Origin: Chlorella sorokiniana
Lineage: Eukaryota; Chlorophyta; Trebouxiophyceae; Chlorellales; Chlorellaceae
DNA length: 64,000 nucleotides
Direction: 5' to 3'
Assembly: GCA_025917655.1 (NCBI GenBank)
Contig: CP084614.1
Span: forward strand, 248,001 to 312,000
Below, piece after piece: positions 1 to 64,000 of the stretch. The notes under the pieces were generated by a model, which worked only from the letters and a program-made list of their open reading frames with translations, searched no databases and was not told where the DNA came from. The position numbers and the translations under genes were made by a program. How positions within the stretch are numbered: the stretch's first letter is position 1; each line of letters starts with the position of its first letter.

Positions 1-51
1 CGGCACCCTCAGTCCCTGAGCGGAACAAGGGGAATCCCCAGCGAAGCGCAC

Positions 52-2462
52 CGATGGGCGCGGCAAACGCCGTGGCCACGCCCGCGGCGGTGCCGATGGC
101 GGCAAAGTCGCGGTGGTCGGCGGCGTTGCGGAAGTGGCCGCCCAGCGCCCGGGGAGCCTTCACCTTGCGCCGCCAGCGCAGCCACTGCAGGCGGGGGAGA
201 GGGGGATGGGCAGTGAGTCAAGCGCTGGAGTGGTTGCAGCCACTTCCAGAGTTAAACCATCCAATAAACCATCCAGGCATACGTCAGCAGCATGTTCCGG
301 CAGCGCAGAGCCCGCATGGGCCCCGCCTTCCGGCCTCAGCGCCAAGGCTCCCGTCCCACCTGAGTGAGCGACTGGGATCCCATGCCGCCAATGCCGCCGC
401 CCACGATGCCGCCGCCGTGCACAAACGGGCCCTCCTTGCCTGGCCGGAAGGGGGCAGCAGCGCGTTGTTGCTGAGGAGGCCTGGTGAGGAGGCAGCTGCT
501 GCCTGCGGCTTGCCCATACTCCGCCTGCCCCCCGCCGCAGGCTCTTCACACTGCCTGCACAAGCGGCAGGTGCAGCATGCCGCGATCCCGACCCAGCCGC
601 CGCCGTAAAACATGGCCATGCCTCAGCCGGTGGTGACCCAGCCAGAGTCTGAACTTGGGGTTGCGATGACGGCCATCCCAGCTGTTTCCTGAGCAGCGTT
701 TCAGCACACGCGTTCGCTCACCCGCGATGAGGCCGGCCGCGATGCTGAAGCAGATGCCGCTGAGCTTGGTCACCAGGCAGCGCATGGTCAGCAGGCCGCG
801 GATGTGCACCCCGTTCAGGTAGGTCTTCACCTCTGGGATGCCGCTGCCCGCCGCCAGCGGCTCCACAAAGCTGCGGTGGGTGCAAGCAGTTACAGGGAGC
901 AGTTACAATGAAACCAAAGCAGCGGCGGGTGCATGCACAGGGAAGCGTTCACAACAAACATCACAGCAGCGGCGGAGCGCAGTCAAAGCAGGAGCAAAAC
1001 ACAAGCGCCCAGGGAACGAGGATCACAGGGTTGAGGCTCGGGGACGAGAGGGGATCTGGTTTGGGGCCAGCCAGGCGCGAGGGGGCGGCGAGCACCCGGC
1101 GAGCGGCGCTTGCGTGCGGGTGGGGTGGCAGCCCCCCAGCCCACCACCCCTCACCTGACCAGCCCACCCGCCACGAGCGCAAACGAGAGGCTGATGCCCA
1201 CATGTGTGAGGTACGGCGACAGGAAGCCGCCTGCGGGGAAGCAACCGGGCGATGAAGGCACCCAGCAGGGCAGCTTGGTGGCAGCTGGCCCCTCGAGCGG
1301 CAGTCGACTGGTTGCTGCCCCGGCCAAGCAGCCCTGATCTTGCCAAGCAGCCGCCGGTGCGACCCACGAGGCAAGGCCGCGCACCCGACTCCGCCACCGC
1401 CGCCCGCACAGCGCTGAACTTGAAGCTGTTCATCGCATCGATGCCCCAGTCCACCAGGAAAGCCAGCACGCCCATCACGGCGCCTATGAGAATCGACAGC
1501 AGCCACTTCCACGTCTCTGCGCGCAGATAGGCCGCGGCGGCAGAGTGGGGGGAGCGGGTGGTAACGGCGCGACGCATCTCAGGAAAGTGGAAGACGTGTA
1601 CAAGCAAAAGTCCAGGCACGTCTGGTGCGCGACGTGATTGCACGCCACTGCGGGCGCTGCGCACAGCAACCAGGAGCAGAGAAGGAGACGAGCAGAACCG
1701 CCATCGCCCCCTCACCCCTCACCCCACCACCACACACGCACACCCACACCCCCGCAGTTGCACCCCCAAGAACACACACACACACACACACACACACGCG
1801 CAACAACGCACGCCAGCACGCACACACACACACCGCCACCACACCCACCCACCCACCCACCCACCCGCCGTTGCGTAGTCGTGTTCCGAGCGGTGCACAG
1901 CAAACTCCCGCTGGATGTCGTTCTCCTGCGGGAGCAGCAGGGTGCAGCGCCTTCTGTGCGACACACGGCCGGCTGTGTGTTCGATTGGCGGCGACGGCAG
2001 GCGCGCTTGCACGCCTAGCTGGTGCTGCTGCGGCAGCGTGTAGGATGTGGTGCGCTGACAGCCCCGTGCTGCCCTTCCGACAGCTCAGCGCAGCTCACCA
2101 CGGGGTCGAAATCCTGGGACTCGAAGCCCGCCATGCGCTTCAGGCGGCCGAGCGTCTCGCGGCTCTCCTCAGCATCCTGTGGGGCGGCGGCGGCCACGCG
2201 CGCCAGGCTCAGCGTGCATAGCAGAACAAGCGCTGGAGATGCGGTGCAGTGTCTGCAAACAGGCTGGCAATGCTGCTGCTCAGCAGCCTAGTGATGATGC
2301 CGTGCAGCAAGCCAGCTCAGCAACGGATGGCAGCAGCGGCGGCGGCGGCGGGCGCACCAGCGGAGCGCCGTGCACCGACGACGGCACCGAGCGGGTGCGG
2401 CCGCCGCGGGCGCGGCGCAGCGTGAACTTGCTGGCCACGCTGGGATCTTCATGGTCAAGCAT
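52..2462 (-). CDS. CLC-family chloride channel/proton exchanger (3' end beyond left edge)
   Basis: Membrane protein moving chloride (or exchanging it for protons), probably in an endomembrane such as the vacuole or lysosome-like compartment. Spliced exons, in transcription order: about 2360-2462, 2099-2176, 1865-1925, 1385-1516, 1155-1230, 722-870, 360-439 and 52-184; phases match at the junctions. In order they give an ESQDFDP cytosolic lead like that before the first helix of CLC-6/7-type proteins, a helix ending LSILIGAVMGVLAFLVDWGI, the selectivity motif AAGSGIPEVKTYLNGV, the gating-glutamate motif GKEGPFVHGGGIVG, and GTAAGVATAFAAPIG. Serine in GSGIP (rather than the proline of plant nitrate-type CLCs) favours chloride, and the glutamate in GKEGP favours exchange over simple channel activity; both are inferences from family knowledge. 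The ATG at 2462 starts MLDHEDPSVASKF. The donor of the first exon is uncertain. The C-terminal membrane part and CBS domains lie outside the window. Confidence 0.9.
1728..1864. repeat. CA-rich microsatellite in a CLC intron
   Basis: An uninterrupted CA run at about 1772-1797 is followed by interrupted CA and a CCCA run up to 1864. It lies in the CLC intron between the exon ending at 1865 and the exon beginning at 1516, so on the sense strand it reads as TG/GTGG. Confidence 0.85.
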
Positions 2463-3972
2463 GAGGTGGCTCCTGCGCTTGGAACAGACGTGCAGGGTGA
2501 GTCGCCAGCGCAGGCAGCAGCTGGGAACTGGCGGCTGCCGCTGCCGGTTGCGGGAGGGCTGGCTCAATGACACCGCGCCGGATGACCGAAACATTACACG
2601 ACCATTGGTACACCATGTGGAGCTCCAAAGTGCTGCGATGATCACTCGCAAAGGGCACCCCACGGCGTCCAAAAGTGACAGCAGCCCACCTGAGAGCCCC
2701 CTGCGGATGGCTTGCCCTGCCAAGCAGGGGCAGGCCCTCTTGGCTGCGACCATTCTTGCTGGCGGCCATCGCCTCAGGAGCTCAAGGCAGCCGCAGGTGC
2801 CATTCCCAGCCTTGGCGCTTGTTGGGCATAGCGCGATGTTCAAATGCCTAGTTGTGCTACATTCAATTGCGGCGCAATGCAAACACGGCCGTGGCAGCTC
2901 GGCTGGCGCTCATCGCCACCCGACGCCACGCGAGCCCGCGCCGCGCATGCGGCTGATTTCCCCAGGTTCAACGACGGCGCGCCTAATACATGCATGAAAA
3001 GCTGGCAACAACTGCCAGTCAATGGTCACATATGGCTGTTTCAAGTATATCTGGCATGCCAGATCTGACGAGGAGGGCGGTTTACAGGCGAGCGTCAAGG
3101 GGAAACCCCGAGTACGAACTCGGCACCTGACACCACAGCTGCACAAACTTGCCAACAGCGGAGGTCAGGCACATGCAGGGATGATAGGGGGCGTGCCTGT
3201 GCACATTGAAGCTTAAATACAAGCGTGAGGCACGGAGGTGCGTGATGGGCGGCAGGTGATGGCGGGGTTTTATCGGCATCGGAGGGCATGCAAGGAAAGT
3301 AAGAGGTGAAAGTTGAACCGGAGGGGAGAAGGTATCATGCAAGCGATGCATGTCGTATCAGAGGACACATGGCATTAGGTTACAACATCTGAGGGGAACG
3401 ACACTCCCAAACAATCTGCCTTGCCAGGGGCAGCAGCGCCAGCGGTGGCCAGAGGGGGTTGGCGGGCCCCGGGGGAGCAACGGAGGGACAGCGGCAGGCG
3501 AGCAACGGCCAACGGGCAGACCGTGCAGCCTGCAAGCCTGCGGCTCGCACGGTATACACACACGTTTGATAGCACAGGGGCGGGAAGCGGTCACAGGGAA
3601 GGGGGCATCCGGCAGGGTGGAGGCGCTTCACCAACGCAGCTCTGATATCGAGGTTGCTGCCGAGGCGCCCGTGGGTGGGGCTGCAAGTCTCTGGAGGGCC
3701 TGTGCAGGGGGCAGGCATGAAACGCAGGCCAAGGGGGCGCATACGCACAGTACAGGGGAAGTGGGGAGCCATACAATCAGTGGAGCAGGACGGAAAGGTG
3801 GGTGAGAAGGCGGCCCCACAACGGCGCTGCTAGTGCCAGCCGGGCACCGACGGAACGACTGGTGGAAGAGAAGGGGAGGCGGGAAGGCGCCACATGTGTG
3901 ACCGCTGTGCAATGAGTTTGGTTCTGCGGCCAGGAGGAGAGTAGATGGGGCCGGGGACGGAGGCGCTGGGGC
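2463..3972. other. Intergenic: CLC upstream region and 3' flank of next gene
   Basis: No exon chain with family motifs or consistent splice phase was found on either strand. The left part is the presumed CLC promoter and 5' leader; the right part is the presumed 3' untranslated region of the coiled-coil gene ending at 3973. Minus-strand TGTAA words (fwd TTACA) occur near 3082 and 3380, but this motif is too short to assign a polyadenylation site. Confidence 0.5.
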
Positions 3973-5993
3973 TCAGGTGTCCAGTACCGCCGCCAGCGCA
4001 GCCGCCAGCTCATCGAGAGCTGGCGGCTCCCCCATTGCACATGGGCGGAGCGCTCAGCGACCGCCACCGCTGGCATGGCTTGCTGCAGCTGCGCGGGCGC
4101 CTGCTGCCCGGGCAGCCGGGGCGGCGCCGGCTGGGCCGCCGCCGCCGCCGCCCACTGCGCCGCCAGCAGCTGTTCGTGCTGCTCTGCCAGCAGCCGCTGC
4201 TGCTGCTGCTGCCTCTGCCCCGCCGCCGCCGCCGCCTCCTGCGCAGCAGCCTCGCTCCATGCGGCAGCCAGCTGCTGCTGGCTGGCCGCAGCAGCCGCTG
4301 CCGCTCGCTCCTCTCCGCGTTCCCGCAGCAGGGCCCGCAGCTGGAGCTCGAGACGGTCGGCCCGTTGGCGCTCCTGCGGAGAGATGGGCAGGAGCGGGCG
4401 GGGGCGGGGCAGTCAGCAGCGCTGCACTCAGACTTCCGTGGGTGACGGGGTTTCGGCCGCGGTACAGCTTCAGAAGTGGTGGGCACCAGGGGGCGACAGC
4501 CTGTTCTTCTCTGGAGGCCCAAGCAAGAGGGCAGCCGGCCGGCAGCTGGGCCGGACTGGCTGCACGGTGCCGTCCCCACCCACCCACCCAGCCCCCCACC
4601 CGCCCACCTGTTCAAGCGCCTGCTGCAGCACCCGAGCCTGCGCCGACGCTGCCACAGCCTCCGCCTGCGCCTCCAGCACCTCCCTGGTGACCGCTGCCCG
4701 CTGCCCAGTCGCCGCCACTGTCGATGGCAGCTGCTTCGGCGGGCTGGGCCCTACGTAGGGGCTGCCGCTCTGCGAGCTGCCGCCGCTGCTGCTGCTGGGG
4801 CCGCCGGCGGGGCGAGGGCTGCCGCTGCTGCGGCGGAGGAGCCCGCGGCGGCGGCGGCTGCTGCTGCTGCGATGAGGTCATCGGACAGATGCGGCTCGCT
4901 GCCCGCCCGCCGCATGCGCTCGGGTATGTCTATCCCTGCTGTGCCTCTCCGCGACGCCACGCCGGCTTCGCCTTGAAGCATGCCCCCAAGGCATCGCTGC
5001 GGTGCGGCCGCTGCACCGCAGCGGGAGCCGCCGCCGTGCGACCGCATTCCGGCAGCGTCAGTCGCCGCCTCCGGGCACAGGCATGCATGGCGGCTGAGGG
5101 GACCGTCCCCGCCAATTCTCCTGGACCGTCGCCCGCTCGGCATGCAGCCGCAGCAAAGGTGCTGGTGTGCTGGGCCGCCGCCGCATGCGCCGCCGCCGCT
5201 CCCGACGGCTCCGGGCAGCAGGGGTCGCCGCCGCCACACATCCCTGCTGGGCAAAACCAGCTGCGGCGGCTGGTGCAGCGGCAGAAGCGCTGCTACGAGT
5301 GCCGTCTGGGCGGCTGCGGCCCCTGCCCCCCCGCGGCCAGGGCCGTGGGATGGGCGGGCGCCTGCATTCGACCGGCCGGTGTTGATGGACAGCCGCTTGT
5401 GCAGCTGCGTCAGCTGCTCCTGCTGCATCAGCAGCGTTCGAAGGCTGGACTGGCGCGCCATGGATGCAGCCCATGGGTCCAGGGGCAGGCTCTTGGGCGC
5501 GCGGCCGAAGCCCATGGGGGTCTGCCGCCGCGGGCGTGGAGACGCTCGCGGCGGCGGCGGCGCCGCCGCCGCCCTCCGCCGCCGTGGCGGCGTCCGAGGC
5601 CGCTGCGGCGCTGGACTCCGATGCGGATTGCGAGCGGCGCAGGGTGACGACACTGGTGGGGCTGCGAGCATGGGTGGCGGGGTGGGCGGGGGGGCGTTGA
5701 GGGGACGAAGAGAAGGGCAGGAGGAAGGCGCCCTGGGGTGAAGGGGGTGCAAACAAGGCAGGGCCGCCTGGCCTGCTGAAGGCAGCGAGGCAGGGGGCAG
5801 CATGCAACGCGGCCCGGGATGCACAGAGCGAGGCCTGCGCCGGCGACGCGTGCAGCGGGCAGCAATCGCAGCGGCACCTGCTGTCGAAGCCGACGACCCT
5901 GACAGGGCTGCCACAGCGACTGGGCTCGGAAGGGGTGGCACCAGCATGCTGCTGCGCCAATGAAGATGCGAATGGGGAGAGACAGTCAGCCAT
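3973..5993 (-). CDS. Hypothetical coiled-coil protein A
   Basis: Not recognised as a known family. The ATG at 5993 opens MADCLSPFASSLAQQHAGA; the first exon probably ends at AGCAG|GTGCCG near 5872 and the next starts after CCACCAG near 5653 (SVVTLRRSQSASESS). A coding stretch at about 5380-5500 reads RQSSLRTLLMQQEQLTQLHK, followed by SEPHLSDDLI near 4890. The C-terminal coiled coil spans two exons: AEAVAASAQARVLQQALEQ ends at a GTGGGC donor near 4609, then ERQRADRLELQLRALLRE and a Gln/Ala-rich heptad region follow to the stop at 3973 (LDELAAALAAVLDT). The frame changes near 4800 (CCCC on the sense strand) and at 4027-4031 (CCCCC on the plus strand), each repaired by one added base, so no single open frame covers the gene. 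It could be a cytoskeletal, centrosomal or trafficking scaffold; function is not inferable. The middle exons are uncertain. Confidence 0.5.
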
Positions 5994-7907
5994 GGCGCCT
6001 CGGCTTTGTGCTGGTGAAGGGCCGCTGCCGCCGCTTGCCGGGACTTGGCCAGCGGCCTTGGCTGCTTGCTGCGTGTGTCGACGACCCGGTCTGCCGTCAA
6101 ACTTCTACGAGCAAGGTTGGGGCACAGCTCGGTCTACGAGGACACCGCCGCCCCGGTTGGGCAGGGGCTGGCTGGGCAGCTGCCCTTGTGGCCGCTCCTG
6201 CCGGGGCGATATGGTGTGAAGGAAAGGATGGCGCCTTGATTGAATATGGAGCATCTGCAGTGGTGCAAAGGAGCGATGAGCGCTCACGAGGGTTGCCGAG
6301 ATGTGTCCCTGCGCTCCATTCCCCCAAGCCACACCGCTGCTCTGCGGGGCTCAAATTCACTTGCTGGTCCCGTGGTACACTTTGACACAGTCTCGGCCCC
6401 GCTGACCGCCGACATCAGCGCAGGGTTTCACCTGCGACGCCTTCTCACGTGTTTCCCCGCTGATCACCTTAAATTTACTGCAGGCAAAAGCCGAAGGCAT
6501 GCATCTGGTCTGCAAGGTCACAACAATGAATCAGCAGCGCCTGCCGCGTGGCACAGGTCGGCATCACGTCATTAGGGCCATCGCCAGTGTGTAGGGTGCC
6601 CGCTATTCACTCACCTGTGTGATCATGGCACCATTGATGCAGTGCAAGCAGCCTGGCTGAACCTGACTTTCCGATGCACACTTTTCAAGCAGGCAGAAAG
6701 CGTCGCTCGGGCGCGCCATTTGCATGCCGATAGACCCACTGACTGTAATGGAACGGGCTGGGCGCTGTTGCGGCCTAGACGGCCGCGCCCGCCAGCAGCG
6801 GCGCTGGCAAGGATGGCGGGAGGCCATCTGCGGCCGCAGCAGCTGGAGCCGCGGCGCTGCTTGCGTGTTGTGCAGATCGGTGGCTAGGGTTGCCATCAAT
6901 CAATGTGGAGGATTCATTCAGGGTGGAGCACTATTGTGTGGAATGGCGGGCACTCCATGCGCCAGCCGCAGCATACGGAAAAGCGGTACTGGCTTTATCT
7001 GCTCCCCATCAACCTGCCGGCGCTCATGGCTGCTCAACCAGGGCTGCATACTTCTCCAAGCTCTTGGTTGAGGTATTTTCAAAACGTTGGGGGAAATTTA
7101 CTGCACTGACATGAAGAATTGCGCGCCAGCCGAATGCCCAGATTGACGTATGGGGGCGCACGGGTTGCAGCCCTGACACTCGGCAAAAACGTTGGCTAAA
7201 TTGAGCATACATGAAGAGGTGGGGGCTGCAGCGACTGACCACACAGAGATAAACATGTTCACGGAATTCGTATGGCATGGATCGCAAGCGAAAGGGGATG
7301 ATAATGATGATGTGTGGGCGGGGCGGGCATGGCGCTGCCTGGGCAGCTCTGCAGCAGTATCATCGCAGGGCAGCAGGGCAGGCAGAGCAGAAGAGATGAA
7401 AAACTGCGCGAAGAAGAGAGAAGAGCTTTCTCCTGAACTTGGTGTGTGGGTGTGGGTGGGGGGGGGGGCGCTTCTGTTAGAATTTGACCGTTGAAGGTGG
7501 ACAGTAGCTGTGATGGAATCATCAGGGAGGCAGAAAGTGCCCGCTTAGGGCATAGACAGACAGGATGCTCATGCGCAGAACAGAGGTGCAGCAGAAGTGG
7601 GAGGGCAGAGAGAGAGCGAGAGAGCGGTGCGGGCGCTACGATGAACAAGCTATGAAAGTAACGAAGGCACATGTACAGCTGACGGAGCGCTGCCGCTAGG
7701 ACAGATGCAGGGCATGCACATGGAGTTGCTTGGAGGCGTGTATCGCATGTACGGCATGAATTCAAGGATGCAAGCGAGAGAGCGGCAAGCTAAAGAGAAA
7801 TAAGTGGGCGTCAACAGAGAGCTACAAGTTGCGAGGCAGGCAGTTGCGCTAGTTGCAGGCGAACCGGAGAGCCGCGGTTGCAAAGTGATCCATTGTAAGA
7901 ACAGAAG
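5994..7907. other. Intergenic between the two coiled-coil genes
   Basis: No recognisable coding exons on either strand. The right part, with a G run at about 7457-7468 (GTGTGGGTGTGGGTGGG followed by Gs), is probably the 3' untranslated region of the gene ending at 7908. The left part would carry the promoter of the gene starting at 5993. Nothing else identified. Confidence 0.4.
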
Positions 7908-9789
7908 CTAGCCATCTAAAGAGAAGGGCTGCGCGCCTGCAAAGGCAGATACCAGGCCGGGACTGGCTGCCTGAGGCTCAGCATCGATTGGGTTTTCAGA
8001 AAGCGCAAGCACAGCCTGCGGCGGCTGCTGCCGGCCCTGCCGTGGTGCCGGCCACCCACGGGAGCCGCCCTGCGGCAGCCCCCTGCCCGCCATGATGGTG
8101 GCCAGCCGGGCGCAGCCTCCGGGTGCAGAGGGGTGCGCGCCTGGGCGCCGCCCGCGGCCGCAGCCGTGGCAGCGGCAGCAATGGTGGCGGCCCCGCTGAC
8201 TGTTGCAGCAGGTCGCGCTCAGCGCTCACTCGCTCCAGCTCCAGCTTCAAGCGGTCCAGCTCCTCGTCCTTCTGCAGAGTGGAAAGCGCCGGAACAGAAG
8301 CTGTGACACAAGGCCCAGAACGAGCGCTGGCCGCCGCCGTGAAGGGTCCCTGCCCAGCGCGGACAGCCCAGCGGCAGGAGCGGCGCCAGCTGGCCGTGCG
8401 CTCACCCTGCGGATTGCATCCTGGAGCCCCGCCACCTGAGCCTGGGCCGTCGTGGCGGCCGCCTGCAGGGGGCCGGGGGGGTGGGGGGCCGAAGCAGGGG
8501 AAAGGTAGCATGGATAAGAGCATCTGTGTTGGCAGCAAGTTGGGCCATGGTAGCTCGGAGGGTGGGTGGCCGAGGAGGAGGGTTGCAATCCCCGCCCTCC
8601 AGAGGCTTCCTGTGCAATACCAGCCGGGCCCCACCTGTGCATCAAAGAGCTGCCGGAAGGAGGAGACTGCCTGGCGCTGCGATACGGGCGCAGGCTGCTG
8701 CTGCAGCTGCTCACGGCTGCGCGTCTGGCTGCGGGCCCCAAACGCGGGGTCACTGGCATGGGCGGTCGACTGGCGCCGCTGCCGCTGGGGGTGCTGCGCT
8801 GGGGCAGCAGCTCAGAAGGCGGGCGCTCGGGCTGCGGCAGGGGAGGCTGGCTTGGGAGGGTGGCCGCCGCCGTGCCGCCGGTCCCCACCGATGCGGCATG
8901 CTGCGAGCGGGAGCCGGCAAAGGCGTGGAGCGCTGCCGCGACAAGATCATCTGGCAGGCCTTCGGGGGCAGTGCGAGCCTTGGACAGCCTGCGTGGGGGC
9001 AGGGATGGCGAGCAGGGGGCTGGGGGCCGCGGCGGACGCATGCGAGCGAGAGCGAGCAGGGCAGCAGGCAGTCCAAGGCCTCCGCACACCCTTGCGTGAT
9101 GAACGCACAGCACGGCGGTGTGGCAGGGACAGCGTGGCATGTGTCGGGTTGCAGCAGCGCGCAAGGTAGCATGGTGGGAGGCACCAGGGTGCAGGCTAGG
9201 TTCCGACGCAGGTGCTCAATCGCGAGCAGCGGCAGCGGCGCAGGCGAGTCCAAGGGCACAGCCCACCCTGCGATGTCTCACCCGACGGGCATGTCGATGT
9301 TGCCGCTGCAGGCCCGCGCCAAGCCTGCGGGTCCCGTACGCACCGGTGGGCCAGGGGCCGCCGTGCTGGGAGGGTTGCTGGGGGCGCCAGCGCCGCGGGT
9401 GCAGCCACCGCCGAACTCGGCGTCTTCTTGGATGCGGGGCACCCGCGTGCCTCGTGAGCTCACCGTGCGCAGGCTACGAGTGGTTTGGATGGTGAGCCGA
9501 GGCACTGCGGCCGGCTCTCGCTGACGCTGCACCATCAGCTGCTGGGAGAGAGCTCCTATGGAGCTCTGCCGCTCTGCCAGGCTGCAGCAGCGGGGAGCTC
9601 TGAGTTATCGCCGCTGGATGACTTGCTGTTGTCAAAACCCTGGACACGAAGGGTGCCGGGCGAGGATGAGGCCGACTCGCTGTCGAAGCACGCCAGCGCA
9701 AAGGCGCTCGTAAAGGTGCAAGCTCCCCCATGGTATGCAGACCCGCGGAAGGAGCCGAAAGTGATTAGGGGGACGAGCCCCCGTCCCAT
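7908..9789 (-). CDS. Hypothetical coiled-coil protein B
   Basis: Not recognised as a known family. Recognisable coding segments on the minus strand, in order: SESASSSPGTLRVQGF (about 9640-9690); an exon after CTGCTGCAG near 9588 with AERQSSIGALSQQLMVQRQR and then LTIQTTRSLRTVSSRGTRV; GLPDDLVAAALHAFAGSRSQ (about 8900-8970); SREQLQQQPAPVSQ and FRQLFDAQ ending at a GTGGGG donor near 8639; TTAQAQVAG near 8450; then the coiled coil KDEELDRLKLELERVSAERD (about 8210-8270). The tail ends LSENPIDAEPQAASPGLVSA through FSLDG, with the stop at 7908. The tail frame is reached only if two G/C runs near 8190 and 8115 each lack one base. The start at 9789 (MGRGLVPLITF) is a guess. The exon plan resembles protein A, so the two may be old tandem paralogues. 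Confidence 0.5.
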
Positions 9790-10471
9790 CAAACCCCGCT
9801 GCGCTGTGGACGCGCGGGGCACCGCAAGAGGCAAAAATTGGGAACTGACTAGCCTGCATTCAATGTGTCAGAGTCAGCCCTTAGTTGTTTGGTGAAACAT
9901 CAATCAAACATAGAACCGTCTACGGGCCTGCTGTCCGTGCCGCAGCAAGGCTAGCCACGCCTGCTTCGCAGCCAACACATATGTGAGGTCTTGGCTCCTG
10001 TTCAGACAGAAATCTAGGTTTGCTCTGTTGATGCGGAAAACAAGGGCAGGTGCTGCCATTTATCCTGCAGCAGATGATTGCATCGCCGCCATCCACTCTG
10101 TAGCCGTGCCGCTGTAGCCGTGCCGCTGCACCCTGCCGCCGCACCCTGCCGTGCCTCGGGTAAGGAGCGCAGACTGCGTCCTTCAACGCATGTTCAAGTC
10201 GTAATCGCCACCTCACATGTGTTGTGAGTCACGGCAGTGCCTCATGAATGCGTTTGTGTAGGTTCCGCTGTTTCGGACCCAACTGAGGCACCAACTGAGG
10301 TGACACGTGGCCCTGCTGGAGCGAGGGACTGCACTGTTGATGCCCTTGATGGTGAATAGCAGACAACGGACGTGTAGAACAACCGAACGCTGCCCATTCT
10401 GCTTCTGCTGCCTCATCGCTGCACCAAAGCTCGGTGGGCAGGGTCTTGCGCCCTGCCCCGATCCATCAAGC
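9790..10471. promoter_or_regulatory. Divergent intergenic region between coiled-coil gene B and the B3/LSD1-like gene
   Basis: Head-to-head interval of about 680 bases: the coiled-coil gene reads left and the B3 gene reads right from 10472. It should hold both promoters. A near-direct repeat of CCGCTGTAGCCGTG is visible around 10103-10130. No convincing TATA box or other core element could be assigned by eye. Confidence 0.4.
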
Positions 10472-13400
10472 ATGGCGAAAGGCAAGGGATTGTCGTTCAC
10501 AAAGGTGCGCGGCAGTCGGCGGCGAGTAGCAGCCGTGCCACATGCAGTTTCAAAACACAGCACTTCTGGGAGGGAGTTCGCTTCGTAAATGGCTGCTTCT
10601 AACGGCGCAATGATCAATCCCCACCGCAACGTGGGCAGCCCAGCCTGCGATTGGCGTGGCCACTGCATGCAACCAGCCCGCTGCCAATCGCAACGACGCG
10701 CTCCCATCCTTGTGCCCCCAGGTGCTCAGCGAGTGTTACATGCAAAACGCGCCAGTCGGCTTGGAAACCAAGTTCCACACAGCGTACTTTCATGAGGAAA
10801 AGACGGAGGTGCTGCTGAGGAACGCCAGGGGCCAGGCAGTTCCCGGGCGCGTGACCAAAAAGTTCAAAGACTCCGGTGCTTCGGGTGCGCTGAGCCGCCG
10901 CTGCCGCCCATGCTGCGGTGCCACGCATGCGCAGGGCGGCGGAAGAAGGGGCAGCTGCTCAAGGGGCTCGTGCCAGCAGCCAGGCCTGGCTGCCGAGGCC
11001 ACCCGCCTGCTGCGCCTGCCGCCTCCCCCTCCCGCCTGCAGTGGCCAACTTGACCAGCGGGTGGCCCAAGTTCAGGGCTGGGAACAGCCTGCAGGCTGGC
11101 GACGAAGTGAAGTTCGAGTATGAGCCTGCCAGCGGTGGCAAGCTCCCCGCGATACGCATCACGCTGGTCAGCCGAGGCAACGCCAACAAGCAGGCCGAAA
11201 AGATGCAGGCCGCGCTGGCAAGCAAGCGCAGAGCCAGCGCCGCCGACGGCGGGGCAGCGCCGCGGGGCGGCAGCCCGCCGCGGCAGGGGGCAAGCGCGGC
11301 GGGCAGAAGGGCGGCGGCGCTGGGCCTGCCGCAGAGCGTAAGCGGGCGCTGGGAGGAGGTGTGCTGGGTCGTCGTGGCAAGCATGGGCGGCAGGATGGCG
11401 CTGCCGCCAGACAGGCAGCGGGGCCAGATGCTGCGGCGGGGGAGGGCCAGGCCCCCAGCTGGCTCCTGGAGAGGAGGGGTACCTCCGGTATGTACCGACT
11501 GAGCATGCGCAGCGAGCACAGCAGGCACAGCAGCAGCAGGGGAGAGCAGAGCAGGGTTCCCCGTACCAGGAGGCCTATGCGCTGCTTCCTTCCTGCAGCA
11601 GCAGCAGCGCCGACAGCTCTGAGGCCAAACACGGCGGCAGCGACGGCAGCGACAGCGAAGACGGCAGCGACAGCAGCGACGGCGAGGCCGAAAGCCATGG
11701 CAGCGACAGCAGCGACGGCGAGGCCAAAAGCCATGGCAGCAACAGCAGCGTCGGCGAGGCCGAAAGCAACGGCAGCGATAGCAGCGACGGCGAGGCCGAA
11801 AGCGACGGCAGCGACAGCAGCGACGGCGAGGCCGAAAGCGACGGCAGCGAGCGGAGAGCGCGGCTGCCCAAGCGGCGCCCAGCGGTGGCAACAGCCGCCG
11901 CCGCCGGTGCCGGGCGGGAGAGCCGCCGCCCAAGCGGCGCCCGGGAGCCGCGGCAGCCGGCCGATCTTGGCAGCCGCCACCACACGTGGCTGCTGGCTCG
12001 GCGCCACATGCGCAGGGCGGCGCCAGCTGCGGCGAGGGTGGGCGCCGCCGGCAGCAGCCGGAGCGCCGGAGGCGGCGGCGACGGGGGGCTCCATTGTCGA
12101 AGGCACCAGCGTGCTGCTGGTGAGCCGCGCTGTTGAGCTGCTGCCCTGTTGTATTCGTGGTGATTCGCTTGTTTCATGCAATGAACGGCGTTTGGGCCAG
12201 CAGCAACTAGCATGCTCGTTACAGCTGCATGGCTCTGATGGGGAGCGCCAGAGCAGCAGCCCCGACCGGCTTGCTGGCCGGACTGGCTGAACTGTTTGTT
12301 GTCGGCTGGACTCTTTCTGAGCTGGGGCCAGACACGCAGCCGCAGCCTGCTGCACGCAACACACAGCGTAACACGCGCCTGGCCGAGCAAAGCAGCAAGG
12401 CAGCCGAAACCAGCAGCAAAGGCAGCCGAAGCCAGCAGCACAGGCTGCCGACGCAACAACACAGGGTGCGGCGCCTCTGTGCAGTCAAGGCCACCTCTCC
12501 TGCCCCCCCCCCCCCCTCCCCCTCCAGCGCTTCCCCCAACGTGCCCTGGCGCAGCCGCGCCAGAAGTGGGCAGTGGCTCGCGTGGCGGCGGTGGCACCTG
12601 GGGCGGCACCCTCAGCCTGCGCCTGATCCGCCCGCTGGCGCCGCCGCCGCAACAGCATGCGGCTGCTGCGGGGCAGGGCGCGGCGTCGCCGCCGCCGCAA
12701 CAGCACTCGGCTGCGTCGGGGCACGGGGAGGCGTCGCCGCCCTACAGGAGGATGTGGCTGCTGCGGGGCAGGGCGAGGCGTCGGCGCCGCGGCGGCCCAG
12801 CCCGGCCAAGGCTGCTGAGGCGCTGCAGTGTGCGGCTGCCGAGGTGGCGGCCGTCGTGCCCGATGGCCTCCTCGGCTGGACGGTGAAAAAGGTGGGGCAG
12901 CCTCGCGCTTTACAAATGCGTGGTATGTATGCGTGGCAGCGCCAGCCCCTGGCTTGGCTATCCTGCTTCCGCGCCTCCTGCCGCCCTGCGCCCGGGCAGC
13001 TGCAGCAAGGGGCTGCCCGCGCCTGGGACCTGGGAAACGCCCGCAGAGCGACCAGCTTGCTGGCCCCGGCGCCTCCCCGCCCCCCAGCCGCCGCTCGCCC
13101 CGTTGTGTCCTCGATCCTCGCAGCAATTCCCAGGCCACGGCCCCTTCAAGTGGCCTGGTGCCGTGCTGTCGCGGCGTTTCGATGGCCAGGTGGTGCTCTA
13201 CACAGTCAGGTTCCGCGGCTGTCGCTGCCGCCGCCGAGGCGCTGCCGCTGGAGCGCTGCTGCTGAGATGCTGGATGTAAGCTATAGTTTTGCATCCCAAA
13301 GCTTTTACTGTGTGCCAAATAGGTTTGTTTCGTGCCTCAAATGTGTGCAGTTATGAGGACGGCGACATGGAAGAGCTCGAGATTCATGAGCTCGTGCCTT

Positions 13401-16400
13401 GGCTGCATGCGCCGCCCGCTGACGTGGCGCCCGCTGATGTGGCGCCCACTGATGTGGCGCCCGTTGATGCGCCGCCCGCTGATGTGGCGCCCGCTGATGC
13501 GCCGCCCGTTGATGTGGCGCCTGCTGATGTGGCGCCCGCTCATGTGGCACCCGGCAGCGGCGCAGCTCGGCAATGCTGCCCTCCGCCTCGCGTTGCGCGC
13601 CCCGCAGCCGTGCCTCTGATGCCGCGGCCGGCGGCGCGGCGTGGCTGCAGCCCGAGCCCCGTCCCCAAGCGTTGGCGGTGCCGGCGATGGCGGCCCTGGA
13701 TGCAGAGGGTGGCTTCTACGCGGCTGCCGGCGCTGGCCACGAGCGCGGCGCCCTCGCTACGACAGTGAGCAGCGCCTCGCTCTGTGGCTCTTCTGTTGTT
13801 GGCACGCTCTCTCGTAGCACCACCCTCCGCTCCCGCTGAGAGGCGTTGCCCTCGCCGGCAACAGCCTCCACCTTCTCGCCCCGCCACTGGCCCCCCTCCC
13901 CCGGCCCCGCTCTTTCAACTCCCTCCTTTGCATCCTCATGCCGCCCCACCCGCTGCCCCGCCGATCAATCCACCCTCCGACCTCGCACCACGCATGTGAG
14001 CTCGCCCAAGCCTGCTACTCACCTCCACTTGGGTCCCATGCTGCCGCAGGGGAATCGGGCATGATGCGGCCGGTGGGGCCCTGGATCGCCGACGCCAAGC
14101 GCGGCACGGTGCTGGTGGGTGGCAGGCCGCCGCCTTTGGCTGCGCCTAGGGTGTGTTGCTGCCTACGCCTGCATGCAGAGCGTTTGCGAATCGTTTACGC
14201 GTCAAAGGTCTGGGTTGGCAGATCAGCCGTGCTGTGGGTGGGGGGTGGGGGGGGGGGCAGCTGGCTGCGCGGCGCCGCAGTGGGCCCCGCAGCTGCTTCC
14301 CCTGCTTTGCTTGGCTAGCCCGGTGTGACGCTCCCGATCGCTGCATCCTGGCAAGCCCAGCTCACCTGCCCCTCACTTACCGCCAAAAGACACTCGCCGC
14401 TCACTCATGCCTGCTGGGCGAGCTGGCAGCTGAGTGAGCACAACTGTAAGCAGGCTCCTACCCTACCATGCCCTGTTTCGTGCCGTCCCCGCAGGCGCGC
14501 AAGGGACGCCTGGACAAGCGTTTCCTGCGGGACCGCCAGCTGCCGGAGGGGCAGGAGGCGTACCGCAGCGCAGTGGTGCCAGGCTGGATAGGGGTGCGGA
14601 GCGGCTCTGACCCACTGCCTCACGCTGCGGCCAGGGTTAAGGCGGCGAGGCGGCACCTCCTCTTCCGTCCCTGCTGTGTAGTAGCCCCTGCCCGGCAGCC
14701 GGCGTCGTGCCTGCGACCGCCTGCTGTGCCGCTTGCTGTGCCGCTTGCTGCCGTCAAGTAGCCGACGCAGCTTCCAACCAGCTCCTGCGGCGCCGCCCCT
14801 GCCAGGTCACAGTCGTGGAGAGCGAGGAGGTCAAGCACTGGAGCCCCACATACGAGTGAGCGCCGCCCCCTGCAGCTTTAGGCGCCACGCGACTCGAGCT
14901 GCGCCAGCGTGCCGCGACGCCACACCCCGGCCGCTGCCCGTCCACGCTGCTGCCCCCGCAATGCCGCTAGCCGCCTGCCCCTGCTGCCTCGGGCACATGC
15001 ATGCTTTCTACCCTTGCTGGGGCTGCTGCAGGCACACTCGTGCGCTAAACCCTGGCCCCTCTTTGCTGGTCCCAGGCTCACGGGCCTGCCCATGGCGACT
15101 GACTTTGCGTCCACACCTGCACCCTTGCTGGTGGTGCAGGGGGCAGTACTGCATCGCATTTTGGGACGCGCACAACGCACGCGTTGTGAAGGTGCCCAGC
15201 GTCGCCAGCGACAGCGTCGAGGAAGCGGTGAGCTCCTTCCTTTCCCCTCTCTTTGGTGTGCTGGCGGCGGTACAGCCAGGGTGCATTGCGCAATCGGCAG
15301 CAGGCTGCGCTGGCGGGAAGCCCTCTTGGACCACAGCTGCCCAATTTTGGATCTCGGATGTCCAATCAGATCCCTTTCATCCCCCCGCAGGCTGCCTTGT
15401 ACGACCGCCTCGCCCTCTGCTACTATGGTCCCGCCGCAGGCAAGCCCTGCCTGCTGCTTTCTTTCTTGCCCGTCCTCTCCCTCTTGCGCGCCTCACGCTG
15501 CCCAGCAGCTGCGCATGGCGGCGTTCAGAGAGCAAAGGGAGGGGGCCCCTGCTTGGCTCCATGCCAGGGAGCACCCCGCTGGCGCCTCCCCACCGCCGGC
15601 TGTGGCCCTGGCTGGGTAGCTGCCGCCGCCTTTGTGCCGAGCCCCCAGCCCGGCCTCGATCTACGCCACTCCCCCATCAGACAGCTCCATCCTGCCCTTG
15701 ACCATGCAGACACCAACTACCCCCAACAGATGAGCTGCTGGAGGAGCTGGGGGAGCAGGTGGGCGCCGCCCCGCCGCCGCCTGTGGCCAACGTCGCCCGC
15801 CCGCTGCTTCTGCGTGCGACGCGTGAGGGTGCTGCATTGTCGCCCACATGTCTCCCCCTCTTGGGAAAAGCCCAGGCCTTCCTTGCAAACAATGAAACTG
15901 CCGTGTGCCTTCTCCTTGCTGGCACTCCCTCACCGTTTGCGCTCCCTCCAACTTTGCCTGCCCTGGTTGCGCTCTGCAGGAGGAGGGCTGCAGCCGGCAG
16001 GTCATTCCCCTCGCGGCTCGCCTGCTGTGGATGGAGCAGAACATTCCCGATGCAGCGGTGGCCTCCGAGCTCACCCAGCAGCAGTGGCACGAGTGGGAGT
16101 GAGTGCTATCGCTTTGCAGCGTCTCGGCCTGTCTGCAGCCGCATGGCCGGCGCAGCTTTGCTGGGCAAGTGTTCGGCCGTTGGGTGCGACGCGCTTGTAC
16201 CGCCTCCTCCCGCGGTACCGCCCCCGCAGGCTGGACATAGAGGAGAACTTCCTGTGCCGGCGGCCCACCGCGGAAGCTGCCACGCAGCTGGCTGCCCGGC
16301 TCAAGTTCCTGGTGCAGCAGGTGAGAGGAAGCTGGGTATGGGAGCAGAAGGGAACGAGACGGAGCTAGTGCAGCGGGAAGCGGCAGACAAGTTGGTGCCG

Positions 16401-19400
16401 CTCCCACGGCATGTGGTAGCGGCTCTGCGCACGGCGGACTCCCCGCCTGCCTGCCGCTCCTCCCGACTCCCCTTTCTTGCACATGTGGACAGCCGATGCG
16501 CTGTTCCATCCGGCTGTTCCATCTGGCTGCTGCTGTGCAGGTGCGCGACGAAGCACTGTACCCGGCGTACCGCGGCGCCGCGCTGCAGCGCTTCCTAGCT
16601 GCCTGCGACGCCTGCACTGAGACGGGCACGAAGCTGCACCACTATGCGCCCTCGGCAGCAGAGTGCGTGGTGTGCGCAACAAACATGAAGCTGGTGAGAA
16701 GTTAGCAGGGACGCTGGCGCCGTGCTGCCGGCACTCGTCTTTGCAGCCGTTTGCGCTTGACAGGGGCTGACCGCAGCGGGGGGTGTTGGCCTGACACGTG
16801 TTATGGCCTGCCAGGCGGCAGCATAATTGGTTGGTTTGCCTGGCTGTTTCGCAGGGTGCCAGCAGCAAAGCCGTCTTTCATGGATCAACCGCGCTGCTGG
16901 GTGTGTGTGTTTTGGGGGCGTTTTTGGGCGCGTTGTTTATTGGGGGAGGGGGGCGGGGCGCGCGATTGCAAGACGCAACCGTCAGAATTGGCCGCCGCGG
17001 TGCTTTGCTGCTTTGCTGCAATGGTCGAGCCTGGGAATGGCGACGCACCTTTATGGGCCCACCCACTTGAGCTGATGCTGTGCTCACGCTGTGCTCACGC
17101 TGCATGGTGCTGTGCTGTGCTCACGCTGAACCTTGCCGTGCTGTCCTCACGCTGTGCTGTGCCGTGCAGCGCTGCTACGGGAGCTGGAGGTGGCCGTCCT
17201 CTCCCAGGAGGCGCTCTCCGCTTTTGCGGGCGGCGCCAGCCCTGATGAGGCCGCCGCCGCCGCCGAAGAGGAGCAGCGGGAGCTGGATGAGCGGCTGCGG
17301 GCGTGGGCCAGCGGCTGCCCAGCCTCCAGCATCGAGGCAGGGAGGAGCAAAGCGGCGCGGCAGCGGCGTGGCGACGGCAGCGCCGCGGTGGGTGCCGTGC
17401 GGCGGGCGGCGCGCGGGCGGGCCGGCGGCGGCGCTTCTAGAGCCGTGAGACGGGCGGCGGGGGGGGCGCCACGCCAGGCGAAACCCCTGCCAGAGGGTGA
17501 TTCCGCTGCGCTGCCTGCTTGTATTTTCGCTCCTGCCTCCTCTGCGGGCCCCTCGTCCGCCTGCCCTGGCTGCAAACCTCGCCGTGCCTCCTGCTCTGCC
17601 GTCACTCATCCCGCTCTCAACTCTCCACTGCTGCTGCTGGTGGCCTAAAGTATGCTCCCCTTACCCCCCCCCCCGCCTCCCCCCACACACACCCAAACCC
17701 ACACACGTGCACCCCTGTCCTCACCTCAACACCAGGCTTGGAGGTGGTCGTCATTGGCGGCGGCGTGGCGGGCCTCAAAGCGGCAGGGGACCTGCAGCGA
17801 GCGGGGGCTGCCGTGGCGGTCCTGGAGGCGAGGGACAGGTGGGGGTGCCACCGCTCCTCTGCTGTGGCTCTTGCTGGCTGCCGCCGCCGCCTCGTTGCAT
17901 CGCTGACTGCGAGGCGGGGCATGCAGCGGGGACCGTCCTTCCATGGCAGCAGCGCAGTAGCTTGCGCAGCCGCGCTGCGTGCCACGGCGGACCTTCCGTG
18001 TGCCAGGCAGCAGGAATGGCAGTAGGCTTTCGCAGCATTGTTCTTAGTGTTTCTTCTTCGCTGCTGTAGGCTGGGCGGCCGCGTCCACACGCACACTCTG
18101 GCTGCCAGCGGCGTCGAGCGCCCGGTCGACCTTGGGGCCACCTTTGTGTGCGGTGAGCACCGCTTGGTAGTGAGCGCAGCGGCTTGTGGATGGCAGTACG
18201 CCGCCGTGCCAGGTTGCCGACTGCTCTCAGAGCCGTGCCGAGGCCTTCTTGCGCTGTGCCACTCGAGCTGCCCGACAGCTGGCAACGCGACAGCCCGACA
18301 GCTGGAGAAAGGGTTGTGGCCGTGCAGGGGCTCTTCGCGCCGCCGGTGCCCGGGGCACTTTGTCAGCCGCACAAGCCTCTTTACTGGCAAGCTGTGCCAG
18401 CCGTGGTTTGCAGGCACCTCCCGCAAGCCCCCGTCAACCCTCTGCTGGAGTATGCTGTGGACGGCCTCGGCCTACAGCTGCGCCCCAAGCGCCGAGACGG
18501 CCCCGCCGCCGCGGCCCTCTACGACTGGTGGGCTGCCGCCCCACCGCCGCCTGGGCCCTCCTGGACTGCCCGGGAAGCTCTGCATGCTGGCCGCACACGC
18601 GGAACGCTGCATGCTGGCCCCGCTCGCCTGCTGAGTGCCCCGCTGCTGCCGGCAGCCCCGCTGCGCTTGCATTGTGTGTTGCAAGCATCCAGAGCTGCAA
18701 CTCATGCACGCCGTCGCCACATGCCCCGCCGCCGCCACCACCATCTTACCTCCTCCTTTCACCCCCCCCACCCACCCCGCAGCGACTTCCGGCCCATCCC
18801 CAGCGAGGAGCTGGAGGCGGCGGAGGAGGTGTATGCGGAGCTGCTGGAAGAGGTGTTGGAGAGGTGGGGCACGTGTGCGGCGGTGTGTCTGTCGCTGAAG
18901 TGCCGGAGAGGCGGGGGCTGTGTGTGGTGTGTGGGTCAAGGCTGGGTGGGAGAGCATGGAACCCTGCTGGTGGAGGAAAGGGGGCGGTGGAACTTTCGTT
19001 CCGGTTCTTTCTTTGGAAGGGGGGGGCAAGGGCTGAGGTCTCGGGCCTTGGGGTCTGCTCCAAGAAGCAAGCAGGAGCTGCAGCGGCCTGCACCCTCCTC
19101 GTTGCTGGGTGCCCTTCAGAGCGTACCGTTCACCGCCGCTCGCGCCGGCCTGCCTTCCCATGCTGTCGCGCAGGGGCGAGGCGACACGCGTGGGCAGCCG
19201 TGAGACGCTGCAGGACGCTTTTGACGCCGTCTTGGGCCGAATGCAGGTGGGAGGGGGACTGGCTGGAGGGGAGGGGCACTGCTTGGTGGGAAGGGGCATT
19301 GGCTGGCGGGGGTCCTTGGAGGGTTGGCAAATGGGCCGCATGGCTGGGAACCAACTTAGTACTTCCGCAAGCGACGCATCGCTGTGGCGGCTGACGCCAG

Positions 19401-22400
19401 ACAGCGCTCTGTTGCTGACGATCGTCTGCGCGTTTGTGCCAGCCCCTTCACCCCTGCATCCCATCCATCCCCCCAACCACACTCACACACATACACACAC
19501 ACACATCGCCTTCCCCCAACCACAAACACACCCACATACACGCGCCACCACCCCCAACTCAAACTCGTCCTCCCTGCCGCTGCAGCTCCCCCCAGGCGGC
19601 GCGCCATCGTCGAGGCATACCTGGTCGACCTGTATGTGGCGCCCCCTCCGCCATGAGCCTCTCGGGCTCGGTGTCCACCGGCTACGACGGCGCCCACGAG
19701 CTGGTGGTGGGCGGCTACAAGCAGGTGGGTTGGCTGCGGTCGCTGCTGCTGCTTGCCCCTCGACACACACACCTTGTTGCGGGGGTGTGAGGGCGGCACA
19801 GGGGCTTCCTGCAAGTGCTCCGCAGCGGCAGGCGGCGCGTCGGCAGGTGGGGTGAGGCGGTGGCGGTGGCACGGCTGGCAGTCAGCGGGCCAGGCGCGCT
19901 GTTTCCTCACCTTACAGCCGCCGCTCGCCGCCTGCGCCGTTCCTATGTTCCTACCAACACCCCCATCCCGCCTTCATCCCCACCCCACCCACCCATCCAT
20001 CCACCCACCCTCCCATCCCCCTCAGGTGGTGGATGCGCTCGCAGAGGGACGGGCAGGAGAGCCCGGCACCCCCTCAACCGCTGCGGGACGTTCGCCTCAA
20101 CGCCGTTGCCACCGCTGTGCGGCTGCTGCCGGGCGGGGCGGGGGTGGAGGTGGACGTTGCGGGGCAGGCAAGGCGCGGCCGAGGGGGAGGGACGGCCTGG
20201 GGGCAAGGGCTGGTTGTGCCGTCTGGACGCAAGGAGTGTTGATACCCCCTTCAGCCAACGCGCCCCGCCATCGATTGCGTTGCTCCAGCTCCCTTCCAGC
20301 CTGCCCTCGTCCGCTGTTGGGGGGCTCTGCCGACTGCCGACAGCCCTCGCCTGAGGGTCTGTCTCGATTGCTGAATCGCCAGCTCCCTTGCCGCCGCTGC
20401 TTGCACCGCTTGCCCGACACGCCCGCTGCCGCCCTGCCGCCCGTCCACCGCCGCCGCAGCCAGAGCCGCTGCGGGCCCACGCTGTGGTCTGCACGCTGCC
20501 GCTGGGCTGCCTGCAGCGCGGCACCGTCGCCTTTGACCCGCCGCTGCCGGGTGAGTGAGTGGGCTGGGGAGGGGCGGGTGGCTTGCACGCGCTGCACGCC
20601 TCCTGCAGCCGACTCTTGCCGGAAAGCCACACCGTCATTCTGCCGCTTGTGCGCTGGTTGTCCTGGCCCTGCTGCCTCCCTTCCTCCTCCTCACTGTCAT
20701 CGTATTGCTGGCATGCCTGACGCATGTGTTTGCTCACCTGCCCGGCTCCTGCAGCCTACAAGCAGCAGGCCATCCAGGGGCTGGGCATGGGCACCGAGAA
20801 CCGCGTGGCCATGCTCTTTGATCAGGCAGGCCGGGGGAGGGGTGCCAGCGGCGGCGCCTGCGGCAGGCGCGCTGCTGGCTCGCGTGCGCTTAGCTGCCCC
20901 TTTGGCGGTCCTGGTGGCTGCGATGCTGCCCTGGCTTGCTGGGCCCTTTTTCACACACACACACTGCACCACATCCCCCCAATGGCCCCACCTGCTCCTG
21001 CCGCAGGTGTTCTGGCCGCAGCAGCCGCACTTCCTGCGCCCGCTGCGGGGGCGGTACACCTTGCCAACCTGCATGCGCTGGGGGTGGGGGCGTGCTCTGC
21101 TCTTGGGTGCGCCCGCAGGTGCGCCGCTGCCGGCCGCAGGCCTCCCCTCTGCTGCCCCCCGCCTCCCTTCCCTGTAAACGCCCGGCACGCCCTGCTGCGC
21201 CTTCAGCTTTGACTCCCGCTGTTTCCTTTGGGTTGCTGCACACTTGTACGGCGTGCCCGGCGGCCTCCCGTACTGCGGGCACCGACCCTGTACCGCTCGC
21301 TTGCCTGTCCGTACTGCTGTACCGCAGGAGATCGACGCCTTCGAGGCCATGAGCGACGAGGAGGTCCTGGCTGACGTGGCGGCGACGTTGAGACAGGCGT
21401 GCTGCGGCCGCGCTGTGCATGCTGTGCATGCCACGCAGCGCTGCGGCTGCTGCAGCCAGCAGCGGGCAGGCATGCGACCGCCACCTGCTTGCCACGCCCA
21501 CACAGCAGGCTGGCTTGCAAGCGCACACACGGGGCGGCGCATCCGCCTCGGGTTGCTCATTATGTGTCTACCTGCCTGTTTGTTTGCGGTACCGCAGATG
21601 TATGGCGATGCGTACCGCCCTCCTTTGGCCCACGCCATCACCCGATGGCAGCAGGCAAGTGACAGCTGCCGCTCAGCTTGCTAGCGTGTGGGGACGCTGC
21701 CTGCCTCGCCGCCTCCTCTCCCAAGCCTGGGTTCGGCTTGGCCGCTGTCCAAGTTCTGTGATGGCGCATTTCCTTCATACACCATCATCTCATTCCCCCA
21801 ACCCCCATCCCCCTTTTCTCCAGGACCCCTTCTGCTTTGGCGCTTATTCCTTCGTGAGGCCGGAGGGGCGCAAGGCCCACTTCGACTGGCTCTCCTACCC
21901 TGGTGGGGCCCCGCCGTCCGCTTGCCGTTTGCCTGCCGCTTGCTGCTTGCTGCCTGCCGCCTGCTGTTTGTCGCCAAACACGGGCCAGCCCGGTCTGTGC
22001 TGGATCGCGCTGAGTTGCGCTGCGCTGCTCTGGGCTGGGCTGAGCAGCTTCCGGTTGGGCTTCTGTTGGGCGGGCGGCGCTGCCCTGTGCAGTGTGCCTT
22101 CCTCGGCAGGGCGGCCCTTGCTTGCCTGCTGCTTTTGGAGCCTGCTCCTCTGAGAGACGGGCAGACTTGCAGCGCTGTGCTGAGCGAGATGCAGCAACCC
22201 TGCTCTCCTCTCAACCCTCCCGAGCCTACAGCCTCGCTCTCCCTCAACCACCCTCTCCCCCCCCTGCCCGACCCGCGCGCAGTCAGCGGCAACCCCGCCG
22301 CCGACGAGAAGCAGGTGGAGCAAGGGGGGCGCGGCGTCTCATTGGAGGTGGGTGTGTCGGTGCGGCGCCGCGCGCTGCTTGCAACACTGCAGAGCCCTGC

Positions 22401-23019
22401 TGTCTTGCCTGGGAAATGGGCAGTGCTTGCAGGCCTGCAGCACCCATGTGTGCAGCCATGTTCCCTCCCGGCTGCACAGCCTCCTCGGCCTCTTTCATAC
22501 GCGCCAGGGCTGCCCAAGCGGGTCCCTTGCGAACCAAGCGCTGCCGCCCTCCCGCTGACGGCCTCGCAAAGGGCGTGTGGCTTGCCCCCTGCGTGCCCGC
22601 AGACGCGGTTGTGGTTTGCTGGAGAGGCCACCTCGAAGCACGATGCCTACACGGTGCACGGAGCGTATGCAACGGGTGAGGGCCGCCGCCGCTGCTGCCT
22701 GACAAGTGCTGCCTGACAAGTTAGTTAAAAGGAGAAGGGACACCTCCGCCGCTGGGTTTGAGTAGCCAGCTGGGAGGAAAGCACTGCTGCCCCTTGTCGT
22801 GCATGCTGGGCAGAGCTGCTGGGGCTCCGCTCGGCTCGTGCAGCCGCCGCCGCCACGCTCGGGCTTTCTTCTTTCCTCGCCGCAGGGCAAACCCAGGCGG
22901 TGCGGCTCAAGCGCTGGTGGCGGGAGCACCATGCAGAGGTGCAGCAGCGGCTGCAGCAGGCAGCAGCACCGGGCGGGGCAGCGACGCTGCCAGGCAGCCG
23001 CGTGCGGCAGCCAACGTGA
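10472..23019 (+). CDS. B3 / Tudor-like / LSD1-type flavin amine oxidase, probable multidomain chromatin protein
   Basis: Probable nuclear chromatin regulator. The short first exon at 10472-10504 (MAKGKGLSFTK) splices in phase to 10722-10884 and then to 11042 onward, which encode a B3-like domain. Next come an H1-like ARPKA repeat block (11640-11846) and Gln/Ser-rich linkers. A Tudor-like module follows (12891|13124-13209|13351), reading VPDGLLGWTVKK, FPGHGPFKWPGAVLSRRFDG and YEDGDMEELEIHELVPWL. Then come nine DVAPA-type repeats and several small helical exons (14047-17400). The amine oxidase starts at 17736 with VVVIGGGVAGLKAAGDL, then GGRVHTHTLAASGVERPVDL, CTLPLGCLQRGTVAFDPPLP and, near the end, WFAGEATSKHDAYTVHGAYA; stop at 23019. 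The FAD-binding and C-terminal motifs resemble plant LDL demethylases more than polyamine oxidases. Frames break in C/G runs at 11286, 12533, 12740, 19642 and 20069. The B3 and oxidase parts could instead be two genes; no SWIRM domain was seen. Confidence 0.62.
10722..11165 (+). other. B3-like DNA-binding domain within the long gene
   Basis: Two exons, 10722-10884 and 11042 onward. The first gives LETKFHTAYFHEEKTEVLLR with ARGQAVPGRVTKKF; the second gives SGWPKFRAGNSLQAGDEVKF and LPAIRITLV. The order matches the plant B3 fold: an early strand pair, then a G-W-x-x-F ... N-x-L-x-x-G-D-x-x-x-F block. The splice is in phase (TCG G|TG). The family call rests on this pattern; the DNA target is unknown. 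Confidence 0.7.
11640..11846 (+). repeat. 36-base tandem repeat coding a basic Ala/Pro/Lys-rich (H1-like) segment
   Basis: About five imperfect 36-base units. In the frame that splices in phase from the previous exon they encode 12-residue units of the type ATARPKAMAATA. Another frame would encode acidic Ser/Asp/Gly/Glu repeats. Base differences between units fall mostly at third positions of the basic frame (CCG/CCA, GCC/GCA/GCG, GCG/GCA), so the basic reading is preferred. This resembles the tail of histone H1 and suits a chromatin protein. Confidence 0.65.
13408..13553 (+). repeat. 15-base coding minisatellite (nine DVAPA-like units)
   Basis: Nine 15-base units of the form GCTGATGTGGCGCCC follow the Tudor-like exon in frame and encode PPADV, APADV, APTDV, APVDA and similar. 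They form an acidic, proline-rich linker. Units differ by single bases; the copy number is likely variable between strains. Confidence 0.85.
17062..17166 (+). repeat. GTGCTCACGCT minisatellite in an intron
   Basis: Degenerate tandem copies of GTGCTCACGCT and GTGCTGT run up to the splice acceptor (CCGTGCAG at about 17168) before the exon encoding LLRELEVAVLSQEALSAF. Confidence 0.7.
17736..23019 (+). other. Flavin amine oxidase (LSD1/LDL-like) domain region of the long gene
   Basis: Exons from 17736-17838 (dinucleotide-binding GGGVAGL) through 22887-23019 (tail RLKRWWREHHAEVQQRL, stop). The predicted reaction is FAD-dependent oxidation of a methylated lysine amine, by analogy with LSD1. Intermediate motifs: VNPLLEYAVDGLGLQLRPKR, HELVVGGYKQ|VVDALAEG, GMGTENRVAMLFDQ|VFWPQQ, DPFCFGAYSFVRPEGRK. 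Frame changes at 19642-19646 (one C short) and 20069-20073 (one C too many) interrupt otherwise well-matched sequence. If the long gene is split by others, this is the most securely identified part. Confidence 0.85.
19478..19540. repeat. CA-rich microsatellite in an amine-oxidase intron
   Basis: Interrupted CA tract (CACTCACACACATACACACACACAC and neighbouring CACACCCAC) just upstream of the acceptor for the exon encoding AIVEAYLVDLYVA. Confidence 0.8.
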
Positions 23020-23334
23020 GGTGCTGCTCTGCACCCACCTGCTCTGCGCCCACCTGCCTGTGCCCCGACCCCCCCCGCCCTTGACACAACCATGCCTCAC
23101 ACCCCCTTGCCGCTGCTTGCTTGTTTGCTGCGCTGGGTACAAGTTGACTGCATCAAACGACAGGTACATTCATTATCTGCCTGCCAGGCCCGAGCCGCAC
23201 CGCAGCCGGGATGTGCGCCAGAGCAGCTGCGCCGTCAGCAGGCGGCAGAAGGCCCTCAGCCTGCTCCAGTCCGCTGCAGCTGCTGCCTGCCGCTGCTGCC
23301 TGCTGCCGCTGCGGGAGCGGTTGCCGGGCGGCGC
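23020..23334. other. Convergent intergenic region
   Basis: Tail-to-tail gap between the amine-oxidase stop and the neuferricin stop. It contains a C run at about 23069-23079 and no recognised signal. Both 3' untranslated regions must overlap or be short. Confidence 0.45.
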
Positions 23335-25241
23335 TCACGCCGTGGGGTCGGGCGGCGAGGTGGCGCAGCGGGACGCGTCTGGCGGGCAGCCGTCGTACAG
23401 CCGCGCCGTACCGCTCGCCTCCCGCTCCTCCACACATCCGCACCGCTCCTGCAGCCGCCCCTGCCAGTCCGGCTGCAGCACGCGGCGGGGAAGCGGCCGC
23501 CATCGCACCATACGGAGCCGCCTGCGGCCAGGGTGGGCGGGTGGGTCAGGCAATGAGTTGGATGGGCGGGAAAGCGGGAGGAGGGCAAGCAAATGCACAT
23601 GGGCCGTTGGCATGCATGCAGGGAAGAGGCTGCCCATGAACCACGACCAACCGCAAGACTTGGCGCTTGCCGGCCCTACGGGCCCCGCTCCCGCCCGCCC
23701 TCACCCTCCGCCTTGCTCCACCGCACGTTGCACGGCTCCTGCTGCTGCGTTTGGCCACCCCCTGCTCCGCCGCCTCCTTGGCCGCCGCGTGGGCCGCCGC
23801 AGCGGCCTCCATGCGCGCAAGCAGCGGTGTCGGCTGGCCCTGGGGGTCGTAAAACCGGCCGACAACGCGCCCCACTCGGCGATACTCCTGCAGGGAGACG
23901 ATGCGGGGAGGGGGGCATGGCGGCGGTGGGCACGGCCAGTAGGAACACACAAAGAGCTGCCACGCTCCCCAAGCAGCGGTGAGCGAGCAGCGACGTCGTG
24001 GCACCCGTGGCAGCAGGCCACCCCTGCCGCTGAGGAATTGCTGCCCTGAGCACTCCAGCCGCATTGCACTCCGCTCAGCACCAGCCGATCCAGAACAGAA
24101 AGCGGCGCCCTTACGTGACGGGAACAAAGGAAAAGCCCCGGCGCAGGGGCAGCTGATCGGACCTTGTGCGTGGAGTAGAACTCCCTCCAGCGCACCAGCT
24201 CCGCCGCCTGCTCCCCGCTGAAGTCTGCCACGTCGTCGTGCGCGTCCTCTGCAAACCTGCGGGAAGCAGGGGGGGGGCAGAGAGAGTGTCCGCATAGGCT
24301 TGCACGGCATCAGGCCGGTCAGCGTGGCGCACGCTGATGTGGAATGACGTCAGCTACCCCCACCACTTTTGCAATCCGGGGCCCTAAAGAGGAAGCCGCC
24401 AAGGAGGCCAGCTGATCAACTTTGGGGTTGGCGCACCTGCCGGTGACGTAGGAGCGGGAGGCGTCGCGGCCAGCAAAGCGCGAGTACCCGCCCTCGGGCC
24501 CTGTGGCGGGGGATGGCGGAGGTTGACCCGGGCAGGCATTTGTGTGTGCTCAGACAGCGCTGCGGCAAAGGCAGCAGCAGGGCGCTGTCTGGCTGCGCGC
24601 CAGGCTGTGCAGGGACCCCCCGCCACCTGCACAGCAGTTCTTTACAGGCTCCCACCTTCCACCACAGCCCGCGCCGCTCCTGCTTCCGCCCCCGGCCGCC
24701 CCCCGCCCTGCTGCCCTCCATCCCACAACCCACCAGCCCTGCTTTCCAGACGGGCCGCCCCCCGCCCTGCCAGCCCCGCCCCCCGCCCCCGCCTGCCCTC
24801 CCATCCCCAGCACCCACCGTAGTGGCGGGCGCCGGGCGTGACATCAAACACGGAGCCCAGCACTGCTAGGTAAACCCTGCGGCTTCTGCGACCATCAAAC
24901 CGCGCCAGCTGCTCAGCAGAGAACAGGCCAGCCTGCAGGGCGGCAGGGAGGCCGCAGCACAGGTGAAGAAAGGGGGAGAGACGGAGTCGCTGGTACATCG
25001 CTTGCCAGCGGCGTTTTCTGGTGGGCGCAAGGGCGCGTGCAGAGGCACCGCCGACGGTGGACACGTCAGCACCGACGGAGCGCCAGAACACCTGCGCTAG
25101 CGACCCTGAGGTGCCGCCGCTGCCGTGCAGGAGGGGGATGAGGAGGTAGACGGCGGCCAGGATGGCGGCGGCGGCGAGCGCGGCGGCGCCTGCTGCCGGG
25201 CGCACGGCATGCCTGTGGCGAGGGACGCAGCGGCAGGGCAT
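23335..25241 (-). CDS. Neuferricin-like membrane-anchored cytochrome-b5-type heme protein
   Basis: Member of the MAPR/CYB5D2 group, which binds heme through a cytochrome-b5-like fold and is anchored by one N-terminal membrane span. Exons in order: 25092-25241, 24818-24932, 24437-24500, 24163-24256, 23705-23887, 23335-23521. Exon 1 gives a hydrophobic span (AALAAAAILAAVYLLIPLLH). Later exons give AGLFSAEQLARFDG, RRVYLAVLGSVFDVTPGARH joined to YGGPEGGYSRFAGRDASRSY, then DVADFSGEQAAELVRWREFY and VGRVVGRFYDPQGQPTP. The conserved CNVRWS segment (EPCNVRWSKAEG) and VWCDGG follow, but each sits one frame away from its flanks (near 23750 and 23495), probably from indel errors. The ATG at 25241 is the first in frame before the membrane span; an upstream exon ending FRRPLFGDTTR near 25597 could also join in phase to give a longer N-terminus. 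Confidence 0.85.
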
Positions 25242-25927
25242 TGCGACACATGGATCGCTGGAAAGGGCATGCGCGTGTGTTTCGGGCCCCTCCCTGCTGG
25301 CATGCAGGTTTGCCACTGCTGCTCGCGCTGCTTGTTACCAGCGGGCGCCGCCGCCGACCCACCGTCGCGCCAGCTGCCGCCCTGGCGCCTCGCGCTGCTG
25401 CCAGGCTTGGGAGCTGCTGCACCGTTCTCCCTTCCCTCCCCTTCTTCAACTGCATGTAACAGGGAGACGAGTAGCACAGGTCAATCAAAAAAGGGAACCG
25501 CAGCGGCAGCAGGTGGCGGAAGCGTATTGAAGAGAGCAGAGGCAGGCTGAGTGAGGCTTCCCGGCATCGGTGGGGGTACTTGAACCTTACCTGGTTGTAT
25601 CTCCGAAGAGGGGTCGCCGGAAGGCGGCTGACGCCTGTGGTGAAGCCCTGCTGCCGACATGTTTCGAAGCTGAGGAGCACAATGGCTCCTTTTGGCAGCA
25701 GACGCGGCTGATCAATGAGCGTCGGGTGCAATTAGCCGGGTTCACCGCCTGCGCTTGCCGCCCGAACAGCCATGAAACCAAACTCGCCAAGCGCAGCACG
25801 GGGTGCACGCAAGCCCCTTGCACCTTGCACGATTACATTGATCAGTGATCATCTTTGTTTTGTACCAATATCATTTCAATTCAGGGGCATCCTCAGTCGA
25901 CATCCCTAGCCCCAGCCAAAAGTTAGC
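25242..25927. promoter_or_regulatory. Divergent intergenic region between the neuferricin and SAP genes
   Basis: Head-to-head interval of about 690 bases that should carry both promoters. The minus-strand part may include an extra 5' exon of the neuferricin gene (about 25597-25680, ending at a GTAAGG donor). A comparatively A+T-rich stretch lies at about 25835-25880. No core promoter element assigned. Confidence 0.4.
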
Positions 25928-28727
25928 ATGCTTCAAGCCGTGCGTGCTTCCCTGGCCCTCCCAGGGGCCCGGATGCGTGCATCTGGGCTGGGGGAACGTC
26001 GAATTTGTAGGGGCAGCGCGCTCAGGCGCGCCCAGGTGGGGAGCGATCACCGCGGTGGGCGCGTTCCACGCTCAAACGGCGGCGGGAACTCGCTGCTACG
26101 CGCGGCCAGCTCTCGCGGCCAGGCTCTTGCCAACACTCAGGATGTAAGTTGTTTCACAACTTCTGCCATGCGCGCTTGCTGCAGGGCGTCAAACTTGTGC
26201 CCTATGCGGCTGGCAGCGGCGGCTTTGGCACCAAGGGCTCGGGCTCGTCGGCGCAGCGCAGCGGCGGCGACAAGCCTGACCCCGCAAGCTGTCCAAGGCA
26301 AGCGTGGCAGCTGTCGTGGCACCTCCAGGGCCTTTGTATGGCTGCCAGCGCGTGCAGCAGCCCAGGCATGCACCGGGCGGGTGGCGGCCCTGCCTGCCGC
26401 CTGCCACCGCTCACGCCTCCCCAATCCCCCCCCTCTGCCTGCTCCAGTCGGCCCTGGAAAGGGAGCTCTCCAAGCGCGGGCTGAGCACCGACGGCGGCAA
26501 GCTGAAGCTGGCTGAGCGCCTGCAAGCTGCGCTGGCGGCTGAGAGCGGGGCGGCCGCCCAGCCGGGGCCGGCCGGCAGCGGCCAGGAGCAGGGGGCGGCC
26601 ACGGCGGCTGCCGAGCCTGCGGTGCAACAAACTGAGGCAGCTGCAGGGCAGTCCAAGGTTGAGTCCGAGGTGCAGCCGGAGGTTGAACCTGGCCCACAGC
26701 AAAGGGAGGCGCAGGCAGAGCCACCGGAGCAGGCAGAGGTGGCCGGCGGTCAGTCAGCGGCGGCGCAGGGGCGGGTGCGCCCGCCGCAGCGGCTGATGGC
26801 CGCGCGCCTGCCGCGGACGCGAAAGCGGGCCGCAGCAGGCCGGAGGCAGGGCAGGAGGCTCCCGCCGCAGAGAAGCTGGAGGCAGGAGCCCCTGCTGCCG
26901 CATCGGCACCGCCCGGCGGCGCAGCGGAGGCGCCAGCGGAGGCCGATGCAGCGGCGGCCCCGGCTTCCGAGCAGCCAAGCTTGGACGACCTCGCCGCCAA
27001 GACCAAGGCAAGCGCTGCCTCGCTGCGCAGCTGTGCCGGCCCCCGCCGGCCCCGCTGCCGCTCCTCTTGCGCTGGGAACTAGCTGCGCTCCTCCACCCGC
27101 GGCCTGCGTGGGACTCCTCGGGCCGCTCTTGGCAATGAAATGCTGGCTGTCGGGCTTGAAGCAGGCCCGCCCGCTGCTCCCGCCCGCTGCCCGTCGCGGT
27201 CTGCCCGCCCCCCGCCTCACCTCACTCGTGCAACCACTCCTCTCCCCTTTTTTTTATGACTGGCCGCAGGATGAGCTGTCGGCGATGCTGGTGACGCTGG
27301 GCCTGCCCAAATCCGGGACCAAGCCGGAGCTGATCCAGCGGCTGCTGGCCTACGGGCCGCTGCCCGGCGCGCTGGCGGCGGCCGATGCTGTGGTGACGGC
27401 CAAGGGCGGCACGCAGCGCCCGGGCCGCGGCGGCACCATGGTCAAGAAGAGCGGCACTGCGGTGCGCAAGAGCGGGACGGTGAAGAAGGGCGGTACGACG
27501 GTGCGCAAGAGCGGTACGACGCGCAAGAAGGCGGCGGCGGCGACGGATGGGGAGCAGAGCGCGGCGGCACCGGCCGCGGAGGGGCAGGCTGCTGTGGCAG
27601 CGGCTGCCCCAGCTGCGGCAGCGGCTCCCGATGCCGCGGCCGAGGCGCCCGCTCCCCTCCCTGAGCTGGCGGCAGGCGAAGACGAGCGGCGGTGGGCAGC
27701 GCAGGCCGCGGAGGCCGTGCCGCCGCCTGCCGCCGCCGCCGCCGCCGCCGCGGCAGAGGAGGTGCCCCAAGAGCGGGCCAGGGTGGAGGCGGAGGCCGAA
27801 ACCGAGGCAGAGTTCTTTGGCGAGGTGGCGGCGAGGGACGTCGCCGCCGCGTGGGCCGCTGCCGACGAGGCAGTGGCGAGCGGCGGCGGCGGCGGCGGCG
27901 ACAGCGAGGCGGCGGCGGCTGAGCTGGCGCGGCAGCTGCGCCAGGCGATGGAGGAGGAGGCAGAGTTGATGGGAGACATGTTTGCGGCCAAGCTGATGGA
28001 GCGGCGGCGCGGCGGCGCAGCGCCCGACCCGCCTGCGGGCAGCGCTGCAGGGGAGGCCGAGCAGGCGGCTGCGCCTGCACCGGCCGCAGAGCCCGCCAGC
28101 AAGGAGGCGCCAGCAGCGGAGCCTGCTGCCGTCTCAAAAGGCCCTGCAGCAGAGCCTGCCAGCACAGAGGCTTTGGCCGTCGAGCCCTCCACCACCGAAG
28201 GCTCAGCCCCGAGCCTGTTTCTGAGGGTCTCACAGCTGCCGGCACGCTGGAGGCTGCGCTGCGGGGCTCGCTGACGGCGGGTTTTGCAGTGCCCGAGGCG
28301 GAAGCGGCGCCCCCAGCAAGCAAGAAGCGGCGGCAGCGACGGCGGCGACAGACGCCGCGCAGCCCGCGCAGCCCAAGGCAAGCGTTGCCCGCTGCATCGC
28401 GTTGCGCCTGTTCTGCGCTGTGCGTGCAGTTGCGGACCGCTGCGTTCCGGGTTGTGTTACACAAGCTCCGTCTCGTATTGCCAGCCTATCCTCACGTAGC
28501 CTTTCACCCGCCTGCTGCCTGCTGCTCCCCGCACCTCCGCTTTTGAAGCAGGCCGCCGCCCGACCACCGCTAGCGGCGTCGATCTCGACAGGCTGGCGGA
28601 GGAATCGGCGGCACGCCTGCGCAGCCGCCCGCCGTCGCCGCCGCCGCCGTCGCCGCCCGCCCGCCGCGCGGGCGGGCTGGCAGGCCTCTGGCAGGCGCTG
28701 CTGGGCCTGCTGAGCGACGGCAAGTGA
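25928..28727 (+). CDS. SAP-domain protein with two SAP-like motifs and basic repeats
   Basis: Probable DNA/RNA-binding protein. Exon 1 (25928-26143) begins MLQAVRASLALPGARMRASG, rich in Arg/Ala/Ser, and could be an organelle transit peptide. Exon 2 starts at about 26186 with VKLVPYAAGSGGFGTK and ends AAG|GCAAGC at 26297. The first SAP motif is SALERELSKRGLSTDGGKLK with LAERLQAAL; after an intron starting GCAAGC at 27008, the second is DELSAMLVTLGLPKSGTKPE with LIQRLLAYG (from 27270). Then come KSGT/RKSGT basic repeats (27430-27530), long Ala/Glu-rich linkers, LRQAMEEEAELMGDMFAAKL, and a last exon from 28552 ending GLWQALLGLLSDGK, stop at 28727. All three later introns use GC donors. The frame is restored only by adding one base at 26280-26283, 26768-26771, 28207-28210 and 28310-28314. 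Plastid nucleoid or nuclear matrix location is open. Confidence 0.75.
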
Positions 28728-29610
28728 CCGGCTGCACCCGCCACGCCGCCCTGATGCCCTCTTCCTGTGACAACCGCGAGCGATGCTGCTTGCTGTGCTT
28801 CCGGTGATGCTGTGCCTGCACCAAGTGGCCCAACCGTGTACCCACGTGCGCTAGTTATAAGGAAGACCCTCGCCCTGCCCCCTGCAACGGGATCCCCGCG
28901 TCGATCTGACCGCTTGCAAGCACTGGCGAGTGCCCTTGCGTGTATGGGCCCCCTTTCCCTCCCTGTATTCATCACGTGTAATGCTTGGCAAGACTGTGTG
29001 CAGCGCTGCGTGCTCAAGCGCGGCAGGAGCCGCAGGCGAGGCAGAAAGCTGGTGGCGAAGGGCGTGCCGTATCGCGCGAAGCAAGCTTTTGGTTGATTCA
29101 CGACTCGACTAATGTGCTACAGATTCTGACAGCCCAGCATTGGGGGCAAGACATTTACCCTTTTGGTTCCAGTGCACCTCGTTTGCAGCCAAGGAGAGTA
29201 TCAGTATCTGCGCTGCCAGATGAGGTCCGTCGTCCCTGGGCGCCCCAGCCGTCGTCCCGCTTTGAGGAAGGGCAAGCCGAATGCATGTCCGCCGTATTGT
29301 CACACCTGCCCTCCTGAAGGCTCTCCCCGTTTGCCGAGGGACGCGTAAGTGAAGAGTAAGCGCGTCAGGCAGCCAGTCAGGCTAAACCCCCGTTTAATTC
29401 TGTGATTTCCTCGGTGCATTGCCACTCGCAACACGCATATCCCGTTTACAATTGAGCTGCCACCCAATCGAAACATATTCACGCAGCAGGGAAGAAGAAG
29501 GGAGGGCCCAGCCTCGGGAAGCCCGCATCGGGCCCTGTTCCGCTTTGTGTTCGACAGCCGAAAGCGTCATCACGCGGGTGCCCAGCACCGCAGCGCTCCA
29601 TGCTTCAAGG
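28728..29610. other. Intergenic: 3' flank of SAP gene and upstream region of next gene
   Basis: No exon with family motifs. TGTAA at 28977-28981, 250 bases after the SAP stop, fits the green-algal polyadenylation word and is the best candidate here. The remainder should hold the promoter and leader of the membrane-protein gene at 29611. Confidence 0.45.
28977..28981 (+). terminator. Candidate TGTAA polyadenylation signal of the SAP gene
   Basis: Chlorophyte mRNAs commonly carry TGTAA shortly before the cleavage site. This copy lies 250 bases downstream of the SAP stop codon on the sense strand. A five-base word is expected by chance, so support is weak. Confidence 0.3.
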
Positions 29611-30554
29611 ATGCTGAGCAGCCTTGCGTTCCCAGACTGGGAAACGGAGGAGGCCTTCGCGAGGGCGACGATTCGGCGCTCACACGACCTGCACCTGTGC
29701 TGTCGTGCCGCGGGGCTGCTCAAATGGGCGCTGCTCGTGGCCGGCGCCGGCCTTGAACCCTGCGCCTTGGTGGGGCTCATCTGCGCCTTCCTGGGCGCCG
29801 TTGTGGCGTGCTTCATGTCCAGGATGTCCACCAGGTGAGGCCGCGTCTGCAGGGGCGGCTCAGGAGGGGGTTTCAGGAGAGCGTGCGCCGCCTCATCCCA
29901 CTGCTGAGGCTGACTGGCTGCGCCCACCACGCTCGCCCACGCGTGCCTCCCCGCCCTCCTTTGCCTAGCAGGCTGCTGTACCCTATGGAAGCAGCATTGG
30001 ACGTGCTGCAGCCGCTGTGCGCCTGCTCTCTCTTCCACACCATCCACCCCTCGGCGCCGGGAGCCTCCGCCGGCAGGGCGCTCGCCTGCCTGCTGGCCGG
30101 CAACGGCGTGGCGGCGCTGGCGGCGCTGCTGACCACCTCCCCCTCACCTTCCGCTGGCGCCTCCCCGTGCTGGCCGCCGGCTGCGCCACGCTGCTGGCGC
30201 ATGCACCCAGCTTCGGCCGCTCGCCGCTGCTGCAGCACGGGTTTGCCACGCTGGCCACGCTGGGCCGCGTCGTGCTGCCCCTGCTGGCACCAGCCTTTGT
30301 GGAACTTTCCCCCCGGCGCGCGCCGCACTGCTGGCTCCGGTGCTGGACCCAGCGACGTTGCCACCGGGCGGCGCCGCCGCCCGCGCGCCGCCGCCACCGC
30401 CGCGTGCCAGGCGGCCGCGGTGCTCGTGGGCTGCTCTGCCCTGGCCCTGGGCCTCCACCGCGGCGAGTTGCGCCGGCGCAAGCAGTTCTCCCTGGCGGAA
30501 GCGGTGCGCCGCAGCCTGGAGCCGCAGGCGCAGCCGCAGGCGCGGCGGGCGTGA
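29611..30554 (+). CDS. Hypothetical multipass membrane protein
   Basis: Unrecognised family. Two exons: 29611-29834 and 29972-30554, joined in phase (ACC AG|G CTG). The ATG at 29611 starts MLSSLAFPDWETEEAFARAT. Hydrophobic stretches are ALLVAGAGLEPCALVGLICA with FLGAVVACFM in exon 1, then LACLLAGNGVAALAALL, LPVLAAGCATLLAH, TLGRVVLPLLAPAFVEL and AAAVLVGCSALALGL, so perhaps four to six spans; the end is basic (ELRRRKQFSLAEAVRRS). About 270 residues if three missing bases (C runs at 30139-30143, 30309-30314 and near 30390) are allowed for; without them no frame spans exon 2. No signal peptide, catalytic motif or conserved charged pair was noticed. Confidence 0.6.
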
Positions 30555-31791
30555 CGCCCGCCCCCGCGTGGCTGCCTGCGCAGCCACGCCCGATGCCCGC
30601 CTGCCTTGCGCTGTGGCAGGAGGCGTGCCCGCCTGTCCAACCCCTTCACGGCACCGTCCAGCAGGTTTTTCATTGCAACCAGCAGGCATGCAGCCGCCCC
30701 AGTCCTTCGCTGCATGGTTTCGCCTTTGCCGAACGATGCCACCACGCCGTCCTACCCTACCCCTACCCATGCCCTTTCCAAGGTAGCCTTGAGGCGCCCG
30801 GCCCGGCACCCTCTCACAAGCGCAGACACCATAATTTGTGCCTGGCCTGTTCCTGTGCAGTCCTTTCTTCCCTCCCGTTGCTCTTCCCTACCGCCCCTTC
30901 TGACCACACACCCCCTGCCCTCTCTCTCCCCCTGACATGCAATTTTTTGTGGTCTTGGCCACCCAGTTTGCTGCAATTGGCGGCCGCATCTTCCCCTTGT
31001 GCGCCACCGCGTCGCCCCCACGCTGGGCACCCTTTCATCCCTCATCCAAAGCAGCTGCCCCGCCGATGCCTAGCAGCATGCGCCCCACCCTCCCTGCCCC
31101 TCCCTTGCATCCCCGCTCGGACACGCTCCGCGCTCCTCGCCACTCCTCGCCTCTTTTCCAGCCCATCCCTGTGCCCTTCACTCCGCTGTTGCCCTCAAAC
31201 TCCCTCCTCATCCATTCACCGTTGCTCATAAGCCCTGCCCCCGTTTATCGCCCAGCGTCACCCTTGCCAACCGTGCCCACCCTCGTACCTTTGGCACCCC
31301 CCTCTGTGTGATGCTCCATGACAGGCTTAGGGTCGTCCCTTTCTGCCCGCGTTTCCATGCCGCGTCTGCCGATCCCCTTCCTCGCCCCTGCCTTCCTTTG
31401 CTCTGCGCCAGCTGTCTCTGCAGGCACCACCCTGCACGCCTCTGCGCTCGCCCCTGCTTTTGCCCCGGCTGACGCCTCCTGATCACACCTCAGCCACCCA
31501 TAGCCACCCGTAGCTTCCCAAACATCTGACGTCGGCAATGCAACCCTTGCACCGCTGCGCCCAATTTTTCCAACACTGTCAAGGCAACACCTCTGGTCCC
31601 TGGCACAGGCGTCACACCACCGGGAGGTGCTTGAAATGGCCGGGGCATGGCCGTGGCTGCGGGGGGTGGGTAAGCACGGCTCTCTCCACCGTGCACAGCG
31701 TGGCACCAAGGATCGCTTCCCGACCGGCAGCCTCTCGTTCAGCTGTGGGGGTTTCTGGTCGAACCCCAGCACATCAGGTTCCTGGTTGAAT
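30555..31791. other. Convergent intergenic region, pyrimidine-rich on the plus strand
   Basis: Tail-to-tail gap between the membrane-protein gene and the MOCOS gene. The plus strand is markedly C/T-rich between about 30840 and 31480 (repeated CCCTCC, CTTCCC, TGCCC). No coding exon, RNA gene or terminal repeat was recognised; it probably holds both 3' untranslated regions. Confidence 0.45.
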
Positions 31792-34700
31792 CTACATGCC
31801 TGTACCCGGCGCGCCATTTGTGTGCTGAAGAGGCGGCTGTGCATCACGCGGGAGCATGGTCTGCCGGGGCACCCCCAGCGGCTGCACCGCAGCCCCAACA
31901 GCCAGCCAGGGCAGCTGGACGGCAGCGCCGGGGCCGGTGGGCGAGGCCGTGCCGCCGCCCCGCCGGTTCATCAGGCGGCCGAAGCAGATGCGCCCGCGGA
32001 GGCGGCGGTAGCTGGCCAGCGTCAGCAGCGGCTCGGGCCCTTCGCGCCTGCGCGAAACAAGGTAGGGGTGTCAGGAGAATCGAGTGGGCGAGTGGGTGCA
32101 AAGGTGGATACGCTCAAGGATGGGAGGTAAGGTGCGCAGCGAGCGAAGGGGTCACAGTGAGGGGGCTGTAAAAACTGGGCGGTGACCCAGGCGCCCGGCT
32201 GATGCTGCCGATGGAGAGAGCCGCACAACTGTCCACAGGCAGCCTAGCACCCCGCCGCCGCCATCAGGCAACCACCACCAACCAATACACATGCACGCGC
32301 CACACGTGCCCCCACACACAACTGGAAGCACACACGCACACACACACACACCTTCCAGTGTGAGGGTGGATGCAGACCATGTCGCAGCGGGCACACGGTC
32401 CCGCGCTTTCCAGCTCCACGCTGCGCTTGCCCGCTGCCGCCGCCGCCGCCCGGGCGCCCGCCGCCGCGGATGCCGATGCGCACGCTAGCCCAGCCATCCT
32501 CTGCGTATGCCTCTGCCCCCCAACGACCAGGTTGGGCCTGCGGGAGGGGCACAGAGGGGGCGGGGGCGGGCAGGTGGGGGCGTGCGCGGGGAGGAGGAGG
32601 CGTGCGGGGGGCATGGCGGGGCACGGGCTGCTTTCGCATGACAACTGCTGGGGATGCTTGGGCTCGGCTCCTTGTCTAGACAAGGTATGACCTTCACCTT
32701 CCAACTAAAAGAAAAAAGGCACCGGCAGAGAGCCACCCACCTGAACCGCTGCGCAAACACAGATGGCTGCTCCCCGCTGGCGCAGCGTCGCCGCAGGTCC
32801 GCCAGGCTGGCGGACGACAGCACCAGCAGCTGCCCCTCGTTGGCAAAGCTGCTCGGCTGGCGGGCGCCGCCGTCGGCGCCGCCGCTGCCGTCGCGGCGAG
32901 GGCGCGCTCTGGCGTGCCTGTTGCTGATGCTGCCGGGCTGCTTGAAACAGCCCGCGCGGGCCCCTTGCCGCCGTCGGGCGGCAGCTGCAGCAGGCGGCAG
33001 GGCAGGCCCAGCACCCGGCTGAACCAGGCGGCGGCGGCGGCCTCGCCTCCCCCGAGGCGGCGGCGCGCGCGGCGCACGCGACGCCGCCGCACACAGCCAC
33101 GCTGGCTGGGCTGGGCTGGGCTGGGCTGGGCTGGCCGCCCCCGCCTCTGCTCCTGCGGCAGGCAGCGGCAGCTCCAGCGTGTTTGGCTCGCCGTCAGCCG
33201 AGACCAGCAGCACGCCGGCTCCAAGGTCCACCCTGGCTTGGACGGCCGCCAAGCGGGGGTGGTGCTTCAGGCGCAGCGCGGCGCCGCCGCTGTCAGCCAC
33301 CACCCAGCCGCGGTCGTGCAGCAGGCCGGCGGGGCCTGCGCCGCGGGAGGGCGGCACAGCGCAGCCAGGCTCTCGACAGACTGGCGACAAACAGGAGCTG
33401 CAAGGGGGCTGGCCGATGGGCTCGCAGCGAGAGCCTGCCAAGGGCGCTGTGAAGCTCGGGACCCGCATGCTTGGGAACAAAAAGTTGTCCTGAGCTCAGA
33501 CCCTGGGAGGAAAGTTTTCCGAGCTCACCGAGGGGCCAGGCGGGGGCGAGAAGCCGCGGCACGACTTGATGGGGTACACCCACAGCGCGTCCACCCGGCA
33601 GCCGCCGGGAAGCTGCGAGGCAAGCGCTAGTCGCGGCGCCCGCGGCGCGGCGCGCTCCTGCCAGTAGCGCGCCACCAGCGCCGCAATGGCGGCCGCGTCG
33701 GACAGGGAGGAGGCGTAACCAAAGGAGGCTCGCACCACGCCTGTGGGCCGCCCGTGCATCAGATCTGCGTCATCCCAGCAGACGTGGCCCGCCGCAAAGT
33801 TGGCCCGCATGTCTGCACAGTGGTGCCACCAGCGGGGACAGAGCGGGGGCTCAGCATGCGCAGCGTGATGTGGCAGGCAGGGTCGCAGCAACCCTGCAAG
33901 CGGTGCGGCAGGCACGCCTGAACACACACAAAATCATGATGGAAGGGCAGCGGGGCATGCGGATGGGCGTGGCGGCGCAAGATGCCGGCAAGATGAAGGT
34001 CAAGAGCAGTTGGTGGCCGCTGGGCCCAGCGCCCGAGACCGCAGGGCCCCCCCCACACACAAAACCCCTACCATACAATGCCCCTCACACCGAAGACCAC
34101 CCTCCCCCTCCCCCACAGACACCAACACCCACACAACCGCCTCCCCTTCCCCCCCGCAGAACACCCACACGTGCACACACGCACCGACACCCACAAGCAG
34201 CCCTCCATCATCCCACCTGCCGGCGTGAGGCCCACGGCCGCGGCACAGGCCCCCGGGTTGCAGCAGCAGCCGGTGCGCAGCAGGATGCCGCTCAGGCTGG
34301 CCAGCCTCTCAACCTCCCTGCAAGCACAAGAGGCGGGACGGCGGCGAAGTATTTGCCTTGTCTTTGCATCTGAAAGGGAGATGCCCTGAAATTTTACTGC
34401 TGCGCGGAGTGGCGGTCGCAGGGGAAGCACAGAAGGCGCAGCAGGCGTGGCAGGCACAGCAGGAAACAGGCTAGCACAAGCCAGGCTGCAAGCAAGGGTC
34501 CGTAGCGGCAGGGCCACAACAGGTGGGCAGTCTGGGAATGCGTCGGCGACGCCGGCCGGGTGCCAGGCACAGCAAGCTGCAACCCTGCCCCACAGGCGCA
34601 GGCGCACTGGCGGCCTCGCAGGCAGGCAGGCAGGCAGGCAGGCAGGCGGGAGGGCTCACCGGTAACCCACGTAGGTGCCGTCGGAGCGGAGGAGGTTGAA

Positions 34701-37700
34701 GGCAACCACCGGTCCCTGGCCCATGCAGCCCGGTGACAGCAGCAGCGCCCCTGCCCCGCCCCCGCTCGCTGCCTGCTGGGTGCTGGCGGCCTCTGGCGAG
34801 CCTGTGCCGCGCGCTGCGACTCCTGGCCCTGCCACGCCGGAAGGATGGGAGCCATACAGCACGCAGACCGGGCGCCGTTCCAGTGGCGCAACGCTGCCAG
34901 CTGGCGCGCCAGGCTGGCGGCCACGGCTGCGGAGTGAGCTGCAGCCGAGCAAGGGGAAAGGGGTGGGGGAGGAGGGGACTTGTAAGATTCATGGGCCGAA
35001 CACTGGCGATCTCGCAGCGGCTGGAGTGCAAGGAAGGGTCGAACAAAGCAACCTGCCGGCGCGAGGTTGACGCTGCAGCGCGCAGGGAGTGCAGCCGCCG
35101 TGGCAGCGGCAGCGGCGCAATAGCGGCGGCCCCACCTGCCACTGCCGGGAAGCCGCCGAGGCGCTCCATGAAACGGAAGCCGGCCAGCACGGCTGGAAAG
35201 TCGAGGAAAGCGGGGTGCCGTCCTCCCAGCCGGCAGGGCCGGAGCGCAAGCTGCACGCCAGGGAGCGCTCAAGACTTTTGTGAGCGGCGACAGCGAGCGA
35301 GGGGAGTCGGGGGAGGGCAGGAGGCAGGCCGGCACTGGGCAGGCACGCATGCAGCGCAGAGACGGCTAGAGGGATCGCAGGCAGGGGCTGAGCGTCCAGC
35401 TGTAGTCGTCACCCGGCATACCAGCCCACCTCGCCAATGCAGCCGTTGCGGCTGCTGCTTCGTTCCGCTGCAGATCAAGTTTGCAGGTCCTGCTGTACTG
35501 CCAGCAACATCAGAACATGCCGTGGTACCAACCTGTGGAAGGGCTCCTCCGCCAGGGACACCTCGACGGTACCGCCGCCGTAGTAGCGCCGCCGCAGCGC
35601 GCCCAGCGCGTCGTTGCGCACGATGAGCGCCCCAGGCCTGGGGTGGGGGCGGGTGGGTGGGCAGGGCTGGGCATGCATGCTGGCGACGCACAGCAACTTG
35701 AGAGGAACCTCAGGAGCGAGAAATACGTGGGCTTGGAGTTGGAGCAGCGCCCTGCCGGTTACCCTTTGTTGAGTCACGACAAAAAGAAACAAACACTTTC
35801 GTACACTGACGCGCCAGCACATGAAGCTCCTGTCCCGACTCACCCGTGGGGTAGCCGAAGATCTTGTAGAATGACAGCACCACAAAGTCGGCGGCACAGG
35901 CGGCCAGGTCGGGGGCGGTACCGCAGGCCTTGGCCGCGTCGAGCAGCACCCGCCAGCGGCCGCGAGGCAGCGTGCCCAGCGAGCCGCTCGCGCCGCCGCT
36001 GGAGCCAACGTGGGGGAGGACTGCGGGCGAGCGTTGTTGCACTGCTGCTGCCAGGCGCGGATCGTACCGCACCCCACTCAGGTTGCTCTCGGCTGGGAAG
36101 GCAAACAGGTGCTGCGGCTCGGCGGCTGCCGCCACCGCCGCTGCCGCGGCCGCCTGCAGCGCCTCTGCGGCGGCCTCGCTGGCTGGTGCCAGCACCCAGG
36201 TCCCGCTGGAGCTGTTGCCATCTGCGGCCTTGCCATCTGTGCTGGTTCCTGGGGAAGCGGCGAGCTCCACAGCCGCCGCCGCGCCGCCGTGCGCCGCCGC
36301 CAGCTGGCGCACGCCCAGCACGCTGTTGTGGTTGTCGCGCAGGTACGCGAATGTACTGCCGGGGCCCCAAGGATACGACTCCCCCACCAGCTTCAGGGCA
36401 GCTGCGTTGGCGGGGCGCGCGAGACGGGCAGCGCAGGTGACAGGAGCCACGCAGCCACCAGCAGAAGGAATTGTGCCCCAAAACATGCGAGTGCGAGTCT
36501 GATCGCCTGGGGCCTTCAGCAGGCAGGGAAGCAGCACAACGCATGGCAGCGGCGTTGCAGCCAAATCGGCAATTCATCGGGGTGGTGTACCGCAACCCAC
36601 CGGTGGCCCCTGCGGTGAAGATGCACGTGTACTGCTCTGGGTCGGCGTTGCACATGCGCAGCGTGAGCAGGCGAGCGGCGGCGGGCCGCCGCGCCGCGGC
36701 TATCGGGCGCCCATCCAGCTTCGCTGTGAGGGTTGCCGTGCAGGACAGAGCTGCGGGGGTGGTTTGGAGGGGTGGGGACGGGGCAGCCCCAGCGCTGGCA
36801 GTCAGCAAGCCGCAGTGCTGGCGCGCAGGGAAATGCATGGCTGGACGGGCTACAACATGCACTGCAGCAGCAGCAGCAGCAGCAGCGAGCAACGCCAGGC
36901 AGCGGTGAAGAAGAGAGGGTGCGGCGGCGGCGCCGCCACCTGAGCTCCTGCAGAACCTCCTGCAGCATCCTTTCCGAGTGGGGAGCTGCTCCCGCGTAGT
37001 CTGCTTGAAAGGAAGGCGCCATAAAGAAGATGGAACGTAAAATATGTGGGTGAAGCATGCAAAAACTGTTACATCACCCACAAACAGCTAGCAGCAGTGG
37101 CGGCAAGCCAGGCAGGAGCTGCGGGCACGCAGGGCCCCCAGGCAGCAAACGCGCTGGCTGGCGGCGGCGGCGGCTTGCCCGCGTAGACGCGGCCCTCCAG
37201 GCGCCGGAACTCCTGCTGCCGCAGCTGCTCCACTGCGGGGTTGTAGCCGGCAGGCAGCTCCGCCAAAGGCTGCTCCTGCCCCCCATCAACAGGCTCGTCC
37301 TGCTGCTGCGGCGGCAGCTGCGGAACGGCGGCAGGGCCTGCAGCAGCTGCTGGCGCGGCAGCAGCGGCATGGACCCCTGCTGCCTGCGGCCCAAAGTCTG
37401 GACGGGGCGGCACGTTTGGCGGCGCCTCCTGCTGCTCCTCCCGCCGCGCTGCTGCCTCTGCACGGGGTCCACTGCTTGCATCCTGGGCAGTGATTGTGTC
37501 AGCGGTGCCAGGGGTTGTGAGCGCCGCCACTGAGCGATGCAGGGAGGCCAGGAACTGCATGCTGTCCTTGAACCACGCCTCAGCACACTGCAGGAGGGAA
37601 GCAGGGAAACCATTCTCGCAGCCCTGAACGCGTTGGCAGCACTCGCTGCCGCCAGCGCCGCCGCCGCGGGCAGGGCCAGTGCAGGAAGGAATACCAACCC

Positions 37701-37734
37701 CAGCGCCAAACGCTGCAGGGTAACCTTTAGACAT
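31792..37734 (-). CDS. Molybdenum cofactor sulfurase (MOCOS/ABA3 type)
   Basis: Transfers sulfur from L-cysteine to the molybdenum cofactor, activating xanthine dehydrogenase and aldehyde oxidase; acts in the cytosol. Exons in order: 37179-37734, 36940-37000, 36601-36750, 35844-36401, 35533-35637, about 35130-35250, 34660-34938, 34217-34317, 33539-33812, about 32741-33345, 32352-32537, 31792-32047. The NifS-like PLP domain shows EFRRLEGRVY joined to DYAGAAPHSERMLQEVLQEL, HGNPHSEAGWAP, EQYTCIFTAGAT, AYLRDNHNSVLGVRQLAA, the PLP lysine in FVVLSFYKIFGYPTG and the catalytic cysteine loop RTGCCCNPGACAAAVGL. The MOSC half shows VDALWVYPIKSCRGFSPP, GLLHDRGWVVADSGG, FANEGQLLVLSSASL, EAYAEDGW, GPCARCDMVCIHPHTGR and LTLASYRRLRGRICFGRLMN. 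The intron after exon 1 starts GCAAGC. An N-terminal extension of about 180 low-complexity residues precedes the PLP domain. Start and first exon remain uncertain. Confidence 0.92.
32281..32352. repeat. CA-rich microsatellite in a MOCOS intron
   Basis: Interrupted CA tract ending in a pure CA run that overlaps the donor side of the exon at 32352-32537, so the sense-strand donor reads GTGTGTGTG. Confidence 0.85.
33106..33134. repeat. CTGGG tandem repeat
   Basis: About six copies of CTGGG inside the MOCOS region between the two halves of the MOSC module. If exonic it encodes SPAQP-type residues; it may instead lie in an unrecognised intron. Confidence 0.7.
34619..34646. repeat. GGCA tetranucleotide repeat in a MOCOS intron
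   Basis: Seven copies of GGCA directly downstream of the MOCOS exon 34660-34938 on the sense strand, beginning about 14 bases into the intron after its GTGAGC donor. Confidence 0.8.
36863..36886. repeat. CAG repeat in a MOCOS intron
   Basis: About eight CAG units on the plus strand (CTG on the sense strand), within the intron between exons 36940-37000 and 36601-36750. Confidence 0.8.
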
Positions 37735-39040
37735 GACACACCCAATCACTCGCTGCTCCGCTCCCTCCCGGTCGCTAGGGCACAGTGAGGCCACTGCCCC
37801 GCGGCCTCGGCGCTTCAAGACAACGGCTTTTGTTCATTCAAGCGGTCAAGAATTGTCACGACTGCCGGCCCCGGCACCCAAGGCTTTCGATCTCGGCACC
37901 AGCATGCTGAGGTGGCCCCGTCCCGCCAGCCCTCTGGCTCACCTGCACTGAGTGAGCTGAGGGGCAGATCGTCACTGCCAGATCTCCGCCAGCCTACATC
38001 AATTGTAGAGGACGAGAAACATGTGACTGTATCTTCAAATGTAGGACGCTCAATCCTGCATGTAAACCGAGACAAGTGCTGTCGGCTCCCATCCCTGGCG
38101 CCAACCTCTGCCGATTCTCACTGAGGAAAGCTGGGCTGCTGGAAGTGAGTGCTGTTGTACCTTTAACACCAACACATGCTCTCCTCTGTTGATGCTGCGT
38201 GCTTGATCTGTTGGTCGCGAGATTGGGGTTCATGAGCGGCTGGCCTGCAACATCGCCCGGCTTGGGCAGTCGGGTTGGAGTGATAAGCCTGGGCTGTGCG
38301 TGATGTGGAACCTTGTGGCTCAACTTCCACCGCTACTCACAACTAATGGGCCCATGAGGGCTGAAGGCACAGGAACCTGGTGCCAGCTGGAGCCGCGCTT
38401 CCACCGCCACTCTGGCACGGCGGCACGACCCCGAAGCAATCCGCTGCCTGCGGCCGTTACTGGGCATTCTTTGGTCTTCTACGTCACTCTCAACCCCTAG
38501 AGCGAGCCCTGTGAGTCCGTTCCGGCGTGGACGCCTCCCGCCGAGGCGCGAGGGAGGTGCGATCAGCGCCGACAGCGCTTTTGAGCTCCGTAAGGAGTCA
38601 AACAAGGATTTCAAGTTGTCTTAGTGTGTAGGAGCCTCCCTGGAGCCATGGGCGGGGAGGCTCTGCGGCCCAGCCACAGGTGGGAAGCAGGGCAGAGCGT
38701 TTTTCGAGCCGGGCTGTGCTCGCCCAGCTGCTGTGGGACAGATGGCCCAGTAGCCGCCTCCCAGGCCGCGAACACGGCCCAGCCTCTCCTGCGGCAGCGA
38801 CTGCGTCGGCGGCAGCAGCTCCTGCCGCAGCGGCCGCTCCCCACCCGACAGCTTACCCTTGCGCCCGCGGCAGCATGTTGTTGTTAATCGCATAGCATCG
38901 AGGTGTTTAACTGTCGCCCGACCGTGCGCAGCAGCAGGACCGGGCCTTGCTGGGCTTGGCCAGCTCGGCCCTCCTGGGACAAGCCACATGCCGCCCGGTC
39001 CGCCGCCGACTCGCGGCCCGCCGCCCGCCTCCCGCCGCAG
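37735..39040. promoter_or_regulatory. Divergent region between MOCOS and the GH32 gene, including unresolved GH32 5' exons
   Basis: Head-to-head interval of about 1.3 kb. It should contain the MOCOS promoter and the GH32 promoter with its first exon or exons, because the first secure GH32 exon at 39041 begins after a splice acceptor. Candidate coding is weak on both strands between 38620 and 38890, and no signal peptide could be picked out. Confidence 0.35.
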
Positions 39041-42000
39041 GTGCGGGACCCGGACCGCCCTCGCTACCATGTACAGCCGGCCCAGGGTTGGATGAACGAC
39101 CCAAACGGTGAGGCTGGGGCAGGGGAGCAGGATCCAGCCAGTGAATGGCGGCGCTGGGCGGGACGCCGGCGCTGCTGCCACATCTTTCCGCTCACCGGCT
39201 CCCCGTCCTCCCCCTGGTGTGTATGTGTCCAGGACCGGTGTTCTACAAGGGACATTACCACATGTGAGAAATCTGGAAGGGTCTGGGTGGGGCTGAGGCC
39301 GGCGGTGATGCGTGTGCCGCGATCACCCCCAAACTCTGTACCATGTTGCGTAGCCGTCTGACCAGCCGCCCCCGGCCGTTCCTGCCCCCCAGGTTCTACC
39401 AACACCTCCCCAACGCCTGCGAGTGGGCCTTTGGCATCGTGAGTGCCGCCCGACGGGCAGCCAGCGGCCGCCGAGCGGCACCGCCGGCGTCTGCCGCTGC
39501 CGCCTCCCGCCCCCAGCCGCCTGTCCGGCGCCCGCGCCGCTTTTTCCTGCCCAGCGCTGCCTGCCATGCTTTCTCTGTTCCTGTTCCTCCGCCTTGCAGG
39601 TGTGGGGTCACGCCGTGAGCTCCGATCTGGTTCACTGGACCCACCTGCCCCGCGCTGGTCCCCACACCAGGCACGCTGGACGCAGACGGCTGCTTCAGCG
39701 GCAGGTGAGCTGGGCAAAGCTGGGGCAAAGTCTTTGCCGGAGCAGTGCTGGTTGACCAGACGGGTTTGGATTTACGGACCGCCAGTTGGGCCCTGCCAGC
39801 CTCGAAAGGCGCTTGCGCTGCCTTTCCAAGGCCATGTCGATTCCCTACCCTGACGCTACTCCCAAGTCCGTCCCCTCCCCAAGCCAACCTGTGGATCCCC
39901 CCTCAATCTCGCCTGTGCAGCTGCGTGCTGGACAGCGACGGAACCCCGGTCCTTCTGTACACAGGCGAGCGTTTTTGCGTGGACCTGCAAGCCGCTGTGC
40001 CCCGTTGAGCATGTGCCTGCAAGAGCAGCAGCCCGTGCCTGCATGCGGCCTCTCCGCCAGTCGGAACAGAGAACGCTGGAGTGTCCTGTGCGCCAAGGGA
40101 AAGGCGTCGAGCCTTCACCGGACAAGCAGGGCAGGACGGGCTCCCTGCTGCCGTACGCGACACAGACGGACGCGTCGCCGCCGCTGGCCGCCCCCTGTGC
40201 AGGGGTGCGCCTTCGCTCCAACCTGGAAGCTGGGCCGCTGCCGCCCGCTGAGCACGATCTGGGCATGGTCTGGGTGGAGACGCAGCTGGCAGCAGTGCCA
40301 GAAGACCCGGGTGGGTGGGTGCCGCTGGTTGGGGGGTGGGGAAGCTCTGGCTCGGCCCGTTCAGAGATAGAGCAGGTTTCTTTTGGGGTGGGGGAGAGTA
40401 GGGTGCAGTGGGCAGGCTGGCATCCAGTGTAAGTTGTGGCATCCAACAAAACATCCTACCCACCGCCACCCTGCCAACCGTGGCCCGCATGCAGATGATG
40501 ACCTGCTGATTCGCTGGCGCAAGATCGAGTCGCCGTTCCTGCACCTACCCCCTCTCACCTCCAGCTCACCGGCTGGAGGGACCCCTTTGTGTTCACCACC
40601 AACACCGCCGCCGAGTGAGCCGCCGCCAGTTGTCTCAGGCCTGCAGAGCCGGCGGGCCGCCTGCCGCGCTGCCGCCGTGCTTTGGCACCCCGGACCGGGG
40701 CCGGCGAGCCGTGGCAATGCTTCTTTGCGCTGTCGCTTTCCAAGGAGCGGAAGGGCCCACCAGCCACCAGCCGCCAATCTGCAACCCCCTCGCTTCCCTC
40801 GCCACCACCTTCAACACGCCCACCCCCACCACGCGCACACCGCGTGCCTCCCCCTCACCCTCACCCAATGCAGCCGAGTCTGCTGGCTTCGAGGCCAACG
40901 GGTACTCGCGCGACATCCGCATGCTCATCGGCAGCGGGCTGAAGGGCAAGGGCGGCACCGCGCTGGTATACAAATCGCGCAGCCTGCTGGAAGGTGGGCG
41001 GGCGGCGGGCGGCGGCGGCGGCGGCAGCTGTGCTCCCTGCTGCGGCTTTGCCTCGCGCGGCTGTGCGTGCCCCCCGCCCCCTCCCTCCCCCGTTTTAGTC
41101 TGCGTGCATGCCACGTTGCTGCTTTGCTGCTTTCTTCCCCGGTGGGGTGGGAGGTGCGGCTGCGCTCGGCAGCGGCGGCGGCGGCACAACCGAGGTGTGA
41201 GATTAAGGCTGGCTGATGGTGCTCGCCCGCCCTGCCTGCTCTGGTGCTTCCTGCAGGCTGGGAGCTGGAGGGGACGCTGTGCGAAGCCACCAACACCGAC
41301 ACCGGGGTGGTATGGGAGTGCCCCCTGCTGGTACCGCTGGATCCGGTACCACGGCCGCTGAGGGCGCCTCCCGCCGCTCGCCCCCCGCTGGCTGCTGCCC
41401 GGCGGCGCGGCGGCGGCGGCCGCGGCGGCGGCCGCGGCGGAAGCCGCCACGCAGCTGCAGGTGGCCATCGCCCACCAGCGCACCAGCAGCTTCGCGACGA
41501 CCAGGACCCCAGCCTGGTCAGCATGGACTTGGCGGAGGCGGCAGCCAGCGCGGTGCACGCGTGGCAGCAGGCCGCTGGCGGCAGCGCGGCCGCCAGCCCG
41601 GACAAGGGCGCCAGCCTGGCGCCCGCCGACGCCGCCAAAGCCGTGCGCAAGGCCTTGAGGCTGCGTGGGGGGTGCCCTGCCAGGCGCGGCGCAGGAGCCG
41701 CCTGCGGCGGCGGCCGCCAGCGCAGATCCCGAGGCTCCCTCAAACGCCGGCGCGCTGCCGCCCGGGCGTCGGCGGCCGCCGGTGGCGGGTGCCAAGCTGG
41801 CGCTGGAAAGCGCCGCCACCCTGGAGCATTGGAGCGCCGCCAACAGCGGGGGGCAGAGCCCTGCGGGCCAGTGCAGCCCCGGCCGGCTGGTCTCGCCGCG
41901 GTCAGGTGCGCAGCAGCAGCAGCAGCAGCAGCAGCAGCACGCGGGCTTGCAGCCGCCGGCGGCCGCCGACGGCCCGGCCGGGCGACAGCGCTGCGCGCAG

Positions 42001-45000
42001 CGACGGCGGCAGCAGCGGCGGCAGCGGCAGCGGCGACGGGAGCGACGGCGAGGACCGCTTTGCCGCCGCCTTCAGCCGGGTGCGTAGCATCCGGGCGCGC
42101 AAGCGTTCCAAGGACCGAAGCAGCGCGGCGCTGGCGGCGGCGGTCGCCCCGACGACGCTGCCAGCCCGGAGCCTCCCGGCCGCCAGTGGCACTTTTTCAC
42201 TGGTGCGCCTTGCATGAGCCCCACCTTCCTTGCAGCTTCCTGCCTCGCGCTCAAGGGTTGCCCCGCATCCCCGCATTTCCAGTCTGCTGCTCGCTGCCTT
42301 GCCCGGCCGCGCGCCGCTGCCTCAATGAAGGCCCCAGCGCTTGTCGCGGCTGCCGCGCCGCCGCCCCCTCGCGGCGCCCCCGCTGCTCGGCCCCGGCCCG
42401 CCGCCCTCCCCATGCCTCCTTCCACGCTGGCCCCTCCCTGCAGTGTCCCCGGACGCCCCCACCAACCCAGTGCTCTACTGGATGGGACACGTGCAAGACA
42501 CCGCTGAAGCACGCTTCGAGCTGGGTGCGCGGCGGCAGCGCGGGGCTCCCTCCCTTCGGCATCGCGCATGCGCGCCTGACCTGCCGTCTCCACCATGCTG
42601 CATCAGCCGAGGGATGCGGGGCCAGGCTGCACCCCTCGCCCGACCGCCTGCCTGCTGTGCTGCTGCCGATGCACCTGGCAGCGCAGCGCCCTGGCCGGGC
42701 CGCTGCGCTGGCCGCCCCGGGGTGTGGCGCCCGTTGCTCAGTGCGAACCGCTCGATTATGTACCATGTTACCGCAGAAACCGCCAAGGGACCGTACCGCC
42801 TTGATCTCGGGGACATTTTGTACGCCCCAAACGTCTGCCAGGATGACAAGGTGCGCCTATCCCTTCTGTTGTTTTTATCGCTTCAGTTACGGGCTTCTTT
42901 GTTTGTTTGTTTGTTTGTTTGTTTGTTTGTTTGCCACTCTGTTCAAGGTGGTGTCGATGCAGAGAGCCCTGCCCTGCTGCGGCTCCTGCCCTTCTTCTGG
43001 CTTTCTTCCCGCCCTGCTGCACTGCTGGCATGCAAACGCGTGTCTCAGCTTGTGCTGTGGCCGAGGCCAGCATGCAGCTGCGCGCAAGCTCGCCTCCGCC
43101 GTCGTCCGCCCAGGGGGAAACGCGCGCTGCTCACGCCCGGGCACCGCCCTCTTGCTTTTCCCCCCTCCCCCGCAGGGCCGCTGGCTGCTGTGGGGCTGGC
43201 TGCAGGAGCGTCGCAAGGTGCGCGCCCCCTCCCTCCTCTGCTTCCTTTCGCCCCACACGCTCCTCCCCCGCTCTCTTCACCTCTTTACCGCTCACCTCTT
43301 GCCTCTGAACTTCCAAGCCCCCTTGCAGATGGGGTCCTACAACTACGCCGGCTGCCTCACCCTGCCCCGGGTGCTCCACTGCACCGAGGACGGCCGCCTG
43401 GTGCAGGTGCGCTGCAGCTGCGGGGCCGGGGCTGGGGCCGCGGCACCTACCGTGCGCGTGCGGGCCGCCGTCTTAACGGCCCATGCTGTGTTACCTCGGT
43501 GGCTGCGTTGTGCATGTGGCTGCTGGGCATGCCAGCTCAGCGGCGCGCACTTCAGCGGGACCCACCAGTCCCGCAACACCCTGGCCCTCCCCGCCCCTTC
43601 CGCACATGCCCCGCCCATCCGCCCCCGCCGCAGCCCCCATCCCCGAGCTGGAAGCTGCGGCAGGGGCCCGCCTGGCACCAGCACAGCGTGCGCGTGCCCG
43701 CTGAGGAGGCGGTACCGCTGCGGGCGCCCGCCGCCGCCTTTGCGCTGGACATTGAGCTGACCATCGATCGGTGGGTGCTGGGTGCTGAGCTGGCGCTGGC
43801 ACCGCCATTGCAGCCCCGCACCTGACAGGCCACACATTTGCATCCCTCCCCATCGCACCAACTCTGCGCCCTGCGCCCCCTCGCCCCTGCCTGTCCTTTC
43901 ACCTGAAAACTGCATGTCCCGCCCATTTGACGCTGCCCCCTCCCCCCCCCCCCCCTTTTTCCCCCATCACACCCACTCACCAATTGGTTCCTGCCCCCGC
44001 CCCCCCACCCCCCTCACCCCCCACCCCCACCCTCTTTGCCGCAGTGCTTCCTCCTACGCCGCCGGCATCCTGTTCCGCTCGTATGAAGCGGAGGCCGACG
44101 GCGGCACCGCCCTCGTGTACGACTGGGAGCGCAACGCGTTGGAGGCCATCTTCAATGTGCCGGCCAGCTGGTGAGCGGCGGCGGCAGCAGCAGGGCGCCG
44201 AGGCAGCGGGGATGCGTGGCCTGGGGTGCAAGGGGCGCCGTGCGCCGCTGGCAGGCCTCAGCTGGGAGCTGCCAGCTGCTCAGCAGCTGGGCGGCTCGTT
44301 CCACTCGTTCCCAGGGGCGAGGGGGAGGAAACGACAGCTGCGCAGCTGCCGGCGGTTTTCCCGTGGCCCGCAAGCCCCTGTGCGCTCTCTCCCCACCTTG
44401 CCTGTGTGCTGGCTGACGCGCCGCCACGCGCCGCCACTCCGCAGGCAGCCTCAGGCGGCATGTGCCGCCAGCAGCGCGGCGGGGGAGGAGGAGCACTTTG
44501 ACCCGGCGCTGCTGCTCACACCCCGCCCCTCCACCGCCAACCTGGCCGCCGCCGGGCTCAGCCGCAACACCTCGGCGGTGCGCCCGCCGCCGCCGCCGCT
44601 GCTGCACGTCATGCTGCCGCTTCTCTTGGGCTCGATCTGCCAGCGGCCGCGCTCTGCTGCACCCACGCCCCCGGTTCCAACGCATGAAAGCGCCTGTGCC
44701 CTAGGTGTGCATTGGCAGCGCTGTTGTGCTGTTGTGCTGCCGCCCACGCCTGCTGCCTGCCTCCTCCTTCCCGCAGATCTTCTCTCCCGAGGGCTTTGCC
44801 TCCTCGAGCGTCTCGCCCTCCGCCACCCCCGCACCGCCACCGCCTCGCTGGCGGACGAACTGAGCAGCAGCGTGCTGTCGCCAGCGGTGGGTGGGGGCGC
44901 AGGGCTGGCTGGGACGCAGGGCTGGCTGGGCGCTGCGGGCTGGGTGGGAGGTTGGTGGTGGTGGTGGTGGTGTGTTTGTGTGTGTGTGTGTGGGGGCGGT

Positions 45001-47321
45001 CGGGGCAGGGCTGATATCTTCTGCTCTGCACAGGAGACCCTTTAGGCATGGCATGCCTGGGCGCTTGCTCTGCCCACCTCGCTTGCTGTGCTTGGCACGC
45101 TGCGGCCTGCGCGCCAAACCAGCCACCCTCCGCCAGCATCTGCCTGCACCACCCGCCCACGCCCCCCCCTGCTCAAGCCCCCCCCTTTTCTCGCCCGTCC
45201 CGCTGCAGCGGAGCGGCATCACGATTGCGGGCGTGCCTCGCATGCCAGCCTTGGACCTCGGCATCCCTGGGCTGCCGCCGCCGCCCACGCCGCCGACGAG
45301 GCCGCGTCGGCGTTTGGGACGAGCGCGGGCAGCGCGCGCAGCGTGCCGTTTGGGCCCCGGGCGGCCCTGGATCCCTGTCCCGCTCCCTGTCAGCCTTCCA
45401 GGCGGGATTCGGTGGCGGCGGCGGCGGCGGCGGCCCTGGAGGCCTGGCCGTGGGCAGCCTGCCCACCGGAGGCGGCCTCACTCGCTCAGGCGAGCGCTGG
45501 AAGGGGCCGGCCCCGGGTGTTCCTTTGCGGGGCGGTGTAAGTTTTCAACTGCACGCGCGGGTCCCATCCCTTGTGTCACCCACCCTTTCACCACACCCTC
45601 GCACCCTTACAACCCCCCTCCCCCTCCTCCCACACACACATCTTCCTGCCTGCAGTGAGCGACGTGCGTGGCGGGCTGGTGCCCCGGGTCCGCAGCTACA
45701 CCGCGCTGAGCCAGCTGGGCGGGGGCCTGCCCCGCATGGGCTCCACCATGGGGCTCAGCCTCCTGTCGCCGCGCCTGTCGCCGCAGCCGCCGCAGCCGCT
45801 TGGCCAGGACACGGGTGGGTGCCTGGCAGGGGGTGGGGTTGGCTTGGGTGCACGGCAAGGAGGGCACAGCAGGCAAGGCACGACTGCCGTGCATCTGTGG
45901 CTGGTGCCGGAGCGCATCAGCACGGGAAAACAGGAGGGCGCGCGGCCTGCGTGCCTCCTCAACTGCACTCGAGCGGCTGGCCCGCCAGAGCGCCCTCCAA
46001 GCAGCCCTGGAGCAGATGTTTCAGAGCAAGCGAGTTATGAGCCAGGGGCGGCTCAAGCTTCACTGCTTCGGTTCCGCCGCCGCCGCCACCCTGCAAAATC
46101 TCAGCACCCCGCGTGTCGCCTCCTCCCTGTTCCCCCAGATGCTGACCTGGATTTCCTGCTGGATGAGCTGGCGGCGCCGATGCGAGAGGCACCCCCGCCC
46201 GTCGTGGTGCGCCTGGCCCCCCCCCCGCCGCCTCTGCACCTTCTCCCGCGCGTGGCAATGCTTCTCGCTGCCTGCCGCTCGCGCAGCCCTGCTTTGTGCT
46301 GCTTGCAGCTCGTGCGGCGCTCCTCAGCGCTGCCACCACCGCACCTCAGCATGTGCCACTTTGCCACCCCACGCTGGATGCCCCCCCCAAAAAAAACGAC
46401 GCCCCCACCGCCCGCGCTCCCCTCCCCCATCTCTGCTGTTTCAATCGCACCCAAGCTGCCTGATCGGCCGCGCCCTCCTTGGCTCCACGCAGGAGCCGCG
46501 GCGCGTTGGGGGGCCGCTGCCGCTGATGCACCCCTCCGACCCGCTCCACCTCCGTGTGCTGGTGGACCACTCTGCGGTGGAGGTGTTCACCGGCACCGGG
46601 AGGTGAGGGGGCTCTGCTGGGGCAGCAGTCCTTGGCTGGCGTGCTTCTCCGTTCCACTTCATTCCCGTCCGTTTTGGAGGGTGCCGGCCCCCTCTCGATT
46701 TGTTTTTGTGGGTGCGGGTGTGTTTTTTTTGGGCGGGGGCATTCGCGCTGATGAGAGGGAGGCGAGGAGCCCGACCGCGTTGCTTGGCGGCGCGCAGTGC
46801 TGCCCGCTGGCTGCGGAGCGCGCGCTGCGCAGGAGGAGCTTTGGGGGCGGGCAGCCCGCCTGTTTGCACGCTGCGCTGCTCAATGCATGTCAGTCTTGCG
46901 CCCCTCGCAGGTGCTCAGCACTCGCATCTATCGCGGCCAGGCGCCCGAGGGCTGCTTGGATGCGGGCATATCCTTCATCGCGTTTGGCGGCGCGGCGGTG
47001 GTGCAGCGCTGCACCGTGCACGAAATGGGGTCGGCCTGGGAGCAGGCCAAGGCGTCAGCTGCGGCCTCTGCCGCCGCCAGCCCGCAGCACGCCGCCGCAG
47101 CGCCGCCCAGCCGCGGCGCAAGCGCGGCCACATCGCCCTCCGCAGCGGCGGCGACCGCCGCCAAGGCGGCGGGCCCTCCGTCGCCTGCGGCCGCCGTGGA
47201 GGCCGACGGCGCGGCGGCGGCGGCTGCCGCTGCCGCCGCCGACGCCCTGCTGGACGATCTGGTGACCCTGGCTGTATCGCCTCAGTGCACCACCCAACAA
47301 ATGGTGGGGGCCTTCAGCTGA
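39041..47321 (+). CDS. GH32 beta-fructofuranosidase (invertase/fructan hydrolase-like) with large inserts; 5' end unresolved
   Basis: Hydrolyses terminal fructosyl bonds in sucrose or fructans; probably vacuolar or secreted. Exons include 39041-39107, 39233-39263, 39393-39438, about 39600-39704, 39919-39964, about 40203-40311, 40496-40616, 40872-40992, 41257-42201, 42445-42523, 42777-42850, 43175-43218, 43329-43405, about 43634-43771, 44046-44171, several to 46240, 46492-46603 and 46911-47321. The three GH32 carboxylates are present: the nucleophile in RYHVQPAQGWMNDPNG, the RDP motif in LTGWRDPFVF, and the acid/base in VVWECPLLVPLDP. Further family marks: HAVSSDLVHW, LDLGDILYAPNVCQDDKGRW with LLWGWLQERRK, and the C-terminal LHLRVLVDHSAVEVFTGTGR with TVHEMGSAW. 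Low-complexity inserts of about 280 residues (41360-42201) and at least 250 residues (44446-46240) interrupt the fold. Frames break at 40548-40552 and 44826-44830. Sucrose versus fructan specificity cannot be told. Confidence 0.88.
41909..41940 (+). repeat. CAG run encoding polyglutamine in the GH32 insert
   Basis: About nine consecutive CAG codons within the first disordered insertion of the GH32 protein, preceded by SPRSGA and followed by HAGLQPP. Confidence 0.85.
42899..42933. repeat. TTTG tetranucleotide repeat in a GH32 intron
   Basis: About nine TTTG units directly downstream of the exon encoding NVCQDDK. It is the most T-rich stretch nearby and stands out in this C/G-rich sequence. 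Confidence 0.9.
44951..44992. repeat. GGT/TG microsatellite in a GH32 intron
   Basis: GGT trinucleotides passing into a TG run, in the intron after the exon ending LADELSSSVLSPA. Confidence 0.85.
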
Positions 47322-48818
47322 GCTGGCGCAGGAGCCTTTCAGCCCTGGCCTCCAGCCTTTGCGACGCAAGCGGCCCGCATGGCGAGCCAGCTAGCTCAGC
47401 ACCCATGCTCGGCTTGTGCCCAGTGCTGCGCACGCACGCGCGAGCGAGGCGCGCCCCCGCCCGTGGCTTGCTTGCCTCCCCCGCTTCCCTTCCTGCTCTG
47501 CCCCCCCCTGCTTCCACTGCGGATGATACCCTGCTGCCCTTCCTCCCTTTTATTCCTCGAACCCTCTTGCCCTTTCCTCCCCACACCCCACACCCCTCCT
47601 CCCAACCCCACCAACCTGCGTGCCCCCTGCTGGCCTTGGCCCCTGCCCCCCGATTCTTATTTACGGTAGGCCTCCCGTCTCTCAGCGCAGCATCTGCCCG
47701 CGCCCAGGCTGGCTGGAAAGCAGCACTGTGCTCCCGTGAGCGGCCTCCCATCACCTCTTCATCCCGTCTCTCCCCTTCCTCTCCCCCACGCCTTGGATCG
47801 TCTCCCCCCTCTCCCTGCCACCAATGCTGCTCCTTGCTCTCTTCTGTGTGGCGGGCCACACCCGCTGCTGCTGGCTCCGCGTGCCTCTGCTGCGGTTGCC
47901 TCATTCCCTGGGTGCCGGGGCCGGTTGCCGCCCCTGTTTGGGCTGCCGCGAACGTCCTGTGAGCCTGGCGCCTTGCCCACCCTCCACCACAGAAGGGTCT
48001 CCTTCCAGCTGTGGGAGTCCCCCTTCCCCCGAGGGGCCCCGCCGTGTTCCCAATGCATGTGTCCCCCTGCCGCTGTACTGTACTCCCAACCCATGCCCTG
48101 AGAGTGACGTGTTTCTGCGTTTTGTCGCCGTGCCGCTTGTGCCTTCGCAGTGCAATTGTAATTTCTTCCTTCCTCTGCCCAGCATCCAGCCTTCTGCCCC
48201 CTCGCGTCCCGGGCACCCAAGCGAGTTCAGCGACCCACTCACAGCAGTGGGGTAAGTGGCAAGCGTTCGATTTGCTGCCACGTCAGTCCTGGTGTCAGAC
48301 TGGAAAAGGTGATGAGCCCACGCGGGTTTCACAAAATGAGTCTTTCAGAACCAGAACAGAAAGAGAGAGGGGGAGGCTGAAGGGCAACAAGTTGAGCACA
48401 TTGCAAGTGGCGTGGTTGAGCGCTGACAAGGGGAGGCGGCTGAGCACTCGCGGCATGCTGGGAGAGTGACGGCAAGGTTAGGAGGCTAAGCGTGCCACCC
48501 AAGAGGTGTGTGTGTGTGTGTGTGTGGGGGGGTCCTGTTTGGGGCGCCGAAGTGGAGGAATAAGAGCGCTGCGACGGGCAGCGCAAAGCAATTGGAACGG
48601 GACAACTGACAGGAGTTTATTGGGGGGCAGTACAACAACTGCCTAGAGGCGGCGTCTTGAGGACATGAACAGTGGGGAAATGGCACAGAGAAGGCGCCGC
48701 AGCCAGCTGCTCCCGAGCTTCGAGGTTTGCCTGACCGAGGGTGAGGGCTAAGGTGAGCTCGAAAATGATGGAGATGTGCGGAAAAGAAATACTGGGTGTG
48801 GGGCGTTGGGGCAAACCG
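47322..48818. other. Convergent intergenic region
   Basis: Tail-to-tail gap between the GH32 gene and the kinase-less receptor-like gene. It is C/T-rich on the plus strand up to about 48250, contains TGTAA at 48157-48161 and a GT microsatellite at 48505-48526. One frame of the receptor-like gene stays open on the minus strand down to 48617, so its true stop could lie there. Nothing else recognised. Confidence 0.45.
48505..48526. repeat. GT dinucleotide repeat
   Basis: About ten GT units followed by a G run, intergenic. Confidence 0.85.
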
Positions 48819-51784
48819 TCAATCACATGGGGGCTGCTGCGGGGGCTGCGGCGCGGCAGGCGGCGGACCGGAGGTGGGTCTGCTGCTGGCCTGCCTGGCG
48901 CCATCGCCACCCCCGACTGCCGTGCTGCGCTGCTGCGCACGCGGCTGCGAGAGCTGCTGCTGCTGCTGCTGCTGCTGTGCATGCAGCTGCAAGAGCTGCT
49001 GCTGCTGCAGCTGCTGCTGCTGCTGCTGCTGCTGCTGTGCATGCTGCGCGCGCCGCGTGGGCGTGTGCGGCTGCCGCGGCACCACCAGCACTGGCGCCGC
49101 AGCTGCAATGCCCAGCACGGAGCCGCACTGGGGGCAGGGCACCCCGCGCTTGTTCCGCACGTCATCCTGCTGGCGCTGCTGTGCTCGCTGCCCACGCCCT
49201 GCCCGCTGCGGTTGCTGGCGCCGCTGTTGGGCGGCGACGCCTTCAGCAAGTGCACGGTCAGGCAGGCGGGCAGCGGCACCGGCGCGCCCGGCGCTATCGC
49301 CGTCACGCCACCGCCGCCGCTGAGGCCAGACCCGGGCGGGGAGGCTCGCTTCCCTGTGCCTGGCGGGGTGGGCTTGCTGCTGCCAGACGCTGCACGGGTG
49401 GGCCGCACCCCGCCTGATCCTGCCGGCGAGGGCTTGCCGCTGCGGGGCTTGTCCGCCGCAGCGGCGGCGGCGGCCGCCGCCGCCTCCGCGCGAGCGCGCG
49501 CTTGCTGCCGCATCGCCACCGTCGCATAGACCGCCACCGCCGCCACCATGATGAGCGCCGCGGCCAGCAGCGTCGGCAGCACGATCCAAAGCGTGGTGCT
49601 GCTGCGGCACGAGCATGCGTGGCCGCCGCAGGCGTCCGTGGTGCTGCTGCTGCCGCCGTCCTTGGAGTCGGTGATTGTGGCCACCGAGGATTTGAGGTAG
49701 AGCGCGGTGGCGGGGTTGGGCTTCAGAGCGGCCACCGGGATGCTGTCTTCGCCGCCTTTCAGGATACCGATGGGCTGCAGTGCGGGGCCAGGGGGGTTAA
49801 GCAGGGACGGAGCTTGCCCACATGCTGTGGGGGTGGAAAGAGGGGCGTGGAGAAGGAGAGGCCGGGGCAGCAGAGGTCTTTCGCCGGTTGCAGGCCTGTG
49901 CGAGGCGGCAACGGCTCCTGCCCCTGGGCGACAGGGCAGAAGCCGCAAGCAAGGGGGCGGGCAAGGAAGGAGACACACGGCGGGGACGAAGACACAGGGA
50001 GGCACGGAGACAAAAAAAACAGCAGGGAGGTGAGGGAGAGGGAGGCTCACGTCGCTGAGCGAGTCCACCCCGTTTGGCAGGTAGACAAACGCTTTGCAGC
50101 GGGGGTCTGCGTCACACAGAGCCGCCAGATCCTGCGGAGGAGGGCAGGGGCGAAGGAGAGGGCCAAGGGTGGGTGCACGTGCAGAGGCAGACGTTGGTGG
50201 CGGCGGGCGGCGAGCTGCTGGCGCTCCGCTGGATTCGGGAGGGACGTGGATGGAGGGCGCATCGGCGCAAGGTTTCTGGGGCTTCCCCCGCCGTGCCATG
50301 CACGCCTGCCCTGCGCATGTCTTCGCAAGCGCTTGCTGGCAAACAAACACACCTGAACAAGAACCAGCAGCGGCGAAGACCGCCCGCCCCCGCCGACCGC
50401 CCGCGCCCCCCCTTCCCCCTCACCTCCACTTTGCCCTGTATGATGCACCCGCTGTACACAAGGGACTCCTCGCAGGCATAGCCCAGGCCCCGGGCCAGGT
50501 CGGTGCCGGGGCGCACAGAGTAGTTTGGCAGCATCGGCAGGCTGATGGTGACGGGCGTGCCTGCAGGGGGCACGGGGAACGAGGGCAGGGTCGGGGGAGG
50601 CAGGGGACGGGGGGCCGCGGCGGGGGCCAACAAATAAAAGGAGGTGGAACGGGGAGCGGCGGGTTGTGGGCAGGTGCGAGTGTGTAGGGGGAAGGGGCCG
50701 GGGCAGGAGGGGAAGCGCCCAAAAAGAGCAGGGGCTGCCCCACGCCGAGGCGGCAGCGCCAGCGTTGGCTGGCGGCACGGATGGGCAGAGCGAGCGGTGC
50801 GCGGCGCCAGGTGCCGCACTCAGCAGCGCCAGCGCCTCACCCGATATGAAGGGCACACCGGGGCCCTGCAGCGCCACCTCGGGGCTGTCCTTGTGCAGCC
50901 GGAATGCGGGGCCCGTGAGCAGGCGGCAGCCGCGGAAGGGCGCCCGCAGCGCGCCCGCGTCGTCGCCCGCCACCGCCGCCGCGGCCAGCACGCCCGGGGA
51001 AGCGCCGACGGCGCAGCCGGCGGCCTCCGGGCAGTACGACCACGCGTTGCACTCGTCCTGCCGCGCCAGGCACGACTGGCAGCAGGACACGGCGTCGGGC
51101 TGCAGGTTGTCGGCCGCCGCCACGAGCTCCCGACCCACCAGCAGGGCGCGGTGGATGACAGAACACGCATGAGAGAACGCGAGTTTGACCGCGGCATGAG
51201 ATCAAGAGGGCAGGGGGCAGGGGGGCACAGGGGCAGGACTGCAAGGGCTGGGCCGGAAAGAGGGGTGTGTGCGCAGGCTGGCGAGGGGAGCACACGCTGG
51301 CTCTGCCGCGGGTGGAAGCAACGCTTGAAAACCGTCAGCTTCTGGCCCGGCCAGCCGCTGCATAGCTGTGTGTGCTTGCATGCAGGGGGCACCCCACAGC
51401 GCCCCCACTCACTCTGATCCACCAGCGTTTCTATGATCGTGCCAGGCTGCGATATGTCCACGGCGGCATCCGGCGCTGGGGCAGGCGCGGGCAGCGGCGG
51501 CGGCTCGCCACTGCCGGGTGCCACCGCTGGCGCAGCAGCGCGCAATGCACGGCTGCCGCGACGCAGCCCGGTTGACGTACTTGCTGCTGCTCCTGCAGTC
51601 AATCATGGCATGCAACAGTAGGTTGCGGCAGCCACTGGCATGGTCGACGGCTGCGGCAGGGGCGGAAGTCGGAGCTGTCGGCAGGCCCAGTGCGCGGCCC
51701 GCCAGCCTCACCAACATGCCGCTGATCAAGCTCTGCCAGGAGAGCCAGCAGGAAGAGGAACAGGGCGGCAGGCCGAGGCAGCAT
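48819..51784 (-). CDS. Receptor-like type I membrane protein without kinase (paralogue of the neighbouring receptor kinase)
   Basis: Probable cell-surface protein of unknown ligand. Exon 1 (51784 down to a GTGAGG donor near 51711) gives a signal peptide, MLPRPAALFLFLLALLAE. The next exon gives a Ser/Thr/Pro-rich stalk ending AVDISQPGTIIETLVDQ. The ectodomain has two modules: a Cys-rich one (NLQPDAVSCCQSCLARQDEC, NAWSYCPEAAGC, APFRGCRLLTGPAF) and a second with ARGLGYACEESLVYSGCIIQ, LAALCDADPRCKAFVYLPNG and PIGILKGGED. A membrane span follows (TLWIVLPTLLAAALIMVAAV) and a cytosolic tail rich in Ala, Pro, Gly and Ser. The tail switches frame to reach RGVPCPQCGSVLGI and a poly-Gln end with stop at 48819; the unshifted frame runs to 48617. 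No kinase motifs were found. The modules match those of the gene at 53047-57855 one for one, including the Cys spacing. Confidence 0.72.
48953..49043. repeat. CTG/CAG-rich repeat encoding polyglutamine in the receptor-like tail
   Basis: Plus-strand CTG runs read as CAG on the minus strand, giving Gln runs interrupted by Leu, His and Ala near the predicted C-terminus. In the other frame the same bases give polyserine. Confidence 0.75.
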
Positions 51785-53046
51785 GGTTGGCTGCCGGCCT
51801 GGCCCCGGGGCCTGGCGGGCTGGGAGCGCCCCTTGCTCTCCTGCAAAAGACGTAATATGACATCAGACGACATCAAGCAGGAAAGCAACGAACACGGAAC
51901 GGCATTCGTGCGGGGTGGCAGGTTTGCGCAAGCCGCGCCCGGTGGACCCACGGCTTGCAGGCGCCGCTGCAGAGCCTGCCGGCTTGGACTCAAAGCGAGA
52001 GGCAACCAAGACTCACAGCTGCCGCCAAGTGCAAAGGGCAAAAGTTGCGTCCGGTAGCGCACAGGCCCAGTCGAGAAGTCAGGGATCACACGGCGAAACA
52101 ACCTCGCGGTGAGTGGTAAAAGCACAGCTCGGTGATTGCCTGTAGGCCCTCGACAACTTCCCCTTGCCGAGAAGCAGGCTGGGAGCTGGAGGCTGTGAGT
52201 CGCAGCGCCGCCTGCGCCTCCATCGAGTCTGCAATGATAACAGCAACCTAAGAAGACGGCTGTCGACATATTATGCGGCTGCAGGGTCCGCATGTGCCAG
52301 GCACAGACATGCAGGACGGCTACCCGGCCGCTATGCGTCCACGCTTCAAACTTGCATCCAACCTCACAACCGCAGCATGCGCCCCACCCCCTGCCGCAGC
52401 AAGAGTTGACTGAGTTCACAGTGTGAGCCAATACCAGCAGAAAGGCCAAAGGGACCAGGCATGCCCCAGAGAGTGAGGGGCGGCGGCAGCAGGGAACATC
52501 AGCGCGGAGCGTGCAACAACGGGAGCAAGGGCTTGACCAGCAGACTGGTGGGAAAAAATGGGTGGGGCCATTGGGGTGATGCCATGCAGCGTTTGTTGGG
52601 GGGGGGCATGCGCGTGTGCAGGGTCAGTGGGGGCGCCCCTGCCGTAAGGAGCCACACGCGGCCGGAGCGTCGTGCAGGGCGAGGGGGTTGGCAGGAGTGC
52701 ACAGCGCTGAAGGGAGGCAGACTGACAAGGGAGAGCCGCTGGCGTCCAGCGCTTGGCCGGCAGCGGGAGGGGTCGCATTGTACAGTGGCGGGCGCAGCGG
52801 CCAGGCGAGTAGAGCAGCCGAGGCGAGCTGGCCACGTGGCGGCGCGGGAGAGAGAAGCCAAGGGGCGAGGGTCAGAGGGCCAGCGTCTGCCAGGCAAGGA
52901 GGATACATGGGCGGCGAAGGAGGGGGCTGCAGCCCGCGAGACGGCGGCGGCGCGACCGGGCAGGCCGGAGGCCTTGTAGTGGACGTGCAGGCCTGAGCGC
53001 TGACCGGGTGCCCCAGCATCACAGCAGCGCGGCCGCCGCCTCACAG
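51785..53046. other. Intergenic between the kinase-less and kinase receptor-like genes
   Basis: Contains the presumed promoter of the gene starting at 51784 and the 3' untranslated region of the kinase gene ending at 53047. Long open frames on the minus strand (about 52500-53290) lack family motifs and follow the base composition, so they are not annotated. No RNA gene or mobile element recognised. Confidence 0.45.
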
Positions 53047-56000
53047 TCACAGCAGCGCGCCGAGCACTTCCAGGAGCTCCGCCGCCGTGGGGCGCTGCTC
53101 CGGCAGCTCCGCAATGCACCGCTCGTAAAGGTCCACCACCGACTGGGGGCAGTCGGCGGGGGCCGCCAGCGGCCGCATCTCGCCGCGCACGGGCACGTCG
53201 CCTGCGGGTCGGATGGTTGGGGCGGTGGTAAGCGTTCAGGGGCATGCACGAGAGCGCTGCACAGTGCACGTTCAAATCTGCCCACACGCTCACAATCTGC
53301 CTCTCCCTCCGCCTGCGCTAGACGGGTTGCCAACATCAGCGGGTCCTGGGGCACCCGGCCCGCAGCCCGCAGCACGCGCGCACCTGCCCCTGCACCCTGC
53401 GTGTCCCCCAGCCAGCCAGCCAGCCAGCCACACATCAGTTTCCCTGCAGCTGCTCACCGGTGCAGACCTCCCAAATGACGACGCCAAAGGAGTAGAGGTC
53501 GACCTTCTCGGTGCAGCGCTTGCCGCTGAGAACCTCGGGGCACTGCAGCGGGGGCAGGCACGCGGGGCAGGCCGATGGCGGTCGGTGCGCGCCGTGCGAG
53601 CCGTTCAAGCTGCCCTCAGAACGGCAGGCCCGGCCTGGCAGCGGCGACATTGCAGCACCCCGAGAGGCACACCACAAGCGCCAGCCTGCCACAAGCAACA
53701 GCGCCCCACACCGTCATGCACAAACACAGCCAGCCCTCCTTGGTGGGCCCGGCGCTCCCAGCACCGTCATCCCACCACCAGCCCCGGGCCAGCACAGGCT
53801 CGCTGCCGCTGCGGCGCCCACCTCCATGCAAAGGTGCCCATGCCGCTGAGCATGCTGAGGTATTCCTTGTTGCCCAGCACACGCGCCATGCCGATGTCGC
53901 AGATCTTGGCGGTGCCGTGCCGCGACAGCAGGATGTTGGCTGCGGTTGGCGAGCAGGGGCGGTACAAAGGGAGGGCGTGGGAAGGCAGGGGTGCAATGGG
54001 TGGGCAAGAAGTGACGGTGCAAAGCGATGGCTGAAAGCGATGGCTGGGCAGCCCCGGGCGTCTGCTGAGGCTGCTGCCCGCCCTCATGCACCCAAGCATC
54101 CTCAACACCCCCTCCCCACCAAAACACACATCACACACACACACAAGCCTCGTCGGCATCTGCACAGCCAGCACAGCAGGCAACAGCAGCACAGCCGGAG
54201 CAGCAGCAGCCCACCGCTCTTGAGGTCTAGATGCACGATGCGGCGGCGGTGCAGGTAGTACAGACCCTTGGCGACGTCGTACAGCACACGGCGGCCGCTG
54301 CGCGTGGGAAGAAAGGAGGGCAGGGGTTGGTCGGGAGGGCTTTTGTCGCGGGGACACGCGGCAGACACGCAGCGAAGAGGGGGCGGGCGGACGGGCGCCT
54401 CGCAGACGCACCGCTTGTGCCAGGCAAAGATGCGGTGGCCCTGCGGGTTTTTGAGCGGCAGCGCGCGCCACAGGTCTCCAAACTCCATAAACTCAGTGAC
54501 AAGCATGGGGGTGGGGCCGTCCAGGCACGCGCCGATGAACTGCGGGAGGGGGGCACAGGCGGCCAAAGGAGGGGGCGGCGGGTGCCGGGGGCCCAGTGAG
54601 CAAGGTGCGGTCCTGTGGGCAGCGCCCGGCCCGAGGCTGCCGCGCAGGCTGGCGCAGCCGCTCTCTCGACGCTGCAGCGGCCCCCGCACGCGCCCGCTTG
54701 CTCGGGCCAGCGGGACGCATGGACGCCGGCATAAGCCCCCGCAGCAGTGCCCTGCAGCCTGGCCCGGGGCAGGCAGCAGGCGCAGCCAGCAGCGGGGGCA
54801 GCAGCGGGGCGGTTCCAGCGCGCGGCGGCGACGGAACGACTCCAGCAGCAGGCATCAGCGGCAGGAAGGACTGCGGCAACAACCGGCGGCGCACCTGCAC
54901 GATGTTCCTGTCGCGCAGGTCCTTCAGCAGCGCCACCTCGCGCTCAAACTCCTCCCCCGCCGCCGCTCCTCAACGCGGTGCAGCACCTTCACCGCCACCA
55001 GCTGGCGCCCGTGGTAGAGCCCCTTGTAGCAGGTGCCAAAGGCGCCCGTGCCCAGCTGCCAGTAGGAGCCGTCGGGCGCTTGCAGATCTCCACCTCCTCG
55101 GGCTGGGGTGGAGTGGGGGAGGGGGGCAGGCGGAGAGAGGGGGTTGGAAGCACGACAAGAGGGATGCTTGAAGCACATACAAACGGGTAACCAACATTCT
55201 GGGCTGCTGCAGCAGCCGCTGCCAGCACAGGCAGACGAGTGTGAGCCGGCGGAGGCTCGAAGCGGCAGCAGGCGGCTGGCGGCGGCCCACCTGCAGCGAC
55301 CACACGGCTGGCGGCGGCAGCAGGCTGGTGGCCGGGGGCTCAGCATGCCGGGCAGCAGGCTCTGCTGCGCTGAGCCCGGCTCCGAGCGCGGCGCCGCTGC
55401 CGCCTGCTGCTGCACATTCTCCACCACCGCAACCTCCACATCCAAGTACTGCTGCGGGGAAACTTGCCCGTACGGGCCCTGCTGCTGCTGCTGCTGCTGC
55501 TGCCAGAGCGCGGCGTAGGCGCCCTGCTGCTGCCGCTGCTGCTGCTGCCAGACGGCCGAGTAGGCGTCGCCGCTTGCGTCCGACGGCGGCGCCGAGCGCT
55601 GCTGCGCGCCGAGCTCGTCCACCTGGCGCAGCGCCTCCTCGTCTGCCTCCTCCGCCTCCTCCACCTCCCGGGGTCCGCCTCCTGATCCAGCATCTGCGCC
55701 ACCACAGCGTAGTCAACCGCCGGCCGCTGGTTGTACATGCGGGCAAACACCTCGAGCAGCTCCCGCGCGTTGCCCGCCAGCTGGGAGCTGGGCGGCAGCG
55801 AGCCGCGCGGCGCAGTGCGCTGCACCTCCACCGCCGCCCCCTCGCCGCCCGCGTGGTGCTGCCGCAGCGGCTGCGGCGACGGCGGCGACGGCTGATGTGG
55901 GGAGGCGCCCGCAGCCCAGTCCTGCGTCACAGCGTAAGCAGAGCCTTCCGAAGAGGTGCCGGAGGCGCGCAGCATGACCATCTCGCCGGCCGCGTTGTAC

Positions 56001-57855
56001 CCGCCGACCGCGGCGTGCGAGCTGAGCAGCATGTAGGGCGAGAACTGGGGCGGGGGGCCCCGACCCGCCGGAGGGAGGCTGGGACGCGTCCACCACCGAC
56101 GGCGGCGAGAAGGTGCGCTTGAGGGGCTTGCCGGCGGCTAGCGCGGCGGCGGCCGCGGCATCCAGCCCCGCGCTGCCCTCTGACACGTCGCTGGGGGTGC
56201 CGTCGCCGGGGCGGGCGCCAGCGGCGAGCCGCCGCCGGAGTCGTCGGCGCTGCCGCCGCTGCCTAGCTCCCCGTCCAGCTCCACCTCGCCGCCGCCGCTG
56301 CCGTCGCCCGGCTTGCGGCCGTCGGCCACCGCCGCCTTGCCGCGGCGCCCCGCAGGTAAAACACCAGCAGCACAGATGCGGCCAGCACGGCGGCGCCCGC
56401 CACCGACCCCACCACCGCCGCCACGACGGTGGTCGTGGAGCCGCCGCCGCCGCCGCCGCCGTCGCCGCCGCCGTCGGTGCCGGCAGCGACGTCGCCGCCT
56501 GCCAGGTCGTCGGCCTCCGGCTGCAGCTTGATGTAGATGGCGGCCGTGGGGTTGAGCTCCGTGTCTGCGCTGCTCAGCTCCACGTCTTCCCCGCCCTTGA
56601 GCACGCCGTAGGGCTGGTCGAGGCGCCAGGCGGAGAAGTTTGCGCCCGACGGGTAGTAGGAGAACGCGAGGCAGAGGGGGTCGTTGTCGCACGCGACCTT
56701 GAGCGCCTGCGCGTCGCCCGTCAGCACGCAGCCGCCGTCCCACAGCGTGCCGGGGCAGGTGTAGTTGAACTTGCCCCCAAAGTTGCGGCCGATCTCGACG
56801 TCGTAGCCAGACAGCTTCGGCACGGAGAACAGCAGCGGGAGCCTGCCGCAGGGGAGGATGCATGGTTTACTGTTGATTCTTGGGCTTTGTCTTGGGGGAG
56901 GGGGGCAGCGACACAGAGCGAGGGCTGCCCTTCAGCATCACAGCACAAGGCATCCACGTGCATGCTGGGCACGCCGCATGCACGCGTGCTGGGCTGCCCT
57001 GCCCTACGGCTGCAGCAGCGCGGCAGCGGCGCTGCTCACCCGCTGTGAAGGGCACCGCGTCGCCCGCCTGCTTCAGCTGGCCCGTGTTTACCGAGCCCCG
57101 CAGGAAGCCCGACAGGTCGATGAGCTGGCAGCCTCGGTAGGGGAAGAGCTGGGAGGCGTTGTTGGCGTTGGGCGGCGTTTCGCACCCCGCCTCCAGGGGG
57201 CACCACTGGAAGGCGTTGCAGGCCATGAGGTCGTGGCAGGAGGCGCAGCAGTCGCGCGCCGACTCCTGGATGTTGGCCCAGGGGGACAGCACCTCCTGCA
57301 CCCCGCCGAAGGCAGCACCTCGTAATATGAGTTGGTGATCATGACGCACTCCTGCGGGGCAGCGGCAGAGGGGGCGGGAGCGGTGAGCGACCGTGCGCGC
57401 TGCTGCCATGCACCTCGGCCGCGGGGGAGCGACCGAGCAGCACCCAAGACCGCTCGGGTGCCGCCCTGCAGGGGCTGCGGCTTCCAGTTCCGCGCTTGCC
57501 TGGCTCACGACGTCCACCTCCACCGTTTCGATGACGGTGGCGTTGCTGTCGCCAGCGCCGAGGCTGCTGCTGTTGCCGTTGCCGGCTGCAGCGGCTGGGT
57601 GGCGGGAGGGGCAGCGGTCAGGAGGGGGTTGCAGAGGAAGCGGCAACGCCATCGCCACGCAGCAAGCAGCAACTCCAGGTCACGGGCCCCTTGCCGCAGG
57701 GCAGGGAGGCGGGGCGGCAGGCGCGGCTGGCAGCTGCGGGCGCGGGCAGACCCACCTCCCTGCTGGAGGAGGCGGCGCGAGGTGGCAGGGCGGCAGGGTC
57801 CCAGCGGCGCCCCGGCTGCCGGCCCGACCGCGAGCAGCAGGCTCAGAAGCAGCAT
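53047..57855 (-). CDS. Receptor-like TKL protein kinase with two-module Cys-rich ectodomain
   Basis: Probable plasma-membrane receptor kinase. The ATG at 57855 starts a signal peptide (MLLLSLLLAVGPAAGAPLG). Ectodomain: NATVIETVEVDVVSQ, ECVMITNSYYEVL, NIQESARDCCASCHDLMACN with AFQWCPLEAGC and LFPYRGCQLIDLSGFLRG, then FNYTCPGTLWDGGCVLTGDA, DNDPLCLAFSYYPSG, YGVLKGGEDVELSSADTELN. Membrane span TVVAAVVGSVAGAAVLAASV near 56400. A long Gln/Pro/Ala-rich juxtamembrane region follows, then the kinase: YWQLGTGAFGTCYKGLYHG, QLVAVKVLHRV, LKDLRDRNIVQ, TPMLVTEFMEFGDLWRAL, VLYDVAKGLYYLHRRRIVHL with DLKSANILL, AKICDIGMARVLGNKEYLSM, CTEKVDLYSFGVVIWEVCTG, EQRPTAAELLEVLGALL and stop at 53047. The HRD arginine is Leu and the DFG phenylalanine is Ile. 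Frame changes in G/C runs at 57301-57304, 55074-55076, 54954-54958 and 53537-53540 would each be cured by one base. Confidence 0.85.
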
Positions 57856-59264
57856 GGCTGCGCCCCAGGCCTGGCCGGCGCGTCTGCAGTGGGGTGCAGC
57901 TTCTGCCTTCGCTGCTGCCGCCCCTAACCCTGCCATAGCCGCTTGCTGGGCGCGTGCCAAGCTAAAGGGAGAGCCGGAGGGTTATAGCGGGCTCAGGAAA
58001 ACGTCATTGCTCCAGCGCGCGACGCACTGCGCGTCGCAGTCACGTTGCAGTTCTAGCGCTAACACAGGGGGCTGCAAGTGTCTGCCGGCGCGCCGTGGAC
58101 CAGGGGAACCTGTGAGCCGGGCTCGATGGGTGGACGAGTTGGGTACTGAGTCGGAGCGCGCAGGGGTCGCCGCTGGTGCGGAAGAGTCGGGTACAAGCAA
58201 TCAGCGCGCCGCCAAAGAATGCTTAAACGCGCCCAAGCAATTATGCCCTGCCAGCAGTCCTCGCGCAGCACGGGGCACAGCACCCCGACGGGGAGGCATC
58301 GGCTCTCCTTAGCGCGTCATCGACCTTCTCGTGCATTTGATAGGAGCGTGAAGCAGCAGCGAGTGTGGGACAGCCAGGGACGCGGGGAGGCCAGGTGGCA
58401 GGGGTGCAAGGGGTTCAGAGGGGGCAGCGCCGACGCCCACACAACCCGCTGGAGCCATGCTTCTGCTCAGTCTCTGCCACAGCACTGGTTACCAGACAAA
58501 ATTTCACATACTTGGACTGAAACGAGGCGTTTCACCCCAAGAAGGCGGCACGACAGCCACGTACAGACCGCCAACGCCGCCTGCAGGGTGGAGCCGTGCG
58601 CCGCCATTGCACCTTCCAGCCCCCAGTCAGCTGCAGTCCCAGAAACCGCAAACAGCAACTGCCAATTGGTTGCGCAGCCATGCTGCTGTCTCCACGGAGC
58701 CTCCCAAGTGTGGTCTCTGGCGTCCCTCGCGGCGCCACCTGTGCAGAGGAACCATACACAAAACGGGAAGCGCCGCGCTGTGCTGCCTCCTCAGTCTGCA
58801 TGAGGTGTCATATCGAGACGGGACGGCCCTCGGGCATGGACCGATCTGGATTGGTTGTGGCTGAAGGGTTTGACAAAGGTCTGTGCTTGAACCAAGTCGG
58901 CGCTGGTGCATGTGAGCGTTTGCGCGTTCCTCTGGCGGCCGTCGCGGCGCGGCAGCGGCAGTCATGGGTTGGGCCAGCCAGCATGGAGAGGCAGCCGTCG
59001 GAACCATTAAACGCTTCAGGGGGCGAGGGGACTTCTGGTTGTGCTCAAGGATCAAGGCATCAATGCGCTGCGCTAGCAAGGAGGGAGCTGAAGAGGGGGC
59101 AAAGGAGCAAAGGAAGAATAAGTACGAGGCGGCCCAAGCAGTCAGCTGCCGCGACACATGCAGGCTGAGAGGCCTCAAACGTCTCTGGCGCTGCATGGGT
59201 TGCCTGCCGGAGCCCCGAGCGGGCAAGGCTGGAGTTGAGTGCGAGCCTCGTGCATTGCTGCATG
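57856..59264. other. Intergenic between the two kinase genes
   Basis: Should hold the promoter of the gene starting at 57855 and the 3' untranslated region of the kinase ending at 59265. The base composition is more even than in the flanking exons. No coding motif, RNA gene or repeat recognised. Confidence 0.45.
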
Positions 59265-63890
<4,626 letters not shown>

Positions 63891-64000
63891 CTGCGGTACA
63901 TGGACAGCCGTCGAGGAGCAAAGGTGAGGATCCAACGGCCTGTTCCTACCCAAGCACTGCATGTGCAGGTGGATAGGTGGATAGGGGTTCTGTTCTTTGG
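63891..64000. other. Intron of the receptor kinase running off the right edge
   Basis: The minus-strand exon ending at 63890 begins after an acceptor reading TACCGCAG, so the bases beyond it are intron; further ectodomain exons and the start codon lie outside the window. Confidence 0.55.

Follow-up and report, generated by a model that had tools for sequence, protein, structure and literature searches.

The 64,000-nucleotide stretch that was analysed (hereafter, the window) carries on its + strand exons for a plant-type DNA-binding domain of the B3 class, a PTM/DIR17-like Tudor domain and an LSD1-like amine oxidase domain, and a reading frame that runs unbroken from a middle region into the oxidase. 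We lean slightly towards a single chain containing B3, Tudor and LSD1-like oxidase, and treat the fusion as putative. The evidence is evenly balanced as to whether one nuclear gene of this green alga, ~12.5 kb long and with 34 putative exons (E1–E34), encodes all of it as a chromatin protein of ~1500 residues. From the N to the C terminus, such a protein would begin with the B3 domain and an acidic low-complexity linker, continue through the PTM/DIR17-type Tudor domain and ~370 residues of middle region, and end in a SWIRM-less LSD1-like amine oxidase. The preliminary description had proposed a single protein of B3, H1-like repeats, Tudor and LSD1-type demethylase, from which Pfam recovered the B3, Tudor and LSD1-like amine oxidase parts and the H1-like part fell away. 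A literature search, mainly of titles and abstract openings and thin for subscription journals, returned no B3–LSD1 fusion. All exon borders were picked by eye and afterwards checked for phase and frame.

The B3 domain is split between E2 (10722–10884; first half) and E3 (11042–11337; second half and a basic linker), preceded by E1 (10472–10504), which holds the start codon and encodes MAKGKGLSFTK. Phases agree at the E1–E3 junctions (0/0 and 1/1), as had been claimed. The joined exons (10472–11337) matched Pfam PF02362 with an E value of 9.8e-7 and 29.1 bits, 1 bit under the cut-off of 30.1, and BLASTP aligned them with the other B3 protein of the genome (1e-13, 36% identity over 84 aa), which itself exceeds that cut-off at 40.4 bits. 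By homology the domain is a predicted member of the B3 superfamily, with the curated score just missed. A phmmer search of the PDB with the B3 query gave three hits at E ≤ 10, none of them a B3 chain. At least two B3 matches were present in the genome in an exon-level search; one B3 gene is given for Chlamydomonas in an excerpt of PMC10262750. The first exon of the other B3 gene (ATGGCTGAATTTACAAAG|gtgggt) is of the same style as E1, and that gene reads, by eye, as coding for a stand-alone protein whose basic tail ends in a stop.

Downstream of the B3 exons, E4 (11459–12119) encodes an acidic Ser/Asp/Glu repeat. Splice-site scores, trained on 26 introns of the B3-Tudor-oxidase gene itself and thus not independent of its model, were low at the E3–E4 junction (donor at 11338, 0.1 bits; acceptor, −11.3 bits), leaving the 3′ end of E3 and the start of E4 uncertain. 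The H1-like repeats reported here proved to be a wrong-frame reading. A codon model of 3247 codons from 33 of 38 loci (the five with stops inside the match were left out), whose noncoding background came from 15 introns of the same gene and is likewise not independent of the gene model, scored 11599–11855 at +58.6 bits as an acidic SDGSDSSDGEAES repeat and at −23.0 bits in the H1-like frame. The coding frame of this segment holds no Lys/Ala/Pro-rich tail of the linker histone H1 type. In the chosen frame, the full model was negative at the start of E4 (−3.4 bits), at its end (−11.3 bits) and in E5a (−12.7 bits).

The acidic part would be joined to the Tudor part across a putative intron at 12120–12527, one of the two links (12118–12514 and 13764–14048) named as weakest in the preliminary description. 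The donor CTG|GTGAGC after 12119 scored 10.4 bits and the acceptor before 12528 scored 9.6 bits, where donors of ≥10 bits occur at ~0.36 per kb and acceptors of ≥9.5 bits at ~0.89 per kb on the + strand, true sites included. Phases across the gap agree in the acidic frame (1/1), in line with the earlier claim. The codon model indicated noncoding sequence in the stop-free frames (−22.0 bits for 12134–12228 and −18.7 bits for 12229–12527), with a weakly coding-like patch in frame 1 at 12350–12439 (+5.8 bits). In G+C (0.635) and pyrimidine content (0.512), the gap lies inside the range of the gene's 26 reference introns (0.607–0.713 and 0.465–0.699, respectively), and its length of 408 bases is above that of all of them (131–380). 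The synonymous-only score of E5a was +8.0 in frame 2 vs −6.2 in frame 1, a noisy measure that was negative in the own frame of 9 of 24 domain-backed pieces (E1, E2, E6, E7a and five of the 18 oxidase pieces).

Two adjoining genes would also account for this region, a small B3 gene from 10472 to the frame-2 stop at 12131–12133 and a separate Tudor-oxidase gene from ~12.2 kb, which we hold to be rather unlikely. This arrangement gains from the other B3 gene, the only other match found, because it shares the first-exon style and reads as stand-alone, and from an ATG at 12229 that opens a frame-1 reading to 12891 with no frame step. Against it, that reading scores negatively in the gap and falls to −30.5 bits in 12528–12738, where frame 2 scores −12.7, and merely ~95 bases would separate stop from start. 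No ATG lies upstream of the repeats in the E5 repeat frame and no donor of ≥5.5 bits between 12160 and 12527, so a separate Tudor gene would have no obvious first exon. The absence of TGTAA from 7898–13275 on the + strand also speaks against a gene end here, weakly, as the oxidase gene has none nearby either (next at 25455). As a gene-end test this poly(A) signal was set aside as not decisive: it occurs 30 times in the window vs 14.5 expected, yet not near the end of the oxidase gene. Given the strong donor and acceptor, the matching phase and the want of a good downstream start, the B3–Tudor join is on balance the likelier arrangement, and we infer that B3 and Tudor exons share a transcript.

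The Tudor part begins in E5 (12528–12891), after PPPQQHAAAAGQGAAS-type repeats and with an apparent frame step near 12.74 kb, has its core in E6 (13124–13209; supported by phase and Pfam) and ends in E7 (13351–13764) with YEDGDMEELEIHELVPWL, followed by an Ala/Pro-rich linker and an apparent frame step near 13.56–13.62 kb. The exons within 12742–13562 matched Pfam PF21743 across two introns (E = 1e-9, 38.4 bits, cut-off 27.2), and the domain is accordingly classed, from its sequence, as a predicted PTM/DIR17-like Tudor. The second weak link follows at 13765–14049, a putative pyrimidine-rich intron of 285 bases (0.677 vs a mean of 0.569 and s.d. of 0.055 in the 26 reference introns), with an acceptor of 8.0 bits before E8 (14050–14114; ESGMMRPVGPWIADAKRGTVL). 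Here the phases disagree, E7 and E8 (13764|14050) being mismatched by one base. The mismatch, a frame-1 stop after 13836, an in-frame ATG ATG within E8 and a TGTAA at 14445 would all suit a split into two genes, one with B3, acidic part and Tudor that ends at ~13.84 kb and one for the oxidase that starts from the paired ATGs (14061). Such a split seems improbable, as just ~220 bases would lie between stop and start and the gap is intron-like in both its pyrimidine content and its acceptor.

The stretch from 14495 to 18431 contains 13 exon pieces, of which the last measures 18 bases, and reads across all 12 junctions with no stop and no frame step. E9–E18 (14495–17496) make up the middle region, which has an unbroken frame, no recognised domain (no Pfam match at E ≤ 1) and no paralogues in the genome, all nine matched places lying within the window itself. 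An AP2-like segment suspected by eye in E9–E12 was rejected, with no Pfam match at E ≤ 1; a profile from six of the nine AP2 matches of the genome gave 3.5 bits on E9–E12, below two of 200 shuffles and equal to a third, and the best PDB match of the segment was WRI1, an AP2 protein (0.014).

The oxidase domain occupies E19–E34 (17736–23015), with apparent frame steps near 18.43, 19.59, 19.65, 20.06, 21.06 and 21.09 kb. With 15 introns bridged and X placed at the frame steps, it matched positions 1–442 of the 443 of PF01593 (E = 2.2e-57, 195.8 bits). Among solved proteins LSD1 is its best relative, at 132.6 bits; KDM1B reached 99.6 bits and spermine oxidase 97.3. Matches in NCBIfam were to general FAD domains, with none of the 25 listed (of 26) exceeding the cut-off. 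Lys661 of LSD1 is required for activity, and the acidic HWDQDD stretch lies near the H3 tail. In the alignment, E27 (20755–20825) ends with GMGTENRVAMLFDQ and has Arg (GTENRVAMLF) at what we take to be the position of Lys661 in LSD1 numbering, where both LSD1 and the SWIRM-LSD1 paralogue of this genome have Lys. The HWDQDD stretch is missing, with SGSVSTG facing CHWDQDDP of the paralogue (the LSD1 piece compared did not include this stretch). Conserved elements are the FAD-binding motif at the N-terminal end and the TVHGA segment at the C-terminal end. Pfam found no SWIRM domain in the scanned gene pieces (the end of E7, 13620–13764, lay outside the scan), and the three SWIRM hits at E ≤ 1 in the window all fall at two other loci. 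Methyl erasure by the proposed single chain is doubtful given that no SWIRM was found, the Arg and the lost acidic stretch. An active demethylase or amine oxidase despite the arginine, a variant compatible with our best explanation, would fit the retained FAD-binding motif and TVHGA segment and sits poorly with the two active-site changes; we consider it unlikely.

The loss of the catalytic lysine and of HWDQDD, together with some nine apparent frame steps inside or next to exons (two perhaps avoidable with other splice sites, by eye), would also be expected if the fusion gene were decaying into a pseudogene and the frame steps were real. The preliminary description says nothing of the steps within exons. 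Similar steps were seen by eye in the SWIRM-LSD1 gene (two within exons, in G/C-rich runs) and in the other B3 gene (seemingly one, in the tail), and assembly errors are for this reason the likelier cause. Moreover, 21 of the 22 domain-backed exon pieces scored above zero in the expected frame under the full codon model (the exception, 21007–21118, contains two frame steps), and a pseudogene is very improbable.

The proposed single-chain protein resembles KDM1A/LSD1 and plant LDL1–3/FLD in its FAD amine oxidase domain, LSD1 being the closest among solved proteins. Unlike LSD1, it has the Lys661 replacement, lacks HWDQDD and a detectable SWIRM, and carries B3 and Tudor instead; no insertion of Tower size interrupts the oxidase, ~60 residues standing where LSD1 has ~170. 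LSD1-type enzymes usually reach chromatin via SWIRM and partner proteins. PTM/DIR17-type proteins share the PF21743 Tudor, which is over the cut-off here; PTM also has DDT and PHD domains, and for these the Pfam scan of six pieces gave no match at E ≤ 1. According to an excerpt of PMC6558185, all four LSD1-family members of Arabidopsis have SWIRM, and KDM1B/LSD2 and fungal SWIRM1/2 likewise join an LSD-type oxidase to a domain that binds DNA (zinc finger, HMG box) in one chain; in the algal protein that domain is B3, without SWIRM. ARF transcription factors combine B3 with a Tudor-like fold, but with B3 inside a PHIP-type Tudor, whereas the algal B3 is N-terminal, its Tudor of the PTM/DIR17 type and the oxidase placed after; RAV and ARF B3s were found in streptophytes only (from an excerpt of PMC11685440). 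No relatives were found in viral-contig or bacterial/archaeal genome collections, where algal genomes are not expected, and this carries no weight.

Tentatively, B3 for sequence-specific DNA binding, Tudor and a flavoprotein domain derived from LSD1, perhaps without catalytic activity, could together form a DNA-addressed pseudo-demethylase in one algal chain. The B3 domain would recruit the protein to DNA and the Tudor domain would read a histone mark; since arginine replaces the catalytic lysine and HWDQDD is missing, the main role of the oxidase-like domain might be to bind flavin or partners, or it might act on another substrate. Ordinary H3K4 demethylation would be left to the SWIRM-LSD1 encoded on the same contig, and the role of the protein may be to bring chromatin factors to DNA, not to remove methyl marks. 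If true, a B3-bearing LSD1-type member would have its DNA addressing built into one polypeptide, in a lineage where B3 genes are few; and should the oxidase be dead, the protein would offer a natural example of a demethylase fold retained as a scaffold beside a SWIRM-bearing paralogue in the same cell.

The putative plus-strand gene (about 10472-23015) was drawn by eye as 34 exons (E1-E34), with phases and frames checked afterwards, and six pieces of it, leaving out the end of E7, were scanned against Pfam. The oxidase exons (E19-E34) matched Amino_oxidase (2.2e-57), with LSD1 (1.6e-37), KDM1B (1.6e-27) and spermine oxidase (7.9e-27) as closest solved relatives, and E5-E7 matched PTM_DIR17_Tudor (PF21743) above the cut-off (1e-9), bearing out the LSD1-type domain and Tudor-like reader of the preliminary description. 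Its B3 domain (E1-E3) scored 29.1 bits (9.8e-7), 1 bit under the cut-off of 30.1, and a PDB sequence search with this piece returned no B3 chain; but the call is firmer because a related protein of the genome (36% identity over 84 residues, 1e-13) reached 40.4 bits from its joined exons. This other B3 gene (locus L052, about 3410-4940; C4:182.4-183.9 kb) was the only further match in an exon-by-exon genome search, which gives a lower bound. The PTM/DIR17-type Tudor had seven genome matches at E<=0.1 (window 13349-13396 and six elsewhere), one above the cut-off as a single exon. Chlorophyte B3 proteins are described in one account as ABI3/HSL-like and REM-like (PMC11685440), and another mentions one B3 gene in Chlamydomonas (PMC10262750).

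No Pfam match at E<=1 emerged for the acidic piece or for the middle region, scanned as pieces of 126 and 245 residues. The repeat at 11599-11855 in E4, earlier read as H1-like, was scored with a codon model whose 3247 training codons were drawn from 33 of 38 loci in other parts of the genome that match kinases or amine oxidases; introns of the window gene supplied the noncoding background. Read as acidic SDGSDSSDGEAES in frame 2, the repeat scored +58.6 bits, and in the H1-like frame 0 it scored -23.0 bits; synonymous choices alone concurred (+23.5 versus -6.8), and the H1-like repeats were rejected on this codon bias.

We lean towards B3, Tudor and oxidase lying in a single chain, with weak links at two putative introns; a literature search found no B3-LSD1 fusion. 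At the first link (E4-E5), proposed earlier as 12118-12514, the donor at 12119 (10.4 bits) and acceptor at 12528 (9.6 bits) are strong and in phase, the plus-strand densities, with true sites counted in, being about 0.36/kb for donors of at least 10 bits and about 0.89/kb for acceptors of at least 9.5. Its continuity is less secure: the 408-base gap exceeds all 26 reference introns (131-380 bases, borders picked by eye), and the start of E4 (-3.4), its end (-11.3) and E5a (12528-12738; -12.7) have negative scores under the full codon model. These observations would suit two genes split here, as would the other B3 gene, which by eye encodes a small protein on its own (MAEFTK, then the B3 exons and a basic tail ending in a stop); its tail contains an AT-hook-like KRRGRPPGS. 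We nevertheless consider this split doubtful, given the strong in-phase sites and a Tudor part that would lack an obvious start of its own, since no frame-2 ATG lies upstream of the AAAGQG-type repeats of E5a and no donor of at least 5.5 bits within 12160-12527, bar ATGs from 12229 in a poorly scoring frame. Within the gap, the stop-free frame scored -22.0 bits at 12134-12228 and -18.7 at 12229-12527, and frame 1 of 12350-12439 was weakly positive (+5.8). In E5a, frame 2 beat frame 1 in full score (-30.5 for frame 1) and in synonymous score (+8.0 versus -6.2), a noisy measure by which 9 of 24 domain-backed pieces fell below zero in their own frame, and the AAAGQG-type repeat runs on in the Tudor frame past an apparent step near 12.74 kb. 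By splice-site scores the E3-E4 junction is also ill-defined.

The second link (E7-E8, 13764 to 14050; formerly 13764-14048) retains an 8.0-bit acceptor and a pyrimidine-rich gap (0.677; reference introns, mean 0.569, sd 0.055), but its phases are off by one; its donor (3.5 bits) is the only one of at least 2 bits within 13540-13841. Two genes parted at this point would account for the phase difference, a reading that we consider quite unlikely and that the pyrimidine-rich gap speaks against. Further on, 14495-18431 stays open through 13 exon pieces (the last of 18 bases) and 12 junctions without a stop or frame step, which ties the middle region to the oxidase. The stop at 23017 shares bases with GTGAGG, a sequence resembling a donor, so a further oxidase-gene exon may exist (23016-23560, partly by eye).

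About nine apparent frame changes lie in or beside the exons, those near 18.43 and 19.59 kb being perhaps avoidable via other splice sites (by eye only). They could mark a pseudogene, yet the SWIRM-LSD1 paralogue (L053; SWIRM at C6:1283194-1283340) has two apparent steps within exons (locus positions about 3860-4060 and 5740-5960, in G/C-rich runs), the other B3 gene seems to have one in its tail, and of the 22 domain-backed pieces in the window gene 21 have a positive score in the frame expected of them (full codon model), so assembly errors are likelier than a pseudogene. The steps in the paralogue suggest base-level errors in the assembly, which might also upset gene models in other places.

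The genome comprises 38.8 Mb in 15 contigs, and the window (C6:248001-312000) has a G+C of 0.58-0.74 in 2-kb steps, 30 TGTAA matches on both strands against 14.5 expected (sd 4.1), and a protein kinase exon match on the minus strand (61002-61136; C6:309002-309136; 4.8e-11). GC-AG introns are common, 5 of the 26 reference introns (14114-22886, within E8-E34) starting with GC rather than GT; a figure of 7.7% is given for Chlorella sp. (PMC3033335). The G+C level, the TGTAA excess and the GC-AG introns, taken with the B3 and PTM-type Tudor domains, point to a green alga, probably one of the Trebouxiophyceae.

Because SWIRM was not found in it, the window gene falls outside the KDM1 definition (SWIRM plus oxidase) of Zhou and Ma, whose scheme places all KDM1 in one clade, with two in green algae (PMC2579438). 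Another source describes SWIRM in four of four Arabidopsis members, and a zinc finger or HMG box added in LSD2 and fungal homologues (PMC6558185). The aligned borders enclose about 60 residues in the window gene against about 170 in LSD1, leaving no room for a Tower-sized insertion, and SGSVSTG replaces the HWDQDD of the paralogue. GNLNKVVLCF of LSD1 aligns to GTENRVAMLF in the window gene and to GTMNKV in the paralogue; the LSD1 lysine (Lys661), replaced by arginine in the window gene, is required for LSD1 activity. Judged from these residues, the oxidase fold may be weakly active, retargeted or silent.
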